Assembly (NCBI GenBank): GCA_964017235.1
Contig: OZ024929.1
Location: 108,113,793 to 108,177,792 of the forward strand
Reading direction: 5' to 3'
Length of the DNA stretch: 64,000 nt
Source of the DNA: Sabellastarte sp. h YS-2021
Lineage: Eukaryota > Annelida > Polychaeta > Sabellida > Sabellidae
The position numbers were made by a program, and so were the translations under genes. The notes beneath the pieces were generated by a model. The model saw only the letters and a list, made by a program, of their open reading frames with translations. It was not told where the DNA came from and ran no database searches. Positions 1 through 64,000 of this stretch are shown here, one piece after another (positions within the stretch are counted from its first letter, which is position 1; each line of letters starts with the position of its first letter).

Positions 1-286
1 TTGATCTTTGTCTGCCATTGTTGTACCTAACTATAAGAAACATTTCTCTTTAGTGTAATTATTGTCATCTATGACCAAGTGTCCCACTACAGTGAGAGAG
101 TTCAGCAGAAGGTTTCTTTTTGTAGTTAGTATGATGCTTCAATCTGATTTTTGGTGTTTGATTATAATTTGTATCCACATATATTGTTCTTATTACCTTA
201 GTAATCATATATTCTTTCAATACATGGGTGACTTATTTTAGACTGACTCTATGTGGACAGTATCTATTTATTGTTAAGTTTTCCAG

Positions 287-375
287 GTTCAGCTGGTCTT
301 TGAATGAAGCAAGCTACTCAGTACAAGTCAACATATTGTCTGCTGACAATAAAGAACAAATTCCCATTGTTATAG
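287..375 (+). CDS. possible upstream exon of the thioredoxin-fold gene
   Basis: An open 89-nt segment sits between an acceptor-like TTTTCCAG and a GTTAAC donor. In the frame taking one base from an upstream exon it reads 29 codons without a stop, beginning FSWSLNEASYS and ending EQIPIVIG, then leaves one base. Amino-acid usage looks protein-like. It cannot join exon 10958-11039 directly because the phases do not match, so at least one unseen exon would have to lie between them. I recognise no domain. It could be a chance open stretch; splice evidence would decide. Confidence 0.3.
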
Positions 376-789
376 GTTAACTATGCAATCCTTGATTTAA
401 CTGCAAGGGAGGTAAAAAATGCAAGATAGTTCCTTGGTTGACCATATGGCTAGCATGTGTGCCTATACAGCAAAGTACATCTGGTGGTGAATGACATTGT
501 TTACAGAAAGAAGAGGAAGTACGCATTCAAAGACCTTTGTCATTTTTGTCCACCAACATGTCTTAACAGGGGAACTAACAATATGAACTCATAACCCAGC
601 GTTAAAGAAGCGGTATTTATAAAAATCTGTCAGCAAATACACATGCAGTAGGCTAATAGATGAGTGATGTTAATTTGACCTCTCAGAATTGACTTTGTCA
701 TAGGTCATGATGTGTTTAATGAAACACTAGTATTTAACTGAAAGAATATTGTTACCACACAGCCTTTACGGACTTTGCGAATATTTTTT
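376..789. other. non-coding stretch, no gene seen
   Basis: Single-copy-looking AT-rich DNA. A TTGTTTACAG followed by a short open frame (KEEEVRIQRPLSFLSTNM) near 510 is the only exon-like signal, but no good donor follows it. Confidence 0.4.
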
Positions 790-1087
790 TCTCACATGGC
801 ATCCGGCTAGGCAGTTGGGTGGATGGATTGGAGGCGGGAACAATAATTTTGCCTGGGCTTTATCTCAGAAACCGTAAGGTGTATGAAGTTCATACTTGTT
901 TGGGACATTGTGGGTGTAGCTGTGCAACATCATGGTGTGACATTGCCATATGGCTTTTGAGTTTGCAAATCTTGTCCGGGCTATATCTCGGAAACTTTAA
1001 GGTATGGGATACTGGTACATTAATTGGTTGTGGGATGTAGGTGTGCAACTTCATAGTCTGACCTTGTTTTGACTTGGATTTTACCTT
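790..1087 (+). repeat. family A dispersed repeat, left part split by the LINE
   Basis: Two degenerate units of the roughly 147-bp family A repeat, recognised by CTTTATCTCAGAAACC and GGGCTATATCTCGGAAAC followed by a GTGTGCAAC..GACCTTG segment. The repeat breaks at 1087, where the LINE begins, and resumes at 2991. Confidence 0.7.
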
Positions 1088-2990
1088 AGTTAGTTTAAAC
1101 ATATTTTATTCACAATTAGGCAACAATTGATTTAACAATTATATCAAGCCTTCTTGCACAATGGGATTTATTTACAATGATAAATGAAATGAGACTGCAC
1201 TATCACATCATGAATACCTTGCACAATTAAAACCGCTTGCTTTGAGCAATAAATCTGTGGGCTGCATTAAAAATAACTTTATTTTGATCGTATTTTAAAT
1301 TTCTGCTTCCGCATAAGAGTAAATTGGCATTTATTGTTATTTGGCCTTGTATAAAGTGAAGGGATTCTAAGAGATCATGCCTGATGTTGGCATAGGGCAA
1401 CTGATGAAAAAGTGGTCAGGATCTTCATTTGGAAATCCACAGAGGCAAGACTCACATTCTCTTACATACATATTTTTCTTTAAATGTGAGTTTAGTTTAC
1501 TGTAACCCAGTCTGAGGCAAGTATGGGCAATGTTTGTAGCCCTGTCCCCCAAATTGTAAAGTTTTTGTAAATTTTTTAGATAAGGTGACGGTTGTAGCTT
1601 GTAAAATTTGAGAACCTCTTTGGTAAAAGAACCTAGTGTTGGTTGATTCCTAATATAGGTGGGTATTTTGTTCCATAACTTAGCCCCAACATATGGAAAG
1701 AGACGTTCTTGCAACTTAGTCCTGTTTCTAGGGAATATGAAATCACCTACTGATGGCCTGGTATCAATGTCTTGACGGAGTCTTAGTAGTGAAGATGGAA
1801 CTTCAGATAATCTTGGCAATAAGATGTCTTTCACATAGTTAGCACTTTCATTGTTTATAATTTTATATAACATTTTGAGAATAAGAATATGCCTACGTGT
1901 TTCAAGAGATTGCCATCCTGTCTCTTTGTATAGACTTGATATGTTTGACCTTGCAGGGGCACCAGTTGCAATTCGCATTCCTTGCACTAGTATATTGTCT
2001 AGTCTAGAAAGTAATTGTGTGGGAGCTCCTGACCATACAACACAAGCATACTCCATAATTGATCTAACATAAGTCAGAAAAAGTTTTTCTAAGACTGCCC
2101 TTGACACTGTAAGCTTGAGACTTCTTAAGATTCCTAATAAAGGTAAACATTTATTTATACAACAAGTTATATGGGTATCCCATTTCAAATTGTTAGATAT
2201 CCAGAGTCCTACATGTTTGTGATGGGGAACATTTGTTATAGGAGTATTGTAAAACACTAAGCGTGGAAGATTGCATGCTTTGTGAGTTTGGAGAGATATA
2301 AACATTGACTCAGTTTTAGCTGGGCTAAACTTTACCAGCCATTGTGAGGCCCAAGTTTCGATGTTACTTAAGTCTTCATTAAATACTTTTGCAGATTCGT
2401 AGGTGGAAGAAGACTTAGTAAAGATACAAGTATCATCGGCAAACATCCTTATTTCAGAATGTTTTACTACAGATGTAATGTCATTAATAAAGACAAGAAA
2501 TAGTAGAGGCCCCAGGACAGACCCTTGAGGGACTCCAGCAATTATTGGTAGCCAGTCAGAGAACTGTCCATTGATGATTACTCTTTGATACCGATTGCAC
2601 AAGTAATCTGAAAACCATTTTAAAAGGGTGCCATTAATTCCATTTTTCTTAAGCTTATATAATAGGCCTTTGTGCCAAACCCGATCAAAGGCTTTTGATA
2701 TATCTAAATATACAATTCTGGTATGTTCACCTTCCTTTATGGATGTACTAAAGTAATGATAGAGTTCTAGTAGCTGTGTTACAGTTGATAATCACGATAA
2801 AAATCCTGACTGCCATTTACTTATTAATGAATTTTCAAGAAAGAAGTTGTAAATATGCTTATAAATTATATGTTCAAAAATTTTACCAAGAATGCAAAGT
2901 AAAGACACTGGCCGATAGTTATCAGCAAGTTGTTTTGAAGATTTTTTGTGGATAGGTACAACATTTGCCCTTTTCCATGCAGATTGGAAT
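1088..2990 (-). mobile_element. 5'-truncated CR1/jockey-like LINE with 11-bp TSD
   Basis: A non-LTR retrotransposon copy on the minus strand. The 11-bp direct repeat GATTTTACCTT at 1077-1087 and 2991-3001 flanks it exactly and interrupts family A sequence, so it is read as the target-site duplication. The right edge (element 5' side) begins abruptly inside the reverse transcriptase, with no endonuclease, which is the usual 5' truncation. About 280 bp of 3' UTR lies at 1088-1366, and an AATAAA on the minus strand lies near its end. Age appears moderate, since only one stop is visible in the reading frame. Confidence 0.85.
1367..2990 (-). pseudogene. LINE reverse transcriptase, 5'-truncated with one stop
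   Basis: The frame runs from the right edge of the element to a stop at 1367-1369 (about 540 codons) and is broken once by TGA at 2794-2792, in the context FLS*LSTV. Reverse-transcriptase blocks appear in order: VPIHKK and NYRPVSLL, then SKAFDRVWHKGLLYKL, GVPQGSVLGPLLFLVFIND, and the catalytic FADD (family YxDD). The C-terminal part carries a CR1/jockey-type cysteine cluster (CESCLCGFPNEDPDHFFISCP region). The protein would have copied element RNA at the target DNA nick. No endonuclease domain is present, so this copy cannot be autonomous. The likely GA-codon change (CGA to TGA) fits CpG decay. Confidence 0.85.
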
Positions 2991-3001
2991 GATTTTACCT
3001 T

Positions 3002-3420
3002 GCTGTAGTTGCCTTGGCCTTTAAATCTTGTCCAGGACTAAAACTCATAAACCATAAGATGTACGAAGTTGATACTTAATAGGGACATTGGTTTTGGGGT
3101 ATACATGTGCAACGTCATTGTGTGACCTTGACTTAATCTTTGAGTTGATACTTTGCAGGAATAACAGTTTGTGGATATAGGTGCACAATGTCATAGTGTG
3201 ACTTTGATTTGACCTTTGCCTTGCTGTAGTGACCCTGACCATTAACATTTTACCAGGCCATATCTCAGAAACTATAAGGTGTATGAAGTATATATTTGGC
3301 AAGGATATTGGTTGGGGGTGTTAGTATCCAGTGTCATAGCTTGACCTTGATTTGACTTATGACCTTGCCACAGTGACCTTGACCTTTAAATGTTGTATGT
3401 GCCACACATGTATCTTTAGT
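3002..3420 (+). repeat. family A dispersed repeat, continuation right of the LINE
   Basis: About three degenerate family A units, with TCTCATAAACC, TATCTCAGAAACTATAAGG, GACATTGG and repeated TGACCTTGA/TTGACCTTTG blocks. This is the continuation of the repeat at 790-1087. Confidence 0.7.
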
Positions 3421-3751
3421 TAGAAACAACAAGGTGTAGGAAATTATTACTTAGTAGGTATATTGTACATTTGCAATGTCACCTGTAACCTGGGCTCTGC
3501 CATAATGTTGACTACTGACATATTTGACACATGTTTCTCCTGTCACAAATATCTATGGATTGCTGCAAATTGATAATTATATGTGTTTTACTTTATTCTG
3601 CTGTCTGTATTTACAGATATACTGGTACTTCAGTTGACAAATTTAAAGTTGTAGTTTATGAATTAATGGTGTAATTTGCGTGTTAAATTGTCTTGTTTTG
3701 AGACTCACATTTTCTTATGAGTATTATTTCTCCTGCACCTTTACATAATTA

Positions 3752-3776
3752 TATCCCCAGACGAAAGTCGGGGATA
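3752..3776. repeat. family B left-end hairpin
   Basis: TATCCCC and GGGGATA form a 7-bp stem, followed by a one-base bulge, a GAC/GTC stem and a GAAA tetraloop (25 nt). The same 25 nt recurs at 12452-12476. A CpG-rich GCCGCCGCCG tract follows, as in the other hairpin-ended families of this window. Confidence 0.8.
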
Positions 3777-5990
3777 TATTGGATTCAGGTCCGTCGCGCC
3801 GCCGCCGCCGTAGAAATTTCCCTGTGGACGCGATAACTCAAAAACAAATTAATATTTTTTTTTCAAACTTGGTACACATGTTAAGGATGCCCAAAGGAAG
3901 ATCCCTATTTTAAGGTGACCTTAAACTCCCAGTAAAAAAGAACTTATGGCCACCTTAAGGTCTGAAATTGGACTTTTGGCCACTTAGAGCCCTGTAGGTC
4001 ACAAACTATGATGCTCAGCTGGCTGAAATTTTACCTGACAACACATTAATATGTTCTTAGTACATGTGGTGAAAATCACGACTTTAAGTTGAGGAGAAAG
4101 TTGTGTTTGAGGCCCATAAATACCCCCACTTAGGGATTTTTTGCTATACTTTTCACATATTTTGCCCTATAATTTGGAAGTGGTAATTCTGGCGAGTCTC
4201 AAACTGCGCTAGGTATAACTTTGATATGTAATCCTTGTCTGTAGAAAATTTTACGGCTGTAGGTTTACCCAAAGGGGTCGACTTAAGGTCTCAAAAGTGC
4301 CCACAGAGACCCAATTTATGCACTTTTTGCCACTTTCAAGCACTGTAGCTTTCAAACTATGTCTCTCATCTAAGTTAAATATCATCTGGGAATATATCTA
4401 TGTGTTTTCTTATATGTGCTCCAACATTTAGGCCTTTAATAGACAGTTAACCTGTGTATCAGGACCATAAACACCCACCCAAGTGACCCTTATAAGACAT
4501 TTTTCACATCTTTTTCCCTGTAACTTGGAAATGGTAAGTCTGAGAAGTTTCAAACTGTATTAGATGTATATTCTGTGTGTAATCTTAGTATGTAACAGAT
4601 TTTAAGTCTGAAGCTCCCAAAGACCCAATATTTGGACTTTTTGCTACTTTTAAGCCCTGTGACTGTCAAACTATGTGACTGATAGAGCTCAAATCCTATC
4701 TGGGAAGATATTAGTATGTTATTTTTATATCTGCCAAAAATTAAGGCTTTAAGAAGACATTTAACCTGTGTATGAGGACCATAAATCCCCACCCGAGTGA
4801 CCATTTTTAGACATTTTTCACATATTTTTCCCTGTAACTTGGAAATGGTAAGTCTAAGAAGTTTCAAACTGTATTAGATGCATATTCTATGTGTAATCTT
4901 AGTATGTGACAAATTTTAAGTCTGAAGCTTTAATTTGAAGGCCACATTTAGGTCTCTAGAAGGCCCCATAAAGACCCAGTATTTGGACTTTTTGCCAATT
5001 TTAAGGCCTGTGACTGTTAAACTATGTGACTGATAGAGCTGAAATCTCATCTGGGGATACATTATTATGTTCTTTTTACATGTGCGAAAAATCAAGGCTT
5101 CAAGTAGACATTTAACCTGTGCATGAGGACCTTAAACACCCACCTGAGTGACCCTTTTAAGACATTTTTCACATATTTTGCTCTGTAACTTGGAAATGGT
5201 AAGTCTGAGAAGTTTCAAACTTTATTAGATACATATTCTATGTGTAATCTTAGTATGTAACAAATTTTAAGTCTGAAGCTTTAATTTGAAAGGCACATCG
5301 AGATCTCTAAAAGGCCCACAGAGACCCAATATTTGGACTTTTTACCACCTTTAAGCCCTGTGACTGTTAAACTATGTCATTGATGGAGCTGAAATCCCAT
5401 CTGGGAATGCATTATTATGTCCTTTTTACATATGCCGAAAATCAAGGTTTTTAGTAGACATTTAACCTGTGTATGAGGGCCATAGACACTCGCCCAAGTG
5501 CCTTTTTTGACATTTTTTCCGTATTTTGCCCTGTTATTTGGAAATGCTTAGTGTGACAAGTCTTAAACTGTATTATATATAATTTTTGTTTGTTATGTAT
5601 GTCCCCCAAAAAGTTTCAGATCTGTTGTTTAATTGCTAAGGTCTCTTTAACAATTGTAAAATGCCCACAGAAACCCAATTTATGGACATTATGCCACTTT
5701 AAAGCCCAGTAACTGTCAAACTATGTGGGTTATAGAGCTGAAATCTTTGAATTTTTAAAAGGAAATGCCTGTCTATTTAAATTTTGAATATTAATAATGT
5801 TATGGCTATCTTAGTCTTTTAAGAAATTATTTTTGTGTGTTATACCTCTGCTTGCTGAGTTTTTAACTTTTTAAAATGAAACTGGTTAAACATATTCAAG
5901 TAGACAAAATGGACACTTTAAGTGAGCTTTAAGTCCCGATATTAATGAAATTATATCCTTATGTAGTAAAACTAGGGGATGTTTAACCCT
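3752..5990 (+). mobile_element. family B element with about 350-bp internal tandem repeats
   Basis: Begins with the hairpin. The internal sequence repeats about every 314-351 bp (units marked by TAACTTGGAAATGGTAAGTC or variants at 4170, 4521, 4835, 5186 and 5534). It has no coding capacity. Its right end is not visible here. Candidates are the GTCTGGGGATA motifs at 9235 and 9363, the exact reverse complement of the left TATCCCCAGAC, with another element nested between. Confidence 0.6.
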
Positions 5991-6580
5991 CAACTAGCCC
6001 AGTTTTATTCAACTTGCCTCAGTTAATTTTGACACAGCTCCTACAGTTATGAACTCATTTCAGTTGATAATCACATACTTAAAATTCTCAATTCTTTTTG
6101 TATTTGAGTACCCCTTTTATATACATTGTTTGTTTACCATTTCAGTCTAGAGAAAAAGTGCTGGAAAGTGGCTGGATTTCAGCCACAGTTAAAAACCACA
6201 GGGGTCACTCAAATTACTCTGAAGCATGCCTCCAGATCTTGTCAAAACAAACATGATACTTACACTCATACCAATGTACTTGTATGGAGGGTGGATTGTA
6301 TTTGTTGTACTATTGATATACTGTAAATATAAAAGAGACTAGAAATCACTTGTAGAGTGCAAAGCCCCACCAGGGGCGGCATATCTGAAAATAATGGATT
6401 TTTTTTGTATCCTGCATGTTATCCAGATCTTTCCCAAAATTAAATCATTTCTTCCTTTGGTGGGACCTTACTAACATAAACAAACAATTAGTGTTTTGAG
6501 TTTCAGAGTAGAAAGGAAAGTAGAAAATTTTTATGTTTCTATACAAGACAGAATATCCTTTGGCTTATATATATGTTGTG
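5991..6580. other. non-coding stretch with a weak exon-like segment
   Basis: After a good acceptor (TTTACCATTTCAG, ending 6145) there is an open frame, LEKKCWKVAGFQPQ and onward, of about 55 codons to 6326. No convincing donor or homology is seen. GATCCAGATCTTTCCCAAAA-like text near 6420-6480 resembles family G repeat. Confidence 0.3.
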
Positions 6581-6581
6581 A

Positions 6582-6735
6582 CAGAACTTCAAATCTGACA
6601 GAATTTCAAAATCTGTCGACAGAACTTCCAACTGCAAGCCCTGTTGACAGAAGTTCCAATTGGAAGTTGAGTCAAGATATTTTTACAGAATTTCAAATTC
6701 TGTCAGCAGAATTTCAAATTCTGTCAAAATATTTG
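6582..6735. repeat. palindromic minisatellite
   Basis: Repeated CAGAATTTCAAATTCTGTC-like units. ACAGAATTT and AAATTCTGT are perfect 9-bp inverted arms separated by one C, present twice in tandem at about 6686-6725 and in degenerate form to the left. Confidence 0.7.
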
Positions 6736-6748
6736 GAACTTCTAATTG

Positions 6749-6775
6749 TATCCACCGGATAGCATCCGGTGGATA
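6749..6775. repeat. family E left-end hairpin
   Basis: TATCCACCGGAT and ATCCGGTGGATA form a perfect 12-bp stem with a 3-nt loop (AGC). A weaker version (GTCCACC...GTGGATA) heads the related element at 13070. Confidence 0.85.
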
Positions 6776-7970
6776 CTATGGATTTCGCTTTGTTAAGCCG
6801 ACGCCGATGCAGTGTATAGAGAGATAACAGAACGAAAAAAATATTATAGCTAGCCTTCTCAAATTTGCAGGGTATATTCATAACCATAAAATCTTGCCTG
6901 GGAATATTTTTGGCCTCATTTTGAAAAACAAGATGGCCGCCAGTGACGTTTATTCGACTTTAAACAAGGACTTTTGTTGGCCCTCTAGAGCAAAGGGTAT
7001 TATAGGTAGAGATCTCAAATTCGCAAGATATGTTCCTCATTATAAAATCTTGACTGGGAATATTTTTGGCCTCATTTTGAAAAACAAGATGGCCGCCACA
7101 GGCGTTTCTTTGTCAGTCATGAATAGTGCATATATCTCCCTTATTATTGGTCCTAGAGGTTTGAGATGGTAAACCAACCTATAGGAAATCATGGCCTGGG
7201 AATCTTTTGGTGTGGTCGGATTTGACCTTGGACCCCTCCTTCAAGGTCAAGCGAGGATAGCCAAACTTAAAAGTGCTTATAACTCCCTTATTATTGGTCC
7301 TAGAGGTTTGGGATGGTAAACCAACCTATAGGAAATCATGGGCCGGGAATCTTTTGGTATGGTCGGATTTGACCTTGGACCCCTCCTTCAAGGTCAAACG
7401 AGGATAGCAAAACTTATAAGTGCGCACAAATCAGTTTCCCGCCATTTTTCGCGGTCATCTTGCATTTCTGAGTGAATTGCAAAAATGTATTTATCTCAGA
7501 TATGGTTGGAGATAGAGCGATTTTTGCGAAATTTTTGACCCCCAGATTATCTGCAGTCAACTGGCGATTTTTCTACTTGAATTTCTGCATAAAACACAAA
7601 ACTGGTGATTTGTCTACTTGAATTTCTATGTAAAACACACACAAAAAAAGAAAAAAAAACACATTCATCTATGAAACCTTGCATTTTGGATATAGTTATT
7701 TGCATAAATGGTAAAACATATTATACACAGGAAGATGTTCATTTCTACAAAATCATTAATACCCATTGGGACACTTTGTTTTTGCTGTTGAAAAACAATT
7801 TCTTTCTCTCTTGTGAAGCAATACTCTAGTTTTGGTTGCTGTTGCAAATCTAAGTCCATGGCTGAGTAGATTGACACCAGTAGCTGATTGGAGTAAAGTG
7901 TTTAGGACTAGAAAATGACTGGGGATGTCACGTTTGGGGATGCATTGCATTGAAACGTAATCTCCAGTTA
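6749..7970 (+). mobile_element. family E element, copy 1
   Basis: Starts with a perfect hairpin. It holds two copies of an AAACAAGATGGCCGCC module (about 6925 and 7080), then two units of a 147-bp tandem repeat (TTATTATTGGTCCTAGAGG at 7141 and 7288). It ends in a long imperfect inverted repeat at about 7918-7970 (CTGGGGAT..ACGTTT / AAACGT.ATCTCCAG). Non-coding. The internal repeats carry TTGACCTTGGA and TTCAAGGTCAA nuclear-receptor-like half sites. Confidence 0.6.
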
Positions 7971-8735
7971 CTGTTGGAGTAATTGCAAACACAAACAGAT
8001 AAACAAATGCAAAAAAAAACATAACCTCCTGATGGATGTAAGGAATGAATTAATTTTTTCCCTCAATAAATTTTATTGTACATATGTGGTTTCCAGTGTG
8101 AAATAGATTGGGAAATATCTGAATCATGTTCCAGATACCCCAAAAATCCCACATTTTCAGAAATTCTACCAAGCGGAGGTCTGCACTATACAAGCACTTC
8201 TGGTTCAATTTGTAATAAAAGGGTAAAATTGCCATGCAAATTATGTTAGGTATTGTATGATTAAGGTTACTAAAAATATGGATATATTGACTGATGTAGG
8301 TTTTATAATCACTTGTTTCTTTTTTTTCCTAATAGTCCTCTACACTCAAAGAACAAGTCAAATTTGAATGTAGTTGAAAAGACAGTTTACTGCAAGTACC
8401 TTATACACCAACATATCTGTGTTATCAAATGAAAGAAAACACAACCTGACAACTGACAGCAATAAAACTCAGTGGGGTATGACAGGGAGGGTCATGGAGA
8501 GGGGAATGAATTAAAGGAAAACTTTACACTTTTTCCCTAGACTGATTTATGCTATAGCACTCCATCTCTTTGTAGTCCCAACCCACATCCCCCACCCGGA
8601 TTCCCCCGACCCACCTCTGGGACCTCCAGCTATATTGAGTGACACTAAATAAACAAAGGTATTTAATGATATCAGATGAGAAACAAAGAACTCAATGGGG
8701 TTGCAGATCTTGTGTAATAGTGAGAGAGGTGTGGA
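7971..8735. other. non-coding stretch, no gene seen
   Basis: Intron-like AT-rich DNA. A strong polypyrimidine acceptor (CTTTTTTTTCCTAATAG, near 8334) is followed only by short open frames with no supported donor. Confidence 0.4.
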
Positions 8736-8744
8736 GAAGGGGAG

Positions 8745-8769
8745 AGGGGTGGGGGTGGGAGGTGGTGGG
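8745..8769 (+). other. potential G-quadruplex tract
   Basis: Four or more G runs of at least three (GGGG, GGGGG, GGG, GGG) with short loops occur within about 25 nt. Confidence 0.55.
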
Positions 8770-8936
8770 CTTCATTACATATAACACAAAGGGGAGTCAG
8801 AACTGAGATTGTGTCACATATTTAGGTTGCATATATATGGACCACATATATAGGTATAGAGGAAATGAATAACTGAAAACAATTTGCAAATTCTAAAAAT
8901 AATATAATAAAATAATAATTTAAATAATTTTTTTTA

Positions 8937-9178
8937 AAATAATATTTTATTTGTGAACAAATATAGAAACAGATATGCGCTTTTGGGATTATGAATTTTA
9001 GAATGGACATTGAATCATCAATCATTTAAATACTTTGAAGGAAGATTGAAAAGTATGATGAGTTGAGTTAAAAATAATATTTTATTTGTCAATAAATATA
9101 GAAACAGATATGCTCTTTTGGGATTATTATTTTAGAATGGACATTCAATCATCAATCATTTAAATACTTTGAAAATAG
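8937..9178. repeat. tandem duplication, 135-bp offset
   Basis: AATATTTTATTTGT through CATCATTTAAATACTTTGA occurs at about 8941-9040 and again at about 9076-9175, with few substitutions. The copies share AGAAACAGATATG and ATTTTAGAATGGACATT. Confidence 0.85.
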
Positions 9179-9234
9179 GTTTAGAGTTATCATTGCAGGA
9201 AGATTGAAAATATAATTTGAGTTATGTATTCGGC

Positions 9235-9400
9235 GTCTGGGGATACACCATCTTCCTTGGGAAGATATAAACAGAGTAGATTGATGTGCTGAAGTTCATA
9301 TAATAATGGGTAATTATGTTTTAAAAAATTCCCGATCAAAACCTGTGGCGTGAGTGATGACCTGTCTGGGGATATGTTGGCGCCGAGTTGGCCCAATCTA
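9235..9400. repeat. two family B right-end motifs with hairpins
   Basis: GTCTGGGGATA occurs at about 9236 and 9363. Each copy is followed within a few bases by a hairpin. The first is perfect (ATCTTCC TTG GGAAGAT, about 9250-9266); the second is imperfect (TTGGCGCC...GGCCCAA). GTCTGGGGATA is the exact reverse complement of the family B left end. Confidence 0.6.
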
Positions 9401-9534
9401 GTTTATACTGTTATGAAAGGCTTCATATCTTTGTACTTTTTCACCTCTTCCATATCTAATGGTATCCAACATTATTTCTCAAAGTTTTGGGGTATCGGCA
9501 TCTCTGATATTAGTTTCTAGTGGTTTTATCCAAC

Positions 9535-10395
9535 AGCCCTTAAGGGCTCTGATGCTCTGATGAGCATTATTTTCACCCTTGGTGTCTGCGTGGGCGTCGG
9601 GAAAAGTTTGTCTGGGCTGTATCTCACAAAAGGTGTAGGAAGTTGATACCTAGTAGGGACATTTGTTGGGGTGTAGGTTTTCAACATCATGATGTGACCT
9701 TGATTTAACCTTTGACCTTTAAAATCTTGTCAGGGCTATATCTCATAAACTGTAAGGCATAGGAAGTTGATACTTGGTAGGGACATTGGTTAGGGGTGCA
9801 GGTGTGCAACGTCATATGTGTGATTTTGATTTGACCTTTGACCTTGCTGCAGTGACCTTGACCTATAAAATCTTGTCTGGGCTATATCTCGGGAACCTAA
9901 AGGTATAGAAAGTTGATACTTGGTAAGGACATTGGTTGGGGGTGTAGGTGTGCAGTGTGCATGGTGTGACCTTGATTTGATATTTGACCTTGCCTTAGTC
10001 ACCTTGAGTTTGAAAATCTTGTTTAGGCTATATCTCATAAACTGTAAGATGTAGGAAGTTGATACTTGGTAGGGACATTGTTTGGGGGGGGGGGGGGGGG
10101 GGGGGGGTGTAGGTGTGCAATGTCATTGTGTGACCTTGATTTGACCTTTGACCTTGCTGTAGTGAGCTTAACCTTTAAAATCTTGTCCGGGCTATATCTC
10201 AGGAACCATAGAATACAGACAGTTGATACTTAGTAGGGACATATGTTGGGGGTGTAGGTATGCAGCGGTATGGTGTGATCTTGATTTGATCTTTGACCTT
10301 GCTGTAGTGACCGGGCTATATCTCAGAAACCATAAGGTGTAGGAAGTTGATACTTAGTGGGGACATTAATGTTCATTTTAATACTTTATCTTTAC
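9535..10395 (+). repeat. family A array (about six units)
   Basis: Starts with palindromic CAGCCCTTAAGGGCT, then units about 118-160 bp apart marked by CTATATCTC at about 9616 (degenerate), 9734, 9882, 10028, 10190 and 10315. Each unit carries GTTGATACTTGGTAGGGAC and TTGACCTTTGACCTTGC. Perfect DR1-like TGACCTTTGACCT occurs at 9832-9844 and 10142-10154. Confidence 0.8.
10084..10107 (+). repeat. poly-G tract (24 G)
   Basis: Uninterrupted G run at the family A consensus site GGTTGGGGGTG. A second run at the same consensus position is at 27750-27766. Confidence 0.9.
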
Positions 10396-10957
10396 ATAAA
10401 TTTTGTCTCTCCTAAACATTATTTTCCATACTTAAATTATATTTGGACCTTCACAAAGCTGACACTGTCTACTATGAAAGTCTCCTGATCTTTGAACTGT
10501 TTCACTTCTTTTGTATCTCTTGGTGTTGAAAACTATTTCCCCTGACTTGGGGTATGGGCATCTCCGATGCTATTTTTGGGGATTTTTATTTTCACTTGCA
10601 ATTTTCTATATAGTCCTAACCGTGCTCAGAATTTCACCAAATGGGCAAAATATGATTTTTGATGCAATTGGGCAAAAGGCCAAAAGAGATTATATTAAGC
10701 CTCATGTTTATCTCAAGAAAAACTGTTTTTTGTGTTCTACAGCAGTTTTCTCAAATGCCCTCTGGTCCACATTCTGAGGCTATTTTTTCTATGAACTGAA
10801 AATCATAAGCTTTGAATACATCTAAACAGCGTAAACACAAGTTATCTGCATTGTTAATTCATATCAAAGCAGGAAGAAGGACTCACATTTTAATATGTAT
10901 ATAACTACAGTTGCTGTTAAAGTTTCGTTTTCAATTGTTTGATTTTATTTGTTTCAG
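10396..10957. other. intron with family A right-end sequence
   Basis: Contains a family A right-end motif near 10535-10585 (TTGGGGTATGGGCATCTCCGATGC, with a GCATC/GATGC stem). The rest is AT-rich intron leading to the acceptor at 10957. Confidence 0.5.
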
Positions 10958-11039
10958 CTTCATTTTCCACAATGATTTACCAGTGATTGTTGCTCTTGTA
11001 TATAAAGAAAATATAACAGAAAATGCAACCTTTTTTGAG
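10958..11039 (+). CDS. thioredoxin-fold protein, exon a (first strand and helix)
   Basis: The acceptor TTTGTTTCAG precedes 82 nt of open frame and the donor GAG|GTAACC follows. One base completes a codon from an upstream exon, then 27 codons read FIFHNDLPVIVALVYKE and onward to ATFFE, ending in phase 0. PVIVALVY looks like the first buried strand of a thioredoxin fold, and the following segment is helical in character. A catalytic thioredoxin would have CXXC here; none is present, so this is a non-catalytic domain like the b-type domains of PDI relatives. Joined with the three downstream exons it gives 134 residues. I suspect a TXNDC16-like ER protein, but cannot confirm it without a search. 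Confidence 0.6.
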
Positions 11040-11449
11040 GTAACCAGATTATACTATTTTGTATTATGGTTAATTGTGATTTATTAGATACTTTTACTGA
11101 ACTTTTTCAAGAAAATTTATGTTCTCAGTAATAACCAAAATTATAACTATTTGAGAAAGTTGTTTTTCAATACAGGTAAAACTAATTTCATGAAAATGAT
11201 TAATACTTGGGAATACCTGAAAAAATGTTATGAATGATTTTGAGAAGACTGTCATTTTCAGTCATAAAACTTGAATTTAGATGTTTTGATTTTTGCTGCA
11301 AAAGTCCATCTGCAGCGTTGTAAAAGTGTCGCTCTGAGTAAATTTGTAATTTTTTGCTTTATCTGTTGTAATTGTAATGAATTGTAACTTACCAATTACC
11401 TGTCAGGTACAGATGTGTTTTTGTCTGGAGTTCAGTGAAGTGTGAATTT

Positions 11450-12165
11450 GTTGTAGAATGTTGCTTTCAATGTATAATAAGATTTGTTTTTGAGATTTTA
11501 CAGAATGTTGCATTTAGTCTGTGAGCTGTGTCTTGTAGCGTCTAAAGAATGTTTCTTCTGTCTGTGATGTGTTTGTTGTAGGTCCTACAGAATGTTGCAT
11601 TTAGTCTGTAAGCTGTGTCTTGTAGAGTCTAAAGAATGTTTCTTCTGTCTGTGATGTGTTTGTTGTAGGTCCTAGTGTCCTACAGAATGTTGCATTTAGT
11701 CTGTAAGCTGTGTCTTGTAGAGTCTAAATAATGTTTCTTCTGTCTGTGATGTGTTTGTGTAGATCCTGCACAGTGTTGCATTCAGTCTGTAAGGTGTGTG
11801 CTTTAGATCCTACAGAATGTTGCATTCAGTGTGTAGGGTGTGTGCTGTTGGTTATACAGAATGTTGCATTCAGTCTATAAGCTTATTGCATTCTGTCTGT
11901 AATGTGTTTATTGTAGATCCTACAGGATGTTGCATTCAGTCTGTCAGATGTGTGCTGTTGGTTGTACAGAATGTTGCATTCAGTCTATAAGCTTATTGCA
12001 TGCTGTCTGTGACTCTGTGATGTGTTCGTATAGATCCTACAAAGTGTTGCATTGAGTCTGTAAGTTGTGTGCTTTAGATTCTACAGAATGTTGCATTCAG
12101 TGTGTAGGGTGTGTATTTTAGACTCTACAGAATGTTGCATTCAGTGTGTAGTGTTTGTATTGTAG
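11450..12165 (+). repeat. tandem array of splice acceptor plus exon-start copies
   Basis: At least nine units of T(A/G)TAG or TTTAG followed by a copy of the first 27-30 nt of the next exon. Frames at 11582, 11763, 11807, 11917, 12034, 12078 and 12122 read V/I/T-LQ-N/D/S-VA-F/L-S-L/V, mostly then a stop, against the true exon's VLQDVAFSLY at 12166. Four starts at the right end (12034, 12078, 12122, 12166) are exactly 44 bp apart, as are 11763 and 11807. Longer 90-110-bp units lie on the left. Confidence 0.85.
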
Positions 12166-12277
12166 GTTTTGCAAGATGTAGCATTCAGTCTGTACACTGA
12201 TATGGTGCTGGTCACTGTTGATGTGAGGGAGTACACAAGTTGGAGTCACCGCTTCATTCCAAAAAACTACCACAGAG
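12166..12277 (+). CDS. thioredoxin-fold protein, exon b
   Basis: Acceptor TATTGTAG and donor AGAG|GTAACT bound 112 nt in frame: VLQDVAFSLYTDMVLVTVDV and onward to IPKNYHR plus one base. It follows exon a in phase 0. The first part continues the helix, and MVLVTVDVRE looks like the next buried strand of the thioredoxin fold. The exon is the last, full-length member of the 44-bp array in the preceding intron. It is conserved in frame, whereas the array copies stop after nine or ten codons. Confidence 0.65.
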
Positions 12278-12451
12278 GTAACTTTCAGTTCACTTTGATT
12301 TATGTTACCTACACCGAATGGTCGAGGTAATTTTGTATACATCTCCATGGATGTGTAAATACTTAAAAACTTTGTTTATAATTAGCAATATATTTTTTTT
12401 GTAATTATAAGCAACAAATTACTCACCTGGTAAACACATTCAAATGAATTG
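12278..12451. other. intron start
   Basis: Intronic AT-rich sequence between the exon b donor and the family B element. No feature seen. Confidence 0.5.
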
Positions 12452-13062
12452 TATCCCCAGACGAAAGTCGGGGATACTTAGGATTCAGTTACGTCACGCC
12501 GCCGTCGCAGAGATTTCCTTTCGGATGCGAAAACTTAAAAAGTATTTTAGTTAGACCTTTCAAATTTGGTATGTGGGTATATATGGGCAATGCTACGAAC
12601 GCTATTGTTTTGTGACTTTGACCTTCAATTTCAAGGTGACTGGTGGCCTTTTAAAGGTCAGATTTTGGCCATTTTTTTTTCAAATTTTGGCCCAGTTCTC
12701 ACATACAGAAAGTTAGATCATCCTATGGGTGGTATATATAATATATATATATGTCCTCTGTAAGCATACAGAAATTTGACCTTGAAGTTCTTCACTGAAG
12801 GTCATCCACAGACCACCAAAGTACCTGACCGAGGCCATTTTTGGCCTTTTTGGAGATATTTTCACACTTAATGCTGACTATATTTCATGGAAACTATTGA
12901 AAATGGCTTTGGAGGTTGAGTACATGATGGAGTACCAGCATCCAGTTTGTTGACCTTGGCTATTGTTTTCAAGGTCACCTTAGGCCTGCTAAAATGATTC
13001 AAAATGGTACCATTACTGCATATATATGACTATATAAGACTGTGAGGCCATATACCTCCTTT
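12452..13062 (+). mobile_element. family B-like element, second copy
   Basis: Begins with the same 25-nt GNRA-tetraloop hairpin as 3752 and a GTCACGCCGCCGTCGC tract, but the interior differs from copy 1. It is rich in TTGACCTT and AAGGTCA half sites. The right limit is set where the family E-like hairpin starts. A possible true right end is GTCCAGGGATA at about 14229. Confidence 0.5.
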
Positions 13063-13069
13063 ATTATTG

Positions 13070-14270
13070 TGTCCACCAGAGGCATAAGTGGATACTTTGG
13101 TTTAGCATTCGCTACGCTGCCACCGCCGCCATGCGTAGAGAGATTTTCAGCTTTAACACTCTCAGACGTAAACTACACCAGCTAGGTTCACCAAATTTGC
13201 AAGATATCTTCATTGAGGGGTAAGCTTCTTTGGGATTGAAATTAGCCTCATTCTGAAAAACAAGATGGCCGCTGTGGGCATTTCTTTGAAAATTATCTAC
13301 ATTTTTCTACTGGCTGTTTCTCATAGGTAGAAGTTTGAATCTCTTCATAGGTGATATGTATAACAGATATACATGTTCTCTACAACCTTGCAGACATTTG
13401 ACCTTGAAGCTCTTAATTCAAGGTCATCCACAGAGTGCCAAAGTAACCCACATAGCGGACTTATTATTGGTACTAGAGGTTTCCAATGTCAAACAAACCT
13501 ATAGGAAATCTGCTGCGAATCTTCTGATGTTGTCAGATTTGACCTTGGGGCCCCTCATTCAAGGTCATTCAAGGTCAAACAATGTTAGCCAAACTTAAAA
13601 GTGCTTATAACTCGTTTATTATTGGTCCTAGAGGTTTGGGATGGTAAACCAACATATAGGAAATCATGGGCGGGAATCTTCCGGTGTGGTTGGATTTGAC
13701 CTTGGGCCCCTCCTTCAAGGTCAAACAAGGATAGCCAAACTTAAAACTGCTTATAACTCACTTATTATTGGTCCTAGAGGTTTGGGATGGTAAACCAACC
13801 TATAGGAAATCATGGGCTGGGAATTTTTTGGTGTTGTCAGATTTCACCTTGTGCCCCTCGTTCAAGGTCAAATGAGGATAGCCAAACTTAAAAGTGCTTA
13901 TAACTTGCTTATTATTGGTCCTAGAGGTTTGCAATGTGAAACCAACCTATAGGAAATCATGGGCTGGGAATCTTTTGATGTGTTCAGATTTGACCTTGGA
14001 CTCCTCCTTCAAGGTCAAATGAGGATAGCCAAACTTAAAAGTGCTTATAACTCTCAGCCACCCATTTTTGTACCCAGTACACATTGTGGTCACACTTTTC
14101 AGCTGTATACAGTGGTATGCACCCTGCCAATAACTTTCTCTAATTTTTCTTAACTTGCCAGTGATCTGTAATCTTCCCCAAAATTACTGAAAACATAATA
14201 CTCTGTATGTCATGGTTCAACTATGTCCCGTCCAGGGATACACTGCGTCAAGACGCATTATCTAGTTTTA
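13070..14270 (+). mobile_element. family E element, copy 2 (four 147-bp units)
   Basis: Left imperfect hairpin GTCCACC...GTGGATA, CpG-rich CCACCGCCGCC, then a CAAGATGGCCGC module and tandem units marked by TTATTATTGGTCCTAGAGG at 13461 (variant), 13616, 13762 and 13909 (146-155 bp apart). The right end at 14229-14266 has CCAGGGATA followed by the perfect hairpin TGCGTC-AA-GACGCA (14244-14257) and ATTATCTAGT. Confidence 0.65.
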
Positions 14271-15690
14271 TTACTATGTGATTTAGACTTGCAATTTTGC
14301 TTTAAATTCCCATAAGGACAGTGAAGTGATTTATTTTGGAAGTCCAAATCATTAGGTGTGTGCTACATATGCTGTACATTTAATTGGTCTATTAATATTC
14401 TGATGATGTGGTACTACAATTTTTTGTTTCATTATTTTCTTTTTGCAAATAGATTTATAACTTCATATGATTTCAGTATTATGTCAATGTAGTACTTTGT
14501 TTCCGATTTACTTAACTAAACTATATGTATGATTTCGGTAATTGTCAAATGCATTATCTCATCTAGAAAAAAAACATGAAATAGTTGACATTTTATGGTT
14601 GTTTTTGTATTAAACATCAAAGTGATTTATCAGGTGATTGTTGTGATTTTAAAGCAGAATAGGTGACCTTAATAGTAACTGTAACCGTATAATTTGTCAC
14701 AAAACAGTCAGGTTTTTGGGCTCAACCAAAACAATTTTCAATAGAGGTCGCTGAATAGTTTTAAATTGCACGTTATTGGAATAAAACTTTATGTCACGTG
14801 AATTAAAATTACATATCAGGGCCATTGAAAAGTGAAGGCCAACAATAAATTATGCCAATTTCTCTAGGGGCCGAGGGATGGGTCTTTCAACAGAAGAAAC
14901 CGGTTTCAGATTGTCTTTACTTATTTGACCAAAAGATGGAGACATATAAAGGGGTGTGATGTGACATGCTGTTCATACTAAGATTCAAACTTGTACATGT
15001 TGCTTGTTATGAGTTTGTTTTTCAATAGTTTATGGCAAAAATGAGGTAAATATGCGCAGGGCTAAAACAAGATTTCACAAAGTACAACCTTTATTTTAGT
15101 TCTCTTTCATGTCTTTGATACACATTGATTTTTTTTTTTACATCACATCATTTCTTCTGTGTACATGCCATTAGTGTGACAATAACAAAAAAATGCACCT
15201 CTTTCAATACATTTCAAATGCACAGATAATGCAAAGTGTTATGGAATGATGAGAAAATCATTTAGTATTTCTGCATAATATTATAATTTATACTTGTTTT
15301 TGTCATTTAATATAATCTGTAAACGTGATAATATACTACTTTGTCTTGTTTGGCCTTCTGTTACTGCTCAGCTACCCAAGTTTGTTGCCTACCTAAGTTT
15401 GTCATTCGCGACATTCACATATTATGGCAATATTAAAACCTCTTCGCAAGTAACTCTCTTTGTTGAGTAGTAAAAGTACTGTTACAAGTAGTTTTGCTAT
15501 TTGTTTAAATATCAATTTTACGTGCCCTTTGTAGTTTGAAAAGCAGGTGATGAACTTGGGTGGGTGGCGATAATAACAAGTGTTTTTTTTTTCAGTTTAT
15601 GCTCACAATACATTCTCTAATAAACTTGTTAAATTCAGTAAACAATTTTTCACATTCATTTTATTTATTTGGACTACAAAAAAGAAGGAA
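14271..15690. other. large intron segment, no gene seen
   Basis: AT-rich, apparently single-copy DNA. A CACGTG E-box (near 14794) and a CATATAAAGG about 150 bp downstream are promoter-like but weak evidence. Confidence 0.4.
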
Positions 15691-16005
15691 AATTATGTAA
15701 TAATAACACTGAGCTCTTATATAGCGCTTTTTCTACTATCAGTTCAAAGCACTTTACACAGTATTACCCCAGCAAGGATAGCTAGCTTTGGTAACCTTAC
15801 CTATTGCTGCCATACAATGCGCCGAAGCCAGTATCCCTTATAGCTGGGTACCCATATTTCCCTGGGTGGAGAGAAGCACAGTCCAGGTAGACATTCCTGC
15901 CCAAGAATGTTATCCCACATGATACAGTTGACATCAGTGGGAAATGAACCCATGACCATTGGATTATGAGTCCAATACCCTACCAACTGAGCCACATGAG
16001 ACCCT
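15690..16005 (-). mobile_element. tRNA-Met-derived SINE
   Basis: Read on the minus strand, the right end gives a tRNA-like head (16003 to 15938): A-box-like TGGCTCAGTTGGTAGG, anticodon arm TTGGA-CTCATAA-TCCAA with anticodon CAT, and B-box GGGTTCATTTCC. The acceptor stem does not pair, so it is not a functional tRNA gene. The distal end has the AAGCGCT / AGCGCTTTATA-type tail (TATAGCGCTTTTTCT...TCAAAGCACTTTAC) seen in many invertebrate SINEs. It lies antisense in an intron of the thioredoxin-fold gene. Confidence 0.8.
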
Positions 16006-17539
16006 GTGTATATTTTTATTTTCTTATTTAGGTTTGCTTTTGCTTTAAAAATAAGACATAATATAATAAAAGACTGGAAATGCAGTTGTATTAAAAAGTG
16101 AAAAAGGTTGAATTTAACTCTTTATGTTAGTTAGTGTTGTTTGGAAATCAGAACATGATGATGAAAGAAAGTCCGCTATTGAAAATGTCTATTTCAATTA
16201 CCCAATGAGTTTGTTTCCCATTCTACATTCCACAGATTGAAATGATTGGTGAAAACAGAATAACAATAAAGACATTAATAAACATGGCAATTGTAGTAAT
16301 ATGACATGCACTTATTTTTCAAGTGTCCCCATTGAAAGTAAGTACCTTCAATGGAGTTCTATTGCATTGAAATAACTAGTGTTATTGATATAATATCCAC
16401 TGACTGTGTTGTGCTTAACAAGCAATGGCTCCATCCATAAATGTAACCTTGTCACCTTGATTGGTGGAATTGCATGGCAAGCCAGCAGGGTTTTCAAGTG
16501 GCCCTCACTTTGTCATGTTTTAGGCCATGCTTCACAGCCCCAGTAATGTATGGTACAATTCACTGAGACCAAAGACTTGTTATAGTCAGCATTAGGTTTC
16601 CTTAATTGCTGTTAAACTTCATTTCCTCTGCCCACTAAAATCACTTGATGTGTGTGTGTCTCCCCAGTCCTGTTATCATTTGTTCTGTGACCGGGTTTCA
16701 CTGATTTCAAATAATAATCTTCTCTTAATCCACTTTTTTCACCCCATTACATCTAGTATTGCCCTTGCTTTCAATGTTCTACCCCATTTTACAAATTGGA
16801 AATGTCATCAAAGGCAGGTATTGTAGCCAGCAGCCACCTGATTGTGATGCGATTTGTGTGGTTTGTATTAAAAAGAATACACGTTGTTGACCTCAAGGAT
16901 GTTCAAAGTAGTTCAGTAACAGTTACCGTTTCACAAATTTTTTTTTCTCAATCATAGAAAAAAGACTGACATAATTTCAACCAATTTCGAGTTTCCTAGC
17001 TTGTTATTATAAATCTATAACAACTTATACATGTATATTATGTTTAAAAATGTTTTGTTATGTTCAAAACAAAAGAAAAAAATAATTTTAAGTAACTTTT
17101 TTTGCTTTCAGATTAAGTTATTCTTGTGTAACTATAACCCTTTGATACGTTTTGTGCCATGAAAAGTATTAACTTTACTTGTACATTAAAGCTACAGAGA
17201 AACATACAGTGGACCCCTATAATATCTTATCTCAAACAAAACACCTAACTTAACAAGGCATTCCAGATGACAGGATGAATTATAAAATAAAAGGGTCACG
17301 GAGACCTCGTATTTGCTTCTGTTTAAAAGGCAGTTCTGCCCATCAGAGGTTTAACTGTGTACACAAATGTTACTGTATCTTATAGTCAACTCTATAGTCA
17401 ATTGTAGAACTATGGGAAATCTTGCTTAAATTGTTCATTTTCCAAATGGGTTGTGTCTTGTTTGCTTCCCCTAATCTCCCCGATATGACTAAAGTTGTCA
17501 GTAAAATTGAAAATCTAGGATGTGTGTTTAAAATGAATC
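16006..17539. other. intron segment, apparently single-copy
   Basis: No ORF or repeat recognised. About 16400-16760 is less AT-rich and of higher sequence complexity than its surroundings, which could suggest a conserved non-coding element; this cannot be tested from one sequence. Confidence 0.35.
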
Positions 17540-18281
17540 CAGTACATTTGGCCAACGGACATTTGGCTGATGGACATTTGGCTGGCGGACTTTTGGCCGG
17601 TGACTTTTCTGGGGGGTAGGACAAAGGCTGGTGACATTTTATATGATATTTTAATATGTTCCTAAATTAAATAACTTTGTAAATATTGCAAAGTAGGTTT
17701 AATATGTTGCTTTTATATTGTCTCCAAATTTTTTTAAAAAATTTTATTGACACAAAAACATAATAGAACAATACATCTAGACATTGTAACATCATCAGCT
17801 CCTGAGCAGTTATCAAAGGCCTTTTAGTTTCTTATAATCCTGAGCAGTTATCAGAGACTAAACTTAAAATCAATCAGCAACTCTGAATAGGAATCAAAGG
17901 CCTTTTAGTTCTTTTGTGAACATTATATTTAATCCTGAGCAGTTATCAAAGGCCTTTTAGTTTTTTTTATGTAACATCATGTTTATTTAAAGTCATCATT
18001 TTTGATAAGAAACCAATAATGAAATACATGTAGTTAAAAACAGTTTATTTTACTTGAAACAATATAAAAATGATATTTTTAACTCCCTTTGCAGTATGAA
18101 CACAAGTTGTTGTTTTTTTCATTTGGGGCAAGTAATAAAATAACATATAATAACATAAATAAATATTGGAACAAATGAGCAAATAATATAATAACATATA
18201 ATAACATAAATAACTTATAAAAAAGTCACTGGCCAAATGTCCTGCCCCTCATCAAAGTCACCGGCCAAATGTCTGTACACT
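17540..18281. mobile_element. MITE-like element with long imperfect TIRs
   Basis: The left arm (17540-17640) has iterated ACATTTGGC(C/T) units, GGCCGGTGACTTTTCTGG and GGACAAAGGCTGGTGAC. The right arm (about 18215-18281) is their inverted counterpart (AAGTCACTGGCCAAATGTCC, TCACCGGCCAAATGTC). Inside, CCTGAGCAGTTATCAAAGGC is repeated at about 17801, 17837 and 17935. No transposase is present. A clear target-site duplication was not found. Confidence 0.65.
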
Positions 18282-18529
18282 GTTTAAAGCACATTTTAAA
18301 CCTTTTTGGTTGTCCAGAACTGGAACACATTAACTATGTAGTCCAAGGTTTAAATTTACACACTAACTTGCCTTACACTTTGAATACTCTTGTACCATTA
18401 CTCTGCACTATAACAACTACTATTTTTTAATAATATGAACTAATTTTCTTCGAAAAATGATTTAAAGTAGCACAAATTTTTCATTTTATACCAGATTTTG
18501 ATGCATTTTTAATTGGAAATGGAAAATTG

Positions 18530-18592
18530 GCCTCCTAGAAAAATGGCCTCCTGGAAAAATGGCCTCCTAGAAAACTGGCCTCCTTGAAATTT
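18530..18592 (+). repeat. short minisatellite
   Basis: Four units of GGCCTCCTRGAAAAATGG type (15-16 bp). Confidence 0.8.
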
Positions 18593-18742
18593 GAGGGGAC
18601 GGAAAAATGTTTAATTTTACTTAATAGTGCTCTTCATAGTTCCTATATGGGTTATATGATTGATTCTTTAATATAGTTATTTCAATATAGGATAACTACT
18701 CAGGACTAAAGCACCAAAGATTTGGTTCTCTTTGATGACTAA

Positions 18743-19000
18743 TCAGGATTAAAACTATGCATAAAGATCTTTTAATTATTAAATTTCTAAGACAGCAATG
18801 TCTGATTGAAATATACTCAAGACACAAATACCTGCCCAGAATTGCAAGGACAAAGATATAAATTCCTTTATATAACTGTAAACTCAGGATTAAAATTATG
18901 CAAAAAGATATTTTAATCATTACATTTCAAAGACAATATAGTCTAATTGAAATATACTCAGGACACATTCAAATACCTGCTGAGGATTGCAAGAACAAAA
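18743..19000. repeat. diverged tandem duplication, 140-bp offset
   Basis: TCAGGATTAAAA.TATGCA at 18743 and 18883, each followed by GATTGAAATATACTCA-type sequence (TCTGATTG / TCTAATTG), ACACAAATACCTGC-like text and GATTGCAAG.AC. Confidence 0.8.
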
Positions 19001-19081
19001 ATGTAAAGTTTTAAAACTAATGTTGTGTTTGGTCATGTAATGTAACATATTCTTTTTAATTAATTTATGATATACACGTTT

Positions 19082-19640
19082 AACTCCAGCCCATAAAGGC
19101 TGGGGTTATTGTCTTCACCTGCGCCGTCCGGGCAGCGGCGGCGACAGGCATAAAGCTTGTGGGTGTTCCACAGCCTAAACCCATGCATGGATTTTCACCA
19201 AATTCTCAGGGTATGTTTACCCCAAGAGGATCTAGAGTGGATTAGGTTTTGAGATGTATCTGGCAACAACGTTTGCCATGGCAACACTTTTAAAATTTTT
19301 TGGTCTTAAACTTTGTGGGTGTTTCACAGCCCAAACCCCTTCATGGATTTTTACCAGATTTTCAGGGTATGTTTATCCCAGGAGAATCCAGAGTTGATTA
19401 GGTTTTGGGGGGTATCTGGTAACAACTATTGCCATGGCAACACTTTTTAGATTTTTTTGTCTTTAAAGCTTGTTAAACCGATGCACAGATTATCACCAAA
19501 TTTTCAGGGTACATTTATCTCAAGAGGATCTAAAGCTGATTAGTTTTTTGGGGGTATCCAGTAACAACTGTTGCCATGGTAACACTTTAAAAATTTTTTG
19601 GTCTTAAAGCTTGTTAAACCGATGCACAGATTATCATTGT
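19082..19640 (+). mobile_element. family C element, + orientation
   Basis: Starts with hairpin AACTCCAGCC-CATAAA-GGCTGGGGTT (19082-19107) and a CpG-rich GCGCCGTCCGGGCAGCGGCG tract. About three internal units follow, each with GTGGGTGTTCCACAGCC- or GTTAAACCGATGCACAG-type text, ATGTTTACCCCAAGAGGATC and an X-box-like palindrome (19272-19285, 19428-19441, 19570-19583). The right end is not defined. An inverted copy is at 47110-47853. Confidence 0.7.
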
Positions 19641-22058
19641 CCTACTGACAAAAATATCCGTGACTATCTGAATCTGTTCTCCACACTTTTTAACTTGTTT
19701 GCTTTTCCTAATTTTTCACCTTAATAACATGAGCATCATAGTTTTATTTAAGATCACAATTGTTCATGGTCCATAAACATTCTCACAAAATATTTTTTCA
19801 ACATTTATATTCTGAATGCTGCCAAATTTAATCATCTCTTTTTCACACTTGGTACAATATAAAATTTATTTAAACTAGATCGAGTCTTTTTTGTGATCTT
19901 TCTTCTCACACCGAGATAGATAATAGACCAACAAAGAAAGAAACATAAATAGCTGCTGATTAAGATAATCATCCTTGAAAAATCTAACTCAGCATTTTGT
20001 CAATTAAAAGGGTTCCAAATATTTATAACAATCCAGTGGACTTGGTCTTACAAAAATTGTGGGTTAAAGTATCAGTAATTTATATATTTATTTAAAAAAT
20101 TAAAAAAACCTTATTGTGATAGTCTCATTATAATCAGTAGTCTCTGTCTTTTGCAAACTTTATGGGACATGTCCCATTTGTGGAACTTAAACAAAAATAT
20201 ATTTTGCTGCTACCATAGCCAATTTGAAAACAGTTTAATGTCCAACAATTAACACTCACTGCAAGTTAGCACAGTGTCATTTTTGTAACATCAAATATAT
20301 GACAGAATATATGTTGGAAATTTCTATTTTTGGTTTCCAGAGGAAAGTGATAATAAATATCTGACAGATATCTTAAGAAATGTTTCAGTCTGAAAATAGA
20401 ATATTCTTTTTGATAACATGCAGATATGTGTATGAAAGAGCTTTGGTCAAAAGATTCACTTTATGAGACGGCAGCCTGACCTCTCAGCTGTGTTTTGCCA
20501 ACACTTGTGGCTTTCTGGTGACAAGAGGACAATGCCTGCTTGTTTTTTTAAATACAGGAAGCATAAATACATAAATACTTTTAGTAATTATCAAATCATC
20601 CTCCTTATTAAGGAGGGTGTATCCCTTTGCATGTTAAATGTTCTTAGCATGCTATCCCTGTATGTGATGAGCTGAAGTAATTGGGCTTTAAGACCTGTTG
20701 GGTTTGCAGTTTGTCTATCTTTCTAAGGTATCATATCCCAGATGACAATAGGTCATTTAAAGGTGGCACTGGTGGCCCAGGTGGTAGTGGTCAGTGTACT
20801 ATTGTGTTTTAAAGGCTATTTACAGCCTTGTTTGTTACCTGACCCCCCTAAGCCCTCTCCCCACAAATGTAAGACCATGCTTAAGCAGTGACTCAAACTC
20901 GAATATGTAAAAAACTGGCATTTTTAAAAGTAAACTGTTACTACGTCAATTGAGTTTTTGATGGCATTGTCAATACTGAATAGAAATATGATATCAGAAG
21001 CGTATGGAATTTCACTGTAACTGCATGATAGCCACCTTCAAAATACCTATGTGATTCTGAATTAAGATGGCTTTAACAGTCTCACCATGATTTAGTTTAG
21101 GTGTGCGGACACACATGCGATAAAGCATCTCTATGTGGCTGTATGAGTGTGCAGCAATAATAGATGAGGCAGTGGCAGTGCATGTTACCAGAAAGCTATT
21201 GTTACACTTTTGTCACTATTACATGTAGCGTGAAACAGGGAGAGTGTGTCGTTAATGACCACTGCACAGATCATCTCTCTGGTCTCCCTATGTAGACGTA
21301 CACTGAACTTTTCAATCTTTTTTGAGTTAAGGCTCCCTTACTGGTAATTTTTTTAGTCAGTGTCTGATAATTTCTGCTGTAAACATGTTATAAAAGCAAC
21401 CCCAAAAATTTCTGGACATCTGAAGCAAAATTGAAAATAGAATATTATATTAAATTTTTCTAAAAAAAGGTTACTTGAACAGGTGCACTTAAATTTGGAA
21501 TTTTCTTGGTATAAATGTAGGAAACAATAGAAATAATACATGTCATCATTTCATTTAAGTCTCATCAGTGTCTAATCCAGTATCATCATTTTTCACAGTG
21601 CTGCTCATTACTGTGATGGGGGGAAACTTATTTGAAATATGTTCCGCTATTGCTTTGATGTTTTACCCTATTGAATTATTCTTTAAGGCAATCTATACTA
21701 ATCCCGTGCAACCACCCCCTCCCCCCATCTACCTGTGGCAAAACCCAAACCTAATTAGATACCAAATTATTGTATCAAATTTTAATGATATGGCAAACAA
21801 CTATAGTGATAATACAGCTCATCCATTTTGGGGGGCTTAATCCAGTTAAAGGTTGATATTAATTTCTACCTGCGAGTACAATGGAATGTTTTTGTGGCCT
21901 CTTTGACCATATCACATTAGCAAAGAGAGGACTTTCCATTTAATATTTTATAGCCATGTCATTAATCAGGAATACCTTTTATTTATACCAGGTAACATTG
22001 GTGATAATGACAACCATCAATAAAAATGAGAGTTCAGTCTGTGTATATGTGTTTTCAG
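19641..22058. other. intron segment, no gene seen
   Basis: AT-rich, mostly single-copy-looking DNA. About 20990-21300 has higher complexity and could be conserved non-coding sequence. Short open frames at 20463-20675 and 21568-21840 show no splice or homology support. Confidence 0.35.
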
Positions 22059-22185
22059 GGCTTACAGATGAGGTACCTCCTGTACATATTTACCCTCGCC
22101 TCTGTGTCATTCACTGGAGTGACCACAACCATGCAGCTTTCTACCCTCCATTGGATCTCAGCTACACAGTAGATGACCCCTTCAG
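22059..22185 (+). CDS. thioredoxin-fold protein, exon c (cis-proline region)
   Basis: Acceptor GTGTTTTCAG and donor TTCAG|GTACTA bound 127 nt. Two bases complete the Gly codon begun by exon b, then 41 codons read LTDEVPPVHIYPRLCVIHWS and onward to YTVDDPF plus two bases. VHIYPRLCVIHW has the form of the cis-proline loop and central strand pair of a thioredoxin fold (P before a buried strand). No redox cysteine pair is visible. Phases on both sides agree with exons b and 24239-24323. Confidence 0.65.
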
Positions 22186-22444
22186 GTACTATAGTCAGCT
22201 GTCTGGAGAATCTAAAACAAGAAATATTTACTCTCCCCATCACTAAAATGTCAAATTTTTACTGCATTAAATAGATTGACCTTTTCTCCATAAGTGCTTA
22301 TTGTTTAAATCTTAAAGTCAATAAATCTCCATAAGTGCTTATTGATTAAATCTTAAGGAGTTTGTCCAGCAAGTATATTTTAAGATACTGAAGTAAGAAG
22401 ATGGTGTGTGTGGCTCACTGAATTGCTGATTAAATTTTGGATTA

Positions 22445-22630
22445 GATTTATTTTTTGTTTTATGTCGCCTTCCACAGGGTCATATTGCGACGGGTAGTTT
22501 AACGGGTCAAGGAACCAGTGCATACTAGTTGTTCAAGATTCTGCACTGTAAACCACAGGGCATCGGCAAGTAACTAACTTTCCAGGCCAAAATTCGAACC
22601 GGCGACCTCAGACACTTTGACAAACATGTT
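22445..22630 (-). mobile_element. tRNA-related SINE fragment
   Basis: On the minus strand, B-box-like GGTTCGAATTTTGGCC is followed by a body ending CTGTGGAAGGCGACATAAAAC and an A-rich tail (AAAAAATAAA), typical of SINE 3' ends. The A box is not clear. Confidence 0.6.
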
Positions 22631-22958
22631 CAAGTAACCACATTTATAACAAGAAAAGATATAGATACAAAAACCAAGACTGAGTCATTGGTTGACTTAT
22701 ATAGATATTTAAAGGACTAACACACTTGTGTCTGTCACACCTTTTGAAAGATAACATATTTTTCCAGGTCTTTGTAATGCCATGTAACTGACATCTTTCA
22801 TCAACTGACAATAAGAGCCAATAAATAAATGCAAGTTTTTTTGCAGTAAGTTTATCTACAACATTATGTTTTTCTTTTGAGTTTTAGATAATATCTGTCA
22901 CAGAAATTTTCATTGGTGTTAATATCTGTTATTGAGTGGGATTTTTTTTTTCATGTAG

Positions 22959-23154
22959 ACCAGGATCTGAAGTTCAAAAATATATTGTTCTTGATGAAAG
23001 TGAAACTGACCATTATCTTACTATGCTGACAAGTAGACAAAATATTTATGACATTCACCACAAGGCCAATAGCATGGGTTGTAGTATTATAGTGACTCAT
23101 TTGCCTCCCACCCCTGTTGTCTTTAGTTTGAATCTGTACTATACCCACCACTAG
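22959..23154 (+). CDS. possible alternative 3' terminal exon
   Basis: A strong acceptor (ten T, then TCATGTAG) precedes 64 codons ending in TAG: one base, then PGSEVQKYIVLDESETDHYL and onward. The one-base phase fits the two bases left by exon c, so splicing c to this exon would keep frame and replace the usual C-terminus. No database support; it may be a cryptic exon. Low confidence. Confidence 0.25.
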
Positions 23155-23374
23155 TTCAGTTAAAGCATTCTCAGTTTGAAATTTTATGGTCATAATCCCT
23201 CATTATAACACTTTAAAAAACATTGGAGTAGGCCTTTGTGTTAGTGACAGTCAGCTCTATCAATTAAGTGAGTAGAAAAGAGCAAATTGCAATTTTTTTC
23301 CAGATAATACTTAATAACTCCATTAAGAGAGACATTTTTCTGGGGGGTTTTCCCTTGGTATAAGGCCATGTTGG

Positions 23375-23708
23375 CTATGTTAAAAGTGGCATCTTTTCTA
23401 ATTTTGCAATTTGGATATATTGGTATGCAATGTCTGGATTTCTTAATATTTGAATCATCCCTTTTGACTCTTGAAATGATTTCTTTTTGTGTTGGGTTGT
23501 GATCACTTGAAGAGTAGTTAAGGGCTTATTGGCATTGTGACAGGGGTTGACAATAGACACTCACAGCATGAATTCCTGTGTTCTGTGTACTAAGGCTTCC
23601 TTGCACTTCTGGGGGAGCTTTAATTGTCCAGGCTTCCCCAACTTGTTGTGCATCATAGAGGTCTTTAACTCCATCTGTTATTTTTACAAAATGCTCACTT
23701 GAAAGCAC
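23375..23708 (-). pseudogene. unidentified coding-like relic with a frameshift
   Basis: On the minus strand a protein-like frame reads SSEHFVKITDGVKDLYDAQQ and onward to about 23526, then appears to continue in another frame (ANKPLTTLQVITTQHKKKS) to 23375. The composition is less repetitive than random AT-rich frames. I do not recognise the family. It lies antisense in the last intron of the thioredoxin-fold gene and may be a transposon remnant. Confidence 0.25.
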
Positions 23709-24238
23709 TATTCATGCAGTTTGGTTTCTGTAAATACTCTCAGTTCTCTACTGTTCATTACTTGGGGTGGGAATTTCACTCAATGGAGTGAATGGGAAAG
23801 TGGAGTAAGTTTTGACCAACTAGCATGCCCACTTTTTCATTAATGACAATAATCACCAAACTGTGTTAAAAGATCGGTTAAAACCACATCAGGAAAATGT
23901 TAATCATTAAAATGTAGCACATAGTTAAATGAAAAGTGGAGTTTTGTTATGTGGACTTTAACAGCTAGGGTCACATTGGGACATTCTATCAGTCAGGCCA
24001 TGTACTGACTTCAACCCCCCGGTTGAGAACCAAGTACTTATAGTGATATGCCAAACTTGATAAAATTAGTTCCAAACTGTTGAAGTAGTACTTTGGAGTC
24101 TGGCTTATGGTCATATGTATCAATGAAAGTTAACTAAAAGTTCTTACATCACATTTATAATGTTTTCAATCGTATGCAATAAAGATATCACAAAATGTCT
24201 TTATATGTTTTACATATACCTAAATGTATTGCTTCCAG

Positions 24239-24323
24239 ATACAATGCTAGTGATGTAATAAAGTTCATGCACAAGTTCCTGAAAGATCCTGACAGCCTCC
24301 TGATAACAACAGAACACTTTTAA
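24239..24323 (+). CDS. thioredoxin-fold protein, last coding exon
   Basis: The acceptor TTGCTTCCAG precedes one base that completes Arg (AG|A) from exon c, then YNASDVIKFMHKFLKDPDSL and LITTEHF end in TAA at 24321-24323. ASDVIKFMHKFLKDP is the amphipathic C-terminal helix expected at the end of a thioredoxin fold. The C-terminus has no KDEL-type retrieval signal and no membrane segment. Three consecutive junctions (a-b, b-c, c-last) agree in phase, which is the main support for this gene model. Confidence 0.65.
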
Positions 24324-24610
24324 GAAGTGGAGTCAATCCTGCCTGGAAATACTCATTCATAAAGGTACATAATTGAATACAGCTATAACAATTGCACTAT
24401 AAACCTTTTTTTAACTGAGTTAGTCTGAGCTATCCCTATATAGATTATGTAAGTGCTAAACCACTGTGTTTTTATCAACCTAATAATATATATAGAAAAA
24501 AATCAAAGTTGATTTCATTATTGAAGATATGCATCTTAATCTTACTTTAAACTAATTTTATTTGGTGGAACCTTAAAATGACAACCACCAAAAATAATAT
24601 ATATATATAT
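24324..24610 (+). other. probable start of 3' UTR
   Basis: Follows the stop of the thioredoxin-fold gene. No canonical AATAAA is seen before the TIR element begins at 24611. The first AATAAA-type motifs (near 25192) lie inside that element. Confidence 0.4.
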
Positions 24611-26085
24611 GTTACAGTAAATATGTGAAATCAGTAAATACGTGTGTTTACTGAAAATTTCAGTAAATACGCGTATTCCCAAAACTTTTCAGTAAATATG
24701 CGTATTTACTGATTTATGACCTGTGTTATTTCACAAGTTTACTGGTTTGACTTTCAGTAAATCTGTGAAATGAAACTTTGATGTTCACTGGTTGTAACTA
24801 TGTAATATTAAATGGTAAACCAAACTGTACATTATATTGGAACATTTTACTCTATATAATATTAAATGGTAAACCAAACTGTGAATTATATTGGAACATT
24901 TTACTCTATTATGATGACTATTAGAACATACTAAGCATACTTTATTTTACACTACATTACATACAAATATGTTGAAAAATAGCAATATTTATATTATATT
25001 TTATTATATATTTATATTATATTTTTATTTAAATATTTATTTTTAAAAACTTTAGATCTGTGCCTTTTGTAGATATTTCATTTAAGCTTACATTATTTTC
25101 AATCCCACAGCTACTAAGGACCTATGTCATCCCTACAAATTTAACTTTTCATTATTTTTATGTGACTGATACATAAAAATCATTTTTATTGGAAATAAAT
25201 AAAAGTTTAAGAAATTAATTTAAATTTCTAAATTTTAACATATTTTAACTGTACTTTCATTCAGCAGAAATTATACCTTATCATTTAAGACAACGTGATT
25301 TACACTCAAACTAGTCTGCATGTATTCTCAAAGAATCTATTGTTAAACAGAGATTATTAGTAAGTGGTTTCTTTATTTTATTCCTATCAATGCTTAATAT
25401 TTTGCTATTTCCTGGTAGATTTATGACTTTAATGTAGGTACTGGCTACTTGATCAAAGAATTGTTGTTAGAAACAATGAAAAGGCCAGCTAGCCCCTAAT
25501 TGTATATCATCATACCTTTCAGAGGGACTTAATCTCTTTTAAGGGATCTATGGTTATGGTGTGGCTTCCTCTATTGAAGGGACAGCATTAAAGGGAGGTC
25601 TTATTCAATCCTAATCATAGATCTAAATTTTATTGGTAAGCTTTGGAAACGAAATACATTGTTAAAATACTTTGTTAAAACTACAGTGAAATTTAGTTCT
25701 TGAACAAGAAATATATATTAATCTTATTACCTTGCTTGTTGTTCCCTATACATAAAGCATCATAATTTGACTAATATTTGGATATTTAAATTTATAAACT
25801 AATTAAACTTCTCTATTTACATTACAACTTATTTTAAATGAAAAAAAAAATACTACAAGTCTTTATCACATCACATCCAAATGCTTTTGAAATTATAAAG
25901 TGATGTAAAGTAGTTATCCCAGTGCTGGATTGTAAACAAGTATCAAACTTTGAATAGAACAAAGTCATTTAAAGTTTGAAATGACTGTTAATATGAAGAC
26001 ATAGCAGATAACACCCAACTATTTAAGATCATGATGAAAAACCAGTAAATACACGTTTTTACTGATTTCGCATATTTACTGTGAC
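24611..26085. mobile_element. TIR element (about 1.5 kb, non-autonomous)
   Basis: The left end GTTACAGTAAATATGTGAAA with following TCAGTAAATACGTG is mirrored at the right end (26048-26085) with few mismatches, and both ends are bordered by (AT)n. Left subterminal sequence repeats CAGTAAATACG motifs. A 53-bp tandem duplication lies at 24806-24914 (AATATTAAATGGTAAACCAA twice). No transposase frame is present. The (AT)n flanks hide any TA duplication. Confidence 0.75.
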
Positions 26086-26154
26086 ATATATATATATTTT
26101 AATTATTCTTGACTGAGATGTAACCCCATCAGTATACCAGGCACACAGACAAAA

Positions 26155-26360
26155 AAAAGTCTCCGGAATAAACAAGAGTACTCAGAGAGTACATATCTCC
26201 ACCAAGGTACGTAATAAGAAGTAAATGGAAAAATTTAATATTTTTTGGTATCCAGATGGTGATCTAGATTAGTCTCTAAATTTAATGGTCTAAATTGGAG
26301 CAAGACCTAACTTCTCATTTTTGTCATGAAGATCCAGCCAGTAGTTAATCTGTTGTATAT
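26155..26360 (+). mobile_element. family G element fragment, copy 1
   Basis: AACAAGAGTACTCAGAGAGT left end, ATATCTCCACCAAGG, then GGTATCCAGATGGTGATC and GACCTAACTTCTC. It aligns along its length with 39660-39930 and, in part, with 49190-49585. Confidence 0.7.
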
Positions 26361-27595
26361 ACTCATATTGTAACAGAATTGTATAGACAATCCTAATATC
26401 TATGGCCTGACACATATTTTTGGCCTATTATGTGTATTTTGAAATTAAGATAAGAGTTAAAATGGTTGTCCATTAACTTGTTGAAATGCTGAAAATATTT
26501 ATTTTATGAATGCCTCTTAAACTAGCTTATTTACCATAACACAGGTCAGTGAACAGTTCCTAATAATAATTATATTGAACCTGAGCAAAGCAGAATACTA
26601 AAATATATAACAATCAACAAAATAATGTATGTAAATAATTTATCACACGTAGGTCATTTGTCAAATATTCTGTTTCTGACACAAGTGACCTCTTCTGTGT
26701 CCATTAAACCTGTCCATGTTTAGGGGTATTCTGTCCCAAAGCCATTATGTTTAGATCAAGGCAGAACCCATTTCCTGCAGGCTATGGTTTTCCATGACCC
26801 CCTTGCCCAATGATACTGTCTTGTGTTATAATGCAGGATATAAAACACACAAAGGACAAGACCTTGTAGCCACTATTGTTACTTACACATCAATCATCAT
26901 GTGTTTGGCTGAGCATCTAATGAAAGATTGTATTATAAAATATTATTTTATAATACAGCTTTTTCTGTTAGTTTAATAAGATTTGGAGCACACAGTCAAT
27001 TTAAATACTATGAATCTATAGAATAATACAGGAAAGGCACAGCAAGGTATTTGAGGATTTGGGGCTTCTGGACATTAGATTTCTTAAAATCTTGTTTGTT
27101 CATTGTTCTGTATACATTTGAACCGACCATTTTCTCAACTTTCTCTTTCTCATATGGAGCTTGGTGGTGGTCAAAACAACCTCATCACTTGTACTTAGGC
27201 TGTTGGTTTAAATCTGGGCCTGGCATTAATGGCAAAAGTTGATAGTTGCTTGCCAATTGCCAGTTGTTTACTGTGCAAAATCTTGGTCAACTATTAACTC
27301 TGCTTTCCGCCACCTACCCGTGTTTATATGGTTACATTTATATTATATTGCAAACTTAGCCCTTTACCAGATTTTAATAAAATTTTGTAAAAATGTGTTC
27401 CCTGAAAAAACCAGAATGCTCCCCTCTAAAGTTTTGAGTATTATCCAATAAAGGCTGTTACTATCAAATATCATGGCAATCATTTTTTGTTTGAACATTC
27501 AGGTTTTTTGGACTTTTTTTCCACAGACTGAACACAGATTTTCACTAAATATGGTAAAAATGGACATGACTCAAGAAGAAGTGTTTCCATTTTTT
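26361..27595. other. non-coding stretch, no gene seen
   Basis: AT-rich intergenic DNA. Short open frames (26794-26976, 27051-27451) have no splice, domain or codon support. Confidence 0.4.
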
Positions 27596-27597
27596 AC

Positions 27598-27960
27598 CCC
27601 ACAGCCTTTAAGGGTTGTTGGGGTATAGTTTTCACCCATGGTGTCTGGATGGAGGGGGGTTTCAGGCAGGACCTGGGACAAAGTTTGTCCGGGCTGTATC
27701 TGAGAAACCACAAGGTGTAGGAAGTTGGAACTTGGTACAGACATTGGTTGGGGGGGGGGGGGGGGGAGTTGAAAACTATTTCCCCATGCTGTGGGGTACG
27801 ATCATCTCTGATGCTATTTTTATGACTGGCTAAACCCCTTGATGGAATTTCACCATTTCTGTTGAGAAGGTTTACCCAGAGAGGTGATCTACAGTTTTGG
27901 CAAGGATGTAATAAAAGTAATGTCATTTGTCAACTGCTGCCATGGAAACCAATTATATTT
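27598..27960 (+). repeat. family A copy joined to family C-like sequence
   Basis: CACAGCCTTTAAGGGTTGTTGGGGTATAG at the left, one A unit with CTGTATCTGAGAAACC and a 17-G run (27750-27766), then the A right end CCCCATGCTGTGGGG with CATCTCTGATGC. After that the text becomes C-like (TAAACCCCTTGATGGAATTTCACC, GCTGCCATGGAAACC). Confidence 0.65.
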
Positions 27961-29415
27961 CTATTACAGATAAACTGTTGATAAGTTTTGATCCTGACAC
28001 TGTTGACTCGTTTATTTTAATTTGTATTATTGTGTGTTATTTTGAATTTGTATACTGTCACAGAAAAAAAGCCCTTTTAAGAATTTCAGCTATTTATGGT
28101 AAGGCTTTACTAAATAAATGTACTATACATAAACAGCATAGTGCCAAACAAACATACAAAACAAGGTTATATTTAGGGGAACCGTAGTTCTCTGAATTTG
28201 TTTTTTAACTTTTTAAAGAAGTTATGTTAGATTCAGTTAAGCTTATACTGCAAGTCATAACGTCTCCTTTTATTGCTGTAAATAATCTTACCTTATCTTC
28301 AGTAATGCTTCTTATTTACACCATCAGTATTTTGTTGTTTTTTTTTTTCAGTTTTACACAGTGCAAATATAATTGTATTGTATGGTCAAAACATATTTGA
28401 AATGCATGCTTTGAAATTTTTATGATCATGTCCCACAAACACTAAGAGTAGTTATTCATAAAACAGATTCTAATTGATGAAATGGGTCAACATGTGGGCA
28501 GTTGACCATAAATACATTAACAAAGACAATTGTGGGGATATTTCCCCCCAACTGAGACCTACAAACACCTGAACAGCCATTGAGGTAAATGAATTTCCAG
28601 GTGAGTTCACCCACTACCTCTACCTGAGGACTTTGATGAGTGTTGATAACTTCAGCAGGGTAGCAATTGATCTAATGGGTGACAACAACTCAAGGTCTTC
28701 ATTTGGATTTGTTTTCCATTTCCTGAACATGTGCTTAATGCAGAGAAGGACAGGAAATATTGTCAACTTGGTGGTTAATGAAAGAGGTGACTTGATCACT
28801 TTCTCTATATTAGCACTGTAGTGAGATGAGACAGCCAATCTTCTGCTCTCTCCCTTCCCCCATCATTGGCAGTCATTTGCCTTGCGCAACCAACTAAAAA
28901 CACTCCTAATCACAGTGATTACAACAAGGAACCTTGAGAGGCTGCTAATTAACCCTTATTTTTGTTTAAGTTGCTTTGTGGTTTTGTGCCTGAAGGTGGA
29001 AACAAGCTGATCAAATGATAAACTAATATCACCACCAGCCGACAGAGGTTTGACTTCTGGAATTTTGCATCATTCAGACATGTTTATTTGCGTCTTTTAA
29101 TATTTCATTGCATAACCCAAATTAAGTGGACATGTCATAAGTACATCAATTCAAAGTTTGTCACACACAAAAAGAAATTAATTAAGCTTTTTTTCAACAC
29201 TTCACCAGATGCAAATCACTTTGAATTTTGTGTTGCTTTAGTGATTGGACCTTTTTTTGTTTGTTCAAATGAAACTTTTTTATTCAGGAATCTGCAGTTT
29301 AATTATCTAGTCATAGAATAATTACTTTGTCTTTTGTTTTGCTTTTTGAGACTGATATAGAATTCCCTGGATCATAAAATGTGGTTTGTCTTACTGATAT
29401 TGCAAAGCCTGTTGT
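27961..29415. other. non-coding stretch, partly high complexity
   Basis: No gene found. About 28480-29060 is unlike the surrounding AT-rich or repeated sequence and may be conserved regulatory DNA. Open frames here on both strands are short and overlap each other. Confidence 0.35.
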
Positions 29416-29419
29416 TTTC

Positions 29420-30400
29420 ACCTATAATTTCCGGCGGATGGAGGGAAGAATTTTGTTGGGGCTGTATCTCAGAAACCATGAGGTGTAGAAAGTTCATACT
29501 TGGTGGGGGCATTGGTTTGGGAGAGTTGGTATGCAATCTATAACCTCGATTTGACTTTTGACCTTTGCTGTAGTGACCCCAACCTTTAACACTTGTCTGA
29601 ACCTCATCTGGGAAACTAATCTGTCGAATATTAAAACAGTAGAAACTCTATTATCCTACCCTCTTGGAGGGAGTAGCAATTTGTTCAGATAATAGAATTG
29701 TTGAAAAAGATTAAAGGGCTAAAATAACAGGCTTAACTTGGGTTGGGAGAATGAGTTTGAGGTTAGATAATTGAAAATTTGGATACTAGAAGTTCTATTG
29801 TACTTGGTAGGGACATTTGACCTTTCACCTCTTCATTCGAGGCTATTCATAGTTTGCCAAAGTAAGCAAAACAAGGTGATTTTGGCCAAAATAAAAGTAT
29901 CTATATTTCACTCATTTTGTAAGGTTTTGAAGTGAAACAACCTACTAAAAGATTTACTGGGAACCTTTTGATATGGTGAGATTTGACCTTGAGCTGCCTG
30001 TTCAAGGAGCCTATATTTCATTTGTTAGGGGTTTGTGATGTGAAAACCAGAATCTTTTGATATAGTTAGATTTGACCTTTGGTATGTCATTCATGATGAA
30101 ATGGGGTTGACCAAAACTCAAAAGAGCCCGTATCTTGCTTATCACTGGTTCGGAGGTTAGGCACTCGAAAACAAAATGTAAAAAAATAACAGCTGGGAAT
30201 CTTTAGATTTAGTCAGATTTGAACTGAAGGCTTTGGTTTCAAAGTCAAACTGGGGTGCCCAAAGTTAAAAGTGCTTGTATCTTGCCAGTTACTGATTATA
30301 GACTTTGGGATCTGAAACCAACCTATAGGAATTATGGCCTGGAAACCTTTTGATGTCATATTTGACCAATCAAGACTGCCTATATTTCACTTATTGTTGG
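29420..30400 (+). repeat. degraded family A and family E repeats
   Basis: One family A unit (GGGGCTGTATCTCAGAAACC, 29458) is followed from about 29820 by roughly five decayed family E units marked by CTTTTGAT.T.GT.AGATTTGACC and CTTATCACTGGTTC / TCACTTATTGTTGGTC. Confidence 0.6.
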
Positions 30401-33140
30401 TCATAAACATCTGTGAAACCCAACCTCATATCATTTTAGCAATAAGGCTTTCGCATAAACGGTCTATATGAAATCTTTGGCTGCTACTTTCGATGCTCCC
30501 TTTGGTGTCTTTATCCTTCCAGTTTACAGTAATATGCATCAGTGTTCTCGATTGATTGTTTCACTTTTGTTTTGTCATAGAACTCCAATTTACAGGTACT
30601 TGGCTATCTTCTCTTTCATGATATTTGTGAACAATAATTGCGGTGGAAATTACAAGGTATAAAACCCTTCTTATTCAATTTAAGGGAAATCCTATGGCTT
30701 TTTCCTGAGCCACATTTTTTATCTTTCTATTTAATTTAGCAAGGATGAATATCAATTTTCTAGGATGAAGAAATCAATAGATTCTTTTATCTTTTTTTCT
30801 ACTATCATGGTAACTAAATATTAACCAGCATCACACAAATAAATAAGTGGTTACACAATGGGACCATCTTCTTTTAACTGATGTAGACATATACCTTTTC
30901 TTTTCAGAGACTACTCTTCTTATGTCATATACATGTATTGATAAGCTTATAAACTGTTTCTGTTTTTGTTTCAGACTTTTTCTTCGTGGAACGGTGCAAA
31001 AATCTCATGTAAGACTACAGAATAATACAGCAAGTAATGAATACTGTCAATGTTCAAAAATACTCATAATAACAAAGACTGGCTTTATAAAATCTTCTCT
31101 CTGTATTGTAGCTTTGGTTAATATGTGATTAGTTTAAGTTGAAACTATGTTGAAGTTTGCTATCTCATGTTGAGATTATATTTATGTCATCAGACAGAAA
31201 TCTCTGTATATATCTGCATATGCATCATCAGTGTTTATCAAAAATTACAACCATCACAGAGATGATAATTGTATTGTTTGAAAGCTTATTAACGCAGCAT
31301 GAAATATTATTTGTGGCAGTTTGCCTGCTGCAGCACCTTTTTGGTTATTTTGTGCCTACCTGTGTAAGAGATCTTGTGTATGCTTAGTGTTCCGGGTGAC
31401 TTACAGCCCTGTATCTTGGTTATTTATTTTTAATAAAAAGCATTACATTATATGTGCCAATAGTTCAGAAATGGTATGAGATATTTTATTTGTGACCCCA
31501 GAGGGTACTAAAGAATTGTAGAACCCAATGCATATTTTTTTACCATTTTATTATTTTTTTTTAAACATTTTGGATTTTGGAAAACTGTATCTGTATCTGA
31601 AATTCTCATTGTTGGAAGATTATTGTGAATATCTCAGAAATGTAACATGTAAAGCAGTTTTTATCTCATTTTCAGTGTGTCAAGTCTTAAAAGAGTATTG
31701 GGACTCATTATCTCAAAAATCAAATATTTTAATTTTGCCATTTTGGTCATAATCTCTGACATTTACAATTTCACTATTTTACTTAGAGGGCAACTTTTGT
31801 ATGTGAATGCCAGGAGATACTTGCAAATGGGGTAAAATTTCCATTTTAGGAATAATTATGTAAAAATCGGATTGGAAAATAGAAAAGGATAAATAACAAT
31901 TGTGTGTTCTAGAATCATTAGAATCAGTGTTTTAAACATGTATTTAATTTATATTGAACCTGAATAAATTAATCATTCATATTTTGTGCTTAAATAACAA
32001 TAAGACTGTACATTTGTAGCTGTATGTAAATCTGGATAAATGTGACTTAGTTCCCCTTTAGCTGTTCATACCCATATATGTGCATGCATTTAGATTTACA
32101 TGCCATTACTATTATGCGACATTCTTTTTATGCATTAATTTCTGTCTGCATTAGTTCTCAGTTGTAAAAATATTTTGATTACTTTACTTGGATGGCAGGA
32201 TCTCCGGAAAACATGACTAAAGAAACTACTCTGTACAAATAATGGTGTGGTCCACTACATAAGATCTTTTATTGTATACTTACATGAAAATATGAAATCT
32301 TTTTTGAGTCTGTTTCTATCTCAGCATTTGTTGCCATGTAATTTTTCCAGTTCTATTCAAACATTTGTCTTATTTTTTCCAGTTAATGCAAGGTTAATGC
32401 ACTTTTATGTTTACATGTTGTGTCATTGACCACTTGTCCAGTGATTTGCACATTGTTATTCCCTGTAATTCAGTGTTAAATTTGTGTGTAAAGCTCAATG
32501 TGTAAACTATTACTTTGAGTAATCAAAAACATTAGTAAATTTACTTACATAAAGAATACTGTAAGACTAATAGATCAAAATATATTCAAATTTCCTTTTA
32601 AGAAGACCAAGATTTAATGTTTTAGAAACTGTTAAAATAATTGTAAAATCATTTTGGAAAGCATTTTTGTCCTTCACATTGATGTGACCTTGTTTATTGA
32701 TGACTAAAAGTAAGAAAATTTGAAAAGGGCACAATTTAGTAGCAATAAGGTAGTATCAGGAACTTTCCTGCTGCTATGGTTATTTTTTTGTCAGTCTTTA
32801 TCAACACATTCATTTGGTTTTGGTTTGTTATGGCAATGGCTGGACTATTACATCAGTGACTGCTTTCAAAACATCTTTATTGTACACATCCTCAGTTTAA
32901 TCATAAATATGTCTCCAAGCAATGTTTTTACATATGTCAACTTTGTTAACTACTCATTTAAATCAATGACGCAGGAGAAAGATGTAAGAAATATATTGTG
33001 GTGAAATTGAAAATACAACTTTTATGTAATCCTATAAAAATATAAAAATTTTAAAACAATGTTAAAATAATTTCTGAATATTGCGATTCAAGTTTTTTCT
33101 TTCCAAATGTGAAAAATAACAATTCATGAATTCTAATTCC
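30401..33140. other. gene desert, no feature recognised
   Basis: Very AT-rich sequence. Many open frames of 60-95 codons on the + strand are T-rich and hydrophobic by composition (for example 30847-31128 and 32720-33004), with no domain, and are read as chance. Confidence 0.45.
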
Positions 33141-33260
33141 AATTAGGACTTTTATAGCACTTAATCTCCCCATACAAGAGGACTCTAAGGCACAACAACC
33201 CCCCCACCCCACCCCCTAAAAAAACAGTCAACCAAATTTCAGCATCCAGAGGCAGAAAAG
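33140..33260 (-). repeat. SINE tail remnant
   Basis: TTTTATAGCACTTAATCTCC...GAGGACTCTAAGGCAC resembles the AGCGCTT...AAAGCGC tail of the SINE at 15690-16005. The head is not recognisable. Confidence 0.4.
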
Positions 33261-34440
33261 GGGTCAAGTAGAGAGAACAGAAGAGAATATTGACCAGATT
33301 TTATTAGTTATTATGAAATATTTATAAAACTTCTGCAATTCTTAGTTGTTAGTGACAAACCACAATAGCATGTCATATTTTCACACCTTTCCATTGTTCC
33401 ACATTAACTGTTAATACATCAGTACGCCATACACTGTGTTAATGTTAATACTACTAGTTTCACCACATCACAGTGTGTCAGTTTCAAGACAAAGAGGTAA
33501 TTATTGGCATAAAATATCTGAAAGAGAGTAACATTTTGTGATAATTTCCAAGTAAAGTAAGGTGACATGCAGGCTTTTCTTCTGCATTTTTTGTGTGCTT
33601 GAAAGTGCATATAATACACTCTGTACAATTAAATGCAATTTCTTTGAGTGCTTTGTTTGTAAATACCAATGGTATATAATATTACAGCAGTCATCTTTTG
33701 TGTATGATCTATGTGATGACAATTTTACAATAGTCTGCTGGTCAGAAGCAACTGTCATTTTTTAACAACATGTCATCCAGTCCATCCAAGCTTTAAACAT
33801 GTGTACAGGAATTATCTGTTTCATTTATGTGCTGGTATGGGTGATTAGAGCTGCAATTAGCTCATCTATTAAGTCTGTTGTGATTTGCAGTCCATTTGTC
33901 ATTATCAGACCCCTCAATGAAGTGATAAATGTTTCCATCTACATCCACTTCTTTTTCTTGCAATTTTGCCACATAGACATCAAGGTATTCTTACTCAGTT
34001 TTAAAAGGATTGTAAAATTTGTGTTAGCTGAAATATTGATTAAAGTATTTTTAACTGTCTTTAAGAACAATAATTTATTATTTTGAGTAAAATTGCATAA
34101 AATTATGTGCAGTGCAAGACATTGACCTGTCGATCCAACCAGTACATAAACTTTTTGTTTGGAATTTTTTCCTATGTGTATGTAGTTGCATGATTTAGCA
34201 TTAAACATTCTCAAAATATGCCATTTTTTCTTAAGTGTTTATGGTTTTTTTTTGTAATATGTTCAATGAAACTGTACCAGATGCATGAAATTCTAATCAT
34301 ATGAGTCTTTCAATTGTATCAGATAACAGAAAAACCCTGGTAAATGGCCTTTCAAAAACCTGTTTTTGTTTCCTTATAACACAATGTAGAGTTTGGCATG
34401 TAACCCAGTTTTTAGTGCGCCAGTCACTAATTCATTCAAA
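33261..34440. other. non-coding stretch, no gene seen
   Basis: AT-rich DNA. Overlapping short open frames on both strands at 33419-34214 have no support. Confidence 0.4.
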
Positions 34441-34546
34441 ACAGGCCAATCATGTTCAGTCAAATTCATCAGGCCATTAAACTGACGTCACAAAGCGTTT
34501 GACATCATGGGTATATAAGTGGAGATTTCTATTTTAACTTGTTCAT
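34441..34546 (+). promoter_or_regulatory. orphan CRE/CCAAT/TATA promoter-like cluster
   Basis: GGCCAATCA (near 34443), a full palindromic CRE TGACGTCA (34483-34490) and TATATAAG (34512-34519) are arranged at natural core-promoter spacing. A TTCATTG initiator-like site follows about 30 bp downstream (about 34545). The order CCAAT, CRE, TATA, initiator supports + strand transcription. No coding frame follows closely, so the product could be a 5' UTR exon, a non-coding RNA or a lost gene. Confidence 0.5.
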
Positions 34547-35585
34547 TGTCTTGGTTTGTGGTACAGAGCGCACATGTTTAAGTGTATGTATCTCCTCTCG
34601 CCTGTCAGTTATTCCTTTTTATCTGCATAGTTTACACAGATATAGGATCTCTCTACATATCCTTTTAAGAAGGTCAATATATTGTAGACTAGAAGGTAAA
34701 TAAAAGCGTAAAATTGGAAGACATGTTTTGTCTGGTTGTTAGGAATAACAGACTTTGGTTGATAACCAACAAGTACTTTGGCCATAATTAAATTATATGA
34801 CATCCTCATAGAAACATTCCAAAAGAATTTTGGTGTAACACTAATCTCTTTATAAAAAGCTGTACTTTTCATCTGTAGGTGGGAGAAATATTTCCATTTT
34901 ACACATTGAAACTTTTCCATTCACTGTTCTGTGTATTTTATGACAAGCCGGAGAATAAACTTCCTGTCTCATGAACTACTCCCACAATAATTATAAGTAA
35001 AATTAAAAATGCAGAGAATATAGATTAACATTTTTATCTTATTCATCAGTTAATCTTTTTATCATCTTATAGAATGCTCAAGGGAACAAAAAATGTAATT
35101 TCATATGCATATGAGAAGTATGTTATCCTCAATTCAACTTATTACACAATATTAGAAAAACTAATAAACAAAATGTCTGTCATCGTGGACAACATTTTCT
35201 TGTTCTCAATAGTGTATTATACTTATAGAACCAATATATACCTATACTAAGCATGTTATCAACCAGTTCAACTGTTTCCAACCAAAATTACACTTACAGC
35301 ATATTCCCTCTTTTCTTAAAAAAATTCAATCATAAATTAATATTAATCCAGCTGTCATGTGTGGCTCAAAACATTAGCATTTATCAGTAACCAGATGTTT
35401 AAACACGTGGGGTTTTAAAACTATGTGACTGTTCAACTTTTGGCTCTGGAGTCAAACACTTGGCTACTAAAATGATCTCAGTGACTGGGTGTACTTCAAG
35501 TTTCTTAATGATCACTTGGACTTGGCTTTCTCCACTATAGTTCCGGGCTTGAATCTAGATCACAGGTGAAACAATGATGTCTCAT
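34547..35585. other. non-coding stretch downstream of the orphan promoter
   Basis: No coding exon seen. The minus-strand frame at 34609-34920 has no recognisable domain. Confidence 0.35.
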
Positions 35586-35591
35586 CTCCAT

Positions 35592-35620
35592 ATGTATGTA
35601 TGTATGTATGTATGTATGTG
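35592..35620 (+). repeat. (TATG)n microsatellite
   Basis: Seven or so TATG units adjoining the 3' tail of a SINE on the minus strand. Confidence 0.9.
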
Positions 35621-35935
35621 TATTTATACTCAGCGCAATATCTCCATATACTACAGGACTCAAAGCGCCATATGATCCATTCAACTGTACAAGTACAGTC
35701 CAACTTTCAAATTACTGACATTCTCCTAACTGAAAGAAAGAGGCTCAAGGATGACTATTTATCAACCTTTTTGAAGTTCTTTAGCCTGCCACTGGGGATA
35801 GGACCCAATGACAGAGGACCACCATTTTGAGTGGTAATCCGAGCCACTATATATCTGGCTGTACCTGGGATTGAACCCACGTCCTCTGTGTTCCTAGGTG
35901 AGTGTTTTCCCACTAGGCCACAGTGCCATATGGCT
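35592..35935 (-). mobile_element. tRNA-derived SINE with (CATA)n tail
   Basis: On the minus strand the right end reads a tRNA-like head: A-box-like GTGGCCTAGTGGGAAAACAC, then B-box GGGTTCAATCCC (about 35868-35879). The distal end has TCCTGTAGTATATGGAGATATTGCGC and the simple repeat. About 340 bp. Confidence 0.75.
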
Positions 35936-36147
35936 ATAGTTGATAACAGGGATGTAAAAAAAACAAACTTTGATCTGAGCTACCAAACACAGGGTTAGTT
36001 TGAGTAGAATTAAACTCTGTGTTAACATTCCTTTACAGTCAGAAATGTAAAATTTGCCACAGTATAAGAGTTTCACTTTAGTAAGACTAAATAATCAAAA
36101 TCTCTGCCAGTTTTGCATCATGGGAGATCAATGGCATAATGTATTAA

Positions 36148-38366
36148 AAACAAGACCACTGCCGCGGTGTGTATCTCCCGCCGAGCATTAAAGGGGAGGA
36201 AATACCTTTTCCGAGATATTCACAATTTTTCATTTTCCGCTAAAATCCAAAATGACATTTTTCCCCTAGGCACAGAATACTGTTGTACTACCCTGTGGGT
36301 CAAAAATTCGCTCGAAATCGCTCTGTCTGTTACCATTTCGAAGATATTTTCAATGTTTATTTTCTGCTAAAATCCAAGATAGCCGCCAAAAGTGGCGAAA
36401 ATTGAAATTTTTCCCTTTTGCATAGTATACTCATGTACTACCCTTGTGGGTCAAAAATTCACTCGAAATCGCTCTATCTCTTACGGTTTTCGAGATATTA
36501 AGCCTTTTTCATTTTCCGCAAAAATCAAAGTAGCTATTACTCAGTTAGCTATGGACTTACAGGTCTCGAAATCTGCCATTACACAATACATCAAAAAGTA
36601 GGTGAACAACATATTTGACAAAAATCCTTTAAATTCAACAGTTTTGCTGTGATAAGTGATTTACTCAATGGAAAACCATGAAAGTAGCTATTACTCAGTT
36701 AGCTATGGACCTACAGCTCTGAAACTTTGCCATGACGCAGAACATTAAAAAGTACATGAACAACATATTTGACAAAAATCCTGTAAATTCAACAGTTTTG
36801 CTGTTATAAGTGATTTACTCAATGGAGAACCATTAAAGTAGCTATTACTCAGTTAGCTATGGACCTACAGCTCTCAAAATTTGCCATTTCATAGTACATC
36901 AAAAAGTAGGTGAAGAACATGTTTGACAAAAATCCTGTAAATTCAACAGTTTTGCTGTTAAAGGTGATTTACTCAATGGAAACCCTCAAAGTAGCTATTA
37001 CTCCGGTAGCTATGGAGATAGAGCTGTGAAAATTTCCCATGACACAGTACATCAAATAGTAAGTGAACAACATATTTGACAATAATTCTCTAAATTTAAT
37101 AGTTTTGGAGTTATAAGTGATTTACTCATTGTTGAAATTCAAAGTAGCCATTACTCAGTTAGCTATGGAGATACAGCTTTGAAACTTTTCCACGACACAG
37201 AACATTAAAAAGTAACTGATTAACATATTTGACAATAATTCCCTAAATTCAATAGTTTTGGAGGTATAAGTGATTTATTCAATGTTGAAATTAAGAAATT
37301 TCAAAGTAGCTATTACTCAGCTATGGACTTTACAGCTCTGAAAATTCACCACGACACAGTACATCAAAAAGTAGATAAACAACATAGTTGACAAAAATCC
37401 TCTATATTCAATAGTTTTTGAGTTATAAGTGACTTGCTGAATGGTCAAATGTTAAACTTAGTGTAGCTATTACTCAGCTAGCTATGGTGCTACACCTTGG
37501 AACCCTCACCATGTTATAGTACATGAAGGAGTTGTTCAACAACATATTTGAGACCAATATTGTAAGTAACAATTACAAAGATAAAAGCAACTTACTCATT
37601 TTGGTCATTGTTAAAAACAAAAAATAGCTATTACTCACTTAGCTATCAAGATAGACCCCTAAAAATGGTACCATCTTGTAGGCATGGAGAAAGTAGCTAA
37701 ACAACATATTTTACAGAAATGCTGTAAATGCAGTCGTTTTGGAGTTATGAGCACTTTACTGAAAGTAGCTACCATTGCTATTACTCACTTAGCTATGGAC
37801 CTAGGTCTGAAAAAACAGCATCAAATGAAAAGACATAAGCAATAAGGTCATAAAACATTGAAAAGGCCAAGGAGAAACTGGTGAGGATACCTGCAACACT
37901 TTTCTTTGGCCAGACCTTTAGGCCTTACATTCTGCTATTTGCAGAGATTTGGCAAGGCTCTGGCGGCCATGTTGTTTTTCAAAATAGGCCCAAAATCAAT
38001 ACCAAACAGGCTATTTTTAGGCTGTATAAAAGTGCAACTACACACTTATGGCAGCCATCTAAATCAACGAAAAAAAAAACCATGGCAGAACACCTGAAAA
38101 CAAAAACCATGGCAGCCATCTTGTTAACACCTGTGGCGGCCATCTTGTTTTTCCGAATCAGCCGAAAAAAGATTCGCAGGCAAGTTTTTCCAATGATGAA
38201 TTTATCCTGCAAATTTGGAAGCTCTAGCTATAATATTTTAAGAGATAGAAAGGCTTTTGTAAAAACGTGACGAACGGACGCACGCACACACACACGGGCG
38301 GACGCACGGACAGAGGGCATTTTATAATCTCCCGTACCGGGCCTATCGGCCGGCGGGAGATAAAAA
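36148..38366 (+). mobile_element. family D element, complete (D1)
   Basis: Left end AACAAGACCACTGCCGCGGT, then TATCTCCCGCCG. The right end has CGGCGGGAGATA, its exact 12-bp reverse complement, at about 38351-38362. The interior comprises three TTTTTCATTTTCCGC modules, then about eight units of a roughly 154-bp satellite (AAAGTAGCTATTACTCA at about 36527, 36681, 36835 and 36988; variant at 37140; spacing more variable further right). GGCGGCCATCTTG modules follow, then an ACGGACGCACGCACACACA microsatellite and the right-end hairpin. No coding frame. The architecture resembles non-autonomous Helentron/Helitron2 elements. Confidence 0.7.
38327..38361. repeat. family D right-end hairpin
   Basis: ATCTCCCG (38327-38334) and CGGGAGAT (38354-38361) form a perfect 8-bp stem. 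GGGCC/GGCC pairing extends inside the loop. Confidence 0.85.
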
Positions 38367-38954
38367 TCACAAATGTTTAAAAAATAAAATGGAATGTCCT
38401 CACTGGCGAATTTCATAAACTTACATTTCTTACTTTATACTTGTGTGTCATTTTCCCCTGTGTTTCATTCCTATTCAAACATACAGTGTAATGATCAAAA
38501 AGTGAGGTGTATTCATAACAGTTATTCAGTGATAGATATAAATGCCATTAACCTCAGTAATACTAAGTATCTGAGATATTTGATCAATACAATTTTTTTA
38601 AATGACAATGAAACCTTTCACATGTATCAAGCCAGGTATATTTACAAAATTTCCAGATTCAACTGAACATGACCATACAAGCTAACAGTAGCCAGCAAAG
38701 TGTAGTGATATAACAGTACACATAAGGATATACCAACTGTCAGATGTCAGTTGCAAAGTCAAAACACCAAATGTCTTGTCAGACCAAGTTAAAATCTGTA
38801 GAAAGGCAAACATAAACTCACAAGGTCAGAGATGACGAAGATCACTTCCTATACAATTTGAAATGTATTGACTGTGAAGTAGAAAGAAGTAGAAACATTA
38901 AAGTTTATGGCAGTTATTCAACAAAACAATTCAATTTATATTACGTACAAAACA
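38367..38954. other. non-coding stretch, possibly SINE body
   Basis: AT-rich sequence left of the 5S-like head. It could be the body of a minus-strand 5S-derived SINE, but no tail is obvious. Confidence 0.3.
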
Positions 38955-39105
38955 AGGCCGCAAGGGGTTTTGGTCTACTAGCGCGAGCAGCAAGGCATCA
39001 GAGACAGCTGTAGTGCACTGAAGTGTCACTCATCCCAGTACTAACGTAGCCCATTGCTGCTTAACTTCAGTGGCGAGACAGATACTAATTACACTATGCC
39101 ACAAC
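38955..39105 (-). mobile_element. 5S rRNA-derived sequence (SINE3-like or 5S pseudogene)
   Basis: Read on the minus strand, GAAGTTAAGCAGC, GGGC..CGTTAGTACTGGGATG and a downstream GTGACA...CTACAGC occur in the order and spacing of the internal control region and 3' half of 5S rRNA (family GAAGCTAAGCAGGG, GTTAGTACTTGGATGGG, GTGCTGTAG). The 5' half (about 39060-39105) is more diverged. There are too many changes for a functional 5S gene. Confidence 0.7.
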
Positions 39106-39655
39106 CCATGAAAGTCTGGTGATCAAAAAAAGTGAATAAAAAAGTGATCCCTAGAAGCACGAGCCTCACTACAGATACAAAATCTAAATACACACCTCAG
39201 TTTTGTGCAGTGTAAAAAACTTCAAAATGATTCATACACCAACAAGATTAAACAATAAATTATCAATTAAACAAAGTGCAGAATGAAAGGGATTGACCCC
39301 AAGTATGTGTACTCACTTCACAGTATTAAATTTTGGCCTATGGCTGTCACAATCAGCAATGTTGTGATGAATTAAATCCGTGTCATATCTGGGAATGAAT
39401 AGTTTAAGTCAAACACAATTAAAAGCTGTACTGGTGGAGGAGAGCAGAACTGCAACACACGAACAACCATTTTACATCAAGTTGCTAAACAAAATTCCTG
39501 AGTGGCTCACCTCAATATGTTTGGTAAAGATGTACAACATTTAACTTTATGCCTATGTCTAACCATACAGTGAAATATGTACATATTATTGTCAAAATTG
39601 GTACATAGCATTTGATAAATGATTAATTTTGTGAATTATGGCTCTTGATTTCAAA
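39106..39655. other. non-coding stretch, no gene seen
   Basis: AT-rich intergenic DNA without recognised features. Confidence 0.4.
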
Positions 39656-39657
39656 AG

Positions 39658-39930
39658 AAACAAGAGCACTCAGAGAGCGCATACCTCCCCAAGGAACATA
39701 ATACTAAGTAAATGGGAAAATCTGGATTATTTTTTTTCTGTCCCGACTGTGATCCAGATCACTTTCAAAATTAATGGGATCTAAATTGGACCAAGACCTA
39801 TCTCCTCTTTTTTTCATCAAGATACAACCAGTAGTATTTGGGTAATCCTACTGACAGAGGGACAGACAGACAAAGGATCTTGAAAATAATACCTCCTTGA
39901 TGAAGATAAATCTCTGTTTTCAAAAATCCA
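39658..39930 (+). mobile_element. family G element fragment, copy 2
   Basis: AACAAGAGCACTCAGAGAGC left end and GCATACCTCCCCAAGG, then GTGATCCAGATCACTTTC. GACAGAGGGACAGACAGACA (microsatellite-like) and ATACCTCCTTGATGAAG form the right end. Same order as 49190-49585. Confidence 0.75.
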
Positions 39931-40010
39931 TAAATATCAGTTTCTGGGACAATTTCTTTCCTTTTTCCATCTTTTAGGTGTGAGAGGGTTTGTGATGGTG
40001 TACCATCCAG

Positions 40011-40647
40011 GGGCCGGATTCACGAAAGGTCTTAAGTCTCAAATCTGAGATTTTTGTCTCAAATCTAAGATTTATCTTAGATTTTTCTCAGATTTGAGAC
40101 CTTTTGCTCAGCTGGGATTCACAAAAGATCTCAGGCTGAGATTTAGCTCAGATTTGGTCTTAAATCTAAGACTGCCTAGAGGGTGACTTAAGTTTTCATA
40201 AAATAGAGTATATGTAGTTACAAGGCTCAAAACAAAATGAAAATTGCCAAGTATGACATGTTTATAACTTTTAACACAAAAACATGAATATATACTAAGA
40301 GTTTGTATGAAAACAACAGTAAAACATTTACATTTAGTAATTTACATGAATGGTTTGTTTTGCTGTTTAATCAGTTATTTTGTATGCCAGTACAAATTAT
40401 AGTAAAAAGAAAACATTTTACTTGATAGAATATATTCTAAAATGTGAGTACATGGGGTACAGCTGTAAATATAAATGTGTATGCTTTACACTGATCTCAA
40501 CAGAATGTTACATCAATTTTGATTGGTCCAGACTCAAAATATGTCTGAAATTTTGGTCTCAGCTAAGATCCCTTTCGTGAATCTCAACTTGAGCAGAATC
40601 TCAGCTGAGATTTGGCTAACACTTGAGACCTTTTGTGAATCCGGCCC
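40011..40647. mobile_element. MITE with 3-bp CAG target duplication
   Basis: Terminal inverted repeats begin GGGCCGGATTCACGAAAGG on the left and GGGCCGGATTCACAAAAGG on the inverted right end, continuing TCT(T/C)AAGT. CAG flanks both sides (40008-40010 and 40648-40650). Subterminal DNA is full of further inverted CTCAGATTTGAGA-like motifs. At 637 bp with no transposase it is non-autonomous. A 3-bp duplication is compatible with PIF/Harbinger, but the superfamily is an inference. Confidence 0.8.
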
Positions 40648-40650
40648 CAG

Positions 40651-41945
40651 GGCTATATATTGTGTGTTGTGATCTAGCTCTTATCTCAACATTCACTTAT
40701 CCAAACAAATTATGCCCTTTCAAAAGTACCTGGTCAAATGTGTTTTTTTAAATTTAATTTTGCAAATTTAGAACTTACTGCCCATAATTTACACCTCTTT
40801 GGTCAGAGAAGGTTAAATACTACAATTAAAATGTCTTCAAATTTCAGTCTTCTAGCATGCTGCACATAGTATTTGTCAAACTGCATCAGTTTTACTGATC
40901 AAATGATCTTGCACATTTTATAAATTTTGTGAAGGTAGAACAGTTGAATTTCATGAAGTATGCAATAGCACTGCAATATGCACATACCGGTAGATCATTA
41001 ATAGTTTCATTGATATGGAATGCTGGTATGTTTTGGGGTTTTTTTTTACTGTACATTCTTACATACTGTACATTTTTATTGTACATTCAGCTGACCATTA
41101 GACTTTCAATTTATTGATTAATAAAAGCTATAAGACTTTTAAAAAGCATGATTACCATCAATGTATTAAACACATATTTTATTTTATTTTGTTCCGTCGG
41201 CTGTATTACAGGGTGAATTAATTAAAACCCTTGGGAAAATCGTGTGGAAAGACAATTAATACATGGCCTAGTTTTAACGGGTACATTTTTGTGTCGTCAT
41301 AAAATCATCGTGATGTCACTTAATTGGTGCGACATATTTGTCTGTAAAAAAATAAAAACCCCTGTTCAGTATTAACAGACTGAATGACTAATACGGACCA
41401 AGTACAAATATATGTCTGTTGAACAAAAACCTCACGACTGCGTATATGTGTGTACACATGTTTTCGTGTGGGATTCCAAAGTCTGACTGATTGGTGATTC
41501 CAAAACTACCTCGCTTATATAGTGCATCTAAAAATAAACTTGCTTCGTCATAACTTTGCACCTTTTTTTCGTCCAAGTATTTGAGAAGTGAACAGTTTTT
41601 GTGCCAAAATAAAATGTGACTTTTTTTAAAACTCTACAACCGACATGTTTTGATATCAATACATTATTTGACTGTAATATCAAGTCCAATCTATGAAGTT
41701 CTATGAATCAAAATTTTCGCCCAAAAGGTAAATACTTAGAATTATTCAACTATATGTAATTAAATGTCTTGTTATTCTTTTTTTTATTATTTTCAAAACT
41801 ATGATGGGATTAAAACTGTTCATAAAAATGACTGTAATTATCATATATGTGTGACTCACAATTAATATAAACAATAATCAAAGGTCAAAGTTTTGATTTT
41901 GTCCGTCCCTTTCAACAACTATAAGTCAAATCATATCAGACAACA
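40651..41945. other. intergenic DNA upstream of KLF, possible regulatory region
   Basis: About 41210-41600 is richer in CpG and complex sequence than its surroundings. It contains TGATGTCAC (CRE-like, near 41311), CTTATATAG (TATA-like, 41515-41522) and a perfect MEF2-type CTAAAAATAA (41528-41537). It could be an enhancer or alternative promoter for the KLF gene 1.5 kb downstream. Confidence 0.35.
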
Positions 41946-42065
41946 CACCCCCCACCCCCGCACTATCTCCCAATACTGGCATGAGTTAGAGTTGAACCCA
42001 TGACCACAGAATTAAGCGACAGACAAGTGACTGAATGCCAGACTTGGATGCAATGAAATAAACAC
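41946..42065 (-). repeat. weak tRNA-SINE-like remnant
   Basis: On the minus strand, CATGGGTTCAACTCTAACTC resembles a Pol III B box, with a head-like segment to its right. The A box is unclear. Confidence 0.3.
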
Positions 42066-42640
42066 TTGACCAGATACTGCTAGCTTGGTGTTTTATTATA
42101 AAAATAAATAAATGTAATATTTTCCAAATCACATCTAATAGAGTAATGGTAAATCATTGAGGAGGATACTCTAATTCTAACATTTCACTTATGAAATTAT
42201 ATACAAACACAGTTTCTATTTTACATATAATTAATGAACAACATGAACATAAAGAAATAACTGCAACAACACATTTAAAACAGATCTTATATCAAGCTCA
42301 AGTAAAAAATTCATAACTCAGATTACATTCTCAGGGAGGAAATAATCCACATACCCATTGAAATTTTGTAAAATAGAAATCGTATTTCTAGGGACGTACC
42401 AGTAACAACATTTTTAAGCTGTATTTTCCAAAAGTTTGGAGGTAAAATTATGGTAAATAGATCAAAGGCATGCTTTATGTTTTCATATTGTTTATTTGGA
42501 ATTTGTCAAAGATTGTTGTTTTATGCATCCTATTTTTTGATAAAACAAAAGTGTTAATTATTTTGGTATTTCCCGGATTTTTAGGGTATTTACTAAGCAA
42601 CCCGCAATAAACTTGCATATAGTTCAACACTTGTAGTCAA
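42066..42640. other. intergenic DNA, no feature recognised
   Basis: AT-rich sequence immediately upstream of the KLF promoter region. Confidence 0.4.
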
Positions 42641-42644
42641 GAAT

Positions 42645-43016
42645 GAAAATGAGGAACGAAGCGCGAAGCTCCCTCTCTTTATATACCGTGCTAAATTTAG
42701 ATTGGCCGATATGGTGCCGAACGCCTTCCGAGCGACTACCTGGGAAATCTATTAGCCAATCAAATTCACTCGTGGTTTACGGACATTTTCGTCACAGACA
42801 ACTTTCATCATAACATTGACTTTATGACAGGCTGTGATTATTACTGTGCTTCTGTTTTACAATTCTGCTGCCAGATGAACTGAAACGTACGTGAAAAAGT
42901 GGAATCTGACAACATAAAAATCTCCTTGACAATTCTATCGAACCATTAAGTTATAAACTTTTGATCTGACAACATCGGGAATAAAATTTATTTAAAAGAG
43001 GACTTGTCATCATAGA
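42645..43016 (+). promoter_or_regulatory. KLF promoter and 5' UTR region
   Basis: CpG content rises locally (GAAGCGCGAAGC, CCGAACGCCTTCCGAGCG). CCAAT boxes lie at about 42702 (ATTGGCC) and 42753 (AGCCAATCAAA). A TATA motif at 42677-42686 fits better on the minus strand (GGTATATAAAGAG, with a CCAAT upstream of it in that direction), so the region may be bidirectional. The KLF transcription start is not fixed. The 200 or so bases before the ATG look like 5' UTR. Confidence 0.5.
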
Positions 43017-43106
43017 ATGCATTTAGAATCTGACATGGATCCAGTGTTAGCATCTGCAAATATGAGAAACTCCATGGAACGACAGAATAGTGTGGATTTA
43101 CACTCT
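43017..43106 (+). CDS. KLF2/4-like transcription factor, exon 1
   Basis: ATG at 43017 opens 30 codons (MHLESDMDPVLASANMRNSM, then ERQNSVDLHS), ending exactly at a consensus donor, GTAAGT (43107-43112), in phase 0. A second in-frame Met at codon 7 could also serve as start. I chose the first because the exon is open from there and the upstream sequence is UTR-like with CpG enrichment. It joins exon 2 ([13 protein letters not shown]) without loss of frame. The short 5' coding exon holds no recognised domain. Confidence 0.75.
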
Positions 43107-44775
<1,669 letters not shown>

Positions 44776-46180
44776 ACTACCAAAGCTATAAATTGCCTGA
44801 GCTGTGTTCATGTCTTTCAAGGCCCCAGTTTTTTTTTTCTCTCCATGAGGTGGATCCTTTCAAACATGTGTTGGGAAAACATGTGAACTTGTCCTGCCAA
44901 CTGGTGGGGTTTGTGGTCACATCACTTGTCAAAATACACATGAATTGGCATCTGATCCTTCGATGACACGACCGTGTCATTAGCTGCACTCCGTGTTTGG
45001 ACAGCTATACTGGACACTAAGGGTCACAAAACTACACTGTTGTGGTAATTGTAAATAACTGTTGTGTTAATGTCGTTACTATTACATTTGCTATTGTTTT
45101 GTTTGTGATTTGTTGTGCATTTTATAAATACTGACAAATTTATTTATTTTCTGAACAAAAGAATAATGATATTAGGAGATAAAATGTTGGGTGAAGCATG
45201 TACACGATATACTGAAAAAAATCTGTGCTTCAGTAACTGTAGAGTAGCATATGGTCAAATTTTTGTTCTTGACAAATGACCACAATGCATGATATATCCA
45301 GATAACCATTGCAACCTAATAGGTCAGTTTGTTTCTCTGCAAACAGATGGACATTGTCATAGGTCTTAAAAAGGTCTGAATTAATTATTTCCTGCATGTA
45401 AGATGTGTGGTACTGTGATTTGGATCAAAAGTTTTCATTTAAGGCAATGTAATGCAGCTGTTTTCAAGTGAACAACTTTACATGTATGTGAACAAAAAAT
45501 GATTTGGGAAATTATAGTATTTCAGTAAAATAATGTGTTTTTTTTTGTTGTTTTTTTTTTTGTTGACATTAAAAAAGTCATACATGTATTTTGACATTTG
45601 AGATCACTAAAATGAAATCCAATGTAATATTTAAAATGTGATATTAAGTTTTTTGTTCTTTCTTTTTCTGATGGATTTACCGGTAAATACAACACTTGTA
45701 CAGCTTTTGCTTTCTTGTATGATAAGTTACTTGCTAGTCATTCTAAAATAGTTGTATTGTACATAAAATATTTTACCTTTATTTATCATTTATACAAGTC
45801 TAATATCGAAGTTTCTTGATATTACATTACAATATGAGTGCACTGTTGTATTGCATTTGGGGCTTGTAGTTAGAAGCTGAATATCCAAATAATCATGTAT
45901 ACATAACCAAATGCACTCATATATGTTGTAATTTAGTAGGTTTTGTAAACTTTTATCCAAGAAACTTAACAATCAAAGGCTTTGTTCAAAGTAAACCAAA
46001 TGGGTTCAGATAAATAATATCCTGGCGTTATTTGTGTGTCACATTTCGCAAAGTGTAACACAAATTGTTAAAATTTGTAAATTTCTGTTTTATACATAGT
46101 CTACTGCATTGTTACAATTATTATTATTATTTTATCAGAGTTGAATGATACGTTTACAAAATAAAGTATTAATTGGAAAG
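44776..46180 (+). other. KLF 3' UTR
   Basis: About 1.4 kb from the stop to the poly(A) signal. It contains a class II AU-rich element, TTATTTATT (45140-45148, within TTTATTTATTTT), and other T-rich tracts, which fits an unstable, rapidly induced mRNA as known for KLF2/4/6. A 50-bp segment at about 45797-45850 recurs at 54506-54560. Confidence 0.65.
46160..46165 (+). terminator. poly(A) signal of the KLF gene
   Basis: Canonical AATAAA at 46160-46165, the best-placed signal after the KLF stop. T-rich sequence follows within 30 bp. Confidence 0.6.
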
Positions 46181-46889
46181 ACCCTTTTTATACTGTGTCC
46201 CAGAACTGAAAGATTTTGAGTAATCTTTCATTTGATATATTCATGACATCAACTTACTCACTGGCTTGTTGATCTAAATTCACAGGAAACTGTGAAAACT
46301 ATTGGCTCATTAAATACCCTGAATAATCATATTGCATCAAGACTTGGCTTATGTTCATTAACTTGAACGAATACACATTTTTTGACCAATCTCAGTACCT
46401 AAACATGTGTGCAGCCTCAGCATCTTCATGCATATGGCTCAAAATAACTACATCTACATGTGTATCTTTTTGTAATAAAACTGAAGCTTCACCTGAATCA
46501 AATACACCTTTCAAGATATTCCATGAATAAAACTCAATGAATACTTTTCTCAATTCAACTGCAAAAGATAAGAAATAGAAAATTGTTGGGGATAAGAGGA
46601 GTCCGGTTGGATTGAGTTGGTTCAGAATCTGTGCTTTTCTGGTGCCATACATGACAGAGAGAAATGATGAAACAAAGAAAAATGACTCCTGCTGACCTGT
46701 CCAGAGTGACAAAAGCAGCCTTAATGTTGTAACATACACTGCCAATTTAAAAAAAAATTGGCCAGCCTCAGCAGGCAAGAACCCCAGTCCGCAGGTACAG
46801 CTAAATGGCCAACAACATTGAGATTTGGAAAATCTTAGGAACAACTTTTGTTGTAAGAAGTATAGAGAACCCACAAGATGTTCTACAAA
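46181..46889. other. unidentified region with a 170-codon minus-strand frame
   Basis: The longest open frame outside the LINE and KLF (minus strand, 46392-46904) reads hydrophobic, cysteine-containing sequence without a recognised domain, and its start overlaps a family D-like repeat. No splice or codon evidence supports it as a gene. Confidence 0.3.
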
Positions 46890-47110
46890 AGATTCACAGG
46901 CCATGATTTCTTACAAGTAGTTTTCATATTTTGAAGCTCAAGAAACAATTATAAGGGAGATATAAGGCCTTTTTGATACGATGACTCTCCTATTTGGCAT
47001 TAAAGATGTGATATGGCGGCCATTTTGTTTCCAAAACAAGGCAAGCTTTTCTATCCATTTACATTTTGTGCAACTCTGATGAAGCTAGCTGCAATATTTT
47101 AGGTTCCAGA
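46890..47110 (+). repeat. family D interior fragment
   Basis: TTCACAGGCCATGATTTCTTACAAGTAG, GGGAGATATAAGGCCTTTTTG, GATATGGCGGCCATTTTGTTT and GATGAAGCTAGCTGCAATATTT align with 57820-58050. Confidence 0.75.
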
Positions 47111-47853
47111 ATACATTAAAAATTTTAGAACAAATTTTAAGACCCAAAAATTTTAAAAGTGTAGCCATGGCAACAGTTGCTGCTAGATACCCCCAAAACC
47201 TAATCAGCTGTAGATCCTCTTGGAGTAAAGAAATCCTAATTGGTGAAAATCCATGCATGGGTTTAGGCTGTGGAACACCCAAAAGTTTAAGACCTAAAAA
47301 AGTGTTGCCATGGCAACAGTGGTAGCCTGATACCCCCCAAAACCTAATCAGCTCTAGAGCATCTTGGGTAAACATATCCTGAAAATTTAGTGAAAATCCG
47401 TGCAGGGGTTTAGGCTATGGAACACCCACAAACTTTGGTTTAGGCTATGGAACACCCACAAACTTTAAGACCCGAAAATCTAAAAGTGTTGCCATGACAA
47501 CAGTTATTACTGGATACCCCCCAAAACCTAATCAGCTCTAGATCCTCTAGGGTAAACATATCCTGAAAATTTGGTGAAAATCCGTGCAGGGGTTTAGTCT
47601 GAGGAACACCCACAAACTTTTAGATTTGAAAATTTTAAAAGTGTTACCATGGCAACAGTCGTTACCGGATACCCCCCAAAACCTAATCAGCTCTAGATCC
47701 TTTTGGGGTAAACATCCCCTGAAAATTTGGTGAAAATCTGTACAGGGGTTTAGGCTGTGGAACACCCACAAGCTTTATGCCTGCCGCCGCCGCCTCCGAA
47801 CGCCCGGACAGCACAGGGGATGACTATAACCCCAGCCTTTATGGGCTGGGGTT
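47111..47853 (-). mobile_element. family C element, inverted copy
   Basis: Four units with TACCCCCCAAAACCTAATCAG, GGGTAAACATATCCTGAAAATTT, GGCT(G/A)TGGAACACCCACAAAC and an X-box palindrome (47161-47174, 47304-47317, 47488-47501, 47643-47656). It ends at the right with a CpG-rich GCCGCCGCCGCC tract and the hairpin at 47828-47853. Same family as 19082-19640, opposite strand. Confidence 0.75.
47828..47853. repeat. family C terminal hairpin
   Basis: AACCCCAGCC and GGCTGGGGTT form a perfect 10-bp stem with a 6-nt loop (TTTATG). Confidence 0.9.
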
Positions 47854-49025
47854 AATAACTGATTAAGATTAGTGAATTTAAGGGTATGATAGACATTATG
47901 ATCAGTATTTTATCAGCTTTTTCACTTTGCACAGGAATTCACAATTAAGACCCATCTTCAATATTAACAGGCTAAGGAGGATTTATATCTCCCAGAATTT
48001 TTCCATTATTTCTCATTATATCTGACACTGAAAATCGATTATGTTAATATTAAGAACATGAGAATAATTTTGAACCTAAATTCAATATTTTAAAATGATA
48101 TTTAAAACATTCAGTCTAATCTTTCAAATATTGTCTTTTATCAGTACTAAGTGTAATTTGCAAATTAGAATTGACAATGATGTGGATAGTATAATGGTAA
48201 TGGAGTTAGTTTCAAATAAATAGTTATTTCAGGATCCAAGGACACACTAACCGGGTCTATGAAGTTATTATTATACAGAAAATAAAATGTGAATTCTGGA
48301 TGCTGATAAATATTGCAAAGGCTTTTGATTCCTATTCTTTTTCACTTGGTGTACAAAAACATGTGCACTTACAACTAATTAATTCGGTCTATATATTCTT
48401 TTTAAGCAAGAGCCTCACATTTATCAATGGCAGAATAGAAACAGTTTTGAAAAGTGGCACTCTGTCAGACATCATGAAAGTCCAATGGGAATGTACAGAG
48501 GGTGACATGAGATCCAAATTTCTGTGTAAAATACCATCATACTGTAATTTCTGTGATAAAAGCCCCCCCTCTAATAATAACTCCCCCTTACCACTAAATC
48601 TCATTGACCAAGGGTCAGAAACTGAAGCATATGTTATTCAAATTTACCGGTATAATGCCCAATAAATTTGACAGTTTTTCAGTCTGGATTTTATATATCA
48701 TACCAGTGTGTAGTGAAATCATAATAAAACATACATAAATATTATCTCTTATGGTTTTACAGTAGCTGTGTTCTGCAAAGAATATGCAGTATAATATTTT
48801 ATACTCTTGACTTTTTCAGCCACATTTGTTAACCACTTCTCCAGGGAAAAGTAAACCTTTGAAAATGCTGAAAAGACAATATAATTCAATTATTTAAAGG
48901 TTGATATTTCAGTGAATTGAAAATTTTTATACATCTGCTCATTGTTCTGATAAAGGCAACCTCTTTGAAAAAAAAACGGGGCTCTGGTGTTGTTATTACA
49001 GAAATTTTGGTAGGTTTTATTTTCA
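47854..49025. other. intergenic DNA, no gene supported
   Basis: AT-rich sequence. A 121-codon + frame (48300-48665) lacks any domain, and its end runs through a C-rich segment (AAAGCCCCCCCTCTAAT) that looks repeat-derived. Confidence 0.35.
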
Positions 49026-49585
49026 CCTCCCCCAAAGAGGGTATGTTTACCTCCACCAGAAGGCTATGTTTTTCTCTTGTCTGTCTGTCAGTATTCCTGA
49101 AAACTCCAAAAGTAAGTAACAAATCTTCCTTTACTTTTATGTGGGCAGGGCCTGCCAACAGGAAGGAGTGATAAATGTTCCTTATATGATCAAATGCATG
49201 CAGATTATAAACAAGAGCACTCGGACCACTCCCAATTTATTTTTCATGGATCCAGATAGTGATCCAGATCACTCCCAAAATCTAATCACTTGATCCTTAT
49301 CCCATTTAGGACATATCCTGAAAATTGCATGAAAATCCGTCAATAATTTTTTGAGTAATCTGTCTTTAAAATTTACATTTCATGGATCCAGAAGATCCAG
49401 ATGATCCGTATCACTCCCAAAATCTAAAATCACTTCTTCCTTTTACCATTTCGGACATATCCTGAAAATTTTATCAAAATCCGTCCATAAGTTTTTGAGT
49501 TATCTTGTTCACAAACAAACGGACGGACAGACAGATGGACAGACAAACCCAGGCAAAAACATAACCTCCTTGGCGGAGGTAAACT
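49026..49585 (+). mobile_element. family G element, most complete copy, with an extra left fragment
   Basis: Left fragment CACCTCCCCCAAAGAGGGTATG and CTGTCTGTCAGTATTCC. The main copy runs from AACAAGAGCACTCGG (about 49211) through two units of GGATCCAGAT.GTGATCCAGATCACTCCC and TCCTGAAAATT..ATGAAAATCCGTC. A (GGAC)n-(AGAC)n tract (ACGGACGGACAGACAGATGG) leads to the right-end hairpin ACCTCC-TTGGC-GGAGGT (about 49564-49580). Confidence 0.75.
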
Positions 49586-50177
49586 ATACACCATTGATTT
49601 TTTAAGTGTGTCTATTTTGTGCACAAATGATAATAATCTTTAAGTCTAGTCAGTGTACAGAATATATATGCCAGCAGGGGTTTTTACAGGGCCCACCAGG
49701 GAACATCTGTTGTTAGAGAATATAAAATGTGAGCACAGATAATTACCACAGTTATTTTTTTCATACACACACCTTATGCCTGTAACTACATTTTTAATAA
49801 CCATGTTCTGTGATAGGCTCTGTGAAATTCACTGCATAATGTATTTTTCCACTGACTTGTCTCTGCAATAATCACGTTACCATTATGCACTCATTTATTT
49901 ACAGATATCATTTTGAAATAACCATAATGTTTTAACAGTCAAAATGTGCTCATGACAGTTGTAGATGATGCTGCATTGTGCAATTTTAAGATGGAACAAC
50001 AAACATGTTTTAAAAATTCAACGTTTTTGAAGGTCTAAGTTCATTTTTTTCTTTTATATGAATATAATTGTAAAAGAAGTGTTTGGCAATGACTGTAACA
50101 AGTTAATAACCATATCTTAGTCATACAATGAGACATTTCAGGGTAACAATTTTTCTGGTAAACCTAAATCAAACTAG
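49586..50177. other. intergenic DNA, no feature recognised
   Basis: AT-rich sequence between two elements. Confidence 0.45.
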
Positions 50178-50429
50178 AACAAGCATTCTGACGCATGCAT
50201 TTATCTCCCGCCATATAAATTAGATGTACTAAAGATAACATATTTTAACAAGGTGCTCTAAATGTAATACTTTTCAAGTTATAATTGATTTAGTGCATGA
50301 TTTCATGAATTTTAATGCATTAAAAATTATTTAAAAAATTCATTAAAAAAATTTACCATGTGAAAGCTGTCCAAAATGTAGGTGAATGAGTTATTTCAGA
50401 AATATTGGCTATCTGCAATACTTTTAGTG

Positions 50430-51730
50430 ATAATTGGCAGTTACTCATTTTGAGTAGGTGAGTAATTAGCTACGGATCTGAAAATTCACTAATTGAAAGC
50501 TCTCCAAAATGTATGTGAATGAGTTATTTCAGAAATACTGGCTATCTGCAATACTTTCAGTGATAATACGCATTTACTCATTTTGAGTAGCTGAATAATT
50601 AACCACGGGTGTGAAACTTCACCAAGTGAAAGCTCTCCCAAAAGTAGGTGAACGAGTTATTTGAGAAAAATTGGCTATCTGCAATACTTTTACAGATAAT
50701 TCACATTTACTCATTTTGATTAGGTGAGTAATTAGCTACGGATCTGGAACTTCACCATGTGAAAGCTCTCCTAAAAGTAGATGAACGAGTAATTTGATAA
50801 AAATTGGATACCTGCAATACTTTTAGAGATAATTAGCAGTTACTCATTTTGAGGAGGTGAATAATTAGCTACGGCTCTGAAAATTCACCAAGTGAAAGCT
50901 CTCCCAAAAGTAGGTGAATGAGTTATTTGATAAAAATTGGCTATCTGCAATACTTTTAGAGATAATTCACATTTACTCATTTTCAGTAGGTGAGTAATTA
51001 GCTATGGGTCTGGAACTTCATCATGTGAAAGCCCTCCCAAAAGTAGATGAATGAGTTATTTGATAAAAATTGGATATCCGCAATCCTTTTAGAGATAATT
51101 CACATTTACTCATTTTGAGTAGGTGAATAATTAGCTACGGGTCTGAAACCTCACCAAGTAAAAGCTCTCCCAAAAGTAGGTGAATGAGTTATTTGAGAAA
51201 AATTGGATATCTGCAATACTTTTACAGATAATTCACATTTACTCATTTTGAGTAGGTGAGTAATTAGCTACAGGTCTGGAACTTCACCATGTGAAAGCTC
51301 TCCCAAAAGTAGATGAACGAGTAATTTGATAAAAATTGGATATCCACAATACTTTTAGAGATAATTAGCATTTACTCATTTTGAGTAGGTGAATAATTAG
51401 CTACGGGTCTGAAACTTCACCAAGTGAAAGCTCTTCCAAAAGTAGGTGAATGAGTTATTTAAGAAAAATTGGATATCCCCAATACTTTTAGGGATAATTC
51501 ACATTTACTCATTTTGAGTAGGTGAGTAATTAGCTACGGGTCTGGAATTTCACCATGTGAAAGCTCTCCCAAAAGTAGATGAATGAGTTATTTGATAAAA
51601 ATTGGATATCCGCAATACTTTTAGAGATAATTATCATTTACTCATTTTGAGTAGGTGAATAATTAGCTACGGGTCTGAAACTTCACCATGTGAAAGCTCT
51701 CCCAAAAGTAGATGAAGCAATTATTTGAGA
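50430..51730 (+). repeat. 133-bp satellite array, dimeric higher-order form
   Basis: TTACTCATTTT starts at 50441, 50574, 50707, 50840, 50973, 51106, 51239, 51372, 51505 and 51638, exactly 133 bp apart. Units alternate between TGAGTAATTAGCTA..GGAACTTCACCATG and TGAATAATTAGCTA..GAAACTTCACCAAG types, giving a 266-bp dimer repeated five times. Confidence 0.9.
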
Positions 51731-51744
51731 AAAATTATGTCATT

Positions 51745-53760
51745 ATTTTGCCACAAATAAGAAAATAGCTATTACTCACTTATGGCATGCAATAGAACCC
51801 CAAACTATATGCATTTACCCTACAGTCACAATTTCAAAGTAGGTATTACTCGGCTATCCAATGTGCAACAGGTCTGAAACTTTACTATGTGATAGGTTAT
51901 CAAAAACTAGATGAATAACATATTTGAAAATATTTCCCTAACTTTAATACTTTTGAAGATATTTGACATTTACTTATGTTGTTATTTTGCTACAAATAAG
52001 AAAATAGCTATTACTCACTTATGGCATGCAATACAACCCCAAAATATATACCATCTTATAGTTAAGGACAAAGTAGCTGAACAACATATTTGAAGAAAAA
52101 GCTGTAACTGCAATAGTTTTGGAGTTACAATGGATTTACTCAACAGTCACAATTTCAAAGTAGCTATTACTTAGCTATGCAATGTGCAACAGGTCTGAAA
52201 CTTTACTATGTGATAGCCTACAAAAAAGTAGATGAATGACGTATTTGAAAAGAATTCCGTAACTTTAATACTTCTGAAGATATTTGACATTTACTTATGT
52301 CATTATTTTGCTACTAATAAGAAAATAGCTATTACTCACTTATGGCATGCAATAGAACCCCAAACTACATGCCAGCTTATAGCTAAGGACAAAGTAGGTG
52401 AACAACATATTTTACGAAAATATTGTAACTGCAATAGTTTTGGAGTTACAATGGATTTACTCAACTGTAGAATTTCAAAGTAGCTATTACTCTGCTATCC
52501 CATGTGGAACAGATCTGAAACTTTACTATGTGATAGCTTATGAAAAAGTAGCTGGATAACATATTTGAAAAGAATTCCCTAACCTTAATACTTTTGAAGA
52601 TATTTGACATTTACTTATGTCATGATTTTGCTGCAAATAACAAAATAGCTATTACTCACTTATGGCATGCAATAGAACCCCAAACTATGTACCATCTTAT
52701 AGCTAAGGACAAAGTAGCTGAACAACATATTTTAGGAAAATACTCTAACTGCAATAGTTTTGGAGTTACAATGGCTTTACTCAACAGTCAGAATTTCAAA
52801 GTAGCTATTACTCAGCTATCCAAGGTGCAACAGGTCTGAAACTTTACTATGTTATAGCTTACCAAAAAGTAGATGGACAACATATTTGAAAAGATTTCCC
52901 TAACTTTAATACTTTTGAAGATATCTGACATTTACTTCTTCTGTTATTTAGCTACAAATGAGAAAATACCTATTACTCACTTATGGCAAGCAATAGAACC
53001 CCAAACTATGTACCATCTCATAGCTAAGAACAAAGTAGCTGAACAACATATTTTAGGAAAATACTCCAACTGCAATAGTTTTTGAGTTACAATGGCTTTA
53101 CTCAACAGTCAGAATTTCAAAGTAGCTATTACTCAGCTATCCAAGGTGCAACAGGTCTGAAACTTTACTATGTCATAGCTTACCAAAAAGTAGATGGACA
53201 ACATATTTGAAAAGATTTTAATACTTTTGAAGATATTTGACATTTACTTCTTCTGTTATTTAGCTACAAATGAGAAAATAGCTATTACTCACTTATGGCA
53301 TGCAACAGAACCCCAAACTATGTACCATCTTATAGCTAAGAAGAAAGTAGCTGAACAACACATTTTAGGAAAACACTCTAAGTGCAATAGTTTTGGAGTT
53401 ACAATGGCTTTACTCAACAGTCAGAATTTCAAAGTAGCTATTACTCAGCTATCCAAGGTGCAACAGGTCTGAAACTTTAGTATGTGATAGCTTACCAAAA
53501 AGAAGATGGACAACATATTTGAAAAGATTTCCCTAACTTCAATACTTTTGAAGATATTTGACATTTACTTATTCTGTTATTTAGCTACAAATGAGAAAAT
53601 AGCTATTACTCACTTATGGCATGCAATAGAACCCCAAACTATGTACCATCTTATAGCTAAGGAAAAAGTAGCTGAACAACATATTTGAAGAAAAAGTTGT
53701 TACTGCAATAGTTTTTGAGTTATGAGCCCTTTACTCAAAGTAGCTAAGATTGCTATTACT
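51745..53760 (+). repeat. about 320-bp satellite array (two half units of about 160)
   Basis: The GAAAATAGCTATTACTCACT motif (with variants) recurs at 51761, 52000, 52321, 52641, 52962, 53274 and 53594. Between these lies a second half unit with TTTCAAAGTAGCTATTACTC..CTATCC and CAACAGGTCTGAAACTTTAC. Spacing is 312-321 bp after the first, partial unit. Confidence 0.85.
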
Positions 53761-54064
53761 CACTTATCTTTAGGCCTAAGTCAATAAAACCAAAAACATT
53801 TTCAAGGGCATGAAAATTCATTGGGACAATTAATTTACAAAAAATCTGTAGCTGTAGTAGTTTTGGAGAAATCCGTGACTAACTAACGCACGCACACACG
53901 CACGCACACACACACAGACATCATTTCATAATCTCCCTCCCGGGCTAAAGCCTGGCAGGAGATAAAAATGTTTTTGTCAAAAAATGAAACATAACAAAAG
54001 CTTTTGCAGAAATGCAAAGTAGAATGCAAAAATGGAATTATATTTGTAATGTAAAAGTTGAGAT

Positions 54065-54215
54065 TTGCACAAGTTAATTGCAACTTGTACAAGAAAGCTT
54101 TACAAGTTGCAACTTGCGCAAACAGCTTGTACAAGTTGCAACTTCTACAGGTTGAATTGTAGGAGTTGCAACATGTACAAATTTTGGACCTGTACAAGTT
54201 GCACCTTGGAGAAGC
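54065..54215. repeat. palindrome-rich minisatellite
   Basis: Repeated CAAGTTGCAACTTG (perfect 14-bp palindrome) and CTTGTACAAG (perfect 10-bp palindrome) motifs with variants (GTTGCAACTTCTACAGGTTG). Confidence 0.8.
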
Positions 54216-54360
54216 TCCATATTTTATCAGTAAGCAATGTATTTTAATAAATTTATACTTTAAAATTCACAAAAGCAACATATCTAATTTTCATGAATGT
54301 CAAATTTAATGTATGTTATACTTCTTAGATGAGAAAGGAAACTGTTGATGTGTATATTTT

Positions 54361-54703
54361 CACAATTTTGTTGACAATTCACTGCACTTTTAATGTGTAC
54401 ATTTATATTATTTAAATGTTGGGGGTAATACTGGTCTAACTGAAGCCTGTATCTGAGTTTAAGGTAGGTTGGTATTGATAAACTTATAAATTTAATCTAA
54501 ATTTAATAAGTCTAATATTAAAGTTTCTTGATATTACATTGCAATATGAGTGCACTGTTGCAATGTCACAATTTTGGTGACAATTCACTGCATTTTTAAT
54601 GCATACATTTATATTATTTAAATGTTGGGGGTCATATTGGTCTAACTGAAGCCTGTATCTGACTTTAAGGTAGGTTGGTATTGGTAAACTTATAAATTTA
54701 ATC
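54361..54703. repeat. tandem duplication, exact 206-bp offset
   Basis: CACAATTTTG.TGACAATTCA through ATAAATTTAATC occurs at 54361-54497 and 54567-54703 with about a dozen differences and no indel. The spacer holds the KLF 3' UTR-related segment. Confidence 0.9.
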
Positions 54704-55640
54704 ACATTTTCTGTCAAGAATTATCCTAAATTAATATTTATTCCACAACAAATTAATAAGTAAAATTAATTCTTTTCTGATGATAAACCCACAATTACAG
54801 TTATGCATGTACACTACTGTCATTTGTCCTTTTATGCTTTCCCTTACCCAATGTGATCCTAGTTTATTGCCTTGAAGTAAATAAAAAAATATCCCTGACG
54901 CAGTAGGAAGCCACATCAAGACAGCTGATTGCATTTAGAAGATTTCTATTTCTTACTTACTCCTTTTTAACCTTCATCTTTGAAGGTTGATTGTTATATT
55001 TTTATTATTAAAACTTTGCTGCCTAAATATTTTTTAAAAAGAGAAAAAGACCACAGTCCACAGTATGATAACTTGGATAATAATAAAGCTACAGTCTTAC
55101 AAGCATCAATAAGGAACAGCTTGCAATCTTACTGGACTTAGTATTTAACAAAAAAGCTTCATTTCCCTGCATGCTGAACAATGTAAATAAACTGCCGACT
55201 AAATATATGAATATTAATATATTGATAACTTTTGTTGTATTTTTAACATTACTTGTAAAAATTTTCAAGGTTTTTCTATAAATTTAATAATTTATAAAAA
55301 AACTTGTACATAACAAATATATAATTTGAAGATTCACTGTAGGCATAACAATGTAAAACATTTAACTGTTGAATTCATTCTAAAATAGTAACCCCTTTGA
55401 CCTGAACTGGGATGTGTATCGACTTAAATGAGGTTTATAAACACCTGATATTGGGTGGAGATACTAGTATTTTAAATAGTGTCTTAAAAATAGACCACAA
55501 ACACATATTAGTCTGTCAAGTGACCTTGGTAAATGGAAAATTCTGAAAACTTTATAGCACACAGAACATAAAATACATGAACAATTTATTTTGGCATGCA
55601 AAGGCACATGTCCATTTAAATAGAGCTACAAGAAATATTT
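54704..55640. other. intergenic DNA, no feature recognised
   Basis: AT-rich sequence with no supported gene. Confidence 0.45.
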
Positions 55641-55644
55641 ACAA

Positions 55645-55805
55645 AAGAATTTTTTACCATTCTACCAAGTATCAACATCTTACACCTCATGGATTTTGAG
55701 ATACATTATGGACAAGATTTTACTTGTGGCCCGCCTGCATGCACACCCATCCAGACACCATGGGTGAAAACAATATCAGCACAGCCCTTAAAGGCTGTGT
55801 TGGAC
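55645..55805 (-). repeat. family A copy, inverted
   Basis: On the minus strand: ACAGCCTTTAAGGGCTGTG palindrome, TTTCACCCATGGTGTCTGG, then ATCTCAAAATCCATGAGGTG and TTGATACTTGGTAGAATGG. Confidence 0.75.
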
Positions 55806-56007
55806 AGTGTGTTTGATGAAAATTAATATAACTGACCAAAGCAATTATGTATTTTGCTTAATTTAATGTGCTTAAATATTAGTGCTTAAATATCATGTGG
55901 TTTTGCATTATGTTCTTCATACAAATCTCTATCAATGTCTATTTTTGTCATGAATTTGTATTTGTATCAATTAAAACTCTGCACAAAATAAATGTTTTGT
56001 TTTTTCA

Positions 56008-56125
56008 TGACGAGTGGGGTTTTGTCCTCATTCTTATTTATCTGAGTGGGGTTGCGTCTGAGTGGGGTTTTGACCGATGGGGTTTGGTCTAAGTGGGGTT
56101 ATGCCCAGTGGAGTTTTGTCCGTTT
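56008..56125 (+). repeat. GAGTGGGGTTTTG minisatellite
   Basis: About six units of 15-33 bp sharing (A/G)(G/T)GGGGTTTTGTC. Confidence 0.75.
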
Positions 56126-56155
56126 ACCTGACCGAGTACCCACTTTGACCCATTA

Positions 56156-56250
56156 AGGAGGAGTTTATAAATTTGACCTCTTTATACTAGTTTCCTATTT
56201 ATGGAGGGGTTTATAAATTTGACCTCTCTATACTAGTTTCCTATTTACTT
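56156..56250 (+). repeat. 47-bp tandem duplication
   Basis: GTTTATAAATTTGACCTCTT / TCTATACTAGTTTCCTATTTA occurs twice in tandem. Confidence 0.85.
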
Positions 56251-57211
56251 CCAACACATTCTGGAGCTCTAAAGCAATAGATAAGGAGATAAAAGAACAA
56301 AACACAAAATCTCTGACTTTACGATCCCAGTTTTACCCATGGTAGACTTTCCTCAAGTCCTTTTGTCTTAGGTATTATATGAGGATTGAATAACTTTCTG
56401 ACAAAAGTATTTCATCCCTCAGTAATTTCCCCACCCATCATGATGGGTTCATAATGATTCCATGTATGTCAGATTTGGTGGAATAAGAAATACAAAGACT
56501 TGGAGCAAGTCTAACCCCATGGGGGCTTGGGAATAAATCTTACTGGCTTTCTAGAGTCTGCATATGCTTTGCTATTACCTCCCAATGCATACAAACACTC
56601 TAAAAACAATAATGATGGAGATATAAGCCAAAACACAAAATCTCTGATTTTACAACCCCAGTTTGACCCATGGGGGGAGAAGTTGGGGTGAATATATTCA
56701 AAAGCTATAGAAGCAATAACAAAGGAGAGATAAGCCAAAAAGACAACATACGTGATTTTATGACCCAAAAGGGGCCAGGGGATAAATCTGATCAGCTTTT
56801 AAGACTCTGTGCATGTGGTTTCCTGTTACCTCACAAAACCTTGTATAAAACCTGGTATAAAAGCACTCATAAATCGGTCAATTTTGGTCAAAATCACAAC
56901 CTACTGCAGTAAATAGCTTTTACTGAGCGGTGATGATGAATGGTGTCCCCCCCCCCCCCCCCCCCCAAAAAAAAAAAAAAATTAATCAAGGTCAAATATA
57001 GGCATGTGAAAAAAATTTCCCGTGCCTAAGGCATGTCACTGTCAAAAATGGCTAGAAAGTACCTGCTAACTAGGAAATTAGGAATTGGTGGCTAGATTTA
57101 ATGTCACCTTTGCAGAAGTATGATACAATTAGGAAACTAGAAATTTGTCGCTCACTTTATTGCAAGCTGGTGCTGTATCCCCAAACATAGCAAACCTGTA
57201 GAAGCAATAAT
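56251..57211. other. degraded repeats and homopolymers
   Basis: Contains decayed family D-like text (GGAGAGATAAGCCAAAAAGAC, ATGGGGGCTTGGGAATAAATC) and a 20-C run (56947-56966) followed by 15 A. No gene. Confidence 0.45.
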
Positions 57212-58225
57212 AAAACAAGGCCACTGCTGCAGCGGTTATCTCCCGCCTTAGAATCAGTAATAATGGAGAACTAAAGGAGATATAAGGCCTTTGTAGTAAG
57301 ATAAGATAACCCCACTTGACATTGAAGAAGGGGTCAAAAGTAAAAGTCAGCAATTGGAAAATAGTCTCAGGCCTTGACTTCGTGCAAGTTGTTTTCAGAT
57401 TTGGAACCCCTAGTAGCAATGATAAAGGAGATATAAGGCCTTTTTAATAGGATAATCCCATTTAACATGTGATATGACAGCCATTTTGTTTTTGAAACTA
57501 GGCTAAATTATTATCAGGCTAACTTTCCTAGCCATACATATTTTGCGCATATTTGATGAACCTAGCTGCAATATTTCAAGTTTTAGAGCATCTTAATGAT
57601 TTTTAAATAATTGGCTATGGTGGCCATTTTGTTTTTCAAAATAAGGCCAAAATTTTTCTCAGGCAAAACATTTGAAGGCCAGGACTTTTGATAGTCTGTC
57701 TTTATATTCTGAAGCCATAGCACCAACAATAATAAGGGAGAAATAAAGACGTTTTAGTGTGACAACCTCATTTAACATTGAAGCAGGGGTCAAAGGTCAA
57801 ATTCAACACCTGGAAAAGATTCCCAGGCCATGACTTCCTACAAGTTGTTTTCACATTCCAAACCTCTAGGAGCAATATTTGGGGAGATATGAGGCCTTTT
57901 TAATAGATAACCCTGTTTGACATTAAACATTTGATATGGCGGCCATTTTGTTTTTGAACTAGGCCAAAATTACTATCAGGCTAGCTTTTCTAGCCATATA
58001 GCTTTTGTGCAAATATGATGAAGCTAGCTGGAATATTTCAAGATTTAGAGCACCTTTATGATTTTCAAACAATTAGCTATGGCGGCCATTTTAAATTTCA
58101 AAATGAGGCTAAAAATTTGCAGAGACAGGTTTTCATAGTCATAAACATTCCCTGCAAATTTGGTGAAGATATCTTTATAAATGAATGAGATATTAAGGTT
58201 TATGCAAAAACGTGATGAACGGAAA
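57212..58225 (+). mobile_element. family D element, right-truncated (D3)
   Basis: Left end AACAAGGCCACTGCTGCAGC, then GGTTATCTCCCGCC. Three or four units follow, with GGAGATATAAGGCCTTTTTAAT, GATATGGCGGCCATTTTGTTT and GATGAAGCTAGCTGGAATATTT, then GCAAAAACGTGATGAACGG, after which the microsatellite and right hairpin are missing. Confidence 0.7.
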
Positions 58226-58299
58226 CAAAAGTTGTGGCCTGCAAATGGTATTCAGAAGGAAAGTAACAAGGTAACTATTTAGGTGTAAAAAAATGGTTA

Positions 58300-59460
58300 A
58301 AAACATATTTAAAGAAAACACGGCAAATGCAATAGTTTTCAAGTTACAAGTAGCTTTTGCTCAGCTATGCAATCAGTTAAAGGGTTGCAATTTTAATATG
58401 GTATAGCTCATTCAAAAGTAGGTGAGAACCTGAAAGTAGCTATTACTCAGCTATGCAATGAGCTACAGGACTGCAATTTTACTATTTTATAGCTGACCCA
58501 AAAGTAACTAAATAACTTATTTAAACAAAATACTCTAAATGCAATAGTTTTCAAGTTACAACTGATTAATTCAACAGTAAAAATCTAAAACTAGCTCTTG
58601 CTCAGCTATGCCATGACATAGAATAGAATAGCTCTTACACAGCTTTGTCATGAGCTACACGTCTGCAATTTTACATTGTTATAGCTAATTCAAAAGTACA
58701 TGAATAAGATATTTAAACAAAATTCTCTGAATGCAATGCTTTTCAAGATACAACTGATTTACTCAACAGACAAAACCTCAAAGTAGCTATTACTCAGCTA
58801 TGCAATGAGCTACAGGTCTGCAAATTTACTATGTTATAGCTGACCCAAAAGTGGACAAACAATATATTAAACAAAATACGCTAAATGCAATATAGTTTTC
58901 AAGTTACAACTGATTTACTCAACAGTGAGATCCTGAAAGTAGCTATTGCTCAAATATGCCATGAGCTACAGGTCTGTAATTTCGCTATGTTATTGCTGAC
59001 CAGAAAATAGGTGAATAACATATTTAAAGAAAATACTGTAAATGCAGTAGTTTTTAAGTTACAACTGATTTACACAACAGTGAGAACCTGAAAATAGCTC
59101 TTACACAGCTTTGTCATGAGCTACACGTCTGCAATTTTACATTGTTATAGCTAATTCAAAAGTACATGAATAAGATATTTAAACAAAATTCTCTGAATGC
59201 AATGTTTTTCAAGATACAACTGATTTACTCAACAGAGCAAACCTCAAAGTAGCTATTGCTCAGCTATAGAATGAGCTACAGGTCTGCAATTTTACTATGT
59301 TATAGCTGACCCAAAAGTGGACAAACAATATATTAAACAAAATACTCTAAATGCAATATAGTTTTCAAGTTACAACTGATTTACTCAACAGTGAGATCCT
59401 GAAAGTAGCTATTGCTCAAATATGCCATGTCCTACACGTCTGCAATTTCACTATATAAAG
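58300..59460 (+). repeat. 155-bp satellite array, trimeric (465-bp) higher-order form
   Basis: Monomer starts at about 58624, 58779, 58934, 59088, 59243 and 59398 (154-155 bp apart). Three monomer types recur in order: A (GCTCTTACACAGCTTTGTCATG), B (AGCTATT.CTCAGCTAT.GAATG type), C (GCTATTGCTCAAATATGCCATG), then A, B, C again. Earlier units at 58433-58600 are less regular. Confidence 0.85.
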
Positions 59461-61554
59461 TTAACCATTATTACAGTTCTAAAACAGTTCTTGGAGTGTC
59501 TTACAGTAAAGTGATGTGCAATTTACCTGAATTTTACAATAATTAAGATATTTCAATTAACATTTGTGGTCAAGAGAAAATCTCTAATGACAATGTAATG
59601 ACTAGTGACAGTGTAACAACTACTCAAAGAATGCTTCTAGTTACTCCCTGAATTCTTCAGTAAAGTGTCGTTGCATTGTTATTTAGTATTAGTTTGCTAT
59701 TTTATGAATGCTTCAATTTACAGCCCACCCTTGAGTGTATTCTAAATTTGAAACAGTTTTTTTCTGTGCTAACAATAATAATAATAAACAGCATTAATTG
59801 CATATCATTTGAACACTGTATTAAGTCTTTCAAGTACAATATACTAGTATTCTCAGCACATGTCCAAAATGTTTATAGATGTCACTTAATTGTTTTTTGT
59901 GACAATTTGTAAACCTAAATATTATACCCTCGTATAAAAGAAAAAAATGTATATCTCTATATATTTATGAGTAAACTTATTTTTAACAAATATTACGACA
60001 GAATGTAAAAAAAAAGAAAACTCACCTTCACTTATCCAGTCATTTTGCTTTTTCAACAAAAGTATTGGACGAAGTGAATGCTCATATCCCTTATATAGCG
60101 GGGAAGCCACATTCTAAATATAGCAACTCCGGGTCTTTCCCGGTCGAGTTATTTTTAGAAACACACTCATTCCTTTATAAAGCAGATTTATCGACATTTC
60201 CTTGTCAGTCAACAAGAAGTGTTCATATGAGAAGTATGTGTCGGAATGCTTGTGACTGAAACGAAGTGACCTATTGATTTTATGTCTGTTTCCAAAGAGT
60301 CTTATATGAATGTACACCTTTAAACTTCACCGAACATTTTACACCAAAGGTATCATTACTACAGTACAGTATAGATAAAGAAACGTCTGGCATTTCATTA
60401 AACTGGTTCTTCTAACGAACCCAAATGATTCTATCAAAGAGTTGATCAAATACAAATAAAAGTCATGAGCTGTCTGGGTTATGAGATCGCCGGCTGCTTT
60501 TCTATGCTAAATTATAAATATTTAAAATAATTCACGTAAACAATAATCCATTACATATGGTTATTAACTAAGACAGTCATCAAGTGTTGTGTGATTTTAT
60601 AATGATTTTTGGATTATTTCTTTAAGTTTGCACACAAACCAGGGGAGAAGGTACTAGTGACAAGTCAGCTATTCAGGTACTGGGGTAGGAGTCTTTTCTT
60701 TTAGTCTCAAATTTTACACTTGTTTTCATGACTTTTAACAATGAGCAATTATAATTTTTGCGTGGTCTAAGTTTGGTGGGAAACTGGGTATATTGTGGCA
60801 TATTTTGTTAAGTCTGTCAAAAGTTTAAAAAGAGAAGAAATAATATGGATTATAGGTTGTTCAGGCAAAATTTAAAGAGACCGAGGGTTTTAAGGATAGA
60901 AATAATCCATTATACTCAATAGACGATATACAACTAAAAATAATAATTAAGAAGTATCAGTGCTGGGGCCCAACTTAGGAGCCAGCCTAGCCTTGTTTAA
61001 GGCTCAAATTTATACTATATGTTTTTCAAACATGTACACAGATATTTTGTATTCATAAAGTACTCATACATGTTATTAGGAACGAGCTCCTCAGACAGTC
61101 TCTATCTTAGCAGTATGCCAATGTAAAAACCAATATATGTATCAGTACATTATGCAAACTGAAATTCCATTGTCCGAATTGAAACTTTTCCCTGATTGCA
61201 AAGAAACTTGAGACTTTTAGCAAGACTGGAGTCAGCCCATATTAAGATAAAAAAGGACTGACTGCCAACATATAAGCCCAATTTCAAAAAATTAAGTTCA
61301 AGAATGATTTAACATTAACCTGTTACATAGAATGTACACATAGCCCACTTTTAAATGTATAGACAGATATTAGCCCAACTAAGTTTGTTATACCCCATGG
61401 TGCTTTTACTCATGAATTTAACCAGCTATTTTACCCAAGTACTGAAATTGCAATTTAACAGCATATCATTAGGAAATGTTATTTTAGAGGTTTTTTCCGT
61501 ACTTATCCCATCTATAGATTTGCTTACAGATATTAAGTGTCAGTCAGCTGACAT
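59461..61554. other. apparently single-copy DNA, possible promoter-like patch
   Basis: No gene found. 60060-60260 is relatively CpG-rich, with CCTTATATAGCGG (about 60089) and CTTTATAAAG (about 60173), and could be a promoter, but no coding exon follows. Confidence 0.35.
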
Positions 61555-61760
61555 TATGTCGTCACTCTGCCGCGTGGGCATACGCGTCCGCGTACGCGTC
61601 CGCGTGAACAACTTCTCCTCCAAAACTACAAGGCCTAGAGACGTGCTGTTTTTTTTAAAAGATACCTTATCTATCGAGGATGAAAAATTGTTCAAGGCAT
61701 GCAAATCTGTCTGTTCGTCTGTTTGCTAGAGACATTACAAGGGGGGTACCCCCACCAAAA
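61555..61760 (+). repeat. CpG-rich palindromic left end of an unclassified element
   Basis: ACGCGTCCGCGTACGCGTCC is internally palindromic. CTGTCTGTTCGTCTGTTTGC and the perfect palindrome GGGGGTACCCCC (61742-61753 region) follow. The layout is similar to the CpG-rich ends of the other families. Confidence 0.45.
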
Positions 61761-61899
61761 GTGTGAAAATTTCAACACTTAATCACAATTTTCTCAGTGA
61801 CTATTGCAGGGATTTCTCTCATATCTTGCATATATGTACTAGGCCAGAGGTAGATTCTCTTGTGTGAGTATGAGACCTGGATCTGTCTTACTTTTTTTT

Positions 61900-64000
61900 T
61901 AATAAATTTTTTTAATAATTTTTAATGCATTAAAATTCATGAAATCATGCACAAAATCATTTATAACTTGAAAAGTGTTGCATTTAGAGCATTTTGTTAA
62001 AATATGTTATTCAGCTACTTTTTTCATAGCTACAATATGGTGAGTAACTTGGGTGCCTGTCTCAATAGCTAAGTGAGTAATAGCTACTTTTGGGCTTTTC
62101 AGTAACTTCCATCATGAGTAAAATCACTTGTAACTTAAAAACTATTGCATTTAGAGAATTTCGTATAAATATGTTATTCAGCTACTTTTGGGTCAGCTAT
62201 AACATAGTAAAATTTTAGACCTGTAGCTCATGGCATAGCTGAGTAATAGCTACTTTTAGGTTATCATTGTTGAGTAAATCGCTTATAACTTCAAAACTAT
62301 TGGATTTAGAGAATTTCGTATAAATATGTTATTCAGCTACTTTTGGATCAGCTATAACATAGTAAAATTTCAGACCTGTAGCTCATGGCATAGCTGAGTA
62401 ATAGCTACTTTTAGGTTATCACTGTTGAGTAAATCGCTTATAACTTGGAAACTATTGCATTTACAGTATTTTGTTTCAATATGTTATTCACCTATTTTGG
62501 GATCAGCTATAACATAGTGAAGTTTCAGATCTGTGGCTCATTGCATAGCTGAGTAATAGCTACTTTGAAGTTCTCACTATTGAGTAAATCACTTGTAACT
62601 TAAAACCTATTGCATTTAGAGAATTTCGTATAAATATGTTATTCAGCTACTTTTGGGCCAGCTATAACATAGTGAAATTTCAGATCTGTAGGTCATGGCA
62701 TAGCTGAGTAATAGCTACTTTAAAGTTCTCACTATTGAGTAAATCAGTTGTAATTGGAAAACTATTGCATTTAGAGTATTTCGTATAAATATGTTATTCA
62801 GCTACTTTTGGGTCAGCTATAACATAGTAAAATTTCAGACCTGTAGCTCATGGCATAGCTGAGTAATAGCTACTTTTAGGTCATCACTATTGAGTAAATC
62901 AGTTGTAACTTGAAAACTATTGCATTTACAGTATTTTGCTTAAATATGTTGTTCACCTACTTTTGGGTCAGCTATAACATAGTAAAATTTCAGACCTGTA
63001 GCTCATTGCATAGCTGAGTAATAACTACTTTGAGGTTCTCACTATTGAGTAAATCAGATGTAATTGCAAAACTATTGCATTTACAGAATTTCGTATAAAT
63101 ATGTTATTCAGCTACTTTTGGGCCAGCTATAACATAGTGAAATTTCAGATCTGTAGGTCATGGCACAGCTGAGTAATAGCTACTTTGAAGTTCTCACTAT
63201 TGAGTAAATCAGTTGTAATTGGAAAACTATTGCATTTACAGAATTTCGTATAAATATGTTATTCAGCTACTTTTGGGTCAGCTATAACATAGTAAAATTT
63301 CAGACCTGTAGCTCATGGCATAGCTGAGTAATAGCTACTTTTAGGTCATCACTATTGGGTAAATCAGTTGTAACTTGAAAACTATTGCATTTACAGTATT
63401 TTGCTTAAATATGTTGTTCACCTACTCTTGGGTCAGCTATAACATAGTAAAATTTCAGACCTGTAGCTCATTGCATAGCTGAGTAATAACTACTTTGAGG
63501 TTCTCACTATTGAGTAAATCAGTTGTAATTGCAAAACTATTGCATTTAGAGAATTTAGTATAAATATGTTATTCAGCTACTTTTGGGTCAGCTATAACAT
63601 AGTAAAATTTCAGACCTGTAGCTCATGGCATAGCTGAGTAATAGCTACTTTTAGGTCATCACTATTGAGTAAATCAGTTGTAACTTGAAAACTATTGCAT
63701 GTACAGTATTTTGCTTAAATATGTTGTTCACCTACTTTTGGGTCAGCTATAACATAGTAAAATTTCAGACCTGTAGCTCATGGCATAGCTGAGTAATAGC
63801 TACTTTTAGGTCATCACTATTGGGTAAATCAGTTGTAACTTGAAAACTATTGCATTTACAGTATTTTGCTTAAATATGTTGTTCACCTACTTTTGGGTCA
63901 GCTATAACATAGTAAAATTTCAGACCTGTAGCTCATTGCATAGCTGAGTAATAACTACTTTGAGGTTCTCACTATTGAGTAAATCAGTTGTAATTGCAAA
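61900..64000 (-). repeat. 155-bp satellite array, inverted, running off the window
   Basis: TAGCTGAGTAATA starts at 62236, 62391, 62546, 62701, 62856, 63011, (63166), 63321, 63476, 63631, 63786 and 63941, exactly 155 bp apart with no net indel. It is the reverse complement of the 58.3-59.5 kb monomer. Monomers with TATAAATATGTTATTCAGC (X) and TTAAATATGTTGTTCACC (Y) follow the order X X Y three times, then X Y Y. The array is open at the right edge. Confidence 0.9.

Follow-up and report, generated by a model that had tools for sequence, protein, structure and literature searches.

A continuous array of 44-nt tandem units extends across a predicted intron-exon boundary in the annelid Sabellastarte sp. 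h YS-2021, and it is likely to be a mirage, that is, a minisatellite whose unit spans the predicted live 3′ splice site and which is for the most part a neutral consequence of repeat turnover. The window (the whole stretch of 64,000 nucleotides that was analysed) has a G+C content of approximately 34% and belongs to a host genome of 1.79 Gb. The array comprises 16 rows upstream of the exon, some of which are partial, and the first 29 nt of the predicted live exon (12166-12194) form its last, partial unit. Each unit consists of approximately 15 nt of intron end and 29 nt of exon start, and both the exon and its acceptor at 12166 are predictions called from the sequence. The coordinates of these features are listed in Table 1.

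Table 1. Positions in the window of the array, its parts, and the adjoining predicted exons.
Feature	Position	Strand	Remarks
Coding exon preceding the array (predicted), 82 nt	10958..11039	+	Open frame between tttcag and gtaacc
Predicted intron containing the array	11040..12165	+	Flanked by exons 10958-11039 and 12166-12277
Minisatellite, probably of the mirage type	11455..12165	+	Wrap-around alignment, Tandem Repeats Finder rows, no second locus found in genome searches
Segment containing three diverged units (11539-11581, 11626-11676, 11721-11762)	11539..11762	+	Alternating with standard units
Partial unit	11880..11916	+	Similar one near 11990-12033
Final three units, at exact 44-nt spacing ahead of the live acceptor	12034..12165	+	
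Predicted live exon, 112 nt	12166..12277	+	Phase 0 start (VLQDVAFSLYTDMVLVTVDVREYTSWSHRFIPKNYHR), donor GTAACT after GAG

Wrap-around alignment of 11455-12194 to the 44-nt unit gave a score of 730, compared with 25-30 for six dinucleotide shuffles. Tandem Repeats Finder reported overlapping arrays with periods of 44, 87, 95, and 110 among its rows between 11499 and 12194; several periods overlap because the diverged units at 11539, 11626, and 11721 alternate with standard ones (resulting in spacings of 87/95/86 nt) and because some units are partial. The alignment row 11961-12033, for example, combines a full unit with a partial one. The three diverged units read TAG followed by AGTCTAAAGAATGTTTC-TTC..., carry a one-base deletion at the same place in each, and differ from one another by only 2-5%. 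Since they fill what would otherwise be gaps, the array is continuous. The 64-kb window contains 11 occurrences of a core motif of the unit, compared with an expectation of 0.16; all of them fall within 11500-12145, and none of 100 shuffles contained 11 or more. Homology with the exon stops at +29 (position 12194). Of all AG sites located outside the array (7113, counting both strands), 12166 agreed best with the array consensus (22/29, followed by 19 and 16), and none in 60 shuffles surpassed 20/29.

An AG is retained in register before 11 of the 16 upstream rows (ten TAG and one GAG) and is absent from the other five. The first-pass annotation had listed at least eight copies of the exon start preceded by TAG; seven upstream TAGs are indeed in register at the places it gave, but the eighth place is the live exon itself, and the three diverged copies, and with them the continuity and full extent of the array, were missed. 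Its observation that 12034, 12078, 12122, and 12166 are spaced by exactly 44 nt is correct.

The exon preceding the array ends in phase 0, reading ..FIFHNDLPVIVALVYKENITENATFFE, and joins the predicted live exon in frame. Further upstream, a presumed exon at window position -1064 to -927 joins 10958 in frame via a split codon, and the 100 kb upstream of the window contain additional presumed exons with plausible splice sites, among which the exon at -12326 has no direct join by phase, an exon or boundary still being missing there. The 62-aa peptide encoded by the two exons flanking the array matched Pfam Thioredoxin_6 with an E value of 0.014 (query 2-50 on profile 90-138, no net gap), and the 110-aa peptide of three exons matched the same family with an E value of 0.0031; both matches fall short of the Pfam curated cut-off, the latter having 17.9 bits where 27 are required, and neither of the two exons taken singly gave this match. 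A weak Thioredoxin match (E 0.13) was also found for two presumed exons near -30 kb. The Thioredoxin_6 match of the joined exons should be regarded as no more than suggestive, since comparable matches also arose by chance: a peptide with an artificial deletion gave E 0.006 against the unrelated MVP_shoulder, and unselected candidate exons (94 in number, of which 80 were aligned and 79 scanned) hit seven mutually unrelated families, one member each, with E values down to 0.02. A Pfam search of stop-masked plus-strand frames in window positions 1301-11100 and 12278-31900 at a cut-off of E 1 found nothing that would name the gene, and NCBIfam provided no match. In the Protein Data Bank, the 62-aa peptide retrieved ornithine monooxygenases alone (E 0.9-1.1) and the 110-aa peptide had no match. 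The locus looks like a multi-exon gene whose product contains several thioredoxin domains in degenerate form, and we would presume a likeness to TXNDC16, which it brings to mind.

Comparison of the units with one another and with the exon provides some insight into the history of the array. The unit adjacent to the exon (12122) differs from it at eight of the 27 exon-like nucleotides, within a range of 6-8 for 11 units, and over 44 nt its distance to the exon is 0.25, compared with 0.23 for 11917 and 0.25 for both 11582 and 11851. In the eleven standard units, to which this comparison is confined (the three diverged and the partial units being left out), the mean number of differences is 4.1/27 from each other and 6.9/27 from the exon, and one or more of the 11 copies carry the exon base at 26 of the 27 exon positions. 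Nearest-neighbour distances between units go down to 0.02, while the live unit is at least 0.23 away from all 14 compared, the distances of the diverged three being overestimates in which their one-base gap is unplaced. Close pairs of units that are not adjacent (11763/12034, 11807/12078, and 11851/11961) were also observed, as expected from block duplication inside the array. Because the adjacent unit is no closer to the exon than others and the units are closer to one another, an old first duplication followed by intronic turnover is indicated, and the array does not look like the product of repeated copying from the present exon. The suggestion that it was born by slippage across a live intron-exon boundary is therefore in part sustained, in that the array spans the boundary, although the pattern is unlike repeated copying from the exon as it now stands.

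Minisatellites with such a position have been named. In amphioxus, 'mirages' were described at intron-exon boundaries of Adh3 and the globin genes BflGb6 and BflGb9 (PMC3087553) and additionally in troponin C and PGBD5 (PMC3902484), and the view taken in the first-pass annotation, to which no named class was known, is wrong. According to the former report, the BflGb6 unit combines the 3′ end of the intron with the 5′ part of the exon, splice signals are kept in many but not all units, inner units are homogenised while cluster boundaries are not, the units of the Adh3 mirage measure 10-72 bp, and BflGb6 has six or three copies depending on the haplotype; to judge from Adh3 data and RT-PCR, splicing seems to proceed regularly despite the mirages (PMC3087553). 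All four mirage features that can be assessed from sequence were found in the array: its tandem units resemble a minisatellite and lie at a single intron-exon boundary (as judged from the predicted exons), its unit holds both the intron end (~15 nt) and the exon start (29 nt), the splice dinucleotide is kept in many but not all units (11/16), and the inner units are homogenised to the exclusion of the boundary unit, which is at least 0.23 away. Its 44-nt unit also falls within the 10-72 bp described for Adh3, and it resembles the amphioxus mirages in being a boundary minisatellite with partial retention of splice signals and an unhomogenised boundary. It differs from the BflGb6 mirage in the gene concerned and in having 16 rows rather than the six and three of the two haplotypes. 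The host genome of 1.79 Gb and the ~34% G+C of the window are also unlike Branchiostoma, with its ~0.5 Gb and 41%. The array is thus probably a mirage outside amphioxus, the only group from which mirages were found reported in a search of open-licence papers; reports from other groups may exist.

Two other systems offer partial parallels. In a potato RdRp gene, an intron was gained by a boundary-crossing duplication (PMC4974935). A segment across an intron-exon boundary was duplicated there as well as in the array; however, no new intron is evident in the latter, where an existing intron was lengthened, although the donor-like GTAAG of some array units could in principle give rise to one. In human duplicated genes, internal tandem repeats, which are minisatellites with a mean unit of ~30 bp, change the intron structure (PMC2812944). 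Some of them are located at exon-intron boundaries like the array, but, unlike it, they are recent and lie within segmental duplications, and for most of the intron modifications a transcript that retains the repeat in an exon is also described (PMC2812944).

Origin by duplication across the predicted live acceptor is supported by the sequence. An old tandem duplication would have taken in both ~15 nt at the intron end and 29 nt at the exon start. The most downstream copy, which alone was still attached to the remainder of the exon, would have stayed exonic, and the upstream copies would have become part of the intron. The reading frames agree with this step: of the 53 AGs found between 11455 and 12166 (inclusive), 12166 alone leaves the frame open across the exon with phase 0 splicing. 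The intronic copies may then have multiplied and exchanged sequence by slippage or unequal crossing-over, producing the mixed spacing and the near-identical non-adjacent pairs. Splicing most likely still occurs at 12166, in which case the array would be close to neutral; if a copy were used as an acceptor, a premature stop would follow and the transcript would probably be removed by nonsense-mediated decay.

The opposite order of events is unlikely, namely that a new acceptor arose from a minisatellite already present in the intron and that the exon acquired its first 29 nt by capture of the last unit. It would account for the end of homology inside the exon at +29, as expected for a captured unit, and the domain match that speaks against it is weak. 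Nevertheless, the thioredoxin-like match runs without a net gap and requires residues that the repeated stretch encodes. When the ten exon-start residues of the two-exon peptide, nine of which lie fully inside that stretch, were deleted, shuffled (three variants), or masked, the Thioredoxin_6 match was no longer reported in any of the five variants, and deletion abolished it in the three-exon peptide as well. Substitution of the residues of the array consensus improved the E value from 0.014 to 0.0057 for the two-exon peptide and from 0.0031 to 0.0013 for the three-exon peptide, so the domain agrees a little more closely with the consensus than with the exon, as would be expected if the consensus were a copy of an older coding sequence. 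The exon and the array consensus differ at seven of 27 nucleotides, all of them outside codon position 2, and the encoded residues change from V to I and from D to N; such conservative differences in the exon frame have a P of ~0.01 by BLOSUM score and 0.08 by the number of changed residues, in a codon test that is weak, as three of the 11 array copies themselves give P 0.03-0.07 against the consensus. These comparisons suggest that the thioredoxin-like domain includes the repeated stretch and that the array was copied from that stretch, perhaps from an older version. Since the match depends on residues from the repeated stretch, the exon is probably older than the array, and capture of an array unit as exon is disfavoured.

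Whether the upstream copies serve the gene as acceptors was also considered. A bank of poison acceptors, spliced at a useful rate so that stop and decay follow and the copy number tunes gene output, appears very improbable, even though the 11 in-register acceptors upstream all lead to a premature stop, as had been anticipated. The stop comes after nine codons in seven of the 11, which bears out the claim that nearly all stop right afterwards for these copies only, whereas the other four stay open for longer (11721 for 13 codons, 11539 for 21, 11626 for 26, and 11917 for 31). A donor-like GTAAG or GTGAG is found at +27 in five of the 14 registers examined, and in four of these the AG is in register: units 11582, 11677, 11763, and 12034 have TCT followed by GTAAGN (GTAAGT in 12034) and 11495 has GTGAG, while the live exon has GTACAC. 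Together with the acceptor of its unit, which is in register except in 11677, such a site would bound a possible microexon of 26 nt, a length that is not a multiple of three and would shift the frame. Furthermore, the live site does not stand out by crude acceptor score: its value of 4.2 falls among those of eight in-register copies (1.4-4.5), and ACAG sites within several units surpass it (up to 6.9). On the other hand, AG and stop would persist without selection in tandem units derived from one acceptor, five of the 16 upstream rows lack the in-register AG, no special RNA fold is predicted (5/25 tandem arrays of shuffled units were as low), and published mirages, those of amphioxus, are described as leaving splicing undisturbed (PMC3087553, PMC3902484). 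The proposal that the copies function as decoy or poison acceptors is unsupported. An extension of this idea, according to which the array is a copy-number dial whose weakly used, stop-leading acceptors set the level of the thioredoxin-like protein and mirages are a recurrent means of tuning beyond amphioxus, is highly doubtful. It is also quite improbable, in a model based on predicted folding, that hairpins in the copies hide them and leave the live acceptor alone open. Several standard units are able to form a hairpin (-6.4 kcal/mol for the consensus 31-mer, compared with -2.3 for the live exon start), and the unpaired probability of the live AG in local folding (0.42) exceeds that of nine of the 11 in-register copies. 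However, 25 of 500 shuffles (5%) equalled the consensus hairpin, units 11721 and 12034 fold at 0 and -1.1, and copies 11807 (0.43) and 12122 (0.51) are no less open than the live site. The fold of the whole array has a z of -5.9 against 20 sequence shuffles but is ordinary against tandem arrays built from shuffled units, five of 25 of which matched its energy, and sequestration by RNA structure was dropped. None of the computed features (acceptor score and folding) explains why 12166 would win, save its junction with the rest of the exon. The mostly neutral mirage is the preferred reading.

Searches of the 1.79-Gb host genome with 12122-12290 and 11760-12165 as queries revealed no second array locus, in a procedure that ignored very common words and scored the best candidates only, so that distant copies could be missed. 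Occurrence of the same repeat at many unrelated loci, which would have made its match to the exon start coincidental, was not found. There was likewise no sign of a dispersed repeat or transposon, matches being confined to the array locus in the genome and the core motif to the array in the window. Ten exons were compared for edge copies, namely the array exon, eight presumed exons of its gene, and a zinc-finger exon; copies within 2 kb were found only at the 12166 acceptor (11 places with at least 26/44), and the other nine acceptors and the ten exon ends had none at that level. In a survey of protein-kinase genes (30 loci out of 131 matches, with 611 candidate AGs and 319 GTs and a threshold of 30/44), 28 of the 30 loci showed no edge copy at 30 or more of 44, one (L039) had a single copy at its 3′ edge, and one (L041) had at least three, also at the 3′ edge. 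The latter is a 76-nt array of approximately five copies on the reverse strand of L041 (~2442-2829; G000:C1 near 91.313 Mb) at the 3′ edge of the kinase frame, where it repeats the last coding residues (DDQDLEDYADFT..), the edge being an exon end or the gene end. Because of the L041 array, edge duplication is not unique to the array gene in the host genome, yet it is uncommon in the 30-locus sample.

Several other elements were observed in the window. The zinc-finger exon (43603-44775, plus strand; zf-C2H2, E 3.1e-14), which we take to be KLF-like, begins with a sequence similar to VLQDVAFSLYTD of the array exon and matches the array unit at 19/29 nt; this likeness is probably due to chance, as 0.13 such AG sites are expected per window. 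A 474-aa open frame on the minus strand (1367-2791) reads by eye like what we presume to be the reverse transcriptase of a non-LTR element. Large tandem arrays with units of 133, 154/155, and 321 nt are located at 50348-53722, 58348-59454, 62115-64000, and 36524-37444, several of which have phrases in common, for instance AGTAGGTGAA or TAGCTATTACTCAG. Two separate arrays at 7125-7423 and 13568-14053 contain a very similar 147-nt unit and flank the gene segment studied here. Just 3′ of the array exon, 12461-12570 and 13080-13216 appear by eye to be fragments of a dispersed repeat (..GTCACGCCGCCGTCGCAGAGATTT.. / ..ACGCTGCCACCGCCGCCATGCGTAGAGAGATTTT..), and the peptide SPDESRGY near 3721 is similar to them.

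The array provides a dense and apparently non-amphioxus example of a boundary minisatellite, and it offers a test of boundary arrays as raw material for new introns. Its intronic copies may retain the coding sequence in an older form. With about a dozen similar acceptors within 700 nt, of which one alone leads to protein, the locus would also constitute a natural test of how the spliceosome chooses an acceptor. If the highly doubtful copy-number dial were true, expansion or contraction of the minisatellite would set the amount of the protein.
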